From Spirometra erinaceieuropaei (lineage: Eukaryota > Platyhelminthes > Cestoda > Diphyllobothriidea > Diphyllobothriidae): a stretch of 64,000 bases of DNA. Where the stretch lies: positions 903,787-967,786 of the forward strand of contig CACRXP010000162.1 in assembly GCA_902702965.1 (NCBI GenBank), written 5' to 3'. The notes beneath the pieces are model-generated. The model was given only the letters and a program-made list of their open reading frames with translations. It did no database searches and was not told the DNA's origin. The position numbers and the translations under genes were made by a program. Shown here one piece after another: positions 1 through 64,000 of the stretch (the first letter of the stretch is position 1; every line of letters begins with the position of its first letter).

Positions 1-92
1 TATCAAACTTTCCTTCAGAAAACGGTCTTTTCGTCCTTATTTCAACCAAATAAACACAAATAACGACACCAAAAATACACTACATTGTCCAC

Positions 93-135
93 TATAATTT
101 TGACCTCGGCATTTCATGAGTTAGCACAGGTACTG
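93..135. repeat. Isolated terminal end of the TA-flanked inverted-repeat element family
   Basis: This short stretch matches the right-hand terminus of the inverted-repeat elements annotated elsewhere here (for example 29825-29869). It contains the conserved CATTTCATGAGTTAGC core, ends in GTACTG and is followed by TA at 136-137, as expected for a TA target site. The DNA to its left does not continue clearly into the arm sequence, so this is a solo end or a very decayed copy. Confidence 0.55.
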
Positions 136-137
136 TA

Positions 138-477
138 TGTAGTATAGTATTTTTCAAAGAACTCACCGCCATAGAAAAAATTATTGACGCCAACGGATAA
201 TAAAGTTGGTACTGGTATATTTTCAGTCCTTTTATAAGACCACCGTTTACGAGTTGACAATTGTGAATTGTTGGGTGGTTTGGAACGTCATGGTAAAGTT
301 TACGCGACGAAGTCCGTCACGAATTCCGGCATATGTTAGAGTGGAAACTGTGGTGAGCATTTGTTGTACATAGTGATTCAGATTTCCTCCACTTCTTGTC
401 TGTGGACATGCGCCGTATTTTCCTGAAGGGCAAGATCACAATGTCAGGTCAAATAGACACATTTCAGCAACAACGAT
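138..477. other. AT-rich DNA, nothing recognised
   Basis: No open frame of note, RNA gene or repeat was recognised between the solo terminus and the start of LINE homology. Confidence 0.5.
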
Positions 478-738
478 GAAAACATTCCCCTATCACCGAG
501 TACATTCCAACCCGTGTCTTTGGCAACAGTAGTGAAACATTAAAAAGGTCCGTGGATCAACAGCTACCGGACCGGATGGTGTCTCGCCTTTTCTTTTTAA
601 ATCTTGCAGTTCTCAGATAGCCCCTATTTTAACGCACCTAATCAATATGTCTTTCATGGAGTCCAAGATTCCCAACGCCTGGCATACAGTGAGAATCACT
701 CCCATCCCTAAAAGCCTGCTAACTTCTGTTCTAAACCT

Positions 739-1626
739 TTTCGTCCAATTACCTGCTCCTCCGCAATACTAAAGCTTGCTGAAAGAGTTGCCATAGGTAT
801 CATAAAGCCTTTTTCTTCCAATTTTTCCGACCCTTTACAATTTGCGTATAAAGCCAAACGGAGTACTTTAGATGCTGTCGCTCTTGTGGTGCACTCTGCT
901 CTAAAAGAATTAGACAAGGGTTGCCGCGCGTATGAGTGCGCTTTTCTTGATTACTCCTCCGCCTTCAGTACCGTCCCGCGCCCTCTTCTCCTTACCAAAA
1001 CCTCCGCATGCGGCTCTCCAGACTAGGTCGTCTCTTGGCTTAGAGATTATTTTACCTTCCGTTCTCAATTTCTCCAATCTGGCAAGCGGAAATCTTCGAT
1101 CCTTCCCAATGACTGCGGTGTTTTTCAAGGTTCCATTCCATCCCCTCACCTTTTCGCCGTCCACACTGACGATCTAAGGTCCCCTAATGACTGTCTTCTG
1201 GTCAAGTATGCTGATGATGTGGTTGTTGGACGCCCTCTCAAAAGTCAGACACACCTCCGGTCTCTAAAGGATGGCCTAAACCATGTCCTAGCGTGGTCGG
1301 AGGAAAATGGTCTCCTAATTAACAACCAAAAATCCGTTCAGTGTATTTTTCGACTGCGGCCCTCTCCTAATAACTCTGACGTTCTTCCTAAGGAAATATC
1401 CTCTTTCAGGTACCTCGGCGTTACTTTGTCCTCAAAACTTTCATTTTCCCTCCATATTGAGTCCCTATTTATTAAAGTTCGTAAACCTCTTTACTAAATA
1501 CGTCGTTTGCCTTCCTACCACACACTTCAACCCTTAGTCTGCCGATTCATTGATGCCTGCAATCTTCCTTTTATCCTATACTGCTCCCCTGTCATTTTTC
1601 CTGCTTTGCTAAATAGGATTTTTTAA
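739..1626 (+). pseudogene. Reverse transcriptase domain of LINE copy 1 (broken)
   Basis: One reading frame stays homologous to a LINE reverse transcriptase from about 739 to 1626. It reads FRPITCSSAILKLAERV at its start, then FLDYSSAFSTVP (motif A, first catalytic aspartate), then YADDVVVG at 1207-1230 (motif C, both aspartates kept), then SFRYLGVTLSS typical of the thumb-side region. Stops interrupt it at 1024-1026 and 1495-1497. Upstream, the TGPDGVS segment lies in another frame, showing a frameshift between about 600 and 739. The enzyme would have copied element RNA into DNA at a nicked target; this copy cannot make a full product. Confidence 0.85.
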
Positions 1627-2047
1627 ATTTTGAAACGAGTCCTCCGCATGCTCTCTTCTGCTGCTGGAGTTTCTTATTTTTTTTGAAGTTGACACTATCT
1701 TACAACGACACTTCAATGCGGTCAAGCAATTTGCTGGTCGAATTCTAGATGACGTTGCTCATCCCTTACATTCCGATCTTATGTCTGCGAAGTCTTCCCG
1801 CCCGATGCGCCGCAGCTTCGTTTTATATCCTGTCGCACATTGGCTTTTCGAGCTTCTGTATTGCCATGCCTAGCGCGCTATGTTAGCGCGAAGAGACAAA
1901 AATACGGAAGCTAAGACTTTAACTATCTTCATAATAATCGTTTCTTTGACTCTTGAATAATCTCTTACTTATTTACTGCCCACAGTGAATGGAGCCAATT
2001 TTTTGCTGAAAATTTTGAATTAACGATTTCAAAATAAAGCGAATTCC

Positions 2048-2061
2048 TCTCTCTCTCTCTC
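2048..2061 (+). repeat. TC dinucleotide run at the LINE 3' terminus
   Basis: Seven TC units directly follow the AATAAAGCGA motif of LINE copy 1. A comparable CT-rich run closes copy 2 (39185-39198, read on the minus strand), so the run is part of the element's 3' end and not a chance microsatellite. Confidence 0.75.
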
Positions 2062-5000
2062 ATAGCATATTATTTGTAAAATCTAGTGCCAAACAAATAT
2101 CTATTGTAGTAAGGTTATTATGTGAGAAAATATCTTCATGGTGGTCCTAGCGTAAAGGGTTTTCCTTGGGATTTGGAATTAATTCTTGAGCATGCAAGGC
2201 CATATTTTACAACCAGCAGCAGGTGCAACGTTGTCTCCATTAGAGTTTCGCTTGAAGATCATTTTATCTTAGAGCTCCGACAATTTATACAAAACCAATA
2301 GACCAAGCACGATTTTCTGTGGTTACGAGATAGCACTTTTTTTGGTGATCTGGCTAATTAAGTGAATTTCAGCAAATCAGAATAATCAATATGTGGATAA
2401 CGCGCGCGCATGCATTTGATGCGGCCCATATGGTTTGGTGTTGGAGCCTCGGGATCAAATCTAGTGTCCGAAGACCAGAATTCTCCTTAAAAGAGATTGA
2501 GAAGAATGTCACTAATTCGTTTTTAATTTATCTATAATAGGTTCACTTATGTGTTTTCTGTTCTGCACATCGGGTACTTTAGGTCGGGATGACGGAAAAA
2601 AGCAACGTGTAATTAGTGTTTTATTGTCGTACTCCCTTATAGGAATTATAACATAAGCAACCGAAAACGTTTTACAATGATAAACTTGCAATATGACCTT
2701 TTTGAATCTTTAGGGATCAAATAAAAGCTAACAATCAGTGAGCAGTCATCCATTTTCGTCAAAATACATCGGATAAATTTGTTTTAATTGTGTGCCCTTG
2801 ACTGTGCATTTAGCTTGCGATTCAAAAATACACTCCGCAAGAATCTACCGATTTAAAAACACTTACTGCATCATCGCGAACACCAATCACACTAAAGAGC
2901 AGTTACATTTCACAAGTTTAATTATCAGTTCCGAGTCGTTAAGGCGCTGCGAAGATAGACTTTTTATACAACGAACGACAAAGTGGATGTTCACTTAAGA
3001 CACGCGAAATCGTCTGTCTGTTTTTTAATGAATAGCTCCCCGCCCGTTTAAGAAAAAAGGGTAATTCACTCGAAAACATATGTTTGGTCAGTATCATAAA
3101 GACCCCGAAAGAATTATGTTAGTAAAAGCATTTGGTGACCTCTACAAGCAAAGCGACAGCAAGTATCTCGGACATGATTTGAGATCAGAAGTTAGGAAAC
3201 TATTCAGTGAATAGGGCTGAAGAACGGAGAATTATGTAATTCTGGTTTTTTCCAGGTGCGGACTTAACAGGTCAGAAGTTCAAAGGATCCACTGATCAGC
3301 AATCTGTCTAATGAAGTGGTATCAACTGACTTTGGTTTAAATCCACAAAATTCACGTAGTCTTTTCACCCATACATGCCAATCTTTTAGGCCGAAGGGGG
3401 CCAGGGATCTGTTCCGGCGTAAATAATGCTGTGAAAATACACTTCACATCGAAGCATAAGCAACGCAATCTGTAGTTGCTAAATATGCCTTTAGACAGAA
3501 AGGACTTCCATTTTTGATTTGTTAGAAACGTCATTCAATTGCAATTATAATTTTCGGCTTCAGGGTTTTTTGCTGTCCCTCTCAAGAAAACAAGCACGTT
3601 CGTATTGCGCATTCATTTCAATGATATGATAGAGCTATTAATTCAGACTCTATGGATAGGTACAATAATTTATTACTTTACAGAATTTACTTATGTACGC
3701 ATTTTTAATGAAACAGCCATTATTTTTCGACACGGGCTAAGTAAGAATACTCTGGTCTCGCAGTTAACCAAAGGGGGCGTGCAAATCAGAATTGCTGAGA
3801 TTTATCACGCAAGCATAGCTTGACTGCGCGATCTACCTATTGGCATAGGTTGCTTTTCTCCCGATATATGTAGGCTGCTTCCAAATAGCGCAATATCCAA
3901 GTTGAAGGTCTTACTATACTTCTGGATGAAACGTGTTGGATATTGACATTTAAGCAGGGCTGTTTTATATTAATTTTACATGTGAAAGTGCACAGCTCTG
4001 TATATTTTTCATTTGTTATGTTTGTTACGCAGCGACGGGTTGCAGTTGATGAAGCGTCGCAAAATATGGTGGTCTCAGTAAATTCTGCCATTCATGCTTG
4101 CTTCAAAGTTTATAGTAACGTTGATACTAACATCATCCTCTCTTTGCTTGCTTAATGACGAATAATCGGGTTTTGCAGTTAACCATAGTTGCTTAAATAT
4201 ACGACTTCCTTCTTTCATTACCTATGTGTCCATTCGCATGTCTGATCAAAATCCGTTTTTTCATTGAACCGTGAGCAGTTGGAAAAAAATAACATGAAAT
4301 TCTGCATGTTTCGTAGATGTTTGATTGTGCATGCCCGTCATTGTTAGGCATAAATTTTCAAACATTACATGACCTTCACCATCTACGGTGCGATTGACTA
4401 TGATCTATGGCATACAAGAGACGCTGAGTGCAATAACCACATTATATCTCCCCTCCCCTCGCCCTCCTAACGTGGCGGACTTATGTTTCATAATAAAAAC
4501 CGCAATCACGTTTGACGAGATTTCGCAGTAACTATAAATCTCTCGCCTATGCAACGCTCTTTCCCTCCTCTCTTGGGCCATCCCCACCACCACTTCCGAT
4601 CTACATTCCCTAAACCATATTCTTGTTAAACACTTTCTCGAATAATCACGCTAAAACCGAAAGCAGTTGAATGAGAGATCAAAAAATTCATGACACCACT
4701 AGATTCTACATATTTTGATGCTTTTGTCTTTAAGTCATTCCGCGAATGCAGGACTTCACATCCGTTCACCTACCGCTTCTCATTTGTCGGTTTCGACCGG
4801 TACGCCGCGCTAGTACAATTAACGGCAGTCACAGATTACAGTTTTGTGGGCATTAAAGTCCAGTAGAACAAAACAAATAGTTTTCCGGAAGGGAATATGC
4901 ACTAGGGGATAATAAAAAGATACTATGTTTCGTACTTTGACAGTTTTCGTAATATTTTCCCACATCTGGTCCATCTTCTATCTAGCCACTTCAGGAGCCA

Positions 5001-5168
5001 ACATTACTTTACGAAAGATTACTTGATTGGTGAAGCAGGAAGACAAACAATCGGAAGACTGGTCCGGATGATCTGGAGTGTCGTAAAACATACTGTCTTA
5101 ATGAGCTCCAGTAAAATATTGTTCTCCCACGCAAAATGTGATTCTAACTGATCTTGTTAACCTTAACT
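2062..5168. other. AT-rich DNA with no recognised gene
   Basis: Only short open frames (about 60-85 codons) occur on both strands, with no recognisable domain and no consistent coding bias. No repeat shared with the rest of the window was noticed. Confidence 0.5.
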
Positions 5169-6155
5169 GGCCATATTTCTGAAAGGACTAAATTCCATTT
5201 TATATTCAGGCACTTACATGGCCTAGCAACTACGATAGGCCGCATCTCTTTAATCCGTGTTTATCATATTCTAGTAGAAGATGTTAAGGAAAACGTTTTC
5301 ATCAAATATTGTCCACTAAGTCAAGGCTTATGTTTTTCGTTCGCCTATATCAGACTGAAGAAAACCTGAATACCTTCGGGTTTTGTTTGCAAAAAGTATA
5401 GCAATTACGCATTAAAATTTCCCGTTTGGATAACTTGTCGTTTTTGTCTACCATAAAGCCCATTGGTAGCGTCAACAATCCGGTTTTCCATTGCCGCACC
5501 CGTAGTTTTATGGTCCGTTTCAATTAATATATAAGTAAACTGTGCTAATGTGAATGTGGCTATGCTTAAGAGCTTAGAAAGAAGCAGATATCAGTTTAAA
5601 ACAGCTTAAAATAAAGGGAACGAATGCTACCTTTTTGACGCTAGCAGGCCATATTTCTGATAGGACTCAGTGCTATTTTATATTCAGTCACTAACGTGCC
5701 CTAACAACTACGATATATCACACCCCTTTATTTGTTCGTTTATCATGTTCTACTATAAAATGTTAAAGAGAAAGTTTTTATCAAATAATGTCCACAAAAT
5801 CAAGACTCAATTTTTTCGTTCGCGCAATTCAGGCTAAAGAAAATCTGAATAACCACGATTTTTTTGGAAACAGTACAGAAATATCCGGTTTGGTTTCCCG
5901 GGCGCTTTTTTCTACCACAAAGCCCATTGATAACGTCAACCCGCTGTTGTTCTATTGCTACAACCGTAATTTCTGGTCCGACACATACATTTTGGAAGCA
6001 ACCCCGAACAAAACCTCCGGCAGGCGGCGATTTGTAAGACATCACGTGCACAGTTGCGTTTCAATTAATATGTAAGCGAACTGTTTTAATGTCCATGTGT
6101 CTATGCACAAGAGCTTATAAACAAGCAAATATAAGTTTAAACCGGCTTAAAGATA
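5169..6155. repeat. Two-copy tandem repeat, unit about 480-540 bp
   Basis: The segment from about 5169 is repeated from about 5647. Matching landmarks include GGCCATATTTCTGA (5169 and 5647), the AAAGCCCATTG stretch and GTTTCAATTAATAT (5517 and 6058). The offset grows from 478 to 541 bases, so the second unit carries about 63 extra bases, lying roughly between 5984 and 6056. The units have diverged considerably. Open frames of 71 and 95 codons fall within them but are not conserved as protein between the copies, so I read this as a non-coding duplication. Confidence 0.8.
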
Positions 6156-8045
6156 AAAAATGTTTTTTGCGGTGGAAAAAAAATACGGAGTGAAAGAAAT
6201 TCATTACCATTTTTCTGGCGTCGTCTTGGAAAGCAAAATGTCCGTCTTCATTCAGGCCCGAGAAAAACTGACAAGGCGTTTTTATGGACTAATTATGTGC
6301 GTTCCTTCCTGCCTACCGTACAATCCTGACGGGTCGCCTCGGCGGCCAAACAAAAGCCAACGGTTTTGAGGCCAGCCGCCTGATTAATGACGACTGTATC
6401 TGAAACCAGGGATCCTAGTTTCTCTGTCGCGAAAACACCAAATTGAGGGAAATGAGGAGTATTCCCATAATTACAAACGTAAGGAAGAGGCGTGTGTAGA
6501 GGCTATAGACACGTTTTCCAGAGACATGGTTTTTAACTGGAACAACAACTAGAAAGGGGCAAAAGGCATGCAAACCAGTTTGGGTAAAGGTTTACCAGAG
6601 AAGGCCTGATATTCAGGATAGACACCCATCAAACACCTGCCGTTCGTAGGGATGGCAGAGGAACACAACGACCGAAGAAACTCATATTGGATCCCTTTGT
6701 ACAGGAGCCCTATCTTCTGTGGCCAGCGCCGACTTCAACTGGTTATCTAACGCCACCCCATCCCCTTGTTGACAGTGCTGTTCAGCCCGCTTTGCAGACC
6801 TGCAAACATCGCAAACAAAACACCACAGAACGTCGGTAGCTTTACGCAGGCAGCGTGGGAACCATGAATGCTAATAACCCTTAAAACACCTAGAACCCCT
6901 GTCAACTCTCCATAATTTCATTCTTTACGCACCCGCGTGTGAATGATGATAAATTACGAAAAACACCTGTTTGCCAAGTTGACTTCTCACATGAATTTTT
7001 CGAAATAATATACCACTTGAGATATCATGAGGTTCTGGACTTAATCGTGTTTATATCATTTTATTTGCTCAGTTTTCTGCATGGTCGTGTATTATTTTGT
7101 TACACAAATTAGGTTTTTTTCATTTAGTTTATACGCAAATCAAGTTTTTTTCAAAGGTAGTTAGTCCGCATCGTGCCCAAATTAAGTTTGTTCAATTAAC
7201 TTTGTTCACATTAAGTTTGTTCATTTAGTTTGTTAAGTTTTGTTTATAAACTTTTTCGTTTGTCTGAGTCGAATTTATGCGTTTTCGGAATTCTGGCTTG
7301 GCGTGAATAATTGCTATTTCTAGCCAATTGCCTTTTCATATCACTTTAAGTGATGATCGTTTATTTTTATGCGGAGTCTATAATCGAGGCATGAAGGTTG
7401 ATTTCCGGGTTATATAGTCGTTTAATGTGAATTTATGCATCTATGGTTAGCCTCCTTCCCTACTTGTGTGCAAGAAAAAAAATGTTTACTGTTTTGCCTT
7501 TCCATTTTACGCTCATCATTTCAGACAGGAGACAGATTCTACATGGGAGAGCTTTTTCCATGAGACTTTTCCTTAACGTTTCCTCTCAGTTTTCCATATA
7601 ACCTAGCAGAATAACCAAAAAAGTTTTTTAAAGAACTGCAGTAAATTGTGCTTCCAGTGGGCGCGGAAGAAACCTTATTAATAGTTTTAGCTTATCTGTT
7701 TTGCACAGATTGTTGTTATTTGTGAACGCTGACATTCAGTCAAACTATAAAAGTATTTCCATGTTCTTACGTCGCAACAGCAACTCCTTGCCATTTGTTG
7801 ACGCGAATTCGTCCACGTTTACTTACGCGCTAATATTTTTTTCGGTTTTTTCGGCTACTGATTATCCCCTCACTGACGATTAAAGGGATTTACAAAAACG
7901 GTTTTAGAATGTATTTTGCAAACTCTGAGAGTTGAAAAGACTACGGCTGCTGAGTCAGAAAAAGAACAACTTTGATTGATTTGTTTAAAGCAAAAATAAT
8001 GCACATAATGAATTGTAAACATTCAATAGTTAGAAATTTTCTGTA
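6156..8045. other. Unrecognised DNA including a slightly GC-richer patch
   Basis: About 6280-6880 is somewhat richer in G and C than its surroundings but gives no recognisable protein. The remainder is AT-rich, with one short-repeat patch annotated separately. No gene can be supported. Confidence 0.45.
7108..7255. repeat. Low-complexity patch with imperfect short repeats
   Basis: Variants of a TTAAGTTTGTTCA-like word recur several times between about 7175 and 7240, embedded in a T-rich tract. It looks like a decayed short tandem array or simple-sequence expansion; no function is suggested. Confidence 0.5.
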
Positions 8046-8092
8046 ACCTTTCGTAATTTGGGTTGACATTTTATGAATAAGCCCAGCTACTG
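8046..8092. repeat. Isolated terminal end of the inverted-repeat element family
   Basis: The stretch resembles the right terminus of subfamily-1 elements: TTCGTAATTTGGGTTGAC, then a variant of the CATGAGTTAGCCC core, ending GCTACTG with TA following at 8093-8094. The arm sequence expected to the left is not recognisable, so this is either a solo end or an ancient copy. Confidence 0.5.
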
Positions 8093-11000
8093 TAGGTTTT
8101 CAGTGCCTCAGGGAGCTTTTACCAGGGAAGATGCTCAAAGGAACGCTATGCGTAAGGAGCTTTTCTTTCGAAGAAAAAGTCCCGAGAACGCTAAATATGG
8201 AACCTCAGGTAGTGGCCGCGCTTAAATAAAAGGCTAGAGGTTGTTTGGCGACTATAATGGCAGATATTTGGCTAATAACCGTAAGAAGAGAAGGCGCATT
8301 TGTGACTAAAAGTGTTAAAATAAGATCATGCCCTATTTGACTGCTTCTTAAGGCACAGACGTAATTGTTTTTTGTCATCAGTGAAGTAGTTCGCAATGCC
8401 TGATAGGAGGAAAAAGATTTATATAACGGTTGGCTGAACAGTTGGCGGGCATCCGGGGTTCCTGTGCCTGTCTTGATGGATGATGACTTCCTCGCTTTAC
8501 AGCTGCAACGGAGTTAACATGGAAGACGTATACCATTTATGCGGCGTGGGTCTTAACTCTGACCATGAGTCCAACATTCGGTCGGTCAACTGTTGTCCAC
8601 CCATTAGCGCTTGTGGGCAGTAACCTGTTTTCTTCGATGTAGCCACACTTCCCGCCGCTTTACTGATCCGGTAGACAACAACGAACTTGTCCTGAGTAGG
8701 AACAGGGTGATTTGCCCAAATAACGTGCCCGCGGAATGTTGCATCAGGCCTTTGAGGAATCCTTGTGCTAAAGCTGATCTAGAGTGGGCTTTGGAGACCT
8801 CTATCACAAAGGAATGCTTCAGCATGCATGCGGTTCGTTGCATTCTTCATTCCGCCTTCAACGTGGCACTTAAATGCTTTGGGATATTCGCTGACTCAGA
8901 ACAGCTCTCGATGGAGCTTCATCTCGTTCCATCTAGTGACTGACTTGCCGCAATGAGTTTCCAACCAAACAGCATTTTCTGTGCTACAGTGGGTAGTTGC
9001 TTTTATAACTTGGCACCTACTGCGTGTTAGTTGTTTATTTAGACCGTCGTCACGAGATAGCCATTCGGTTGGCATCAGACAGAAGCATCCCAAAACGATG
9101 TTTGCACTTTACTTTCTCTTCCTCAAAAGATTTAACTCGCATATGGTCGATTTCGGACGCCCCTTTTAATAGGCAGCATCTTGCTGATGAAGGAGGACAA
9201 AACTGTTGTTACTGTAATAGCACCGGGACTTGGGCTCGTACTCGCTTAACAATCGTTTTCAGTTTTTCGGAGGACCCGATCAGCGATGAACTCGGAGACT
9301 GCAATACTACCGCGATGCTCTTAAGTTGTTCGTATGACACCTCTTTAAAGACAAATAATGTATTAAAGCGGATGTATCGATAAAGTTGAGGATACTACAG
9401 ACCACGTAAGCACTAAAAACAGAGCAACTGTTGATACATAACCCCTCGTTGAAACGTCTTACCGAGGCATAGACAAAGGTTTTGCAACATGGATCCAGTT
9501 CTTACAAAATCTACGTCCATTCTATTGTCCTCATGGTTCCTTTGGTCTTCTGCTCGCCAAAGCGACGTAATGGACGGGACATATGACCTTTTTCAATAGA
9601 AAATCACATCTCTGCTTAGGCTGCTTTTAAAATGTATCTGTTACTCAAAAGTAAAAAATCTTCTCGGGAGCCAAACGCTGGCACCAAAATGGTAGCCCTC
9701 GGACTATTGTTATACCCGCCAATAGTTCGGACCTGAATCCGGTCGGACCTTTTTTTGCACTAATCAAAAGGAACTGGGACAGGGCGAGCAAACGACTTCC
9801 AATGCAACTAAAGTTGAATTTTGCGCCTTATAATTGCAAAAGCCAAATCACCATAGACAACAACTCTAAAAGCCAAAGGACAGTTAACGAGGTACTAATA
9901 CCTTGCATTTGTTCTTGCTTTTCAGCATCTTGTCGCTATGAGACATTTTTCTTCTCTGTTGACACTTAGGTTAGGTGATATGTAATTGACCTGTCATAAA
10001 TTCGTTTTTGACGCGGTGTTTTTCGTACAACAAATTAATTTTCATGTAATAAACAAAACTATGTAAGCACAATTTTGCCTTTTTGAAGCTCGGTTGTTTC
10101 TTTAACGCAGTATGACTTTCGTGGATTTGCGTGGGGGTTTTTGCTCTACAAGGATTTTTATTTGTAGTTCTAGATCTGTCATCAGGTCGGATAAGAACTA
10201 AGCATAGGCATTTTTATAGGATGAGGTTTACGCACGTGATCAATAACGAGTTCATTAATGAAACGCATCCTAATTTAATCCAGGAATCTTGGTATTATGT
10301 CACGCAATAATTAATATAACAGGCCTACTTAAGTACTATTTTCGAATTAAAAATACATTTAATGAGATAGAATATAAACACGGAAGTCACAATTATTTAA
10401 GAAAAGTAAGAAAGACCGACATTTGGGAATGCTTTTGTAGCAAAAAATGTAATAAAATAATTCTACCGAAATTGCTCGAATTGAATAGGAGTACTATGCT
10501 ACAAAGATTGGTTTTGAGGTTTGAACACAAATAGACCAAATTTAATCAAACTTTCCATTTCGGCGTTCAAACTACCCCAACGGCAGATTGCTTTCCGACA
10601 TTTTGAGGTACGTTGTAGGCATAGGGAGCGCCCTGCAGTTTCTTTAAAGAAAACCAATTGTTCTTTAAAAACCATATGCGCCATGCGTAGCACGATCTAG
10701 GGAGCTGATATGCGTCAGTAGGTTTGAAGGTCTGCAAAAATAGTTCATTATCTTAATAGGGAATCTGTGGGGAATAAGAGCTGCCGATACGAACAAGAGC
10801 GTTAGATAAAATAAACTGCGGCTTAATGTAGTATAACACTATTGCTAGACTTTAGTTAATGGTTTGTATGTACGTTAATTTGAGAAACGTTACCGTTTTA
10901 GTGTTTTGCAAACTAGGTTATATATAATTATTGTCTACCTTCCTTCTTCAAGGGCAACAAATGCATATCACTTCATACTGCGTACTCTCTAAGAGTCATT

Positions 11001-14000
11001 CTGATGCAAACATTACTGATCATTTAAGGGAATCGCAAAAAATTGCTAGTTTTCCAGTCTTCAAGAAAACAATAAAATGTTCAAATTTGTAATGAGCATG
11101 TTTCAATATTCCTGAACTAAAATTCTGTTGAAAAGGGCAGATCGTGTTAACTTATCCAGCTGGATTGGCCTTGAAAGCGTTACATTAACCATCTTTTCTG
11201 AACCGAGTAAAAGAGAGAGATAACTGTTTTTAATATAAATTTTCCACTGAGTTTTGTTTTCAAAATATCATATGTGTATTTTGTCCGGCATGAGCCATCA
11301 AGAGAAATGCAGTAAAACAATAAGTTTTCTTCAAAAAACTAGTCAACTGGGTATGATTTCTGAACCTTGGGACTCAAAATGAAGATTCGCTGCGATAAAC
11401 AGTGTAAAATAGAACGCTTTTCTCAAAAAGACAAGAATTTGGCAATTTGTTTGCTAAATAATACTACTGAATTCAACTTGGTAATCGAGAATGAAACAAG
11501 TAACACAGGAGAGAAGCCAAAACATTCTTAGCATTAAATGTGACAGATGACTATGGATTTTTGACGTTTTGACTAACCAACAGCAAAATCGCTTCTCCTT
11601 ATGGACAACAAATAATTAAGCAAACAATTTGTAAATTTGGATACATTAATAATTTTTTACTGCATACAATGTTTATCGAAGCGATTTGGCATATGCTGAC
11701 CTTAAATCAAATCCCAAAAACTTGGAGTAACTCGCGCGTGGCTTCAGAAATGCCGAAAAATTATCGCTGGAAAGTGTTCGCAGTACCATATTTCTTTGAA
11801 TATGAGACCATGTTGTGTGTCGCATAACGGACCCTGCTTTACATCTTTAGTAACCGTCAAGTGTAATGTACAAACCCATAAAATCACACGAGTGACGTCC
11901 ACCGCATATCTATCACCTTGATTTTAAGAAATACCGCGGCCAGAGTTTCTTGAGTAAGTCTTGCATCCCCCCTTTAGTCCAAATCAAGGTCATATGTGCC
12001 CTCATTTGTGGCCGCGGTGACTAGCGTTTCAGGCCCTGTTGGCCTGCTTTACCGGCGAGGCACTTACTCTCTGAACCATTTTATCCCCTAATCATTTCAT
12101 ATTATGATGCCAGTACTTTCTCCGCCCTTTACTACTCCAGAGCATCTGAAGCCGCCTAAACCACTTTCCATCCAAACTCCTCTACTCTCTAGGGCAAGTT
12201 TGTCTATCGGAGAGAGATGATAGATGCTTTCTACCTGCTAACTTTCTGCTAGTTTATCTGCTGCCTTCTGCATTGTTGCTTGTGACTGTATCCCTAAGAA
12301 CACACCCGATTGTGATTAACTTATCGGGTTTATTTGTCTGTTTGCCGAGTGCTCATTTTCCCGAACTTTATTTCTTAAATCCGATAAGTTTGATAGATTC
12401 ACATTTCCAGTGCGCCATTCTCTCTACTTCATTTTATACATACCCAGTTAACCTAACTGGAAATGCTTTGAAAATCCTAGGGGAAATGTCATTCAAAAAA
12501 CCCTCAAAGAAGCTGGCCAACCCAAAATACTCAAGTGAGTTTTTCTACTCGTTTGCATATTTATCATTTATAAAAATAATTACATAGTTCAAGTACCTAG
12601 GTGCTGGATGTTCTGTAAATCTTTCCTTGTCATTGCATTTTTGACTTATGTTAACATAAATCTACCAAATAGCGCACTATGTCCTATGCTTAATTTGCTA
12701 CTTGATAAGCTGTCCCTCAGCTTGGAAATTTGTCATGCCAACAGGCTGCTTGTTTGCAACTAATGCTCAAACCCATTAGCAATCGTTATCAGAATGTACG
12801 TAGATTGCATGATGCATGCTTGGTGTTGTTATATTTTTCCGAATCGATTTGAGTCAAGGGCCCTTTATCAAAAGAACTTAGTTTAAATACATTAAATTGA
12901 AGGAAAATAGGTCAAGCTTAAACAAAGTCGGGCACTTCCCTGTATTCAAGTAATTTCCTACAATATCGATGATTATAAGTCAAAACCTCTTGCCCTGGTG
13001 CCCTGCGCTATAAAAGTACACTGATAAAATTAGGAAAAAATTCAAGTAAATCCATTCTTAGACCGCAAATTCTAATTTTACATTCTTTACAATTGAGTGG
13101 TGTCAGATGTGAGAACTCGAGTTTATTTCAAGAAGCAAGGAGAGGAGTCAATTTTAAAAATTCTACTTTACAAAGTTTTGACGTATTATGTCGCACAACG
13201 CAGTAATAGGCTTGTTTATTAGTAACGTTCATTGCCGTTCTGAGAATTAGAAAACAAAAACATATATAGGGCATCTCCTAAAGTTTACATATTTTAGGCG
13301 TACACAGAAACTACGAATCGAGGCTTAGTATTTCTAATATCATGGCAATATCGAGGACCAAATCAGATGAATCAACACAGTGCAAAACATGTAAGAAGAC
13401 ATTTAGATTCGTCGCACGCAAAAGATTAACCCCTTGTTTGGAAACGTTTGACATATTTAGGAAAAATATAAAATACTTCGCACTTATCAGAAAAAAGCTT
13501 TAAGAAAACCCTTTTAATTGAACAAACTGAATAAAGTTTTTACTTTTTCAGAAGTACGATGATCGCAGAATTTTTTTCTGGCAGAGCCTTTTTTGTGATA
13601 AAGCTCTGTTTTTGGACAACTCCCTAGAGGCGGCCCAGGTGGTCATAGGTGGGGAAAACTTTTCACGAAGACGCAGTGTACCGACAGCAATGCTCAAGAA
13701 CTTCTGACCTCTGACGGCTTGAATGGTCGTAAAATCTGGAGGATGATCAATCAATGGTGATCAACGGCAGACACAATAAATGTTAATAAATGTTAAGCAA
13801 AGGATGCCGTCGATTTGAATGGCCCTCACAGGCGAATGAACATAGTCACGTTTGACGGTAGTTCTCCCGTACATCGTCAACAGGAAACGTGATTCTCTCC
13901 ACCTGCAATCCTCGATGTTATTTTTTCACTCCCACCAACCCAGAATTCAATTCCACGAAAACACCTTTGCCCCAATCGAAATAAATCGGGGAAGGTAACA

Positions 14001-15004
14001 AAACACCGCTTAACAATCGACTGCAACCCTCGACCGCGGACACTTAATATTTTCCACTTAAACTATTTTACACGCAAAAAGACACTCCCCATTTGCTATT
14101 ATTTCGGTTAATTTTTCGTTTTATTTCATTATCTTTTCTAGCCGTCCGTCATAAGTTCACTTCTTACTTGAAAGTCTTTGATAAAAAAATTAATCCCCAC
14201 CAAAGAACGATAACCTTGAATACCAATCGGTTGTTTCTCCTGATGAATGGTCTTTTCTCTATCACAATACATGTTTATGAATGAGAGTCGGCAGCTTGTG
14301 CTTTAGATAGATTTTTGAAATATTTTTTGACGTTTCCAGTGTCAATTTATTATCTTTAGGTGCATATATATGCAGCAAAGGGAATTATATACTAGGCAGT
14401 CATTGGACGAACTCGGTGTAAATGCAGATATACGCGTTTCCAAATGACAAAACGGGCAAACAGTGGGAAGTCTAAATACACTGTGCTGGTGTTTAAAAGT
14501 TCCGAAACGCCAGAAAAATGCACATGCTCTTGAACAAACGCACTTTCATTCAGTATATTTGACAACGTGCGGATCCGCTTTCACTCTCAGTGCACTCAGT
14601 AAATGGCGTAACTTGCAAAATGTGACTAAAATTCAGACAGTGGTTGCGGTGCACATGGGCTGTTGGTATATCTACTAAACACATTTATTTAAGGCTTTAC
14701 ATATCACTTACTGAATGAAAATTTTTTTAACGCTTGTCTATTAAAAAAGTGGTTTAAAAAACGACTTTATGCATATCTATATTAACTGTATAAATATAAA
14801 TACGTATAGACTTCTCGATATCTTAACTCAGGGCCGATTAATCATGGGCTTTCTGCTGTGGAACGCATACAATGGCAACGATTCTCTAAACTGCTTTTTT
14901 TTATAAGCGTGGGGTCACCATCTGATTTTTTATTTCAGATAACGCTTTACACAAACTTTAAACGCTTATGGACAATAAGAGCAAAGACGACTTCAGGGAA
15001 CAGT
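8093..15004. other. Long AT-rich interval with no recognised gene
   Basis: Open frames are short. The longest are 110 codons at 8611-8943 (+), overlapping 79 codons on the other strand (8604-8843), and 119 codons at 9024-9383 (+). None shows a domain I recognise. About 8450-9900 is slightly less AT-rich than the rest and might be an old, unidentifiable element. From 10000 to 15004 I saw no shared repeats, RNA genes or coding evidence. Confidence 0.45.
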
Positions 15005-15110
15005 CAACAAGGGGAGCCACGCTTGATCAGCTGAAAGCTTTATTCTACTGACGTTTCGGATTCAAACCTAAATCCTCATCAGAGACCGAACCAGATAAGG
15101 GCACTATCAT
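15005..15110 (-). mobile_element. Isolated terminal (pLTR-like) fragment of a Penelope-like element
   Basis: This roughly 100-bp stretch has no coding sequence but holds, on the minus strand, the CTGATGA...GAAACGTC signature that characterises the terminal repeats of many PLEs. No PLE open frame adjoins it, so it would be a solo terminus. The bounds are approximate, since no second copy in the window defines them. The call rests on the ribozyme-like motif and on general knowledge that PLE termini carry hammerheads. Confidence 0.5.
15040..15098 (-). ncRNA. Hammerhead-ribozyme-like motif
   Basis: Read on the minus strand, CTGATGA (15082-15076) is followed by a perfect 5-bp helix II, GGATT pairing with AATCC (15075-15071 with 15062-15058), closing an 8-base loop. 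Next come GAAA (15057-15054) and CGTC (15053-15050). These are all the conserved core blocks in the right order. GAAA running directly into CGTC leaves essentially no helix III in a monomer. That is the minimal type I arrangement described in PLEs, where activity is thought to need dimer pairing through the ACGT palindrome. Helix I pairing is only partial: CTTAT and TCT on the 5' side could pair with AG and ATAAAG on the 3' side. Whether it still cleaves is unknown. Confidence 0.65.
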
Positions 15111-16572
15111 GCAATAATGTCGAACTACCCATAGGATACACCTGTTAAGCTGATAGATAACAGAACTCTCTTCCCCTATTCCACGGAGTTAGTTGCATCT
15201 CATGAGATAATGAACTTATTTCCCTCACGCAATTCCTTTAGTGTGAAATTTTATTGCACGCATGGGGTCTTTGGAAATTTTTCTCAATTGCACTGGCGAT
15301 GGGAACATAGCTTGATCGCCAGCTCCCAGCATAGTAAATTATTCTGCATAGGCAGTGTTTCAATTCGAAAAATGAAGGAGAGAGGCCGCGGCGCGTGCTA
15401 ATTCGACGCGAGTGTGAATTCAAAAACTCAGTCCAGTCAGAATCTTGTTCAAATAATCGGATCGCCTTCTTACCGACTGTCTTTTGCGTCTAGTCTCTTT
15501 GGTTTTATGAGCAGTAGGCACGTAACGTTTAAATTCAACGTAATTCAAACAAAAAATCTACATGATGCGTCCATGAGTATCAGATAAAAACGAATACTAA
15601 GAATTGTCACTTCCAAAAATGAGGGGCAGAGTTATCTGACAACAGACCGTTCAAGTACAATAAAAACCAATGATATTAAATGAACATAAATCATAACCGC
15701 TACGTAATGTCATTTTCTGTCATGCCATTCGATGGCAAAACAACGCAGACCAAAACGATTAATAAAAAAAGACAAGATTGCGGTTTTTATTATCAAGCGC
15801 AAAAAGTTAACATCGTATTCTCCTTAAAATATTAACGGAGAGCACTTTTCAGTAGTTACTCTGGACACAAGTAGAAATTTAGTAAAGGAGTGAATCTGGT
15901 CTCTATATGAAAAACGTCATGACCACACGATGTATACGTGGCAGACCGAACCGGAACGGCCTTTTTCCTTTAAACTTCCGAGAAGGACACGTGCTTCTGT
16001 TCTGCGTTATTTTTATACAAATTCTTCAAGGCAGCCCTAGTTACCTTTTGTTGTGGACGTTCATTTGATTGAGCGGGTCCTTAATTGTGATCCAAACAAT
16101 ACATTTTATAAAAATGCTTCAAAAGGCATCTTATTTTGAATAGTTTAATGAAGAGATGACACGGAATCTCTCTTTATGGATAACTGGCTGAAAACGCCAG
16201 GAATCAAGAAGCATGTATCGATAATTTAGGGGTGATCTGAAACTCAGCGTAATCCAAAATCAAAATGATGCAAATTAGTTTCACGGATTAAAGCTCCTTC
16301 TGTTTACAGAAATAGTATCCTTTCGATCGCAAACGTCAATTCAATTTAAATTTATTTTTCATTGATCGACCGGCGAACATGTGACCGTGTGAGGGTTTTT
16401 TATCTACATGACGTCCTTATCGGCAAAATCGAGCAAAGTTCTAGCTGCCTTACTATATTGCATATTAGTTAATGCAAAAGCGACAACATGCAGCAGATTT
16501 TCGGAAAACGGTTCTGGAACATTTACACAGAATGAGACCGTTGGCAAACCACCATACCTGACATTTCACTTA
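15111..16572. other. AT-rich DNA, nothing recognised
   Basis: Short open frames of about 60-65 codons only. No repeat, RNA gene or protein domain was recognised. Confidence 0.5.
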
Positions 16573-17541
16573 CAGTGCGTGACCAATCTCCTGAAATGCT
16601 GGCCGAAATTCTGAAATGTGTTTTCGATCAGGCAGAATTACTTAGGTGGCGTTGTAATATTGATTAGCGTCCAACATCATCAAGATGTTGGCTTTTGGAT
16701 GCACTTCTTTTAGACCGCCTACAGGAACTGCGCTCTGCAAAAAATGACTACTTACTTGGCATGCATTTTTCGTACTAATATTAAATGGTCTTATAAATTT
16801 AAACATATTTGATAGAAAACGTGCATAAGAATATGCCTTATTTTACTCATTTGGTAGAAATCACTCTGTTTTCATATTTTATACCTTAAGAAATTGTATG
16901 CTTAGGTTTTAAAGAAGCATTTCGATTCCCGAATAATTTTAAGCCAGATCTGCTATTTCATCAGCGTTTAGCGATGTTCGTTTGCACGCTACATGCTTTT
17001 CTAGTAAGGAAAATCATATATTTCTCAATGCCTTTAAGACAATACCATATAGAATTCATAAAATTTTGCTATGGATCCGGACTGTGTTGTACATTTCATG
17101 AGAAGCCTCGGTAAACGGATATGTGCGATGGTGTACATACGGACATCGAACAGTCTTAAAAATCTCATAATTAGAAGCTTTGTTAAAACCCAGATATACA
17201 CGTTCTTCAGGTATACAATATGCAGATAGTGTGATTTTAAACAAATAAATAAAAGAAGGCATATTCTTTTGAACGTTTTCGATTAAATATATTTTAATGT
17301 ATAAGACCATTGAAAATCAATACGAACAATGCATGCTATATAAGTAGTCATTTTTGCAGAGCACGGTTTCTGCAGGAGGTCTAAAAAGGTGCATCTAAAA
17401 GCCGACATTCCGCTGAGTCCGAAATAATATAGGATTATGCCTCATGCTAACCTATATTACAACGCTTCCTAAGTCATCCTTCCTAATCGAAAGCCCATTT
17501 CAGAATTTCGACCAACATTTCATGAGATCGGCCATGCACTG
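16573..17541. mobile_element. Complete TA-flanked inverted-repeat element (subfamily 2)
   Basis: The element starts CAGTGCGTGACC and ends with the inverted counterpart GGCCATGCACTG, flanked by TA at 16571-16572 and 17542-17543. The inverted arms match in their terminal core (TCTCATGAAATG-like) and inside (GCATGCATTTTT on the left, the reverse on the right near 17328-17340). The centre is unique and carries no transposase; open frames of 84 and 61 codons on opposite strands are by-products of the arms. TA borders and a CAGT start fit a non-autonomous Tc1/mariner-type element, although arms this long are unusual for a MITE. A short perfect hairpin (16671-16678 with 16684-16691) lies in the left arm. 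Confidence 0.85.
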
Positions 17542-18226
17542 TATTCTCAAGCGTAAACTTCCCCAATCAACTCTTTTTGACTATCATTTGAATTGTTGCT
17601 CTATCCTCGCAGAAACCGAACCAGCTTGACCGGTTTCATGTTTAAAAGATTTGCTTCTAAATCTTAGCCGTGACTACAGTTAATCAAACACTGACATTTT
17701 GCATTTTTAATTTGGTCCATTGTTTTCTTGTGCCGATCTATCGAGTCTTGCTAATTTTTACTCTATGGACAAATCTTGCAATATATCCGTTTAATGATTT
17801 GCAATTTGTATTGATACTTATATCTTTTTGTTAAGAAACGTAAAGATATAAACGTTACTATGCGTTGTTTTAAGAATAATCGTTTTTTTATGGCTAAGGC
17901 ACATTGGCTGTATGGCATTCACCTCCTCTAGAACATGCAATTAAGTCGCTTATTTTTTAATATTTGATAAAAAATCTTCCATAGTATGCACATTTTATAC
18001 TGTCCGAAAATTACCCCTTGCATTCCTAGACGACAATGGTAGCACTAAAAATCGTACAGACAATGCCTCCTTTTTGTTTCATTGTTTAAAATACACTTAC
18101 ACTTTGCTGAGTGCCTGAGGGAAATGTCCGCAAAAGGCGATGAAGGTGGAAGCCGTGCCGATGGAGATAAAAAGTTTTATCTGAACACACATTTTCACAG
18201 AAAACGACCTAAATTTATCATTATTT
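17542..18226. other. AT-rich DNA, nothing recognised
   Basis: No shared repeat or coding evidence was seen. Confidence 0.5.
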
Positions 18227-18336
18227 CCATTAAAGCAATGGTTGGGTTTAGCTGGCTGACGACAGCTAAGGAAACAGAAATGGCCGTTTCCCTCTTCCTT
18301 GCCTTTGCCGTTAATGTTACTTTGCCTATATTGTGA
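18227..18336 (+). repeat. SINE-like repeat, internal body fragment
   Basis: This aligns by eye with the middle of the full SINE-like unit (about 55889-55980): a GTTGGGT start, GGCTGACGAC followed by GGCTAA-like sequence, ACAGAAATGGCC, then CTTTG-C-GTTAATG and TATAT. The tRNA-like head and the 3' part are missing. An 84-codon open frame (18082-18336) overlaps it but is probably accidental. Confidence 0.7.
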
Positions 18337-19212
18337 AAAGTGTCGATTGTATTTTGACGATATTAACCTTCTCTATCAACATACGCTACAGTCGCACTTT
18401 AGACTACTCAAAAGTTCATAAATCCATCGTCAAATAGTTTGGAGCCGCCGGTTCTCCTCAATCAGCTAACATTTGTTACACAGACTTAAAAAATGTTCCG
18501 GATGTGGTAGTAAACATAACAGTTATTTAAGTATTTTTAATGTTAAAACCATAATGCTGCCACTGATAAATTAACTTGGACTTATATTTCCTAAAAACAG
18601 AATTACTCTCGTACATTGGCAGCTGTTTTGCTAGTAGGTGTGTCCAAATAATTTGATAAAATTCTGCGCAAATTTCAGCATATCTCGGAAATCTGAGGAT
18701 TTTGAATAGTCCGATACCTGCTGAAATCTACTGAGTGAAGCAGAGCAATCCTCTTGTTTATTTACAGCGGATCTTTCCAATGTTGTTAGTTGAGCGTTAC
18801 CGACCACGCATTAAGCACATACCAATTCAACCTTGTATTAGAAGAATTAAACAAATCAAGGATTAATTTAGTAAACGAGAATACCTTGAGAAAAATTTAT
18901 TTAAGTGTGAAAACTGCATATGATAATGTTCCTATTGAGTATAGGATAAAAAGTCAAAAAATTCTTTTGAAATTACCTAAGGCTATGTCGAAATATTAGA
19001 AAGAAACACATTTTGTTAAGTGGGTTTTAACTGGGGCACAACGACAAAGCAACGGGAAGGTTAGGCTGAATATCTTAATGCTCTATGCCAAACACACATA
19101 GAAATGCTTAAAATCCTACGGTCAAGAGGAAGATGCACGGTTTTGTAAACTAGAGATAGTAGTGTTTTTGCCAAAAAAATTGCATGTTTTAAAGTCAAAA
19201 GGCTTTCAAATA
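18337..19212. other. AT-rich DNA, nothing recognised
   Basis: One open frame of about 69 codons (18790-18999) has no recognisable motif. No repeats were detected. Confidence 0.45.
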
Positions 19213-20671
19213 TAGAGGCCTAGGTTTTCCCATTTGGCAATTGTATAGCAATTAATGAACAACGAGCATAGTGGTGTTCGCCTCAATCATCATTCTTTAG
19301 ATTCATTTCCATAACTTTTGGACAGATCTTATTTGGTTTTTAGGAGACCTTAACTGTATGGAAATGCAAAATCGCACATGATCGAGGTGTATATAGTTTG
19401 AATAAACCAATAATTTAAAGCCACAAAAAAGCAGGTCGGGTGTCAAACACTTTTTAATGATGTCTAAGTAAACTAGTAATAGCCGCTAGTTTTTGGTTAA
19501 AACGTATAGCTTTGTTCTTGGGGCATTGTCGGAAAACTAACAAAAAACCCTCTTCAGGCAAAATTAAAAATTTTTAGATATTATCGTTAATGAAGGTAAA
19601 CGTCAAAGCATACATTAACTGACATATCTCATGAAATATTGACACGAATCCTGAAGCCTGTTACGCATTAGAGGGGATTATTTAAGTGTGGTTATAATTT
19701 TGATGATCATACAGACTAATTCAAAGATTGTTTAATCATTCCAGGATAGTGATTGTGAACAAGCTTTCCACCGGCTGTCTACAAACACATCACTTGATAA
19801 AACTGACAATTTGCATTTCTTTAGAGATTTTCCATATCCTTTTAACATTAAATATGCATTATAAAAATGTGTATAATATCTGTCTGTCTTATATTTTTCG
19901 GTACCAGCCAGCTGTACAATCTCTTGCCTTCGATCTTGCTGACTCTGTTTTAACATTGGGCCCAGATAGAGAGAAGCAGGGAGCGTGGTAGATGTTGCGC
20001 AAATCTACGATCATTTTTATTCACGCGCAAGTCACTGTCCGCGTTCTCACTCTGTTGTGTGGCACATGTTGGGCGTCGTCGGCCACCACGGTTGAACAGT
20101 CGCCCAAAACCTGTTTTTGTTTAATAAAATTTAAATATCTATCTTATAACTTAAGCAGTTGCCCTAAATGAATTCGTTTTCTTCTATGACTTTGGCTGCA
20201 CAATCAAAACAAAAGATATTCATTCAAATGGATTTAAAAAATAGGCATTTTGAAATGACTTCTGCCTTATAAACAATACCATCAGATATAACTGTCAATT
20301 GCAACTATTTTGCACATATCGTTGATTATTTTTCCATTATTTTGCAAGTAATCCCAGGAATCTGCTTTCAAGAACAGCCATTTAAACACACTATGACCAA
20401 AGTTTTTTTTAACAGTGAAGCAGTAATCATTCTTTTGCATATTTTCATCTGCTTTTCTGAACCACCCTTAGAAAATGCGTAAACAGCTTGCAGTGGCAGA
20501 AAAAAAACGGAATTAAAGAATGAATTTTAATTACCGTAGTGACAATCACAACAGCTGTTTGCCTAATAAAGAGACGTGTTTAAACTTTATTCAGAAAAAC
20601 ACGCAGCTTCTTAAAAATAGGTCTGTCTGTGTATGGTTAGTTATTGCCAGCCATAGACGTTCTATTCTTTT
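19213..20671. repeat. First unit of a 1.46-kb tandem duplication
   Basis: This segment is repeated directly downstream as 20672-22217. Landmarks include CAATTAATGAACAACGAGCA (19249 and 20711, offset 1462), the GGGCCCAG...AGGGAGCGTGGTAGATGTTGC stretch near 19959-20000, and AAAAACACGCAGCTTCTT near the end. From about 19612 it includes a decayed TCTCATGAAATATTGAC stretch followed by sequence resembling the left arm of subfamily-2 inverted-repeat elements. A degenerate element may therefore have been part of the unit before duplication. No conserved coding frame exists across the two units. Confidence 0.85.
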
Positions 20672-22217
20672 TTGTACAGTCTTAGGAGTTCCCTTATGGC
20701 AACTGAATGGCAATTAATGAACAACGAGCATATTGGTGTTCGCCTCAATCATCATTATTTAGATTTATTTCGATAACTTTTGGAAAAATCCGTTTGGTTT
20801 TCAAGGAGACCTGAACTTCATGGAAATGTAAAATCGCACAGAATCGAGGTGTATATACAGTANNNNNNNNNNNNNNNNNNNNNNNNNNNNNNNNNNNNNN
20901 NNNNNNNNNNNNNNNNNNNNNNNNNNNNNNNNNNNNNNNNNAATTTTAAGCCACAAAATAGCGGATTAGGTGTCAAACATATTTGAATGATGTCTAAGTA
21001 AATTAGTAATAGCTGCTAGTTTTTGGTTTAAACCTCTACAAATTGTTCTTGAGACATTGTGGGAAACGCAACAAAATGCGCTTTTTCATGGAAAAGTAAT
21101 AAGGTTTAGATATTATCGTTAATTAAGACAAACCCCAAAGCATACATTTACTGACCTATCTCATGAAATATTAACGGGAGATCTGAAGCCTATTACCCAT
21201 TTGAGAGGATTACTTAAGTCTGGTAGTAAATTTGATCATTGTGCAGCCTAATTCAAATATTGTGTAATCATTCTAGGATACTGCATTTTGAACAAGCTTT
21301 CGACCAGCTGCCAGCCAAAACATCACTTGATAAAAAATGACAATATGCATTTCTCTAGCGATTTTCCATACCCTCGTAAATTCCAGTATACATTATAGAA
21401 ATGCAGAATAGTGGTCTTTCTTATATTTCTTTGGCACCAGTCATTTGCATCATCTTTTGCCTTCGATGTTGTTGACTCTGTTTTCACATTGGGCCCAGGA
21501 AAAGAGAAGCAGGGAGCGTGGTAGATGTTGCGGAAATCTACGATCATTTTAATTCACGCGCAAGTCACTGTCTCCGTTTGCATTCTGTTGTGGGGTAGAC
21601 GTTGGACATCGTCGACCAACACAGTCGAAGTGTTGCTTGAAAACATCTTTAATAAAATTTAAATGTCCGTCATATAACTTACGTAGTTACCCTAAATAAT
21701 TTCTACTTCTGCTATGACTTTGGCTGCAAAATCAAACCAGGAGATATGAATTCAAGGAGAGTTAGAAACAAAAATAGACATTTTATAATTATTTTTTAAA
21801 TGAACAGTTCCATCAGATATTACTGTCACTTGCACTTATTTCGCGTAAATTGTTGATGCATCTCCATTATTTTTCAAGTAAACCCAGGAATCTGCTTCCT
21901 GTGAAAAATATGCTTTTGGAAACTGCCATTTAAACATGCTATGACCAAAGTTTTTCACAGTCAAGTAGCAACCGTCCTTTTTGCATTATTTCTTCTGCTT
22001 TTCTGAACTGCGTGGGAAAATCCAAAAACAGCCTGCAGCGGCAGATTGTGGTCAAACCTGAAAAAATGGATTTTACTTGCCTTAGTGACAATAACAACAG
22101 CTGTTTACGCAACTGAGAGACGTGTTTAAAGTTTCTTCAGAAAAACACGCAGCTTCTTGAAAATAGGTCTGTCTGTGTTTGGTGAGGTTTTTGCCAGCCA
22201 TAGGCGTTCTATTCTTT
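20672..22217. repeat. Second unit of the 1.46-kb tandem duplication (contains an N gap)
   Basis: This is the direct repeat of 19213-20671, with scattered substitutions and small indels. It contains 79 undetermined bases. The two units end together at CGTTCTATTC (20658 and 22205), after which they diverge. The degenerate inverted-repeat-like arm seen in unit 1 recurs here from about 21147. The 74- and 68-codon open frames inside are not conserved as protein. Confidence 0.85.
20863..20941. other. Assembly gap (79 N)
   Basis: A run of 79 undetermined bases. In the paralogous position of the first duplication unit (about 19397-19416) only some 17-20 bases separate the same flanking landmarks, so the gap length may not reflect the true sequence. 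Confidence 0.99.
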
Positions 22218-25200
22218 TGACATTTTTTATAATGGTAAAAAGTTGACTAGACATATGAAACGTGCTGACAGTCATATCTTAATCCCTGCGCTTACAGGAC
22301 TGAAATTTCTTTAGATTATTATGTTCGGCATGGATAACGTCGGTTTAAACAGAAAGTGTTTAGTTGTTTCTTTCATTTTTAAATTTGCTGAGGTAATCAC
22401 TTTGCTAAAGCTAGGACCTGCCAAGCAGAGAAACGTAAAGAATGGAACGATATTTTGTAATACACTTGTTTGCAAAGGCCTATGCCCGGCTTTTTCGTGC
22501 AGAAGAAATAGTAAAAATGCAAGCGTATTGCACTACTGGTTGCAAGGGCAATCACGCAACTAGAGACTGCGCTTGCTTCCTATTGTTGATAGACATTACT
22601 TGAACACTTAAAAATCTATGTAAATACGAAATGTCTGCCTAGTTTTTCCCAATTGCTTGAAGATGCCGTCGAGGAGGACATTGGTTTATTCCGAAAAAGA
22701 AAAAAAAGACATGCAAACCTGCAGAATTGATAAGAAACGATTGCCGGTCGCTTGAGCTTGAATGCGTCTTCAAGTTAATAATTGATAAAAGACGACTATA
22801 TTTTGTGTTTGCTCTATATATTAAATAGGTTTCTCCACGGCTGAGATCGATTTGTGTTTAACTATAAAAAATTGTAATTTTCGCTGCGATATGTTCCGCA
22901 GTAGTAACGATGTAAACTTTGAGAAATTGGTGTTATTAGACGCATATCATTGAATATTCCCCACCGCGAGAAAAAGTGTCCTGTGAATTAGACTGACGAG
23001 GATGAGAGCTGCAGGTGTTGAGAATGCCAGAAGGAAGAAGAATTATGATTTGGTTCTATTAGATCTTATGCGTGTAGGTTTCCTCACTGTGACCCGACAT
23101 GATATGCTGTTTGGAACTCAGTTCTGACCAGCGTGGTTTAAAAAATTAAAGGAGCGCAATTTTTGGCCAGTTGACTTAACTGCTGGCCAACGTGTCTGCT
23201 GCATAAGCATCTGCTAGCTTGAAACTTCAAAGTTTTTTCTGTACTGTGTGAAAAATTCTTAAGACGTGGCTGGCATCGACTATGTAGTCAACGTTTATAG
23301 CTTATCAGATATTCAAAGGGAGGTGACATTGCGAATTTGAAGAGTTAATGTTTTAGCAATGGTAGTTTTGAATATGTTGATGACGTACGTTGCCCGTATT
23401 CTATCGTGTCACCTGCCAATGACAGGTTTAGCTTCTTTTGATGTATCCAGGAATGTCGCACTTTGAAGACTCAGTGGATGTCCCGTTACAAACTGTGCAA
23501 GCCTAGAGTAAATTCTTTGGAATAAAGTTTTTGGGTTTGCTTTTTAAGACCGACATGAATTTTTAAGCTAAAACCTATAAAATTTTGTTCCAAAAGATCT
23601 GTTTCAAGCTAGTGCGCTGGTTACTTCTGACATTATAAAGGGTAACATGTAAACTGTAGTTTGCATACTAAAACATATACCAGGATCGCTGGGGGGCATT
23701 GATGGGCAAAATCCCCGCAGCTGTGACATGAACAGAATCAAGACTGCGGAATTACGCATATCTGCGTTTTTGGCTAATAAGTACGCAGACGGCACGGTAA
23801 ATCACTCGGGATCAGTCAATAGCGGCCTAAGTGCGCTCTTGGGTACTGAGATGTACGGTTGGTTTGTAACGTGCACGTTTATATCATAAACTGCTTGCCT
23901 TTTCGTCAGTTATATATCTACCATGCGTTAAGGGCTGTCGTAAGGTCAGCTACTTTTTTCCTTACTTCTAAGCTGGATTTGGAGGTCACCGTCTCACCTA
24001 CAAACTATCAGTGAAGTGCTTGTTGCAGTCAATAGGGCATTGTGCTCTCAATTACTTTTTTAAGCGGACGAACAAGCAAAGGACTCTCATCCACATTTTC
24101 ATGTTTTACCTAAGTTAAAGTCCAATATATGCACGCCGTGCGTCTAACACACATAAAAGGATGATTTTTGTCTTTCCTATAAAAAGTGCGAACCTGAATG
24201 CCTGACAGCTGCAGTAGGATTTTAATCTGATACATTATTAAATATTTCAGCACTTCTACAAGAGCAGCTCGGACATTATACATTAAATTGACAAGACAAA
24301 AAAACTGCGAAAAAAGTATTTTTATTTGAAGAAAAGAAGGAATCTTTTTCGAAGCAAATGTACTATTGATTTCACAAAGGCAATCTCATTCTCAAACACC
24401 TATCTTCCTTCACATTTGCATGCCAGCATGAATTCACTAACACATAAATCTAAATAAAAAAGAGTTTATTCAATTCTGCCCGTAAACTCAGAATTTGGTA
24501 GATTGCCCCATGCAAGTTAGCTAAGTCAAGACCATTAAAACCCGACCGTAGCTAAAAAGGAGAACTATGCAATGAGCAAAACTTCAGCCATCCCTCCCCC
24601 GGCAGCAGGCCCCAACTTCAGTATTCCCAGAAAAAGGGTACGATTTTTGTGTCTCCCGACAGAGTAACTCTAGGGGAGAGTGTATGTATGAAAGAGAACT
24701 TTCACTGTTTTCTCTAATGAAATCTTTATTTGTCCGAAAATCCCCTTGTCCCAGTTCTGAATTATTGAAAATTATGGATGTCGGCAAAGGTTTTATGCAT
24801 GCCTCTAGCTAGAGAGAATGTGGTGCTGATAAGGATACGGTGGAACGCAACTCTAGCGGGGACTTAGTCGAAGTATCTGGAACACTATCACCAAGGAGCT
24901 CGAATGCTATACTATCACATCGGTCAAGCGTTAGGCTTAAATATACCTTTTGAAATTAAGCGCGCAATCCGTAATAGTACCTTAAGTTATTTGGCATTTA
25001 TAGAGATGATAGCGTTCTTGCGAAAGCCTTTTTTGGTTAATGCAAAATTTGGAAGTGGAAGTCATACTATGTATTTGAGGCGTCTATTTGTATCTTCATT
25101 TGACGACTCTACAGAATGTTCTAATAGTATAATTAAGCAAATGCCTCAAGTATCGCCTAAGCCATACGGGACAATGTTTTTGTCTGATTTACAAGAAAAA

Positions 25201-27239
25201 TAAACATCCGTTAGATAAGCGCATACATAAGAAAAAGGGCTTTAATTCTGTTCTGTACGATTTTTGCATGCTAAAACCAACATAATTTGCTTTTCAGAAA
25301 CAAAACTTACGATAGAGGGGTTAATATGTTGCCAAATACACATTGATTGCAGACACTCGTTGTGAATTTCCACGTTTCTGTTTCATAAGGCTTGATATAC
25401 TAATCAAGCAATCCTTAACCACTTAAAACATTGACAAACACGAGATATGAACAACGTTTTCGAAAATAATCTGACGTGGGTGGTGTTGATGGTCATAAAG
25501 CCAATGGACAGACGTTTCTAAGGTTTGTTGAAAAGTAGAAAAAAGCAAACGCTCCCTAATCTTTCAAGAATAACCTAGCGATCGGCGATCTCAGTTGTCA
25601 CAAAAACAATAATTTTACATAAAAAATCCTCACTCATGCATAAAACACAATGTGCCCATATTTGTATCCGCAAAGTGTGCCTCAATTAAACTAAATAACC
25701 AGTAACCTTGCAATCGGTCTAGAGGCGGCAAGTCAAGCAAAATTGCCAGAATGCTGGTCAAGCCTACTTGGAATAGGGCAAAAATACGGCACGTGACCTG
25801 ACTGATAAAGAATGTCATAATTTACCAATAACTACTAATTAAACGCAAAACAAAAATTATGCATGACCCCGATATGCATATTAATAAAACTTAACCTTAG
25901 GGGATTTAAAAATATAAAGGAACTAAAAAAAACAACAGTGCATTGTTTAGAAATGCCAACTTATTCAAAAGTGCAGAAAGACCCGTAAAAGTCAAGAGTG
26001 GTGGTAATTAAGTGAAATAGTGGCGAAAGGGTGCAGGACCCTTACAGAAATGAGAACTACAAAAATATACCTCTAAATCCAGTAAGTGTTAACACTGCTT
26101 GTTTATCACCGTTCCTTTTGTTTCAAATTGCCTTCAATTGCTGACTAAATCAAACTTAACTGCGGCGCTTTATTCAAAGTCCGTTATTTTCGAAATTGAT
26201 TTTCGTTTATTATTTAAGTATCGTGCTCATTTTATTTGCCAAATAAAAGCGTTCGACAAGGCCTTCATCAGAAATTTACCTCATTTCTGTTTCTTCTTGT
26301 TCTTCGTCCTGTGCGCTGCCCCATCTGTTAAACCCCCTGTACCACTATTCGATATAGGACGCGGTACACGGACTAGCTCAAGCTAGTTTTGAGTCCCACG
26401 CACTATCGCAATGAGTAAATTTCTGTTTTATATGAACAGAATGTCTGCCGTCATCTAATGTAAGAACATATGCTAGCCCAAATAAATTGCCGCCTACATA
26501 AAGTTTTATGTTGAAGATTAAATTCAAATATTTCTCATAAATTAGCCTATTTTTATGTATGAAGTTTTGGTTCTAGCCCACACAATGAGTATAAATTCCA
26601 AAACGGTTCTCAGAGATTGTGCTGCATTTTGTTTTCTTCAGCACAAATCAAGATATGATTCACTAAGGCAAATATGCTTTTTCCCGAATTCGCCGACAGA
26701 GACGTTGGATAAACAGACATTTAAGAGTCACATGCTGTCGGACCGGCCGGTGACTAATTAATTTAAACAAATTCAAAAATGTGACCGAGGACATAAAAAA
26801 ATCGTACGGACGTGGCAACTGGACTTTTCAAAGCCTTTATGCTAGCGAACTTATCCCCTTGGTTAACATCGGCAAATAATCAATTTTCAGGTGCGTCAAA
26901 AGCTGTTTAGGAAACATTTTCGGGGACGAAATATTCTTCTCTTAAGGACGAACACGCTCAAATAAGTAACCTAGAGTTAGGACGTATATGGCTACGTCCA
27001 ATGTCCCCCACAAGTTTGATCATTTTGCCTGCTGAAATTTTCTGTACTCTTTTTTCTGTTTAAGAGCTTGTGTATGCCAGAGAGAACTGGGCGAGTGTGC
27101 AAAATGCACAATGTTTAAGGTGTCCGAATATTGACATATCAGTTTCTGTCATAAGGTTTTGTGAGGAAGGTCACGGACTGCACTATGCTCCAGAGCCCTG
27201 CACATATTTTAAAATGAACAATTGCAATAAACATGTTAA
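22218..27239. other. AT-rich DNA with no recognised gene
   Basis: The longest frame is 99 codons (24904-25203, +), beginning MLYYHIGQALGLN, with no recognisable domain. An 80-codon frame at 22321-22563 and a 95-codon frame at 26099-26386 also lack motifs. A weak, incomplete hammerhead-like string occurs on the minus strand at about 26244-26268 and is discussed as a finding. Otherwise nothing was recognised. Confidence 0.45.
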
Positions 27240-27914
27240 AGACTGTAGAAAATCACGACTTCTTTCATTTTCTAACTCAAAGGAAGGGCAAAATTCGACT
27301 TTAAAAAGATCTTAATTATGAAAATTTTCAAGACCGTGAAATGGCCGTCCGTAAAACGTCATACCTATGCATTTACCAATGTGGCTTGTAGAGTTAACGC
27401 TATGAATCAAATCCTCCGTCTGATTTTATGAAACCCATATGATCTTCTCCTAATACCCCAGAGAAATATATGGTTTTCCATGTGCGCATAATAAAATCTT
27501 GTATTTTGGAAACACTGAATGCAAAAGTAACGGCAGGCCGGAGTTCAAATTTTGTCAGGAATCGACACTGTTTTTTTAAAAAAAACGTATACCCCTCCCT
27601 CGAGTACGAATTTGGAAGAAGACGTAATTTTCTACCGAAAATGCAAAGAAATGATTAGTTTCTGCATGGTCTTCATGAAATATAATCGAATTTTTAAGAG
27701 CATAGAAAATCGGTGAGAATAATTCATGCAGAATACAGTTTTTGCACACAACCAAAAAGAAATTCCTTCGAAAGCCGGCATATTTAGGTAAATGGATTAT
27801 TATAAAACAATGTTGCGAGGTGATTATTATTACAACCCCACTTAATCAATCTGTTCGAAATGAAAACACATTTCGTAATTCCGGTTGATATTTTATGAGT
27901 TAGTCCACCTACTT
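27240..27914. mobile_element. Inverted-repeat element (subfamily 1), left terminus missing
   Basis: Sequence from about 27240 matches the inner left arm and centre (AAGGAAGGGCA..., then CAAGACCGTGAAATGGCCGT), and the right arm continues to a recognisable end at 27914 (CCACCTACTT followed by TA). The outer part of the left arm is absent. The DNA to the left (27060-27240) is unrelated to other copies, so the element was truncated by deletion or replaced by another insertion. An 81-codon cysteine-containing frame (27070-27315) crosses the junction and is not recognised. Confidence 0.75.
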
Positions 27915-28883
27915 TATTTTCGTGTTTGCGGCTGTCCTGCCATCGAGCACATTCGCGCTCTTACGCACGCGTTCCTCCTCTTCCGATAATTTTAAAAAGT
28001 TGACTCACATCGAAACTTACACATGCATAAGAATTAGTTTTCGGTTTCCGCCAACGTCATCCCCGGAAGGTTGGCTGGAATTCTAAAGCACTTCGAAAAA
28101 CCCAAACTCCTCTCTCGTTTCCAACTTCGTGGCACACTTTTTACACAAAAAGACAAATCTTCCTCTCTGTCGCCGGCGGCATGCATCAAAGTCTAAACCC
28201 TTTTAAAACTTGAACAATAGGAGGGACACGGTTTAGTTCGTTTCTAGTGCCGATGGCTAGTAAGCATAACACTTAACGTCCGTGCCTTCGTTCAACAATC
28301 GCCTGCACGATCTGTCCGCGGAGGCGCTCGATGGCGTTCATCGCCCGCACCTCCTAATGCGCATCTCCATTTGCTGCGCTTGCGCAATGAGCCGCGCACG
28401 CGAACGGGCCACTACCGAGTTCCTACTTAATTATCCATTATTATGTGCCCTTGGTCTCCTTGCTCCTTAAAAGCAGTCATTTCCGCAGTGACGGACTAGC
28501 CTCGTCCAGTGCACACGAAGTTTCTCTGTGCCTGTAAAATAGCTAATACATTGGAGTTCTCTCAGACCCCCCCTTTAGTAATATAACCCGGGTTAGATGC
28601 ACAAAACCTACTAGGGCTAATTTGTTTGGACTAGCAGTTGAGTGTCCTTGGAGGGTTCAGCCTGTAAAAAGCTCTGCTGTATTTTCGGACAATGTTTGCA
28701 TCAATAAGTCGGCAGTGTTCAATTTTTAAACCTGATGAGGTCCTTGTAATTCCAGGAATAAATTAATAAATCTATAAAACCTGGACGCGTATCCAAATAT
28801 ACTTAAAGGCGGACGATATTGCTTAACTAAGATGTGAAGGAAGGATTAGCATGACGCGAAATTAGAGCAAAGTCATACAAGTG
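27915..28883. other. Intergenic DNA with a small GC-richer patch
   Basis: About 28280-28470 is GC-richer with a 62-codon open frame, but no domain is visible. No other structure was recognised before the next inverted-repeat element. Confidence 0.45.
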
Positions 28884-29869
28884 CAGTAGGTGGACTAAAT
28901 CATGAAAGGTCAACCGAAATCACAAACTGAGTTCTCGTTTCAAAAATATTATTTAGGTAGGTTTGTAAGTTTGAGCATCGCGCAGCATAGTTCTATAATT
29001 ATTCATTTACCTCTGGATGCCACCTGTCGAACGAATTCCTTTCCGACTAAATGCAAAAATCATACTCTGTAAAAATGACCACATATGTAGCATGCATTTT
29101 TCTCACTGATTTTCGATGCTCTTAACAATTCGATTGCATTTTACGGAAAACATGCAAAAAAGTAGTCATTTCTTTGTTTATTCGGTAGGGAATTAATTCC
29201 TATTCTAACTTTGTACTCGAGAGAAAGGGCGTTAATGGGTTTTCAGAAACTTTCACAGTTCCTGAATAATGTTGAACCCGACGTGCTGTTACACTTGCAT
29301 TTAGGGTTCCCAAACTACAAGGCTATATTAAGCGCTCATGGAAAACCATACATTTGTATAGGGTGTTTGGAGCAAATCATATGGGTTTCATAAAATTTGA
29401 CGGTGGACCTAAGTCATAGTGTTAACCTTACAAGTTACATTGGTAAATGCATAGACATGAGGTTTTACGGACGGTCATTTCACGGTCTTGAAAATTCTCA
29501 TAATCAGGAACTTTTATGAAGCCACATTATGCCCCTTTCTTTTAGTATGACATTGGAAAAAGACTTAATGCCTTATCGAATGACCAAAAGAATGAATATT
29601 TTTAATCACGAAATTTTATTGCATTGCTAAGGACGTCGAACATCTCTGAGAAAAATGCACCCTATTTAAGCAGTCCTTTTTTACAGTCCACTAGTTTTGC
29701 ATGCAGTCGAAAGGAAAGTTCTTAGAAAGCTAGCATCATGCGATAGCTAATTTATCGTGGATTTATTTTTCGGGATGGCTAGTTTGACAACCCTCCTGTA
29801 TTAATCTTTTCAAATGGAAAACGCTTTTCGTGATTTCGGTTGGCACTTTGTGAGTTAGCCGACCTACTG
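28884..29869. mobile_element. Complete inverted-repeat element (subfamily 1), 986 bp
   Basis: The left end reads CAGTAGGTGGAC and the right end is its inverted counterpart, GACCTACTG, followed by TA at 29870-29871. The left border dinucleotide is TG, so one target copy has mutated. By-eye alignment of the left arm with the reverse complement of the right arm holds for about 375 bases: the shared landmarks are GTAGCATGCATTTTTCTCA-type sequence, the CATTCGGTAG-like box and the ACTTTC/CATAAAAG-TTCC region. A unique centre of roughly 230 bases separates the arms. There is no transposase-sized frame. This copy is the clearest reference for the family. Confidence 0.85.
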
Positions 29870-32800
29870 TATATTAATATGTTAGCCTTTATTTGAGCAT
29901 TTTGACACCTGTCCGCGTTAGCCATACCCGCCAGCCAAAAAAGTTATTTAACACCATAATCTTAATTTTATGAGAAATTAACAAATTGCTTATTTTATAA
30001 AAACACGTTCCTTCAATCCCATTTCAAATCAGTGTGAGCCGCTATTTACAAAGATAATTAACTAATGCGCACAAGATTCCCGAACCTTCTGTTATGTACT
30101 TTCTTTAGAGCAAAGTCGGCAGACCTTTAATTCAAATGTCACCTAACCAAAAAACCACAACTCGCCCTCGTGCATTGAGTCCAGGGGCGGAAACCGCGCT
30201 CATGATTTATGCTCTAATTTGACGTCTGCCATAACTCTTTAACCTTAGCTTTGATCGGCTGACTGATAACGTACGCTGTCGCAGGGACAAAAAATCTGTG
30301 CGAATTAGGGCGCAAATATCCATATTGTTTGGTAAAGATGATAATGATAAAGGTCAAATCAAAAAGCAATCATATATTTACATGTACTTACACGTGCGAA
30401 CGCCTCTTTTTCCGGAAACCATATCGTCTTCCGTCCCCGTGTCCTTCCGCATTTTCCTACTGCTCCGTCTTTCAAACATCCGAAAAAACACTCTGTACAC
30501 CATTTGCCTTCCTTTCTTATTTACACCTAATCATTTCTCCGTAGGCAAGCGCTGGCGCCTTCTCAGTAGCTCGATAAAAAGGCCCGTCTGCGTGAATAAG
30601 AAATTAGGTGTTTTCATAATGGATCCCTTTTTGTAGGTGACACAGACAGATGGGTCCTTCGTAGCCCTCACAGCAAACACCAAGGTCACTTTCGATACTG
30701 TCACCGATGACGCGTAAGATGTCTAAGAATTGCTGCAGGCATTTAGTCGGCCATTTCTTAGGGTCTCTCTGCCGGTTGTGAGTAAAGACCTAAGCACCGG
30801 TGCTAGGAAGCTACGACAGCGGATAGGATGCTCATATTCACTTATATGAGTCACTAGGAATTACTCTGTCTGATCAACATGCACACAAGGGCAACCGTGG
30901 AGGAAATGCCACAAATAATATTGCCCAAATTTTCATGGGGTAGAATTTTAACCTATGACAATTCTGTTTACAGAAGCGATATAAGCATGTGTAAATGTCA
31001 GCACTTACAACTATCATGCAATTTTTCTTTGTTTATATAATCATTTTGAATAAAGATGATTAATTACATAAGCAATGCATATAAGTTCAACTACAGGCTG
31101 TTTTTGTAACATATCAAAGTGAGAAACAAAAATACGTAAAAATTAGCTTGGATAATAAAGTATATTCCGACAAAAAAATTAACATTTCTAAAAAACCCAG
31201 GTTAACAATTCATTATCTACTTGTACAAGTTAATTTAAGCCAAAAATATGCCCGACCGCGCGTTTTAGATTTAAACGTATTTACGCCAAAAGGACGAAAA
31301 AATAAATTCAATTTTTAAATCGTTAATTCCCAAGAGATCGATCAAATTAGGCTACGTATTCGTCACCTGAAGAAGAACAAAGAGAAAGGTAAATATTTAA
31401 GTATTTATTAAAAACTAATTCTATCATACTGTGTGCGAAAGAACTGCTGCCTCAATGAAATTCGTCACTTGGTTTGCCGGACAAAGAAAACGAAATCCAT
31501 TCGTTTTGTGTCGAATTCTGCTTCTAACTTTAACATGATCCTTGATCGAAATTCGCATGACATCACCTTAGTATTTGCAAATCGTGCTATTTAAAGGTTA
31601 TGACGATACGTTTTAATCTTATTGATTTACGCAGTCAGTGATTGTTGATTTCCTTGAGCAGTTGTTTTACATTATTTGAAATGTTTACTTGTGAGGACCT
31701 TTTTCATACTGCGTTGTCAGTAATTGACCTGTTGACAAAATTCTGAATGCACCGCTTCCTCAATAAGCGCAAAATTGTTTATGCCTAGTGTTTGTCATTG
31801 TAGTAAGACTCCCGAAGGCTGTGGCCATTTGCATGCATCAGAGCTTGCTACCTCGCTTCAGTTGCAAATCGGTTTTGCATGTGGAACCATTTGACTTATT
31901 AACCGGAAGGGAAACGATAGACTGAAACATGTTTACAGTTATCTACGCTGCATCCTTAAACGTTGTTTTGTTTTTTTATAAAAATCATTCGGCTAGGGCA
32001 TAGAAAATTGCAGACAATAAAGCTTAGGCAAAATAGTTTTGGATGCTGCGCACTGTCTGTCATCTGCGGTGATTTAACTTGACTCTCATTGAATATTTTA
32101 AAATATGCCACACATTTGTTTTAACACTGTTTTGAAAATGACCAATAGTGATAAACTTGTAAACCGGCCATTACCTCAACATTTATTCATATGGCTAGCA
32201 CAAAATGCATAGTCGTTTCCTAAGAAATTCTGAAATTCTACGATCAATTGGTAAATTGAAAAAATGGCGGGAAAATCTTTGGTATTTTTGGTTGATGAGA
32301 GCAATTAACACAAAATATTTTTAAAACAATGAAAATGCGATAATTAATTCTTTCCCGCTTCTCACTTACTTGTGTGCAATCAGGTTCAGCGTCTTATTTT
32401 GAAATCAGTGGAGACATCTTAACCTGACATAACAGTTGTGTTTTTCATGTGCCATGGTGGCTCACAGAATTTTTGCCAGGATTTTTAACATTAGACACAT
32501 GAATACTTGAGAATCGAATAAACATACGTTAATTTTGGTGACCAGTGAGAACATATGAACAGTTGTTGGAATTAACAATACCTGTTGATATAATCCTTAC
32601 TTAGGCAACATTCCTAAGTACATGTGCATTCTCTTTCAAAACGTAGTGTTTTTCATGCAAAACACACGCGGGAGTGCTTGGTCTGCGACTTTTTGTGTAT
32701 TATAGGGCATAATATGGTAAATTCTCTTTGCCCTACAAAAAATAAGAGCATTTGTCAAACAAGATAGTATAATGGAAAAACTACATGAAAATTACAATTA

Positions 32801-33164
32801 AACCTTTCCAATTAAATTTGCGTTCATTGAGGAATAACTGGGCTTTGGGCTACCGCATTCTAAAAAAAGATTCTTTAGACAAAGACAATAGAGTTTTTGG
32901 ACTCAAAAATATATTTCCAAAGACGCTCAAAAAATTAGTTCCGAAAACATGTGGTTCTTCTTTCGTTCAGAGAGCGTTAATTAAAGAATAATAGAATCGG
33001 GCGGTTTTTTTAACATTTTGTTTTGGTTACTTTAATGGAAGTAAAACACTTAGATGGTCCCGATGAACCAATCACACGGAGTCTTTTTTTTTAAGGCGCT
33101 ACAAAACTGCAGAAATCAAAAATTACCCCATTATTTTAAGCGCACAAAAAAGCCCTTATGCCTT
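29870..33164. other. AT-rich DNA with no recognised gene
   Basis: A 112-codon frame (30298-30636, +) overlaps a 71-codon frame in another phase; neither shows a motif. No repeats shared with other parts of the window were seen. Confidence 0.45.
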
Positions 33165-33670
33165 TCAGAGTATGTTGTATAGAGCTCCAAAAATTTTGCG
33201 ATGGATGCGGGCTATGTTGTGCACTTCAAGAGGAACATTGGCAAACGAACACGTACCATCCTGGATATATAGGCATCGGACGGTCTTAAAAACCTCCTAA
33301 TTAGAAACATTTTAAAAACAAAAGATAACCCTTCCTAGGGCAGAAATATAAAAACAATATAGTCTTCTACCACAAAAGTTTAGGAAAGCATACTTCCTGC
33401 ATGTTTGCTATAGAATATATTTGAATTTGTATAACCATCCAAAATCAATGCAAAAAATGCATGCTACATAAGTAGCCACATTTCACCAGGTATGATTTCA
33501 GCCGGAGATCAAAAAGAAGCGCATTCTAAGGCCGACAACCTGGCGTGTCCGAAATACTATAGGATTATGCTACGTGATAATGAATATTACAGCACTACCT
33601 TAATAGTCCTTCCTAGTTACAAACCCATTTCAGAATCTCGGCCAACATTTCATGAGATCCGTTATGCAGT
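33165..33670. mobile_element. Inverted-repeat element (subfamily 2), centre and right arm only
   Basis: The sequence aligns with the centre and right half of 16573-17541 and 51078-52068. Shared landmarks are CAAAAATTTTGCGATGGATGCGG, AATGCATGCTACATAAGTAG, TAGGATTATGCTACGTGATAA and GGCCAACATTTCATGAGAT. The left arm is missing and the last bases of the terminus are degenerate. The overlapping 82-codon frame (33492-33740) is unlikely to be a gene. Confidence 0.75.
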
Positions 33671-34744
33671 TCAAATTGATGGAGCTTCGGGTTTCAATAA
33701 AAGGGGGAATTGGAGGCTACGTCAAGACAGGCAGCAATAGAGAGTGGTTTTTTTTCTTTAATTTATTTAGAATGTAGGGGATCTCAGTTAACGCGCATTA
33801 TGCATATGAATGCAGAATAAATGCGACAAAATTGAGGAAAATGACGATGACCATTTCTGACACATTGACTGTCTTCAAGCAGCTAAAACCACTATGCAAA
33901 CTCCTGGTCGCGATGACCTGGGATTGGAACGCCGACTTTTTGTTCATTGCGTTTCATGTAATCCGACGCTGTAATCGTTGTACTTCGGTTGTGATCCGGG
34001 GTATACACTACTGTGAGCAGACGTGCTCACCGATCCGATTGCGGAACGTTCTCAGTTCCTTGCCGGGATCGAAAATCCTAACATAGGAGACAGAAACCAA
34101 ATAAAATATTTGGCGCAGTGGGAAATTGCTAATTGGCGTGAAGTATGGCGTTTGTATCTGAGAACATTGCGGTATAAATCGCGTGCAAATCGCATACGGG
34201 ACTTTCATATCCCTTCCCTGCCTGGTGTTCCTTTTATCTAAAATGCCGCAAGACTACTTTGTAGGCTACAGCGAGGGCGGATAATTGGTTAATTTACTTG
34301 GCGTACGAATTCTTAATTTAAATTAATTGCCGATTACTTCGCTTTTGACTCGTTTGGATTTTCCCGAGAGCAAATGAGTGACCCTGTCTTAGCCTGTGGT
34401 TAACGAAGGACAAACATAAATCCACGCGAATCACTGCAGCCTTATGATTATACATCCTTTTCGTCAATCCTTTGTGCACTAAGCAGCGGTATTCATTCGA
34501 GCAATTATAGCAATTTTTACTGACCGCGAGGCGTTGCGGACGACTACTTATTCCGGCTACAGAGCAAAATAGGTACTCCCGTATTGCTAGTGAAAAAATT
34601 AAAAAATGCCCAATTTGGGGTCTCAGTGTTTTTGAGTAAAGCTCTGTTTTCTACATGCCCGTATGCCGCGAGAGATCCTTGGGGTACATGAACAAGCATG
34701 AAAAAACGAATTGTTGCCTTAGACAACCGTGACAGAAGAATAAC
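33671..34744. other. Unrecognised DNA
   Basis: Several open frames of 66-84 codons overlap on both strands around 33830-34240 without recognisable domains. Nothing else was seen. Confidence 0.4.
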
Positions 34745-35375
34745 TTGACCCCCACGGTGGACTGCATCACAAATGCGTTGCACCAAAAGCAGGAGTCAGC
34801 TTGGATCACAACAAGCGTTAATCAGGCTGCGCGACGTCCGCGCGGTCCCATTACTACTGGCGTACACAGGCGTTTGACGCGCTTTAGACGTGGACCTTCA
34901 CTCAGCGCTCGCCGATGCTCCCAATCACATTATGTGTTGATTGACCAACTCGGACGCTTGATTGGTGCATGCGAGGGACGCAAGAGGCAGCGAATCCGAC
35001 ACCAGAAGGCACAACACACCGGCACATTCCTCATTATATTAGAGCTGACGCGCCTAGATCTGGCAGGGCGCACCTGGAAGGATGACAACTAAGAGGATAA
35101 CCCCGTCCTTCTAAGGTCTGTGGGTCGAGTGGAAGTGGTTCTCTCACGCATGCTAGATGCAGGTGGGACGCGAACGTGTGTGGCACGGGGGTAGACTGTG
35201 CGTCAGCCGCCGCGCCTTCGCCCGTCCGTGGTCGTCTCGACATTGTCTTGCTATCACAGGAAAGGTAGTAAAGGAGGACAGAATCAAGAAAGTGTTTCGC
35301 AAGCCCGCAATCACCAAAAACTTAGTGAATCGCAAGCCACTGCCGCTACGTCCACGCTGTAGGGGCACGCAGTGA
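34745..35375. other. GC-richer segment with overlapping open frames, unidentified
   Basis: This roughly 630-bp stretch is visibly richer in G and C and in CpG than its neighbours. It carries a 115-codon arginine-rich frame (34745-35092, +), a 72-codon frame (35157-35375, +) and minus-strand frames of 69-71 codons at 35034-35368. I recognise no domain in any of them. High GC alone reduces stop-codon frequency, so the open frames are weak evidence. It could be part of an old element upstream of the PLE at 35965, or an unrelated insertion. Confidence 0.4.
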
Positions 35376-35964
35376 ACACAGTGGTTTGCAACCGTCGACC
35401 AACTTCAGCAGGCGTGTGCTGACTTTTGAAAATTATCAAACAAAACGTCCCATATTGATGATTTTGAGTCCCACCTCCTTGTCACACCGGTGATGTTTGT
35501 CTGGAATACTGGAATTTGTAGATGAAAAGTTAACAGTATGGATCATTATTCCGTGCGGTTGATCAAAACACCCAAAAGTATAGATCTACAAGCTTTCGAA
35601 AGAAAGTGAAACCAGTTTAACCGGGCAGTGACTTGTGGAGTTAGACGAGTTAATACCATCAACATAGCTTAAAAAAGGCAATAAACAAACATTTTTGTAA
35701 CCCGGTTGCTTTGGTATGTGTAAGGATGGGCACAATGAAAGGGTGGAACGCATATAAATTATATCCTGCAATTTACAGGGGAAAACGCCGTAATTTATTG
35801 ACCAATTTTCCCTATTTTATCGTCCGTCTGTTGTAACCCAAAAAGGCAGTAAAAGAAGGAGTTTTGGCGTCAGTAACAGAAAAAGTAGAATTAGCGCATT
35901 AAGTGGACTGCCTAAAGAAAAATAGCAAGAATTTTTCACACACTACTGATTCATCATAGGATAA
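35376..35964. other. AT-rich DNA, nothing recognised
   Basis: No feature supported. PLE similarity starts only at about 35965. Confidence 0.45.
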
Positions 35965-35977
35965 AGGCAGAAAAGGC

Positions 35978-37315
35978 ATGCGAAGCTCGCGGTATCATGT
36001 GATTTCAAAGTGGCTGGCAGAGAAACGCAAGCCCGTACGGCATCAGCTAGCAGCACACAGCTCCCAAACTAGCTTCGAATTCTTTGACGACGTCAAGGAC
36101 CTTAACTTTAACGGCATGATGATGTCCTCGCTAGATGTCCTATCACTTTTACAAACCTTCCGGTTACCGACACAGTTGAATACATCTGTGAATTTCTGTC
36201 AACCGATCAGTAAAAAGTATGAATTCCGCCAAAGGCACTTAGGAGTCTACTACTAAGATGCACATTAAGCGTGTAGTTCCTGTTTGACAACCAACTCTAA
36301 AGACGGCGTTGCTATGGGCTCACACCTTGGACCTCTCCTGGCCAATGTCTTTATGAGAAACTTGGAGAGATTCCAACTAAGCGATCAGAGCGATAAGCTG
36401 AAACATTACAGTCGCTATGTTGATGATATCTTTGAAACTGTAGCTGAAGAAACCTGCGTATCTACATTCCTAAGTGCTATAAATCAGAAAAATCCCTAGG
36501 TGAAATTTACGTTGGAGATAAAAACGACCGGTTCTTAGATGTTCTTCTAAGCGGGAGACCAGAGGGGAGTGCCCGAAGAAGCGTCTCTCGAAAGAAAACT
36601 TGGTTTGTACAATACACAAACTTCGTCGATTCTATACCCCTCGAGCAAAAATGAAATCTGGTCCGGTGTTTGGCATATAGAGGTAAAATAATTTGCTCAA
36701 GAGATAGCATCGAGGTGGAGCTTAGAAAAAAATCCAGGATTTCCTTCGCGAAAATGCGTTTCCTGACAGGTGCATTGCAAAGAACACTGCTGAATAGCCG
36801 GTTAATCTCGCTACCCCGACTGCCTAATAAAACAGTTTTCCTCAAAGTCCCTTTTTAGGGGGACGCCACGAGCAAATTCCTGAGAAGACACCTTGATTAA
36901 GTTGTCTCGCGACCCTTCCCAACAAGAAGGGTTCAAATATCATTCTTTATTAACCCTATTTTAAGTGGAGAATGCAAGGATAGGTTGCTGACTCAGACCA
37001 CCTGAATGTGCATCTACTCCTTTGCTTGCTCCTTGGAGCAGGTTATATGGGTCGCACGATTCGTCGCTTATCCAAGAGAATACGGAAACACCGCCCGGCA
37101 TTGGGGGGGAGGGGGAAGGCGAAACGAGGAGCATGAGCAGTGCCATTCTCGCGCATGTGGTCGATTCCGGACATCGCGTGGACCCCAACGAAGCTTTTCG
37201 TGTGATTTATAAGGTCCTATCGAGCTATCCTAAACTACTGGGTGAATGCCTGTTAGCAGAAGCGGTCGCCATCAGGTTTAGGAAAACCAAACACGTTCAG
37301 GTTCCCCGCCTATAG
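35978..37315 (+). pseudogene. PLE reverse transcriptase/GIY-YIG polyprotein remnant
   Basis: Homology passes through several frames. ISKWLAEKRKPVRHQLAAHS opens the remnant. After a frameshift near 36150, FTNLPVTDTVEYICEFLS-like sequence follows. A further shift near 36290 leads to DGVAMGSHLGPLLANVFM (about 36302-36355) and RYVDDIF (36413-36433), so the catalytic aspartates are preserved. Stops and shifts between 36498 and 37020 break the connecting region. The final frame, 37022-37315, matches the end of a PLE endonuclease, with AILAHVVDSGHRVDPNEAF and LAEAVAIRFRKTKHVQVPRL. No single product can be made. Assignment to the PLE family is secure from the VAMGS, YVDD and C-terminal motifs together. 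Confidence 0.85.
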
Positions 37316-37390
37316 TTGACAAAGGTCGACTAATACTGCTACTTCACGTTTTTCTGCTCTCACCCCGCCCCCGAAACGGACTGCTATTAA

Positions 37391-37400
37391 CCCCCCCCCC
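37391..37400 (+). repeat. C10 homopolymer in the PLE 3' region
   Basis: Ten consecutive C residues lie shortly after the PLE stop codon, within a C-rich 3' region. G-rich tracts (37103-37115) lie in the endonuclease part. Such runs are prone to length error in sequencing. Confidence 0.8.
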
Positions 37401-37440
37401 ACACATCCCCCACATTTTCCCATCCTGCCCGTGTTTTAAA

Positions 37441-37734
37441 GCGAACATTAATCAATTTCCGTTATCAGTGACATGTTTTTACTTCTACCCCATTCCCATA
37501 TAATTGTACTAGCCCGATGTGAATTTTTCGAAAGCTACGTATGTCCGCCACCCAGTCTTCTGATTACTGTTAAGGGCATTTTCGCAACTCTAACAGTAAA
37601 ATGTGTTTTATTGAAATCATGCACAAAATATGCCTTTCTTTATTCGGTTGGTAGAAAATTATGTTATATTTGAATTTTTACTTGAAAGACGTATATTTGG
37701 ACTGTGCAAACGCTTTTGAACCCCCGAATCATCT
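37441..37734. other. AT-rich DNA, nothing recognised
   Basis: Only a 66-codon unrecognised frame (37473-37673) falls here. Confidence 0.45.
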
Positions 37735-37848
37735 TCCTATATCATGCGCCGCTGTGCGGCTGCTGGCTAGGGTCGGGAGAGATAACCCATAAGGCACAAG
37801 GGAACATGTTCCGTAGTAACTATCGATAAGCACCTCTCGACCGCTGAT
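37735..37848 (+). repeat. SINE-like repeat, 3' fragment
   Basis: It matches the 3' half of the SINE-like unit at 55801-56083: ATATCATGCGCCGCTG, then CGGCTGCTGG, a GGGAGAGA box, AAGGCACAA-GGAAC, TTCCGTA and GATAAGCAC in place of GATCAGTGAGC. The tRNA-like head and first half of the body are absent. Confidence 0.72.
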
Positions 37849-39184
37849 GACATTTCTTTCCAATTGAGGCTCTCCTTTTCTTCATATTTTATAGTTCAGC
37901 TGTCTTTGCATGCTTATCAAAATAAGCTACCAAGAATTATACATTTCGCGCATCTCATTTTGGGCACTCAGTTTGCTTAACTAACTTGCGCAGCCGCAAC
38001 CCGTCCGTGAAATAAATATCGTCTTGTGTGCATCTCCTTAATCTAAACCACTTTTGGACACTTGAATTTCATAAATGACGGCGCAATAATTTACCATGAC
38101 TGAGAAACTGACCAATGATACAGAAAGTATTTGCATTGGTCATATGAAAGTCTCGAAGAATACTTTGTTTCGCAGTAACCTCGTAATAGCGTATCCCTTA
38201 CTGGTTAGGGTAAATTGTTTAGGCAAAACGTCTCAACTTCAAACCGAACAATTTGAAGAGTTATTCAAGTCATGGAGTTTTGCAACGGCAATTTAGACAA
38301 ATCAACTAACACACAGTCGATGTAGGCGTAATAAATGTCGAATTACAGCCATGGACCAAAGGACAATAGACATATTCCCTCTTTTACTACTGATTCACAA
38401 ATAGAAAAACACAAAATCATTTTGGTGATATCAGAAATTTGAAAAATTTGACTATTCAACGAAGAAAGTTTTCTCCTACTTAATGTAGGATCCCCAAACA
38501 AAATAGGTAAAAATATGCTGCTTTACGAAGTATTTTTGATTTAAGCATGTGTTTATGATCACCCTAGAGAAGACGTAACCCTTTTGTATGCTGCGGACAT
38601 ATCTATTATGCAAATGCATCGACACATTCTTTCGTTACTCGCAAAAAATTTGGACACTTGTAAGTTATTTCGTCAAAACATTGAATACCTGTTTGCACTT
38701 GCCTAGGACATTAAACAGTTAATTGATTTAATTTATTGAATGCCAAAATTACTTACTGGATTTTGATCTGTTTGTTTCATAATACATAATCTTTGCTCTG
38801 AATTACGAAGTCAAGAAGCTTTAGAGTGTGTGTGGACAGTTTTGATTCAAAAATTCTTTAAATGATTAGGAGCTTACACTTTTGTAAATTTTGTTTACAC
38901 GGTTGAATCAGTTTCCTCAAAAACTGAAAAAACAAAAACGGATATTAACCGCTTAGAAACAGAATTTCACTCTAGACCCAAAAGGTCAGATATAGCAAGC
39001 GTATTATAAGGAAATGACATGCATGCAGGCTGCATTATATGGTAGACATGAAACCCTTTGGTTAAAATACAATCTCTCTCTCTCAAGTTTAGGCAATTTT
39101 CTGCTCTGCGTGATGCCATGAAGCACATGTGCGCTGCTGCGAGTGCATCTGCATTAGAGCAGTCAGATTAATTAAAGGTGACGC
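37849..39184. other. AT-rich DNA with a TC microsatellite
   Basis: A run of six TC units lies at 39073-39084, about 100 bases beyond the LINE 3' end. No gene is recognised; the 66-codon frame at 38096-38296 has no motif. Confidence 0.45.
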
Positions 39185-39555
39185 AGAGAGAGGGAGAGCA
39201 AGTCGCTTTATTTTGAAATCGTAAGTTCAAAATTTTCAGCAAAAAAATTGGCTCCATTCACTATGGGCAGCAAATAAGTTAATATATTATTCGTGTCAAA
39301 GTTTAACTTCGCAGGCATAAGATCAGAATGTAAGGGATGGGCAACGTCATCTAGAATTCGGCCAGCAAATTGCTTGACCGAAGTGAAGTGTCGTTGTAAG
39401 ATAGTGTCAACTTAAAAAAGACAAGGAACACCAGCAGCAGAAAACAGCATACGGAGGACTCGTTTGAAAATTAAAAGATTCCTTTGAAGCAATGCAGGAA
39501 AAATGACAGGAGAGCAGTATATGAAAATAGGAAGAATGCAGGTATCGATGTATCG

Positions 39556-40445
39556 TCAGACTAAGGGTTGAGGTGTGTGGTAGGAACGTAAACGACGTAC
39601 GTAATAAAGAAGTTTACGAACTTTAATAAATAGGGACTCAGTATCGAGGGAAAAGGAAAGGTTTGAGGACATAGTAACGCCGAGGTACCTGAAAGAGGAT
39701 ACTTCGTTAGGAAGAATGTCAGAGGATTCAGGATTATGAGAGGACCGCAGTTGAAAAATACACTGAACGGATTTTTTGTTGTTAATTTGGAGACAATTTC
39801 CCTTCGACCACGCTAGGACATGGTTTGGGCCATCCTTTAGAGACCGGAGGTGTGTCTGACTTTTGAGAGGGTGTCCAACAACCACATCACCAGCATACTT
39901 GACCAAAAGACAGTCCCTAGGGGACCTTAGATCGTCAGTGTGGAGGGAGAAAAGGCGAGGGGATAAAATGGAACCTTGATGAACACCACAGTCATTGGTG
40001 AAGATCGTAGATTTCCGTTTGCCAGATTGGACAAATTAAGTGTGGATGGTAAAATAATCGGTAAGCCAACAAACGACCCAGCCTGGAGAGCCGCACAGGG
40101 AGGTTTTGGTAAGGAAAACAGGGCGCGGAACGGTATTGAAGGCGGAGTAATCAAGAAAAGTTCACGCATATTCGCGGCAACCCTTGTCTAATTCTTTTAG
40201 AGCAGAGTGCACCACAAGAGCAACAGCGTCGTAAGTACTGCGTTTGGCTTAGTATGCGAATTGTAAGGGTCAGTAAAACTAGAAGAAAAAGGCTTTATGA
40301 TATCTAGGGCAACTCTTTCAGCAAGCTTTAGTATTGCGGAGGAGCAGGCAATTGGACGAAAAGATTCAGAACCGAAGTAAGCGGGCTTTTTAGGGATGGG
40401 AGTGATTCTCACTGTGCGCCAGGCGTCAAAAATCTTGGACTCCAT
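39556..40445 (-). pseudogene. Reverse transcriptase domain of LINE copy 2 (catalytically altered)
   Basis: Reading down the minus strand, the first part (40445-40197) gives VRITPIPKKPAYFGSESFRP and AILKLAERVALDIIKPFSSS, standard for the finger region of LINE reverse transcriptases. After a frame change comes a motif A-like DYS-AFNTVPR segment, then KYAGDVVVG with YAGD at 39897-39886. Copy 1 has YADD at this position, so the first catalytic aspartate has become glycine (a GAT to GGT change). SFRYLGVTMSS and a KVRKLLYYVRRLRSYH tail follow (39906-39556). Polymerase activity would be lost even if the frame were intact. Confidence 0.87.
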
Positions 40446-40541
40446 GAAAGAAATATTGATTAGGTGCGTTAAAATAGGGACTATCTGAAAACTGCAAGAT
40501 TTAAGAAGACAAGCCGAGACACCATCCGGTCCGGCAGCTGT

Positions 40542-41222
40542 TTATCCACGGACCATTTTAAGGTGTTTCTCTACTGTTGCCAAAGACACGGGTTGGAATG
40601 TACACGGTAATAGGGGAAAGTCATCTAAGGGAAGATGAGAGTCCTTGTGACTTAATATAAACTTTCTACTTAGGGAGTCTAAATCTGCATCCACATGCAT
40701 CAGTGTTTTGCAATGGCCAGTGAGAGGCTTAAGATTTTTCCAAATCTCAGCAGAGACAGGGGAAAGGGGAGAGGAAGAAGAGGAAAAATGTTGGCTGACA
40801 AACAGGCTATTTAGTCTGTCAATCTCTGTTTTTATTAAGGCGGTAACGTCCTTATGACTATCACGTAAGCCTAGCTTGTAAAAGAGTTCTTTTTTACGTC
40901 TTAGCGATTTCAGATAGGAGGAAGAAATTCTATCCGGTCGTACCATAACAGTATCAAGAGGGCAGCAAATATCGAAAATTTTATTTAAAAACGCTGTCAG
41001 GTAGGAAGAAAAGGATTCAACATTCGATTGTTCAAGGAAAGTGGGGATAGAATGAGGAATGCAAGTCTGAAGCAGGAGAATGTTTTGGGCGGTCGTGTTG
41101 TGAACCTTAACCTTTTTCTCAGGCTTGGCTAGTAGTGCACGTGCAGAAGTGGCATAGATTTTTGGAAGTCGCAATAAAGTGGAATCGTCAAAACCTGACA
41201 ATGGTACCCTATTTTTGCGCAA
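40542..41222 (-). pseudogene. Linker between endonuclease and reverse transcriptase of LINE copy 2
   Basis: This 226-codon frame is the longest uninterrupted piece of the LINE. It has no catalytic motif. Parts recur in copy 3 (EIWKNLKPLTGHCKTLMHVD corresponds to a diverged segment near 58190-58250) and at the start of copy 1 (around 485-545). The position between the endonuclease end and the TGPDGVS start of the reverse transcriptase matches the weakly conserved connecting region of APE-type LINE proteins. The frame ends at 40542, just before the TGPDGVS-coding sequence. Confidence 0.75.
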
Positions 41223-41324
41223 AAAAGCGTGCTGTGGTTAGTCAGAATATGATCAGAAAAGGCAGTTGTGCAAGTATTAAAGGTGACAAGATCATTGAAG
41301 CCTAAAAGTATAAAGGGACGTTAA

Positions 41325-41660
41325 TTCACGCGATTAAAATCACCGCACAAGAGCAAAAGTTAGTCACAGGATAACATAGCATGTTTTCGTAAGAGAAAGT
41401 CGAAAAAACGGGTTAGTGCGCGTTCACAGGAAGACGGGGGAGTGTAAATACTAACAAATATGATGCCTTCAAAATTACTAAACAAAGGGACATACATAAA
41501 ACAATAGTTTGCATCATGGCCGTTCATAAGTGAAATTGACGATTTAATACCCTTCAAATGGATGCTTACGTTCTGTATAGACGACCTCGTAATCTTACTT
41601 CAGACAAACAATGGGTGCAAAACAGTTCAAATTCAAAAGCCCGCAGAGTAGCAAAATGAC
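41325..41660 (-). pseudogene. APE-type endonuclease remnant of LINE copy 2
   Basis: The open part (41557-41360) reads ISLMNGHDANYCFMYVPLF and GIIFVSIYTPPSSCERALTR, the central strands of an APE-like fold. After a stop, GDFN appears at 41344-41333, preceded by CG; this is the conserved GDFN/GDFNA metal-site motif. Further on, SDH-like FSDHILTNH sequence follows in the same relative order, the usual end of the domain. In the family this enzyme nicks target DNA to prime reverse transcription. The N-terminal catalytic segment is missing, and stops plus a frame change separate the blocks. Confidence 0.75.
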
Positions 41661-41818
41661 GTCTGGTGAATTCTAGGTGAATTTCTTTTTTAAAATCCTG
41701 CTTGGGCAGTCAGCTAACTGTACCGGATTTAGTGGATTGTTTATGTTGCGGTAGGCTGGTCGGACAACTTAACGCAAATATTACTAGACTCACGGTCGTC
41801 AAAAAGCCTCTAAATTCA

Positions 41819-41889
41819 GGTGGCTAGAGCGCTGAGCGTAGATAAACCTTCCTTTTTTCGTCCTGGGTTCGAATCCCACTGAGGTCACC
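41819..41889 (+). tRNA. tRNA-like sequence, probably a SINE head or tRNA pseudogene
   Basis: The ends can pair as a 7-bp acceptor with wobbles: GGTGGCT (41819-41825) with GGTCACC (41883-41889). A textbook B box, GGGTTCGAATCCC, lies at 41865-41877. The D arm is shortened: TAGAGCGCTGAG is present, but the preceding GGTT-type loop is missing. No convincing anticodon arm forms and no CCA-relevant context is testable. I therefore favour a tRNA-derived repeat (SINE head) or pseudogene over a working tRNA. It lies just beyond the 5' end of LINE copy 2. Confidence 0.45.
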
Positions 41890-43714
41890 GGAGGATATTG
41901 CGCCAATTTTTAAAAGATGCATGACCTAGGGATAGCCCAAAAAGGAACTTTCTAAATATGCCTACGTTCATGTTGCTACACATATCCAGTCGTTGGAGCT
42001 CGCCAAAGTTTAGTTAGTTTATTTATTTATCTCAAGTGTCCATATTTTCAGCACTTCAAATTTTTCAGGAAATTGTCGCTCCTCCTCAGGTTCAATCAGC
42101 TTTGAGCAATTTTTATGTTTTTCTTTACCTGGTGGTGCAGTTGTTCCGATAGCTGCATCTGAAAATGTTTTCTGGGCAGTGGAAAGTTTCAGCGCATGGT
42201 TGTTTGTTCACGTCTAGGTAACTGACTGCACATTTTTGCATTGGTTTATGTCGTTTATTTGAAATGCACACTGGATGATTATTAATAGGGACCTCAAACA
42301 GAGGGCTTTGCGATTTTATTACTGACGACAGCACACAATTACCCCTCTAAATTATTTTTTGCAAAGATTAAGATTTTAATCTCAAAATAACTGTCACCGC
42401 AAGTTACCATGAAAAAACGCATCACTGAATTAAATGATGAAGTTCTGCATTCCTATAATTTGCACTACTTTTTCAAGAATAGGCTGTAAAGAGATTCAGA
42501 ATTCCACAAACTCATTTTTATGCATCCTCTTAAAAATCCGATAACAACTGTGAGTGAACACAAAAGTTACATACATTCTCCTGTAAAAAACTGATGGTCT
42601 TAATATATGCTTTCGTGCTGTCAAACACATTAAATACCTAAAACCACAGCAATGGACAGCATCGCCGTATTGCTTGTTCGACTGCTGAATCATATGACCT
42701 CTTCAGTTACATTTCGAAGACGTTTGTTACAGCCAGATTTACTGAATGTAAAACGAAAGAGACACGCTTCTTAAACACAATGTGGAGTGCCTAAGGTGTT
42801 TTTCCTATGCATAGGCATTCTGTTCCGACTGAAATTATCTAGAATCGACTACGCAAGAAAGTATAATGACTGTTCCTGTTTCGAAATCACCCTGTGGTTG
42901 TCTAGTTTCTTGTTGTGGAAAGTGCTCTGTAGGCCATCTACCCTGGTAAGTTCAGCCCTGCTGAGTCAGTCTTAATTTGTTCCTTCACTCTGATAGGCAC
43001 TGAAGCATTATAGGTCCAAACGGTATTGATACCATATAAAAAATTGACCGTCCTCAATACGTCTCCGTGGCTGATTTAAAGGGAAATGCCTGGAGTTCTC
43101 ATTACAGAAGCATATACTGAATATGAATTAGACTTAAAACGCTGGACAAAATTTTCCTGAGCATCAAAAGGGCAAAGGCCGTACTAAGTCATACGGTGTA
43201 AAAGCGTGGAAATACATTTTAATGACCACTCCTTACCTTTAAAATAATTGCAACTTGATAGTCTTGGAGTCATAAGGTTTGGCATCTTGAAACGAGGTTT
43301 TACTCTTTTTTCGCAGTATTTGGCCGATGTATTCTTTCTAGTTAGAATTAAAAACTTTTCTTCATAACATTCGTATCTCAGTTAATTGTCACAGTTAAGC
43401 GAGGCTGGAAAACATTTTGACCAATTATAATTACTTTACTCGAAACATAACAGAGGCTACATAACCACGGCCTGGTACGTTATTAAATAACTGTCGATCA
43501 TGTTCATTACAAGTCCAACTCCTAACAAGCAATAACTGTGTCTCACAATTTTTCTTTTTGTCAAGCCCTTTGCTGCTATTATTTCACGCACAGTAGAGAC
43601 ATTTATGTTACAACGATCTTAGTATTCTTCCCATATAATTGGCTATAAGGAGACATCTTACTCCAGTTTGCCTACCATATACTTTATATATTGAAAAATA
43701 GGCATTCCAAGAAA
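41890..43714. other. AT-rich DNA, nothing recognised
   Basis: Open frames of 62-69 codons only, without motifs. If the tRNA-like sequence is a SINE head, its tail may extend to about 41960, but no second copy here confirms that. Confidence 0.45.
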
Positions 43715-43822
43715 TACAATTAGAAAGATAAAGTTCTTTGGGAAACATCAAAATTTTTTTGTGAATTTTCGAGACTGGTTCCCCAGCACGTCTTCAGACA
43801 ATGGGTGTGCAAAAACAATTAA
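43715..43822 (+). repeat. Inverted copy of the PLE 5' coding region, left flank
   Basis: About 108 bases match the reverse complement of 45964-46072 with few differences, starting at an ATTAGAAAGAT-AAGTTCTTTGGG box and ending at GGGTGTGCAAAAACAATTA. Beyond both edges the similarity stops abruptly. Confidence 0.9.
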
Positions 43823-43869
43823 CTTTCAGTCTGAGTCTAGCAAAAGGAGTCAATGATTGGTTAAGATTG

Positions 43870-44844
43870 TCATCTCGGGATTGGCTGACTCAGTTTGAAT
43901 CTGTCCTTAACGATTTTGTATGCGGCATCTAAATCGATATGCCGGTTTATGCATGCCTCATCTGAGTGCATTGCTTCCAGGAATTCGCGGCCTTTTCTTG
44001 ATTGGCAGGCGCCAACAATGCGAGTGTTCTCCCATGCGAATTCATGCCCAGTGTCTAGTGTGTGCATGGCCACCTGGGATAAATGGTCGCGTCTCTTCAC
44101 CGGTAACTGATGCTCATGTATACGGGTTGAGACAGATTTCCCAGTTTGGCCACAATAAACGGCATCACAACTAGAACACGGGATTTTGTAGACGACACCT
44201 TTTCTTTCAAGGTAGCCGACCCTGTCCTTAGGGGGCACAAGCTGTGTGTGTAAGGTAGTTGCCGGCTGGTGTGATACGTGTATCTGGTACTTTTTCAATT
44301 GTCTTTCGACAAGTTCAGATACATTTTTGACGTATGGGAGAGTTCGCCATGTGGTTTGTTTTGGTGCCTGAGTGGCCGTAGCATTGGAACTACCTTTTCC
44401 CTTGAGTTGCTGGTACCTCATGCATTGACGTATAAAGTCATGCGGGTACCCATTTTGGGAGAACAGTTTGTAGAGGTATTTCATTTCTGCTCGATAACTT
44501 GTTTCGTCAGAGCAGTGGGTTTTGGCTCGATTCAGAAGGCCGTAGACTGTACTCCGTTTGTGAGAGACGGGGTGGTTACTCTCAAAGTGTAGGATGACCT
44601 CTGAATACACCTCTTTGCGATAAACTGATGTCTGGAGTGATCCATCGGTTTTTCGACGTACAAGGACACTCAGGAATGGGAGTTGTCCATCGACCTCTGT
44701 TTCCAGAGTAAATGTAATTCCCGGAAATATGGAGTTAATATTGGTATGGAGTAGATTCAACTGTTCTTTCTTGACGATGACAAAAGTGTCATCTACGTAT
44801 CGCAGACAAAGTTTTGGATTGACTGTGGGAAGGGCTATGCTCTC
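43870..44844 (-). pseudogene. PLE C-terminal part: YVDD motif, connector and GIY-YIG endonuclease
   Basis: The frame is open from just after a stop at 44845-44847 to its end at 43870, 325 codons including the stop. It starts upstream of RYVDDTF (44802-44788; both catalytic aspartates present) and continues through a VDGQLPFLSVLVRRK segment, a conserved PLE block. About 135 residues from the end lies the endonuclease: GVVYKIPCSSCDAVYCGQT, where VVYKI and VYCGQ stand for the GIY and YIG strands, then STRIHEHQ with the conserved arginine and histidine. The CSSC pair is typical of PLE endonucleases. Its role is to nick target DNA for integration. Taken alone this half looks well preserved. Confidence 0.88.
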
Positions 44845-44847
44845 TTA

Positions 44848-45147
44848 TTTCTGCAGTAATGCTTCTGCCAGGAAACCGGATATTAGTGAACCCATGGGGG
44901 CACCTTTTAATTGCCGTTAGCATTGACTTGAGAAGGAAAACTTTTTCTCCAAACAGAGATCAAGGAGTTGAAGAAAAGCCTCTGGAGGTACCTCAGAAGT
45001 ACATGTTTGAAGCAGTTCTTCGGTGCAGCTTTTTGCTAAATCTAGCGGAATCGAAGTGAAAAGCGAGACCACATCGAATGACACCATAATCTCGTCACAT
45101 GTGATGTTAACACCGCTCTATTTGTCTAGAAACTCTTTTGAATCCTA
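44848..45147 (-). pseudogene. Damaged palm region of the PLE reverse transcriptase
   Basis: Stops at 45145-45147 and 45118-45120 interrupt a frame that still reads EIMVSFDVVSLFTSIPLDLA, the motif A region containing the first catalytic aspartate. A frameshift near 44905-44930 moves the sequence into the frame of GAPMGSLISGFLAEALLQ (motif B, about 44906-44850), which then meets the stop at 44845-44847. These lesions separate the two long open frames of the element. Confidence 0.85.
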
Positions 45148-46128
45148 AATGGAGTTCTCGGAGTTCATCGTTAGTGGATGTAGTTGACGAAATAGCCATT
45201 TCGAGATCTTATAGTTGGGTGCTCCGATTAGAGAGACTATCGGTCGCAGCGAAATATCAGTTTTATGAATTTTGGGAAGACCATATATCTTGGCAATTGT
45301 TGGTTCATCCTGTTTTAAAGACTTGGCAAGAACTCCTGTGATTAATTTCCTGCCCGAAAGGCGTTTCAGTGTTTTTTCAATATGTGAGTTTTGCGATTTG
45401 GTGGGGTCGGCAGCTATAGGTTCGAATGTTGAATCATCTTTTAAGAGTGACATCATTTTGTCTATGTAGTCTGTTTTGTTCAAAACAGTGGTGGCACCTC
45501 CTTTGTCGGCAGGTAGAATGATGATGTCTTCGTCTTTTTTTAGAGCTTTAAGGGCTTTCGTTTCATCGTAAGATAGCGTTAAGAACTTTTTTCGGTTCTT
45601 CAATGCCTGTACAGTGCTGCTACGAATGGTGAATTGTTCTGCTTTGGCAAGATTGGTTGATGATATGATTGATTTGAGGTTGGCAAGGAAGTTCAAGTAG
45701 TTGGAGTCAGATGGATTGTACTTCATTCCTTTGCACAGCACACTTTCCTCTGTTGCCGTTAGGACCCTAGCGGATAGGTTTACGACCTTCCTTGGATATG
45801 TAGAATTAGTACAACCTTTACAAGAAATAATTGTCCACTTTTTGTCCAAGGTGATGATGGTTTCCTGTAGAATCTCAAACAAGTGAATATGCAGTTGCTC
45901 ATGGCAAAATTGCATGTAGTGTTCTTTTTGCTCTTTGAATTTGCGAAGTCGTTGATGCGCATCAGTTATAATTGTTTTTGCACACCCATTGTCTGAAGAC
46001 GAGCTGGGGAACCAGTCTCGAAAATTCACAATAAAATTTTGCTCTTTCCCAAAGAACTTCATCTTTCTAATTTTATATATAAAATCATTCCTTACGGCTT
46101 CTGTAGATTCTTTGTATCCATACGCCAC
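45148..46128 (-). pseudogene. PLE N-terminal region and reverse transcriptase fingers
   Basis: This 327-residue frame carries PLE landmarks in order: a lysine-rich N-terminal region, the KGMKYNP segment (residues 133-139), LPADKGG (205-211, part of the finger strand), YGLPKIHK (282-289) and LRPIVS (294-299). These are diagnostic of Penelope-type reverse transcriptases. The chosen start, MAYGYKES, is simply the first methionine of the open frame; the native start could lie further upstream. The 5' coding part, about residues 19-55, is what is duplicated in inverted orientation at 43715-43822. Confidence 0.9.
45964..46072 (-). repeat. PLE 5' coding segment, right partner of the inverted repeat
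   Basis: This is the internal partner of 43715-43822. It lies within the open frame, so the flanking copy is derived from the coding sequence and not from an untranslated terminal repeat. Confidence 0.88.
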
Positions 46129-46135
46129 TTCCGGT

Positions 46136-48447
46136 TACTTGCCTAAAACCAACCCTTTTGCATTTTTATTTTTGTTGGGCATTTGCCTATTAGATACTGT
46201 TTAAACGTCATGACGATTTTTGATTACATTCATGTGAATAAATATCTTCCAATTAAAAGATGACAGTCAAAAACAAAGCGTAGTTTTCAACCAATGGTTT
46301 TAAAGGTTTTGCAGTAATGACTCATGCAATCACCGGTTCATAGAAGAATGTAAAAAGAGACGAAACAAAGTTTTGTTACCCCTAGGAGAGGCAGTCCTCT
46401 GGTGTCTGGTTGACCGATTTATAGGTATACAAACACAGTTTATAATTTATTTAACAGAACTATTAGGTTTGGGATAAATTTAGAGTGAAGGAGGAGTTGA
46501 GGTCGGGGTTTGGGGAAGGATCAGTATGGTAATTAGGATAAGGACACAGCGATAGGCACGTTTCCAAAATTTGGCGCAAGGCCACCTGTCTTTCCGATAA
46601 AGCGAAGTGCTATTAAATGGTTATTTCATATTTAGCTATCCAGGCATGTGTTGTTAGTTCCAGATATTTGACCGCAAAATTATTCGAAATAAACGGATTT
46701 TATAATCTCATAGAAAGCGCAATTTATAACGCTAAACGAGAGTAGTTCATTTAACTGTGATACGCAAACTAGCAAGTCCGTTTGAGCAATTCCGCTTTCT
46801 GTGCTTTGCGCATTACGTAAATTATTTTTTTCGAATCTATAGTTTTACTTACCCTATTTGTTTAATCCTTTCGTAAAACCATATCTGAAGGGCACACATT
46901 TTATTTATTAGAAATGTTAAACTTTCGTTTTAACCACAACCTACGGCTGCTGGCTGAACTAAATTGACGCGGTTGTCGAACTAACGTTTGTTAGTCAATA
47001 ATTAATAAACATATCAGTGGTACGAACTAAAAAAGGCGAGTTCAACCAAGCGGCAACAACAAAGACACTATTTTTAAAAACATTGCTTCGCTAAAGCTTT
47101 GTATTTAATCCGAAACCTATACTCAGAGACAGATGCGGGCGACAAGGCAATCACAACAAAGCAACATCTAATGTAATAGATGTTTGAGTGTAAGGCGATT
47201 TCATTCCATACCTATTGCATACTCGATGGGCTTATCGGTAATTTTTAATATCTCTGCTATAAATTGATAGGTTAGTCGTCAAAAATGACTTAACACGGCA
47301 ACATAACGCGATGGTAACTCGGCAACGAAATTGTTTATTGTGAGATAAAATTGCGCGGCATTTGCCTAGCCCTCAATGTTCTCGCTCAACCTGTTCCAAT
47401 ACCAGACAGTCAACATAACGTCGAATGTTAGCGAACACAGGGGCTAGTAGAGCAGGCCGGGTGCACATGGCCTGGACAATCATCATGTAAAGAAAATATC
47501 AGATGGGCGTAAATTATTCTTGTGGGAAAGACGGAGTCTTTATTGCATACAATTTTACACAAAAAACAGACACTTGCAGCAGAGAAAACATATATTCTAA
47601 AGTAAAGGAACTAGTAGAACTCAACAACAATTTAATGCGTTCCTCAAACACCCGTTTTATAATATTACGAAAAGCAAACATCACGGTTATACCTCGGATC
47701 TCACAGGGAAAAAATAAATCGTACTCTGACTTGCAGTCCTTTATAGGAGTGTCTTATCTTGCTAAATAAGAAACTTCCAAGTAATGACTCTGAAACTGAC
47801 AGACTAATTAAAAAGCGCGTCCGCTTATATCTAAGAAAAAAGTGGAGAATCCAGTTTACCTCGAGTTTACTATTTTCTTTCAGTGTAACAGAGGACGCGG
47901 ATTTCAAAGGACGCTACGCGAAGGAGCACAGTGCAAATCACCTGAAAGAGTTAACGCCTGAGTCTCACTTTCTTTACATATTGCCAGAGCGCAGATTTAA
48001 TGACTTAATTAGTAGGGGCATCAAAGGTATAAAACGCAGAAGTAGAAAACTTGCTCCAGGACAGAACGACCAGGGGTGTAGGATTATATGCGTTTCAGTC
48101 ATGTATGTAGAGAACTGTCTAACATAGAAAGTCTTAACCTCAAAGTAACTGTCCAGACTCCTTCGCTTACAAGAATATTACGTGATATTCACTGAAAACT
48201 CGCCAATGATACAGCATAAAAACATTATTTTAATAATCCTTCAGGCAATATTACATGACGATTTCGTGGAACCACCTAATGAAATCGTTTAATTGAGATT
48301 CCTAGATACCACAACTGAGGTCGCTCCCACAAACCCTCAGCATATTTTGATAGCAAGCTAAAAAAAGCCGTTTGTTGCAAAATCCGCGGACCTAGTTGCT
48401 GTTAAGTCATTATATGAAACAGGATACACACGCCGTGAGAGGCAATG
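46136..48447. other. AT-rich DNA with two adjacent unrecognised open frames
   Basis: Frames of 88 codons (47503-47769) and 122 codons (47759-48127) overlap slightly on the plus strand. The second is lysine/arginine-rich near its start (RLIKKRVRLYLRKKWRIQF). No domain is recognised, and both are within the length expected by chance in a 64-kb AT-rich sequence. No repeats were seen. Confidence 0.4.
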
Positions 48448-48449
48448 TA

Positions 48450-49425
48450 CAGTAAGTAGGCTAACTCATGAAATGCTAACCATAATTCTGAAATGCGTCT
48501 TCATCTCGAAAAGATTAACTAACTACTATTGTAAAAATAAACATCGCGCAGCATAATTCTATAATAATTCAGTTATCTTAGAAGGCTGGCTTTAAAACGC
48601 AATTTTTCCCAGCCGCATGCAAAACGCACGCGGTAAAAAGGATTACATAAGTAGCATGCAGGCTTCTCATCGATTATTGATGCCCTTTAAAATTCAACTA
48701 TATTAAATGGAAAACATGGATAACACTATTCATATTCTTATTCATTTGGTGGAACATTGCGTATTCTCTCAAGTTTATTTTTAAAGTAAGAATATAACTC
48801 GGGTTTCAAAAAACTGTCCAATTGTGGGATTTCCTAATTAACTGGAATTACCGTTCATTAAACGTAACGTTTCCGTATTTACCGTCTTGGCTTGTAAAGT
48901 GAACAGTATGTCTCAAATCCATTGACAAATTGCATGAACCCCATTTTGTCTACTCTTAAGGCCATTGACGAATATGTGGTTTTTGGAACGCGGAAAGTAT
49001 ACGAATTAGAGTTTGGAAACCCTGAACACAAGTGAAACGACAGGTCGGATTCAAAATTATTACGGAACTGTAAAAGTCTTTAAAACCGAATTATACCCTT
49101 TTCAGGTATAAAATCGGAATGAGACTTAATTCCCTACTAACTGAACAAAAGAAATCATATTGTTATCAATGCAATTAAGTTATTAAGGGCATCAAAGATC
49201 TATGGGAAAAATGCATGCTAATTAATTGGTCATGTTTTGCAGAGTATGAGCTTTGCATGCAAATGAAAAGACATTCATTCGACCGCTGACATTCTGAGGT
49301 AACTGAATTATTATAGCACTGTGCCGCGCGATGTTCAGTTTTACAAAACTGCTTAATTTATCTTTTCAAAACGAAAACATATTTCGAAATTTCAGTTTAC
49401 GTTGCATGAGTTAGACCACCAACTG
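48450..49425. mobile_element. Complete inverted-repeat element (subfamily 1), 976 bp
   Basis: The left end is CAGTAAGTAGGC preceded by TA (48448-48449); the right end CCACCAACTG is followed by GA, where TA is expected. Arms share the CTAACTCATGAAATG core, a GTAGCATGCA box near 48651 and its inverse AATGCATGCTA near 49211, and the CATTTGGTGGAA/CCTACTAACTG boxes. The centre holds no recognisable frame. It is clearly related to 28884-29869 and 50299-52270. Confidence 0.83.
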
Positions 49426-49427
49426 GA

Positions 49428-50296
49428 CGCTGTTGCACGATTGTACAATTCGCTGAAAATAAACGTGTCAGGAGATGTCGGTTTGGGACAGCGGAAAATC
49501 CCCCTTCTAGACGCCTGCCTGAAGACTGCAAAACGAGACGCTTCAAGCGTTACTAGAAGTCGGTAATAGGGTAGAAAAAATTGCTTACTGTCCTAGTTGG
49601 CGTCTGCGTTTTACATACTTGCTCGAGGAAAACGTATATTACCACCCAGTGAAATAGGTATTGCTCGAAGCGGACTACATCTCCCGCGTGGATACTCACA
49701 AGCAAGAGTTACTTTCAAAATAGACTGCTTAATGTTCTCGTAAATTGCTCGTCCATGCATTACGTACTTGCTCTTATTTTTCCTCAGTCGTCAAAAAAGA
49801 CACCAGCAAGTTCCTCTGTACGCCAGCACGACGTAGGAGTAAATTTCCGAAATCCACTGCCTCCTCAACATATTCACACAGCCCGTGACGCCTTTGGGTA
49901 CATAGCCAGTTTTATTCCCGTGTAAATATCCAAATCGATCCGGAAACAATGAAAAATTGTTAAAGGGACGATCATTTACTAAAAAAACCCGTTCGATTAC
50001 GAGTCTTTTTTGCATGACTGCCTCTAAAGGACTTCGTAGTCAAAACTTTCATCTTCGAAACAATCATGTTGTGCTGTTGATAAATATAAAACTATAAGCG
50101 TTGGCCGACTACGAAAACCGGAAAATTACACAATCAGACAATGTCTTTTAGATGAACTTTAGATGTCAGTCTGTTATTTTCGGGTTACGAATCTATAAAG
50201 AAAAACATATATTGTTTCAATACCTTTTTTCAAGTCATTTTTGAGTTTTTGAAGATAAACAGAACTCGCGGAACATTTTTGTTAAATAGTTCAACA
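49428..50296. other. Unrecognised DNA between two inverted-repeat elements
   Basis: A 74-codon minus-strand frame (49791-50015) lacks motifs. Nothing else was recognised. Confidence 0.45.
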
Positions 50297-50298
50297 TA

Positions 50299-52270
50299 CA
50301 ATAGGTGAGCTAACTCATGAAATGTCAACCAAAATTCCGAAATGCGCTTTCGTTTCGAAAAGGTTAATTAAGTAGGGTTGTAAAACTAGTCAGCCTGCAA
50401 CATAGTTCCAGAATATTTCAGTTATCGTACGATGCCGGCTTTCGAATGAACTTTCTTCCGGCTGCAGGCAAAAACTACACTCTGGTAAAAATGACTACAT
50501 AATTAGCATTTATTATTTTCATTGATTTTCGAGACTATTAAAAATTCAATTATATTTTATTGATGTCGTGCATAACAATAATGATTCGTCTACTCATTCG
50601 GTAGGAAATTACGTCTTCTAATGTCATACTCGAAGGAGGGACACAATTATATATCGAAAATAGTTTCTAATTGTGGGTCTTTTGAATACCGTGAAATGGC
50701 CGTTCATAAATCCTCATATCCCTGCATGTGGCTTGTAAAGTTAACAATGTGGATCAAATCCACTGTTTACTTTTATGAACTCTATGTGGTCGTCTTTCAC
50801 TGTCGTAGAGAAATATGTGATTTTTATGCGTAAAATATATGGCTTGTAGTTTCGAAACCTTAAATCAAAGTGTTACGGAAGAGCGGGTTCAAAGCTAATC
50901 GAAAATTGGAAAATTGTTTTATACTGAATTATGTTCCTTCCTTGAGTAGACATTTAGAAGAAGACGTAATTCTCTACCGAATGAGCAAACCAATGAATAA
51001 TTTTATGTTTGTTTAAATGAAATACAATTAATATTTTAGGGGCATCAAAAGTGATAGAGAATAGTGAATACTAATTACAGTGCGTGACCTATCTCATGAA
51101 ATGTAGGCTGAAATTCTGAAATGCGTTTTCCATTGGAAGGATAACTTGGTCGCGGTTGTGATACTGGTTATCTTAAGACATATTCTGTTAACACTGTAGA
51201 CTCGACAGGATTTCAGCTTAAAAATGCCCTTCTTTTCAATCTGCTGTAGAAAGTGTGCTCGTTAAAAAATGACTACTTAAGTAGCATGCATTTTTCCCAT
51301 TGATTTTTGATGGTCTTAAAAATTCAATTTTATTTTATAGAAACCTCAAACAAAAATGTGCTTTTTTAGCCAATCAATAGAGAAAAACGTCTTTTTTATA
51401 TTTTATACTTAGAGAAGAAGTATAATTAGGTTTTAAAAAAGTTTCTAATTATGAGACTTTTTAAGACCGCTATACGTCTATTCACATAGCACCGTACCTG
51501 GCCGTTTACCACTGCTCCTCATGAAATGTACAACATGGTCCGCATCCATTGCAAAATTTTATGGACCCTGTATGATATCTCGATAATGACATAGAAAAAT
51601 ATTGGATTTTCTTTACGCGGAACGCATGCACCTTGTAGAGTGTAATCACTAAGCGCTAATGCAAGGAATGATCAGGCTCCAAATTATTCGGCAATTAGAA
51701 AACTTTTTAAAACCTAACTATACTCCTTACTTAAGTATAGAATATAAAGAAGACGTTATTTTCTATTGATTGACTAAAAGAAAGAACATTTTTGTTTGGG
51801 GTTTCTATAAAATATATTTGAATTTTCAAGACCATCGAAAATAAATGGGAAAAATGTATGCTACTTAAGCAGTCATTTTTTACCGAAAACGCTTTCTAAA
51901 GGAGATTGATAAGGAGTGCATTTTAAAGCCGACATCCTACTGAGTCTTAATTGCTATAAGAGTATGTCATATGATAATCAGTATCACAAATGCGACCAAG
52001 TAATCCTTCCTCATCGAAAACGGATTTCAGAATTTCAGCCAACATTTCATGAGATAGGTCACGCACAATATGTCATTACTTTTAACAGAGTGTAGTTTTT
52101 GCATGCGGCCGGAAGGAATTTCATTCTGAAGCGGCATCGTGAAATAACTGAAACATTATGGAAATATGTTATAGGCTGAATAGTTTTACAACCCTACTTA
52201 ATTAAACTTTTCGAAACGAAAACGTATTGCTGAATTTCGGTTGACAGTTTGTGAGTTAGCTCACCTGCTG
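50299..52270. mobile_element. Inverted-repeat element (subfamily 1) split by a nested element
   Basis: The left end CAATAGGTGAGC is preceded by TA (50297-50298) and the right end CACCTGCTG is followed by TA (52271-52272). The element is interrupted at 51078-52068 by a subfamily-2 element. Removing that insert and one TA leaves about 979 bp, the standard length of the family. The left part ends inside the right arm, and the arm continues after the insert with AACAGAGTGTAGTTTTTGCATGC, so both parts belong to one original element. Its centre carries a 70-codon frame (50621-50833) without motifs. Confidence 0.88.
51078..52068. mobile_element. Complete inverted-repeat element (subfamily 2) nested in 50299-52270
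   Basis: It begins CAGTGCGTGACC and ends GGTCACGCACAA, an inverted match except for the last two bases. TA borders it at 51076-51077 and 52069-52070. At 991 bp it is close in length and sequence to 16573-17541. Its arms include AAAAATGACTACTTAAGTAGC near 51266 and the inverse near 51859-51875, about 600 bases apart. There is no coding frame of note. Confidence 0.88.
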
Positions 52271-55200
52271 TATATATAACGCCATGTGTAAAAAAGACAC
52301 GTTTATTTTCAGTGTATTGTACAATCATGCAACAGAGACTTAACTGAATAATTTAAAGCCCGTTTGTATGCTTGTTACTTGTACATGGTTTAAACAAGCT
52401 TCGTGCATTTACCATAAGGTCCCTCTAATATTCCGATATTCTGGAAGACTTCCTGTCCGTGATGCCAAGTTAAAGTTCACTTTTGAAAATTCTAGCGGCA
52501 CTGAAACTGTTGGGTCTGCGGATATGTCAGCAATACGAGCGGTATGTTTAAGCTGAGAAGCCTGTAGGTGCTCATGACATTACGGGATCAGCGGACGACT
52601 GTACAGAGGTGGGCAACCGATGTGAGGAAAAATACGTTGAAATAGATCGTTATGAGGTCGACGTTTAGTGAGAGACTATTCCCTCCCTCATTTGCCCTAT
52701 CAAAAAGTAAGTAATAAGCAAGCATTTCGTAGAAAATAACAGTCATTTTGACAGAACTGGTCTTCGCGTCAGAACATTGCCCAACTGACTTATAAATTAA
52801 CGAGAGAAACATTTAACCCCGCGCGCTATTAACCGTGTCTGCGGCCTGGAAATGTGCATATAAAACTTCTGCGAGCACACAGCCTATGCATGAGACAAAC
52901 AACCATGTCGAATACATAGGAAGATTTATGCCAAGTATGTAAAAAGTAACGATTTTACCTGAAAAGACAAAATACCTTATAAATCGTCAAACTGGGAACT
53001 TGTTTGGAAATTGCGAAATTTCTAAAATGCAGTGAGCACGTGAAAAAAACATAGGCAGGACATTTTTTGTATCAAGAGAAGCTTTATTTCATTATTAGAA
53101 ACCAGTGAGAATTCGGAACTCCCAAAAAGTGTCCACTATACGTCTAAGCATTCTTAAATAACGGTGGCATATGCCCGATCAAGCACCTTAATCTCAATCA
53201 TGATGTTTTGTCAAATTTTCATTGTATTCATGTATGAGTAGAGTATTCTCAAAGAGCTGAGTTCTTTTCGAGTAATACAAGCTCTGTCTGTGAGAAGTTA
53301 TCAATAGAAAAGTGTGTAGATGGACGTCTACCCGTATTCTTTGAAGGACATTCGCATTTCCATCCTCAGTCTGTGCGACACGTCGGCGGTCGGGATTTAT
53401 AATGTCCACCGTGTCCCCAATAGCAGGTGTGAACGAGGGATTGTCGTGCAATTTATTTTAAAGAGAGTGTAGACTTGCGCAGCATCTGCGACACAACCTA
53501 CTCCCCTCACCTGGGTCCAGTGTCAAGACGGATTCAAGAAGACCAGAATTTGGAGAAGACACAGGCGGTGGCTTGGCAAAAAAACTACACCTTGGCGTTC
53601 CACCACACCACTTAGTTCGCAACGTACATTAGGCTGGATTTTGTACAAGGGAAAAAGAGGGCGGATTGGATCACAATTGTCGCGGCGTAAACCTGCAGCT
53701 GGGCGTGACTCTACGCAAAATATCGGCAGTTGATAGGGGTGAACATCATTAATAACGGCTGTCGTACACTGATATAGATTCGCTTTGGTCAAGCGCATTT
53801 GCTGTGTCCACCTACGTAGGTGCAGTTATCTATGCGATGTGGTGGAAAATCGGCGCAATAAACTAGAGACTAGCGTGAAGTTGTAAATTGCAGATAGGTA
53901 GAAGGCATTTTTCTGTGGAATGTACCCACATGTCACGCAACCGCTGCACACATAGACTTAGGGAGCTTAAACGAATTTTCCAAATTTGTATTAACTTACG
54001 ATTCTATTTTTGCTAAAACTTCATTGGAAACACTCATAATGTAAGGACGCGTCTATTTCCGGTTGCACCGGAAAGCGCGGAACAAAAATCACATTAACTC
54101 TCCAAAACATAATATTAACACCTAAACTCTCATGTGATTTGAAAACGACACGACAGATAATTCAGCGGAACATTCCCAGTGATCACTCCTCTTGGACTCT
54201 TCGTGATGAAGATAGCCGGCAAATTTTGTCGAACAGATGAAAAATGCGAACATAGGACGTAAAAGGCGATGGATATATAGCACTGCTTTGGACCTATGTC
54301 GCATTTATTTTGTCGAAGGTCGTCTTAAATGCCCTTAATGAAATTCCCCCCCAATGCCATAGTTTGTCCAACTTGTGGTTACCTGTTCGTGATCACTGTC
54401 ACTCATATGGTGCTTTTTAGCTCACGAAAACGCAAAATTAATGCCAGACTTTTCCCGTATGACCACATAACCGGCGTGTAGCATAAGATAATGTAAGATT
54501 GCGGTACGCTGGTGGACTCTATTTCCGTGAAGTGTTTTTGACCACTATGTAAACCGTATGTGTTATGCTTGCGTGGACGTACGTGTTCTTCCGATCTCAC
54601 TTAATGACTAGGGTGTTTAATAGTTGGAAAAGATCAGATTAGGTTCGCAATGGTTTGCCATTTACCTACGTCTCTAATGAAATTTACCTGCTGTCACCTC
54701 TTGATCAAGCAGACTGCGCTACATGGTCGATTGTTCATTATCTCTGCCATAAATTCGGAACATATCTGTCACGAATAGACTGCGGATTTGCGTGAGCCCC
54801 TAAAGAAAACAAGCACTTCAGACATTTGACGGCCTTTACATACATTAGAAGATTGTGGGAAGAAACAACTCCGCATCTACAGTTTTGCACTGGAGTCGGA
54901 CCCCACGTAGGCGTTGTGCGATGAAACCAAAGAAGCCGCTACCAGCAACTAAAACGTTTACAATTGTCGACCACATTCACTGAGGTGATGGCGATTGCAA
55001 TGACGTTAGTCAAATCAGACAAAAACTAACCTCCAGACCCAAGGTCAACGGGTAAAATGGATGCCAGGCATCCACTTTACATTCGAAAATAACACTGCGC
55101 TGTTCGATCCTATGGTCATTCCTTCGTCTAGAATCGGCAATTGGTGAGACATTAGGTGTGAATACCAGACAACAAAACAAGGGAGTAGTTTCGGGTGCAT

Positions 55201-55645
55201 ATTCAATAAACCGGTGGATCGACATAGTTTTTGCAACTGGTCCATTCGGCACTTAATAGTAGAGGCGACAGTTGTACGATAAAACCACTGAAGAGTTCAC
55301 CACCGTGGGCGAGAAACGCTAGTTGTGGTAAACGATCGATTTCTAAGAGTTGTTATCCCTTGCAAATGCCTAGTTGGTGACCGAACTTTCAAAGAACGGT
55401 CTCTGTTTCTTGCGTTTAATATCGCATTCGCAATACTTACTATCCTCGTTAGCCCCACCATCTCCGTTTTTGCAAATGATCGAATCCGTTGAGTCTCTTA
55501 ACACACTCTAAAAAGCGGACTTAGTATGTTCACACTAAATTGTCCAAAGAAGAATCTTTTTTCAGTTAGTTTTATTAAAACGTTCAAAGCAAAACAGTCT
55601 GTGGACGCTTTCGGCACACGGTAGGTTCTCAGACGTTCTGTTTTT
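52271..55645. other. Mixed-composition DNA with short unrecognised frames
   Basis: Several minus-strand frames of 60-91 codons occur (53194-53451, 53523-53798, 54122-54304, 54403-54600, 55010-55252). About 53330-53820 is less AT-rich than its neighbours. I looked for reverse transcriptase, integrase, protease and transposase motifs and recognised none. This may be an old element of unknown type or ordinary intergenic DNA. Confidence 0.4.
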
Positions 55646-55780
55646 AGGCACTATGTTATATTTGCCGGTAACAGCATGCACCGCTGTGGGGCTGCTAGTG
55701 GGGTTCGAGGGAAAGCCCTCAAGGCACAACGGAACGAGTGAGTTCCGCAAGAACGATCGGTGAGCGCCCCTCCCATTTAT
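55646..55780 (+). repeat. SINE-like repeat, 5'-truncated unit
   Basis: It matches the 3' half of the adjoining full unit: CATGCACCGCTG, GGGCTGCTAG, AAGGCACAACGGAACGA, GTTCCG and GATCGGTGAGCG. It ends about 20 bases before the next unit starts, so the two lie head to tail at an offset of about 300 bases. Confidence 0.8.
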
Positions 55781-55800
55781 TCTCGATCGAAACCGACATG

Positions 55801-56083
55801 ACGATGGGCTCATGGTACAGTGGTTAGAGGCGTGTACTTCAAAATAACAGGTCGAGAGTTCGAGCTTCGGATGTTCCACACTTCGGTGTTGGGTATGACT
55901 GGCTGACGACGGCTAATAAGACAGAAATGGCCATTCCAGTCTCCCTTGTCTTTGTCGATAATGCTATTCTGTCTATATCATGCGCCGCTGCACGACTGCT
56001 GGTTGGGCTCGAGAGAGAATCCGTAAGGCACAACGGAACGAATGATTTCCGTAAGGACGATCAGTGAGCGTCTTCTACCATTG
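55801..56083 (+). repeat. Full SINE-like unit with a tRNA-derived head
   Basis: The head (about 55806-55878) carries an A-box-like TGGTACAGTGGTTAGAGG at 55813-55830 and a degenerate B box, GAGTTCGAGC, near 55856-55865. That is the spacing of an internal RNA polymerase III promoter in a tRNA. The body follows with GACTGGCTGACGACGGCTAA, ACAGAAATGGCCATTCC and CATGCGCCGCTG, ending around GATCAGTGAGCG. No poly-A tail is obvious. Body fragments occur at 18227-18336, 37735-37848 and 55646-55780, so it is a dispersed family. Open frames across it are not meaningful. Confidence 0.78.
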
Positions 56084-58059
56084 TTTTTTTGGCCGCCGTT
56101 TTCATTATATATTTGAAGTTTTACCTCTACATGAAAACATGTGGCGGAAAAGAAGGATGCACAGAAAAATGGCCTAAAAATCTCCAGAGCAAATGTGAGG
56201 AATTTGCAACAAATATTAAACATTAATATGGGTTTTGTGAGGCCTTTCTGCAGATGAATTCTCACGTCTGTTTATGCCATCAAATTGAGACAGCGCGAAC
56301 CGTAAAAAATTTCCTATACGTGACCTTCCCAGGCGAGCACCGAAAGGTTTTTTCGAAAGCGCTTTCCCCGTTACCTCGAAGCCATTTTCATTCTTGTCCC
56401 ACGACGTGAACATGAATGCGCGGTACGATGGCAATCTGGACTCTGAACCATCATTCAAACAACGAACACGCAACCGTTGAGTAACCGACAACACAGTTCA
56501 CAAAACACTTCAGCATACATGTGGAATTCAAACTGGCATGGACTTGACTGCCCATTTGACACTGGCCTCCGGGGTAAAAGCATGTGTATAGGGGTTCGGG
56601 TCGTAGTAAGAGCAAGACTGCATGATCAAACTATTGCAAACTTTTAGGAGCAAAGTGGAACAAATTTAGTGGTTTGTTTTTTCGAATAAAAAAGACATAT
56701 GTCTTTCTGAAGCTAGCCTACATAATCACACCTTATCTGGCCTAATGTACGCCTCCTAAAAACTTATTTTTTAGTTATTTTAAGAAAATGTAGTAAAGTT
56801 GCTTTTGTTAAATTAATTCCTCCAATACAGTAATACGTGCAAATTCATTTTATTTATATCTTTTCTGGTGTTGCAGAAATTTAGTATACCTGTCCCTCGA
56901 AATTCGCTTTTTTGAGTCATCACTTGTATTTGTGATGTCAAATATCGCCCTACCATTCAGCGAATGGACCTTTTAAGGGAGAGAATTGTTCGTCTGAGAG
57001 TATCAAATTTCCTTATGCATATTCGACTTGCATATACCCTTGCTTTTAAGTGCAGCTAAATTTGGTCTTTGAACTTTCGAAACAACGATTAATAGATTTC
57101 TACGCAATTCATGTATTCTCAGCGGAAGCTTTCAAGTAAACAACATATTTGCGAAGTCTGAAAATTTAATTACCAATACCAACTACGGAAAACGTAAGAT
57201 AGTATCTGGGTATTTACGTTCTGCAGTCATTTTTACATTAAATTTAAAGCAAATTCTTTTTAGTTTTCGGTTGTCACTAAAATCATCCGTCACCACATCT
57301 TCGAGAAGGTTAACAAAAATAAAGCCGCAACTTCTATTTATGTTTTTGAACGTACAGCACTTGCCGCACAGCATTAGTATATTATCTTGCATCGGATTTG
57401 CAAAACTTCATCCCATTTTGCTCTGATTTCTTCGGTGATACGCAAAAAATGTTTTTGTGAATAAACCGCATGCACTTACTTGGAAGTGTATACCTTTCAT
57501 CATTTGGTAATTTTTAATACCGTGTATTACTCTGTCTATTTAAGTTTCATTTACTGACCTTTCACTCTCTCCCTTTTTCACATGCGCATTACCCACCTCT
57601 AATCTTCTTGGCTATGCCTTGGCAACGTGTGCAGGTTAGGGGGAGGAGATATTGAGGTATCTTCAGCGCAATTCTTTTATCACTATAAACTAATTGACGC
57701 GTAAGTCGCCTTCCTTGCTGTAACTTGCAATGGGGTACACAGTGAAAATCGTCGGAAACGACGGTCGAACTGTCATTAAAATATCATATCTGCTAGTATT
57801 TGTATTCTTCCTCTGCCTGCAAAGGCTCTCTACTCTGCTTTTCGACATTCATAAAAACTTGCTTTATTGTCTTACAAACTTCCTATTCATTTATGCAGTG
57901 AATTTAGCTGCGTGAGCCTGTGTCACTTTAAAAACGTAATCTGGTTACGTTGCAATGTTTTACAAGACAATTTTTAATTTTTGCTGTCCTTTTAATGCCG
58001 CTATGATGAGACCCGTCAGAATTTTCCTTCTCTGTTGAAAATGCGTTAGACGCCAAAGG
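56084..58059. other. AT-rich DNA, nothing recognised
   Basis: A 92-codon minus-strand frame (56216-56494) and shorter ones lack motifs. No shared repeats were noticed. Confidence 0.45.
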
Positions 58060-59370
58060 GAACTCCTCTACAAGCCAGGTCTACATTACCGTCTGTCGAA
58101 TGTAGCCGTCCTAATAAAAAAGAGATTGCCAGACAGAGTGATCTGTTTTTGGTCAGCTATATGCCTGTTCTTCCTCTTTAGTCTGGCGAAATTTGGGGGA
58201 ATCGTAAGCGTCTCACTGGTCAACCTAGCACACTGTCCTACATGGATGCTGGTTAGAACTCTTTAGACAAAACTTTTATCTTTGCTGACAACTACTCTTA
58301 TCTTAATTTTGAAAAGACATTTCCCTGATACCGCATGTCTTCTTACATGTATCTGTGGCAACAGTGGAGCAGTGCCTTCAGATGGACCGCGGATCGTGCA
58401 TAATATTTTCTCCCGATATCTTGCTGTTTGCAGACAGCCCTGATTTGACGTACCTTATAAGCGTGTCTTTCATGGAGTCCAAGATTCCTGACGCCTGGCG
58501 TGCAGTAGGAATTATTCGCATTCCTAACGACTCCACTACATTTGGTCCTTAATCTTTTCATTCACTTGCCAGCTATTTTACACTACCGAGGCTTCCTTAA
58601 CAAATTGCTCTGGATATTATTAAGTCATTCATTTCTAGCTTTAAAATCCGCATAAAAGGCTAAGTGTGGTACCCTTGATGCTGCTATTCCTGTGGCCCAC
58701 TCTGCCTTAGCAGATAGACAAGATTTGCCGTGCCTAGGCATATGCTTTTCTTGACTACTCCTCCGCCTTCAATGCTGCCCCGTGCCATCTCCTCCTTACC
58801 AAGACATGCACATGCAGCTTTTTGGGGTGGATCGTCTCTGGGTTTGATGATTACTTGTCCTTCCGTAACCAATTTGTCCAATCCGGCAAATAAAAATATG
58901 TAATCCTTTCCAATGACTGCAAAGATCTTTAAGGTTCTACCTCTTACCCTCATCCCTTATCCCTACATACTGATGACCTGAGACCTACTCGACTATTAAT
59001 TTGGCGATTCTTATATGCCTGCATTCTTCTCTGATTATTATATCTTCTTGTTATCTTTCGAGCTTTGCCTAAAAAAGATATGATAACTTCAAACAAGTCC
59101 TCCAAAGGCTCTTTTCCGTTGCTGGTGTTTCCCATTTCTTTTTAGTCAGTATTTTTATAAAACGGGACTTCAAAACGGTAACCATTTTTCTGGTCGCATT
59201 CTGACTGACATTGTCTTCATTCTGAACTAATTAATGTTAAATCCACTAGAAGCATGCGTTGTGACTTTAGACATATGTCTAGGCGCACGTCTTCATATCA
59301 GCAATTTATATTGCAATTTCTTACAAGCTATCGTATGCGCAACAAGACAGAACTTTATAAGATGAGATCT
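58060..59370 (+). mobile_element. LINE copy 3, diverged, catalytic core deleted
   Basis: Similarity to copies 1 and 2 starts in the linker (LYKPGL-like sequence near 58065, then AVLIKKEIARQ near 58105), passes TTTCATGGAGTCCAAGATTC (58468-58487) and a TTTTCTTGACTACTCCTCCG motif A-coding stretch (58745-58764), and then reaches ACTGATGACCTGAGACC near 58968. There about 350 bases present in copy 1 (roughly 1185-1530, including the YADD codons) are missing, and homology resumes with TTATATGCCTGCATTCTTC near 59012. It fades by about 59370 with no CT-rich end. It is the most divergent copy and cannot encode a polymerase. Confidence 0.82.
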
Positions 59371-59499
59371 AAACTGTCCTTTTAATGGTACCCTCGCCGT
59401 CGAGATGTCTCCGACGGCAATATTAAGTCCGGAGTGGTTGTTTGATCCTGAGGTCTACAGTTGTGATGACGTAGGACTGTGTAAGCTGCAGAAAGGTCC
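59371..59499. other. Transition from LINE copy 3 to the next segment, nothing recognised
   Basis: No gene or repeat was identified. Confidence 0.4.
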
Positions 59500-59720
59500 A
59501 GATGCCTGTTGTTGGCGTGGGCATCGGTGAACCACGCGAGTGCACTCAGTGAGGAAGAACAAGAACCGCCAGACCGACCACCGATAAAGGTTCAATCAGC
59601 TCCACACGACGGAGTGGTGACTCACAAAGCACACAGACAAAACGCCCGTCAACCTTCACCGAGAGGGCGAGGCAGCGAAGGGAGAGAAAGGTCGATCAGC
59701 GTGAGGCCGACCAACACAAC
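59500..59720 (+). other. GC-richer segment of unknown origin
   Basis: A compact stretch with many CpG dinucleotides and a 79-codon frame (59509-59748) rich in Glu, Arg, Pro and Ser. Composition is unlike the AT-rich flanks. No domain is recognised and no second copy was found in this window. It may be part of an untranslated or coding end of another retroelement. Confidence 0.35.
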
Positions 59721-61199
59721 ATGCCACTTAAACTTTCTGGTAGATTAAGTGCTTGTTACGCTTTGGCAATGGAGATCCGACCAACCTCTTTGAAACGCCA
59801 CCATCTTAACAAACTAGTTCCATTGAGCCCATCTTCCTCTTCAAAACATACGTATCATCGATCGTGCGTCAACAGCAATAATAAAAGTCTTAGCATAATA
59901 GCAGTTTATAAAGCCCACTGGGCTGCGCAAAAGTCGGCTTCAAAAGACACACAAAAGAATGAATAGTTGGTATACTCAAAAAATCTTGGATTTGACTACG
60001 ACTCGGCTTTCGTAAAGAGCGTCGAAATTGGCTACAAGACATCGAGATATTTAGTAGAGGGCAATATACTACCGGCACGTGAAACTGTTTTTATTACTGT
60101 CGTAGTTTATGGTGACAGAAACGAACATGATCCACGCAACTGCTAACCAGCAAGAATTTAAAGTTCGAACGTCCGACTGTGTCCTCATTGTTAAAATTGG
60201 GTTATATTACCGTACTGCTGATGCCTAATATTTCCCAAATTTGCAAATGTTTTGTTTCCTTCAAAAACTTTGTAACGTTGGTTGTGTGTCACAGTGGTTT
60301 TTAGATCATAATGCATTACGGTGAGGGCCAGCCAATAAGCAAGAGATAAATGAATATATTTATTGCTGCTATTAAGCATTCTTCACGAAATCTACGACAC
60401 TGACAAACTTGGTAAAATTATTCCTAGTGAAACTCGTAAAACCACACAATTCCTTCTGCGCATTTTGGAAAACGTTAGGATGCATATGGAATTTCGCACG
60501 TTGGCGCCAAAACACTCAGTCTTTTGGTTTCGAGCATCTGAAATCAAATCACTAGGGCTTTTAGATTGACTTGCTGACATGTTAGAAATGTGAATTTTTT
60601 AAACTGGATAACCAGCTAGTCCTGCTTGCACCTCCAGTTTAAAAACTAGTTAACGAGCATTATAACTGATATAAAAGTCCACCATCTAGAGAAGCAGGAC
60701 GATAAAAAGTTAAACACGAATAACTCTTCCCCAAAACCACCCGAAAACATTTTAATTTACAGAAGAGTTGGGTTAGGTGGGTACAATATTTTCATCATGT
60801 CAGTTTATTTTAAATGTCAAACAAAGTCTAGCCAACAATGTAGACAACTGAAAATTATTTTAAATGTAAGAATACATCTTTCGGATATGCGCAGTCCATA
60901 AATTTCCGCAAGTATGGTAGTTGGAAACGGGAATGAAATGAGAATATAAAAAGTCAAATAACGGAGGTAGCTGTCACCATCAAGTATTTCTAATAGATAC
61001 AGTATGCAGTTTCATAAACATAGCAGTTATTTGAGGTTGATACTCCCAATTTTGTCATATTTTGCACCGGTTTTTCTTTTATTCCCACGCGTTCTATTTT
61101 TTCTTGGGAATTATAAATTAATATCTGCTTATTCCACTTTACGCAGTATCCCTTATACGGTTTTCTTAAGATAGCCATTGACCTTTCTACTAATATATG
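59721..61199. other. AT-rich DNA, nothing recognised
   Basis: Only short frames (about 62-81 codons) without motifs. Confidence 0.45.
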
Positions 61200-61880
61200 C
61201 AGTATGAAGGCTATCTCATTATTTGTGAACAGAAATTTTGAAATGCGTTTCCGTTTCGAAAAGTTTAAGTAGGTTTGTAAAACTAGTCAGCCTGCAACAT
61301 AATTCTATAATATTTAAGTTACCTCAGAACGCTGGCTTTTGAGTTATCGTCCATCCGGCTGCATGTAAAAAAATACTCTGTAAAATGACTACTTGAGTAT
61401 CATGAATTTTTCTGACTGATTTTCGATGCCCCTAAATGTTCAATCATATTTTATAGAAAACATGCACAAAATATTCATTTTTTGCTTTTTCGGTAGAGGA
61501 TTACGTCTCCTTTTAAGTTTATGCTCCAAGAAGGGACAAAATTTGGTTTTACTTATATTTATAGTTGTTGGAGTTATAAATATCGTGAAAGGACCGTTCA
61601 CAAAGCGTCATATCTCTGCATTTACTAAAGTGGCTTGCAAAGTTAACAGTATGCATCAAATCACCTGCTTAATTTTATTATTACTTTTATTATTAGTCAC
61701 CCTTTACTACCGTAGACCAATATGTGGTTTTTTGTGCGCGTAAAATATACGACTTGTAGTTTGTAAGCTTCGAATCCAAGTGTGACGGTAGAGCGGATTC
61801 AAAATTATTCGGGAAAATTGCACAGAAAAGAATGTTTAAACACTCACTATGTTCCCTTAAGAAGTATCCTATTTAAGGGT
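61200..61880. mobile_element. Inverted-repeat element (subfamily 1), right terminus missing
   Basis: It starts CAGTATGAAGGC (preceded by TG, not TA) and follows the subfamily-1 left arm: GTTTCGAAAAGTTTAAGTAGG, AAACTAGTCAGCCTGCAACA, CTGTAAAATGACTACTTGAG, ATTTTATAGAAAACATGCAC. The centre (ATCGTGAAAGGACCGTTCAC and following) matches 50299-51077. Similarity ends in the right arm near 61880, so the outer right arm is lost. The 105-codon frame at 61426-61743 lies in arm and centre and is not conserved as protein. Confidence 0.8.
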
Positions 61881-64000
61881 TTTTGATGCAATTATGATAG
61901 AAAACCTGGCTTTATGAGTGATCGATTAATAAACCTAAAATTTATGAAAGTCGATCTAAAGCTCAACGAAATTCAGAGCAAAAAAGTGTAAATCAATTTT
62001 ACGAAAAACGTTCTAACTATATACAGTTATGGAATATTTATAATTACACCTGACACACTTGACAACAAGTGCGCATACGAAAACGCCTATTTTTCTAACG
62101 CACTAATGGCAAAATCAAACAGTCATTTTGCCTTTTTAACCGCATCTAAACAAATACAAGAGCGTAAAGGATACATATATCATCTGAAAACGCTTTTAGA
62201 GACTATACTCTGAATGTTGGCTGTTAGCGAACCCCCTTATCTGAAGTAACGCTTTTAGTCATATAATGACAACAATGTCTCGACGATGAACCTGGTCAAA
62301 ATGGATTTACTATGGTTGATTAAATTATATTATTCATGGGTTATATAAAATTCATGGGTTCGAATCCAACCGAGGCGCCGAATGTTTGCTGCTGGGTTAA
62401 TATGAATTATTCAAAATCTGCTAAATCATCTATCAATTTTATTTCGTGAGTATTTCCACATCGTCATATTTCACTGGGTCCTTGAAAGGAAAAAAGCGTC
62501 GGAACTATTTATCCATAATGGCGATTACAAGTAATAATTATTTAATGCTGTCTGCATCATGCCGCAAATATTTGAAACAAGGTTGCCTCTGTTCATTCAT
62601 CAGCGAATGCTTGGAGAGGTCTTCAAAATTCGCATTTGGCCAAGACTCATGACATATGACATTCTAGGATGGCTAAAGTATGTGGACTGGTAATGGCGAT
62701 TTAAAGTGTTTGCAATAATGAACACCCACTAATCGGCACTGCCGTCGTTGCCGGACGGCAGACGGAGTTCCATGACGACAAAACGTATTACTCAAATCGT
62801 AATGATAAAAGTAGTTGGGTTTGCTGATATAAATGGACATTCCTGGATTATTGAAATAAACTGTTTTTAGGAAATAATGCCAGACATTCCCTCCTCGACG
62901 ATGACTATTTTATTGATCAGATATATCCTCATTTGTATGTATGATGTTGACACTTTCTTTCGACGCAGGAAAAGCATTCAATCGACAAAGTTCAATGATA
63001 CCTCGAAAAACACACCGAATTACTTTCGCTACTAATTGTTATGTACTTACAGCCGTGTGCTTGCTCAGATGCGATTGGTTAAATATCATGATGAATTAAT
63101 TACCCCGTCCACAAATGAAATCATTACGATGGCAGAAATTTTAAAGCCAAGCCGCATAGAAATTGAAATTCTAATAGCATACTGCCATACGAAGAAAATG
63201 ACATTTTCCCAGGTTTTTTGAAGTCTCTCCCACAAATTCAAAAAAATGCATGCCAACAAGCAGAAAATAAATAAAGATTTAATATGTAAGCTAGCCCGTG
63301 GTCAGCTTATTACTGGCCTTATGGTAGTTAATATTGGCACATGCCTGTATTCGTAAATATTTTGTTTCTTTAGTGAGGAGATATATATTGAAGAACACAA
63401 CATGCTCTCCTGGCATGCTTCATTTAATAAAATTACTGCATTTAATAAATGTGGACATACCAGGACAGAATGAAAGCTGCCTGGGGAAAAGAAAGTTCCT
63501 GCAAGGAATCACAGGACGGTCCATCGAATAGTTAGGTGGGTCTGTTAGCAGAAAAATAGTCCATAAATTGGGGTGTTCTTCCTTTTGGATGTGGTGTAAA
63601 ATGAGTATACGTTGATGAGTTTTCGTCAATGCCGAATTAGAAAAATAAGTATCATTCACTTCAGAATAAAAACGGATAACAAAAAATACAAATAAATTAG
63701 CAATCAGAAACTGAAGGTATGATGAGACAAATTGGTCAAAATAACTAACATGTAGGACGTCTACAAAATATTTAACTCTACTTTTAGCAGCTTTTATTGC
63801 TAAGTGCATGCAGATGGATAAGTATAATTAGCATTGGCGTGCAAAGACAGGACACCCTTTGTTCTATAAACTGGAATATCCCTAGTAGAACTTCTGATTA
63901 CGAGCTTGCCAGCTCTGAAGGTTTTTCAGTTGTTGAAACATTGCAGTTTCTTTTTGTAGAAAACCAAATTCCTGATTGTAAGATCTTTCTGTCTAAGCAC
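61881..64000. other. AT-rich DNA, no recognised gene
   Basis: A lone B-box-like GGGTTCGAATCC at 62356-62367, followed by AACCGAGGCGCCG, has no convincing A box or cloverleaf. The longest frame is 129 codons on the minus strand (63420-63809), hydrophobic near its middle (FLIANLFVFFVIRFY) and unrecognised; a frame of this length is plausible by chance. Nothing else was recognised up to the window end. Confidence 0.4.

Follow-up and report, generated by a model that had tools for sequence, protein, structure and literature searches.

The window analysed here, a 64-kb stretch of the genome of the tapeworm Spirometra erinaceieuropaei, contains repeated elements of about 1 kb whose long arms are inverted copies of one another, and raises the question of how elements that carry no transposase are mobilised. 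Self-comparison of the window recovered all of the copies named in the original prediction, five two-ended and three partial. These had been taken for a single family; they fall instead into two related families, A (copies beginning at 27245, 28884, 48450, 50299, and 61200) and B (16573, 33158, and 51078). The A and B consensus sequences are 72% alike over their whole length and 74% alike in the arms, so the long-arm design predates the split between the families. The A consensus (995 bp) was built from 10 copies, three of them from the window, and the B consensus (994 bp) from 30 copies, one of them from the window. Family A ends read CAGTAGGTG.GCTAACTCATGAAATGTC and family B ends CAGTGCGTGACCTATCTCATGAAATGTT.

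Table. Coordinates, strand, and properties of the elements and transposase remnants in the 64-kb window.
Feature	Position	Strand	Details
End of a T copy (137 bp), cut by the left edge of the window	1..137	-	99.3% identical to T positions 1-137
Decayed fragment of a transposase element resembling L046	9695..10126	+	68% over 470 aligned columns, E 9e-47
Another decayed fragment of an L046-like element	13452..13781	+	67% over 339 aligned columns, E 4e-20
Family B copy, two-ended	16573..17541	-	969 bp; arms 81% identical; 74% to B consensus
Partial family A copy, single end	27245..27913	-	
Family A copy, two-ended	28884..29869	+	986 bp; arms about 28884-29249 and 29513-29869; 81% identical to A consensus full length
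Partial family B copy, single degraded end	33158..33668	-	
Family A copy, two-ended	48450..49425	-	976 bp
Family A copy, first half, split by family B insertion	50299..51075	-	halves align continuously to 28884 and 48450
TA target duplication, left of nested B copy	51076..51077	.	
Family B copy, two-ended, nested in A copy 50299-52270	51078..52068	+	arms about 374 bp, 85.5% identical; 92% to B consensus
TA target duplication, right of nested B copy	52069..52070	.	
Family A copy, second half, beyond nested B copy	52071..52270	-	
Partial family A copy, single end	61200..61820	-	

The foldback anatomy attributed to these elements is real. In the B consensus, a short centre is enclosed by long inverted arms that match perfectly for 365 bp and almost perfectly up to about 380. 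In 28884-29869, 248 of 363 aligned arm bases are identical and the arm alignment scores 214, the best of 200 shuffles reaching -14; in each of the five two-ended copies the arm alignment beats all 200 shuffles. No tandem repeats lie inside the arms, and the one array reported in the window by Tandem Repeats Finder (7180-7234) is outside all elements. No listed open frame of 110 aa or more is present in the window elements, and searches of Rfam and a phage collection gave no match. Short, non-coding, high in copy number, and uniform in length, A and B have the characteristics of miniature inverted-repeat transposable elements (MITEs). The statement that transposase is missing holds for the elements themselves but not for the window, which contains one end of a member of the transposase family T described below (1-137) and decayed transposase pieces. 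The 1,887 bases to the left of the window are all N. A solitary Tc1-type end at 8044-8094 resembles the T right end (76%).

The 50299 and 51078 copies had been listed as two neighbours, a reading rejected here: B copy 51078-52068 interrupts an A copy and is nested in it at a duplicated TA. Joining the flanks with one TA restores an A copy of 979 bp, which aligns across the junction to the 28884 copy (70% identical) and the 48450 copy (68%). The nested copy leaves a reconstructable empty site and shows insertion at TA with duplication of the target. The TA borders that had been predicted are present in most copies genome-wide and imperfect in some. The elements have defined TA-CAGT ends, and TA lies on both sides of 26 of 30 B copies and on one side of the other four. 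Among eight A loci, TA is found on both sides in five, on one side in two, and on neither in one (L004); the 28884 copy is bordered by TG on its left side and by TA on its right. Further, of 60 B ends, 42 have A as the third base outside the TA; with A assumed at 31%, the binomial p is 8e-10, for the best of ten positions inspected. A preference for A..TA..T resembles the targets of the Tc1 family.

A search for an autonomous element with the same termini, as originally suggested, found one with nearly A-like ends. T, the main transposase family, is about 1,920 bp long, has the same TA-CAGT start, and shares its terminal ~28 bp with A, with 3-4 mismatches in most copies and up to 6 in others. 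A genome search with Pfam DDE_3 (150 matches scored of 824 first-look candidates) provided 30 loci that were cut out, the best-scoring only. Two T-like ends are present in 24 of the 30, with TA on both sides in 21 of the 24, and two recognisable ends are missing in the other six. Facing A-like ends with at most 4 mismatches of 28 occur in half of the 30 transposase loci, namely 14 T copies, 11 of which are 1.91-1.92 kb, and L048, whose ends differ from those of A at 3 and 2 of 28 positions. One end of the 48450 copy (48448-48476) is 93% identical over 29 bp to one end of L048. The 16 T copies compared are 89.7-99.2% identical pairwise.

The T reading frame is broken by a 42-46-nt GT-AG stretch between the second catalytic D and the E. 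An apparent stop after about 262 aa suggested a broken transposase, a reading rejected because the stop belongs to this ~43-nt stretch and proteins read across it: Spirometra proteins P0088 and P0090 read HRSKE-T exactly across the GT-AG junction. Since Spirometra proteins cross the junction as spliced models would, the stretch is read as an intron. Eighteen elements (16 T copies plus L046 and L048) were chosen from the 30 loci; with the intron removed, nine of them, all T copies, read through to give 329-336 residues with a D2-to-E spacing of 34, and nine, including L046 and L048, do not. The same spacing is found in all four Spirometra proteins that read across the intron junction. The first open frame of T matches Pfam HTH_7 above its cut-off and HTH_Tnp_Tc3_2 and DDE_3 below theirs, and the second matches DDE_3 above cut-off. 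Of six solved relatives, Sleeping Beauty is the best match to a junction-crossing Spirometra protein (E 1.5e-5). Judged by its sequence, T encodes an apparently intact DD34E Tc1-type transposase; such a native enzyme would be a lead for a tapeworm genetic tool.

T may also have given rise to shorter forms. Facing T ends lie 0.3-1.5 kb apart in several places in the genome, and there are T loci of 0.9-1.7 kb (L039, L064, and L066); these suggest that, next to the hitch-hikers, T has ordinary derivatives formed by internal deletion. In L040 and other T copies the outer motif occurs again, inverted, within the right end (ACCTGTGCTAACTC facing GAATTAACACAGGT), where it is a possible second transposase site.

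Since T shares the terminal ~28 bp of A and encodes a DD34E transposase, we propose that A and B are very probably non-autonomous Tc1-type transposons, MITEs with foldback anatomy that are helped in trans by a T-like transposase. In support of the Tc1/mariner-type mobilisation first suggested are the A-like ends and DD34E triad of T, the nested TA insertion, and the target preference outside the TA. The T transposase, or its close relatives, would bind the shared ends and move both A and B in trans by cut-and-paste; judged by end bases, the partners of A are the T and L048 lineages. The long arms do not derive from the partners tested and are older than the A/B split. Less surely, the arms of single copies may exchange sequence by conversion, keeping the palindrome.

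Divergence from the consensus is 4.0% for the left arms and 4.35% for the right arms of the 30 B copies, and the two arms diverge from one another by 5.9%, against 8.3% expected if they were independent. Left-arm substitutions are mirrored in the right arm of the same copy in 121 of 440 cases, compared with 19.3 on average and 34.1 at most when arms are paired across copies (2,000 permutations). When the right arm is taken from the nearest sampled relative, 20 substitutions are mirrored, and same-arm sharing with that relative amounts to only 26, so subfamily structure does not account for the excess. Thirty-five copy-private substitutions are mirrored, with about 9 chance parallel hits expected in all. 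Mirrored and unmirrored sites are clustered in tracts, with 109 switches against 165.5 (sd 7.4), and so few switches arose in none of 5,000 permutations; the two arms of L014 agree throughout their first 333 positions, which include 8 mirrored substitutions. Between positions 80 and 200 the mirrored share peaks at 21-26%; it is 14-17% in the outer 80 and falls to 3 of 91 at 320-360. Four of the 30 copies (L015, L027, L031, and L038) have no mirrored substitution, and the longest identical arm stretch is unusual (p <0.05) in nine, two of them without mirrored substitutions. In family A, the arms of L008 are 94.7% identical, though L008 itself matches its four near relatives at 81-83%; within each of those four, the arms are 81.4-83.5% identical. 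Because 121 mirrored substitutions stand against 19 by permutation, and lie in tracts, sequence comparison suggests conversion between the arms of single copies; that this conversion helps to keep the arms palindromic is less sure. If confirmed, the mirrored substitutions make it testable how transposons keep long inverted repeats alike.

The mirrored substitutions could instead be an assembly artefact, short-read assembly or gap filling having written one arm into the other, an account to which we give considerable weight while leaning against it. The arms are near-identical and about 374 bp long, and Table 1 of PMC12249497 gives a contig N50 of 29,662 and 9.8% N for the assembly, in which short contigs were joined into scaffolds. 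The 30 B copies, however, contain no N run, and 627 of 748 variable sites are unmirrored, so the arms were usually resolved.

The helper of B is less clear than that of A. The exact B end is absent from every transposase locus inspected. The left end of L046 is closer to A (2 vs 5 mismatches) and its right end closer to B (5 vs 7), while L089 and L090, each located at one end only, have 6 of 28 mismatches to B. The B-type TGACCTAT is kept in the right ends of L046, L089, and L090. A protein search pointed to many further relatives of this group (169 matches, 150 scored of 2,902), two of which were retrieved. The ends of B are only similar to transposase ends, with 5-6 of 28 mismatches at one end, and the L046/L089/L090 lineage is, at that one end, the best candidate for its helper.

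In all 40 comparisons of the A and B arms and centres with five transposase elements, similarity did not rise above the best of 100 shuffles. Descent of A and B by internal deletion from T, L046, L048, L089, or L090 was rejected, there being no similarity beyond the ends. With its outermost ~30 bp shared with T and L048 and its long arms private, A has the arrangement of a Tc7-type hitch-hiker. Tc7 of C. elegans, reportedly described in 1997 by Rezsohazy under the title 'Tc7, a Tc1-hitch hiking transposon', is said to be 921 bp long, with arms of about 345 bp and a unique centre, to share only its terminal ~36 bp with Tc1, to target TA, and to be moved by the Tc1 transposase. A and B would share the design of Tc7 so described, which is a precedent for their foldback anatomy. 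Unlike Tc7, they are two diverged and very abundant flatworm families with several candidate helper lineages and an arm-conversion signal.

One inner part of the arms is unusually alike in the two families. Arm positions 185-229 of B are identical to A at 44 of 45 bases, a value matched by 5 of 5,000 shuffles; among B copies the block has no special conservation. It bears no resemblance to the terminal motif, and may possibly have a role in transposition. The arms were also searched for a second copy of the binding motif, as in the IR/DR (Sleeping Beauty-like) subgroup; no arm match scored above shuffles, which gives no clear second transposase-binding motif there. One 12-base match to the terminal motif lies in the B centre (p 0.006 and 0.04 at two gap settings, among 16 tests).

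These features bear on the alternative that A and B arose by internal deletion from an autonomous Tc1-type element that escaped detection and has ~375-bp terminal repeats, T, L046, and L048 being only cousins with a conserved end. Such a parent would account for the conservation of the 45-bp block, as expected of a second binding site, though the block is unlike the end motif, and for arms and centres that match none of the five partners tested; long-repeat Tc1/mariner elements are described in PMC5490172. L055, a decayed L048-like locus, has an A-type end piece of 53 bp lying some 740 bp upstream of the transposase sequence, although the membership of that piece in the element is doubtful. 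Against this, A/B matches longer than 35 bp occur in six of the 32 transposase loci compared, which were cut out as the best-scoring (L039, L043, L047, L050, L055, and L068 have such matches). Each match is on one side only, in five of the six it falls beyond the ends of the element itself, and we take these matches to be neighbouring copies. We consider a long-repeat parent rather unlikely.

The predicted folding energy of the 51078-52066 segment is -483.8 kcal/mol (z -49, 20 shuffles) and that of 28884-29869 -304.7 kcal/mol (z -6.2), the latter moderate against the extreme value of the young B copy. These predictions indicate only a capacity to form a hairpin. One reading would have the arms kept palindromic by within-copy conversion, independently of new transposition, with the 45-bp block selected in source elements. 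We hold this to be decidedly unlikely; if true, the hairpins would let the transposon repair itself and, in an animal that lacks a canonical piRNA pathway, would provide a constant supply of double-stranded RNA. It is very unlikely that the arms function as a hairpin RNA feeding small RNAs and are retained for that purpose: the folding energies would fit, but any long inverted repeat folds in this way, and the copies diverge from the consensus fairly evenly along the arms.

The proposed Tc1-dependent MITEs are abundant. In the 758.7-Mb Spirometra erinaceieuropaei assembly there are 2,054 exact A-type ends (1029+1025), 1,194 exact B-type ends (599+595), and 708 exact T ends (360+348), counts that cover any element bearing those ends; the reversed-pattern control was 0 in each case. 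The best 40 B matches (40 scored of 11,152 first-look candidates) are all full length, about 990 bp, and at least 88% identical. A and B make up 7.0% of 38.7 kb of random sequence, mostly from two of the 20 pieces (six hit), and shuffled pieces gave no A/B match. This sample comprised 20 pieces of 2 kb with seeded-script starts in contigs 1-480, first 390 kb, 19 from the script's first batch and one from the second, one near neighbour having been dropped. The corresponding share is 4.1% of 47.3 kb flanking T loci (6 of 30 hit), 11.0% of 105 kb flanking A/B loci (25 of 72 hit), and 11.2% of the window. As these small samples disagree, the genome fraction is quoted as a range of 4-11%.

The published annotation tabulates DNA elements at 4.07% of the genome, TcMar-Tc1 at 0.53%, and unclassified repeats at 21.55%, and MITE-Hunter is among the methods it names (PMC8166898). 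At 4-11% of the sampled DNA, A and B amount to at least the published total for all DNA elements, and part of the 'unclassified' Spirometra repeats may be Tc1-dependent MITEs. Among the titles and abstract openings listed in literature searches, none describes the A or B families. That low TcMar-Tc1 figure, the 48,074 CMC-EnSpm pieces listed in the published annotation, and the foldback elements known from the Mutator and P superfamilies (PMC3169594, PMC3573991) would suit an origin of A and B in another superfamily with TA-like targets (e.g. Mutator-like or CACTA/EnSpm) and convergent Tc1-like ends, but this deserves hardly any credence and is already largely contradicted by the 2-bp TA duplication in 26 of 30 B copies and the near-identical 28-bp ends on both sides of T, the autonomous relative found being itself Tc1-type DD34E.

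Several other transposons resemble A and B in part. Tc3 is a Tc1/mariner element with long terminal repeats (about 460 bp), a TA target, and its own transposase between the repeats. The aphid LTIR mariner elements are described similarly, with terminal repeats of about 460 bp, TA targets, and their own transposase between the repeats (PMC5490172). Long terminal repeats and TA targets are common to these elements and to A and B, which differ in having no transposase and in that the partners found have short repeats. Galileo, a Drosophila element of the P superfamily, has long terminal repeats and two-TIR copies without transposase, and, in its authors' proposal, recombination and conversion are drawn to long repeats (PMC3573991). 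It differs in superfamily and in its internally repetitive arms; the tandem arm repeats of Drosophila Foldback and Galileo are not found in the A and B copies of the window. Tetris and DAIBAM are non-autonomous foldback MITEs whose repeats have only their final portions in common (PMC4079207). A and B are likewise non-autonomous foldback elements in which only repeat ends are shared, and differ from Tetris/DAIBAM, in which tandem 220-bp repeats are reported inside the arms (PMC4079207).

The window also contains repeats of other kinds. A Penelope-like retroelement with two open frames occupies 43870-46134 on the minus strand; the best Spirometra/Sparganum matches to the downstream frame are 73-74% identical, and a 108-bp inverted repeat (94%) lies at 43714-43821 and 45969-46076. 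Two retroelement copies with a reverse transcriptase domain, at 482-1793 and 39306-40621, are 88.6% identical and in opposite orientation, and an older relative of them lies at 57957-59213. A head-to-tail duplication of about 1.5 kb (19213-20671 and 20675-22218, 78-85% identical) includes a 79-base N run at 20863-20941, and an adjacent direct repeat of about 0.5 kb is present at 5153-5615 and 5631-6157 (73-83% identical). Finally, a dispersed repeat of about 80-92 bp, 79-81% identical and possibly a SINE piece, occurs at 18241-18331, 37737-37815, 55675-55766, and 55888-56070.
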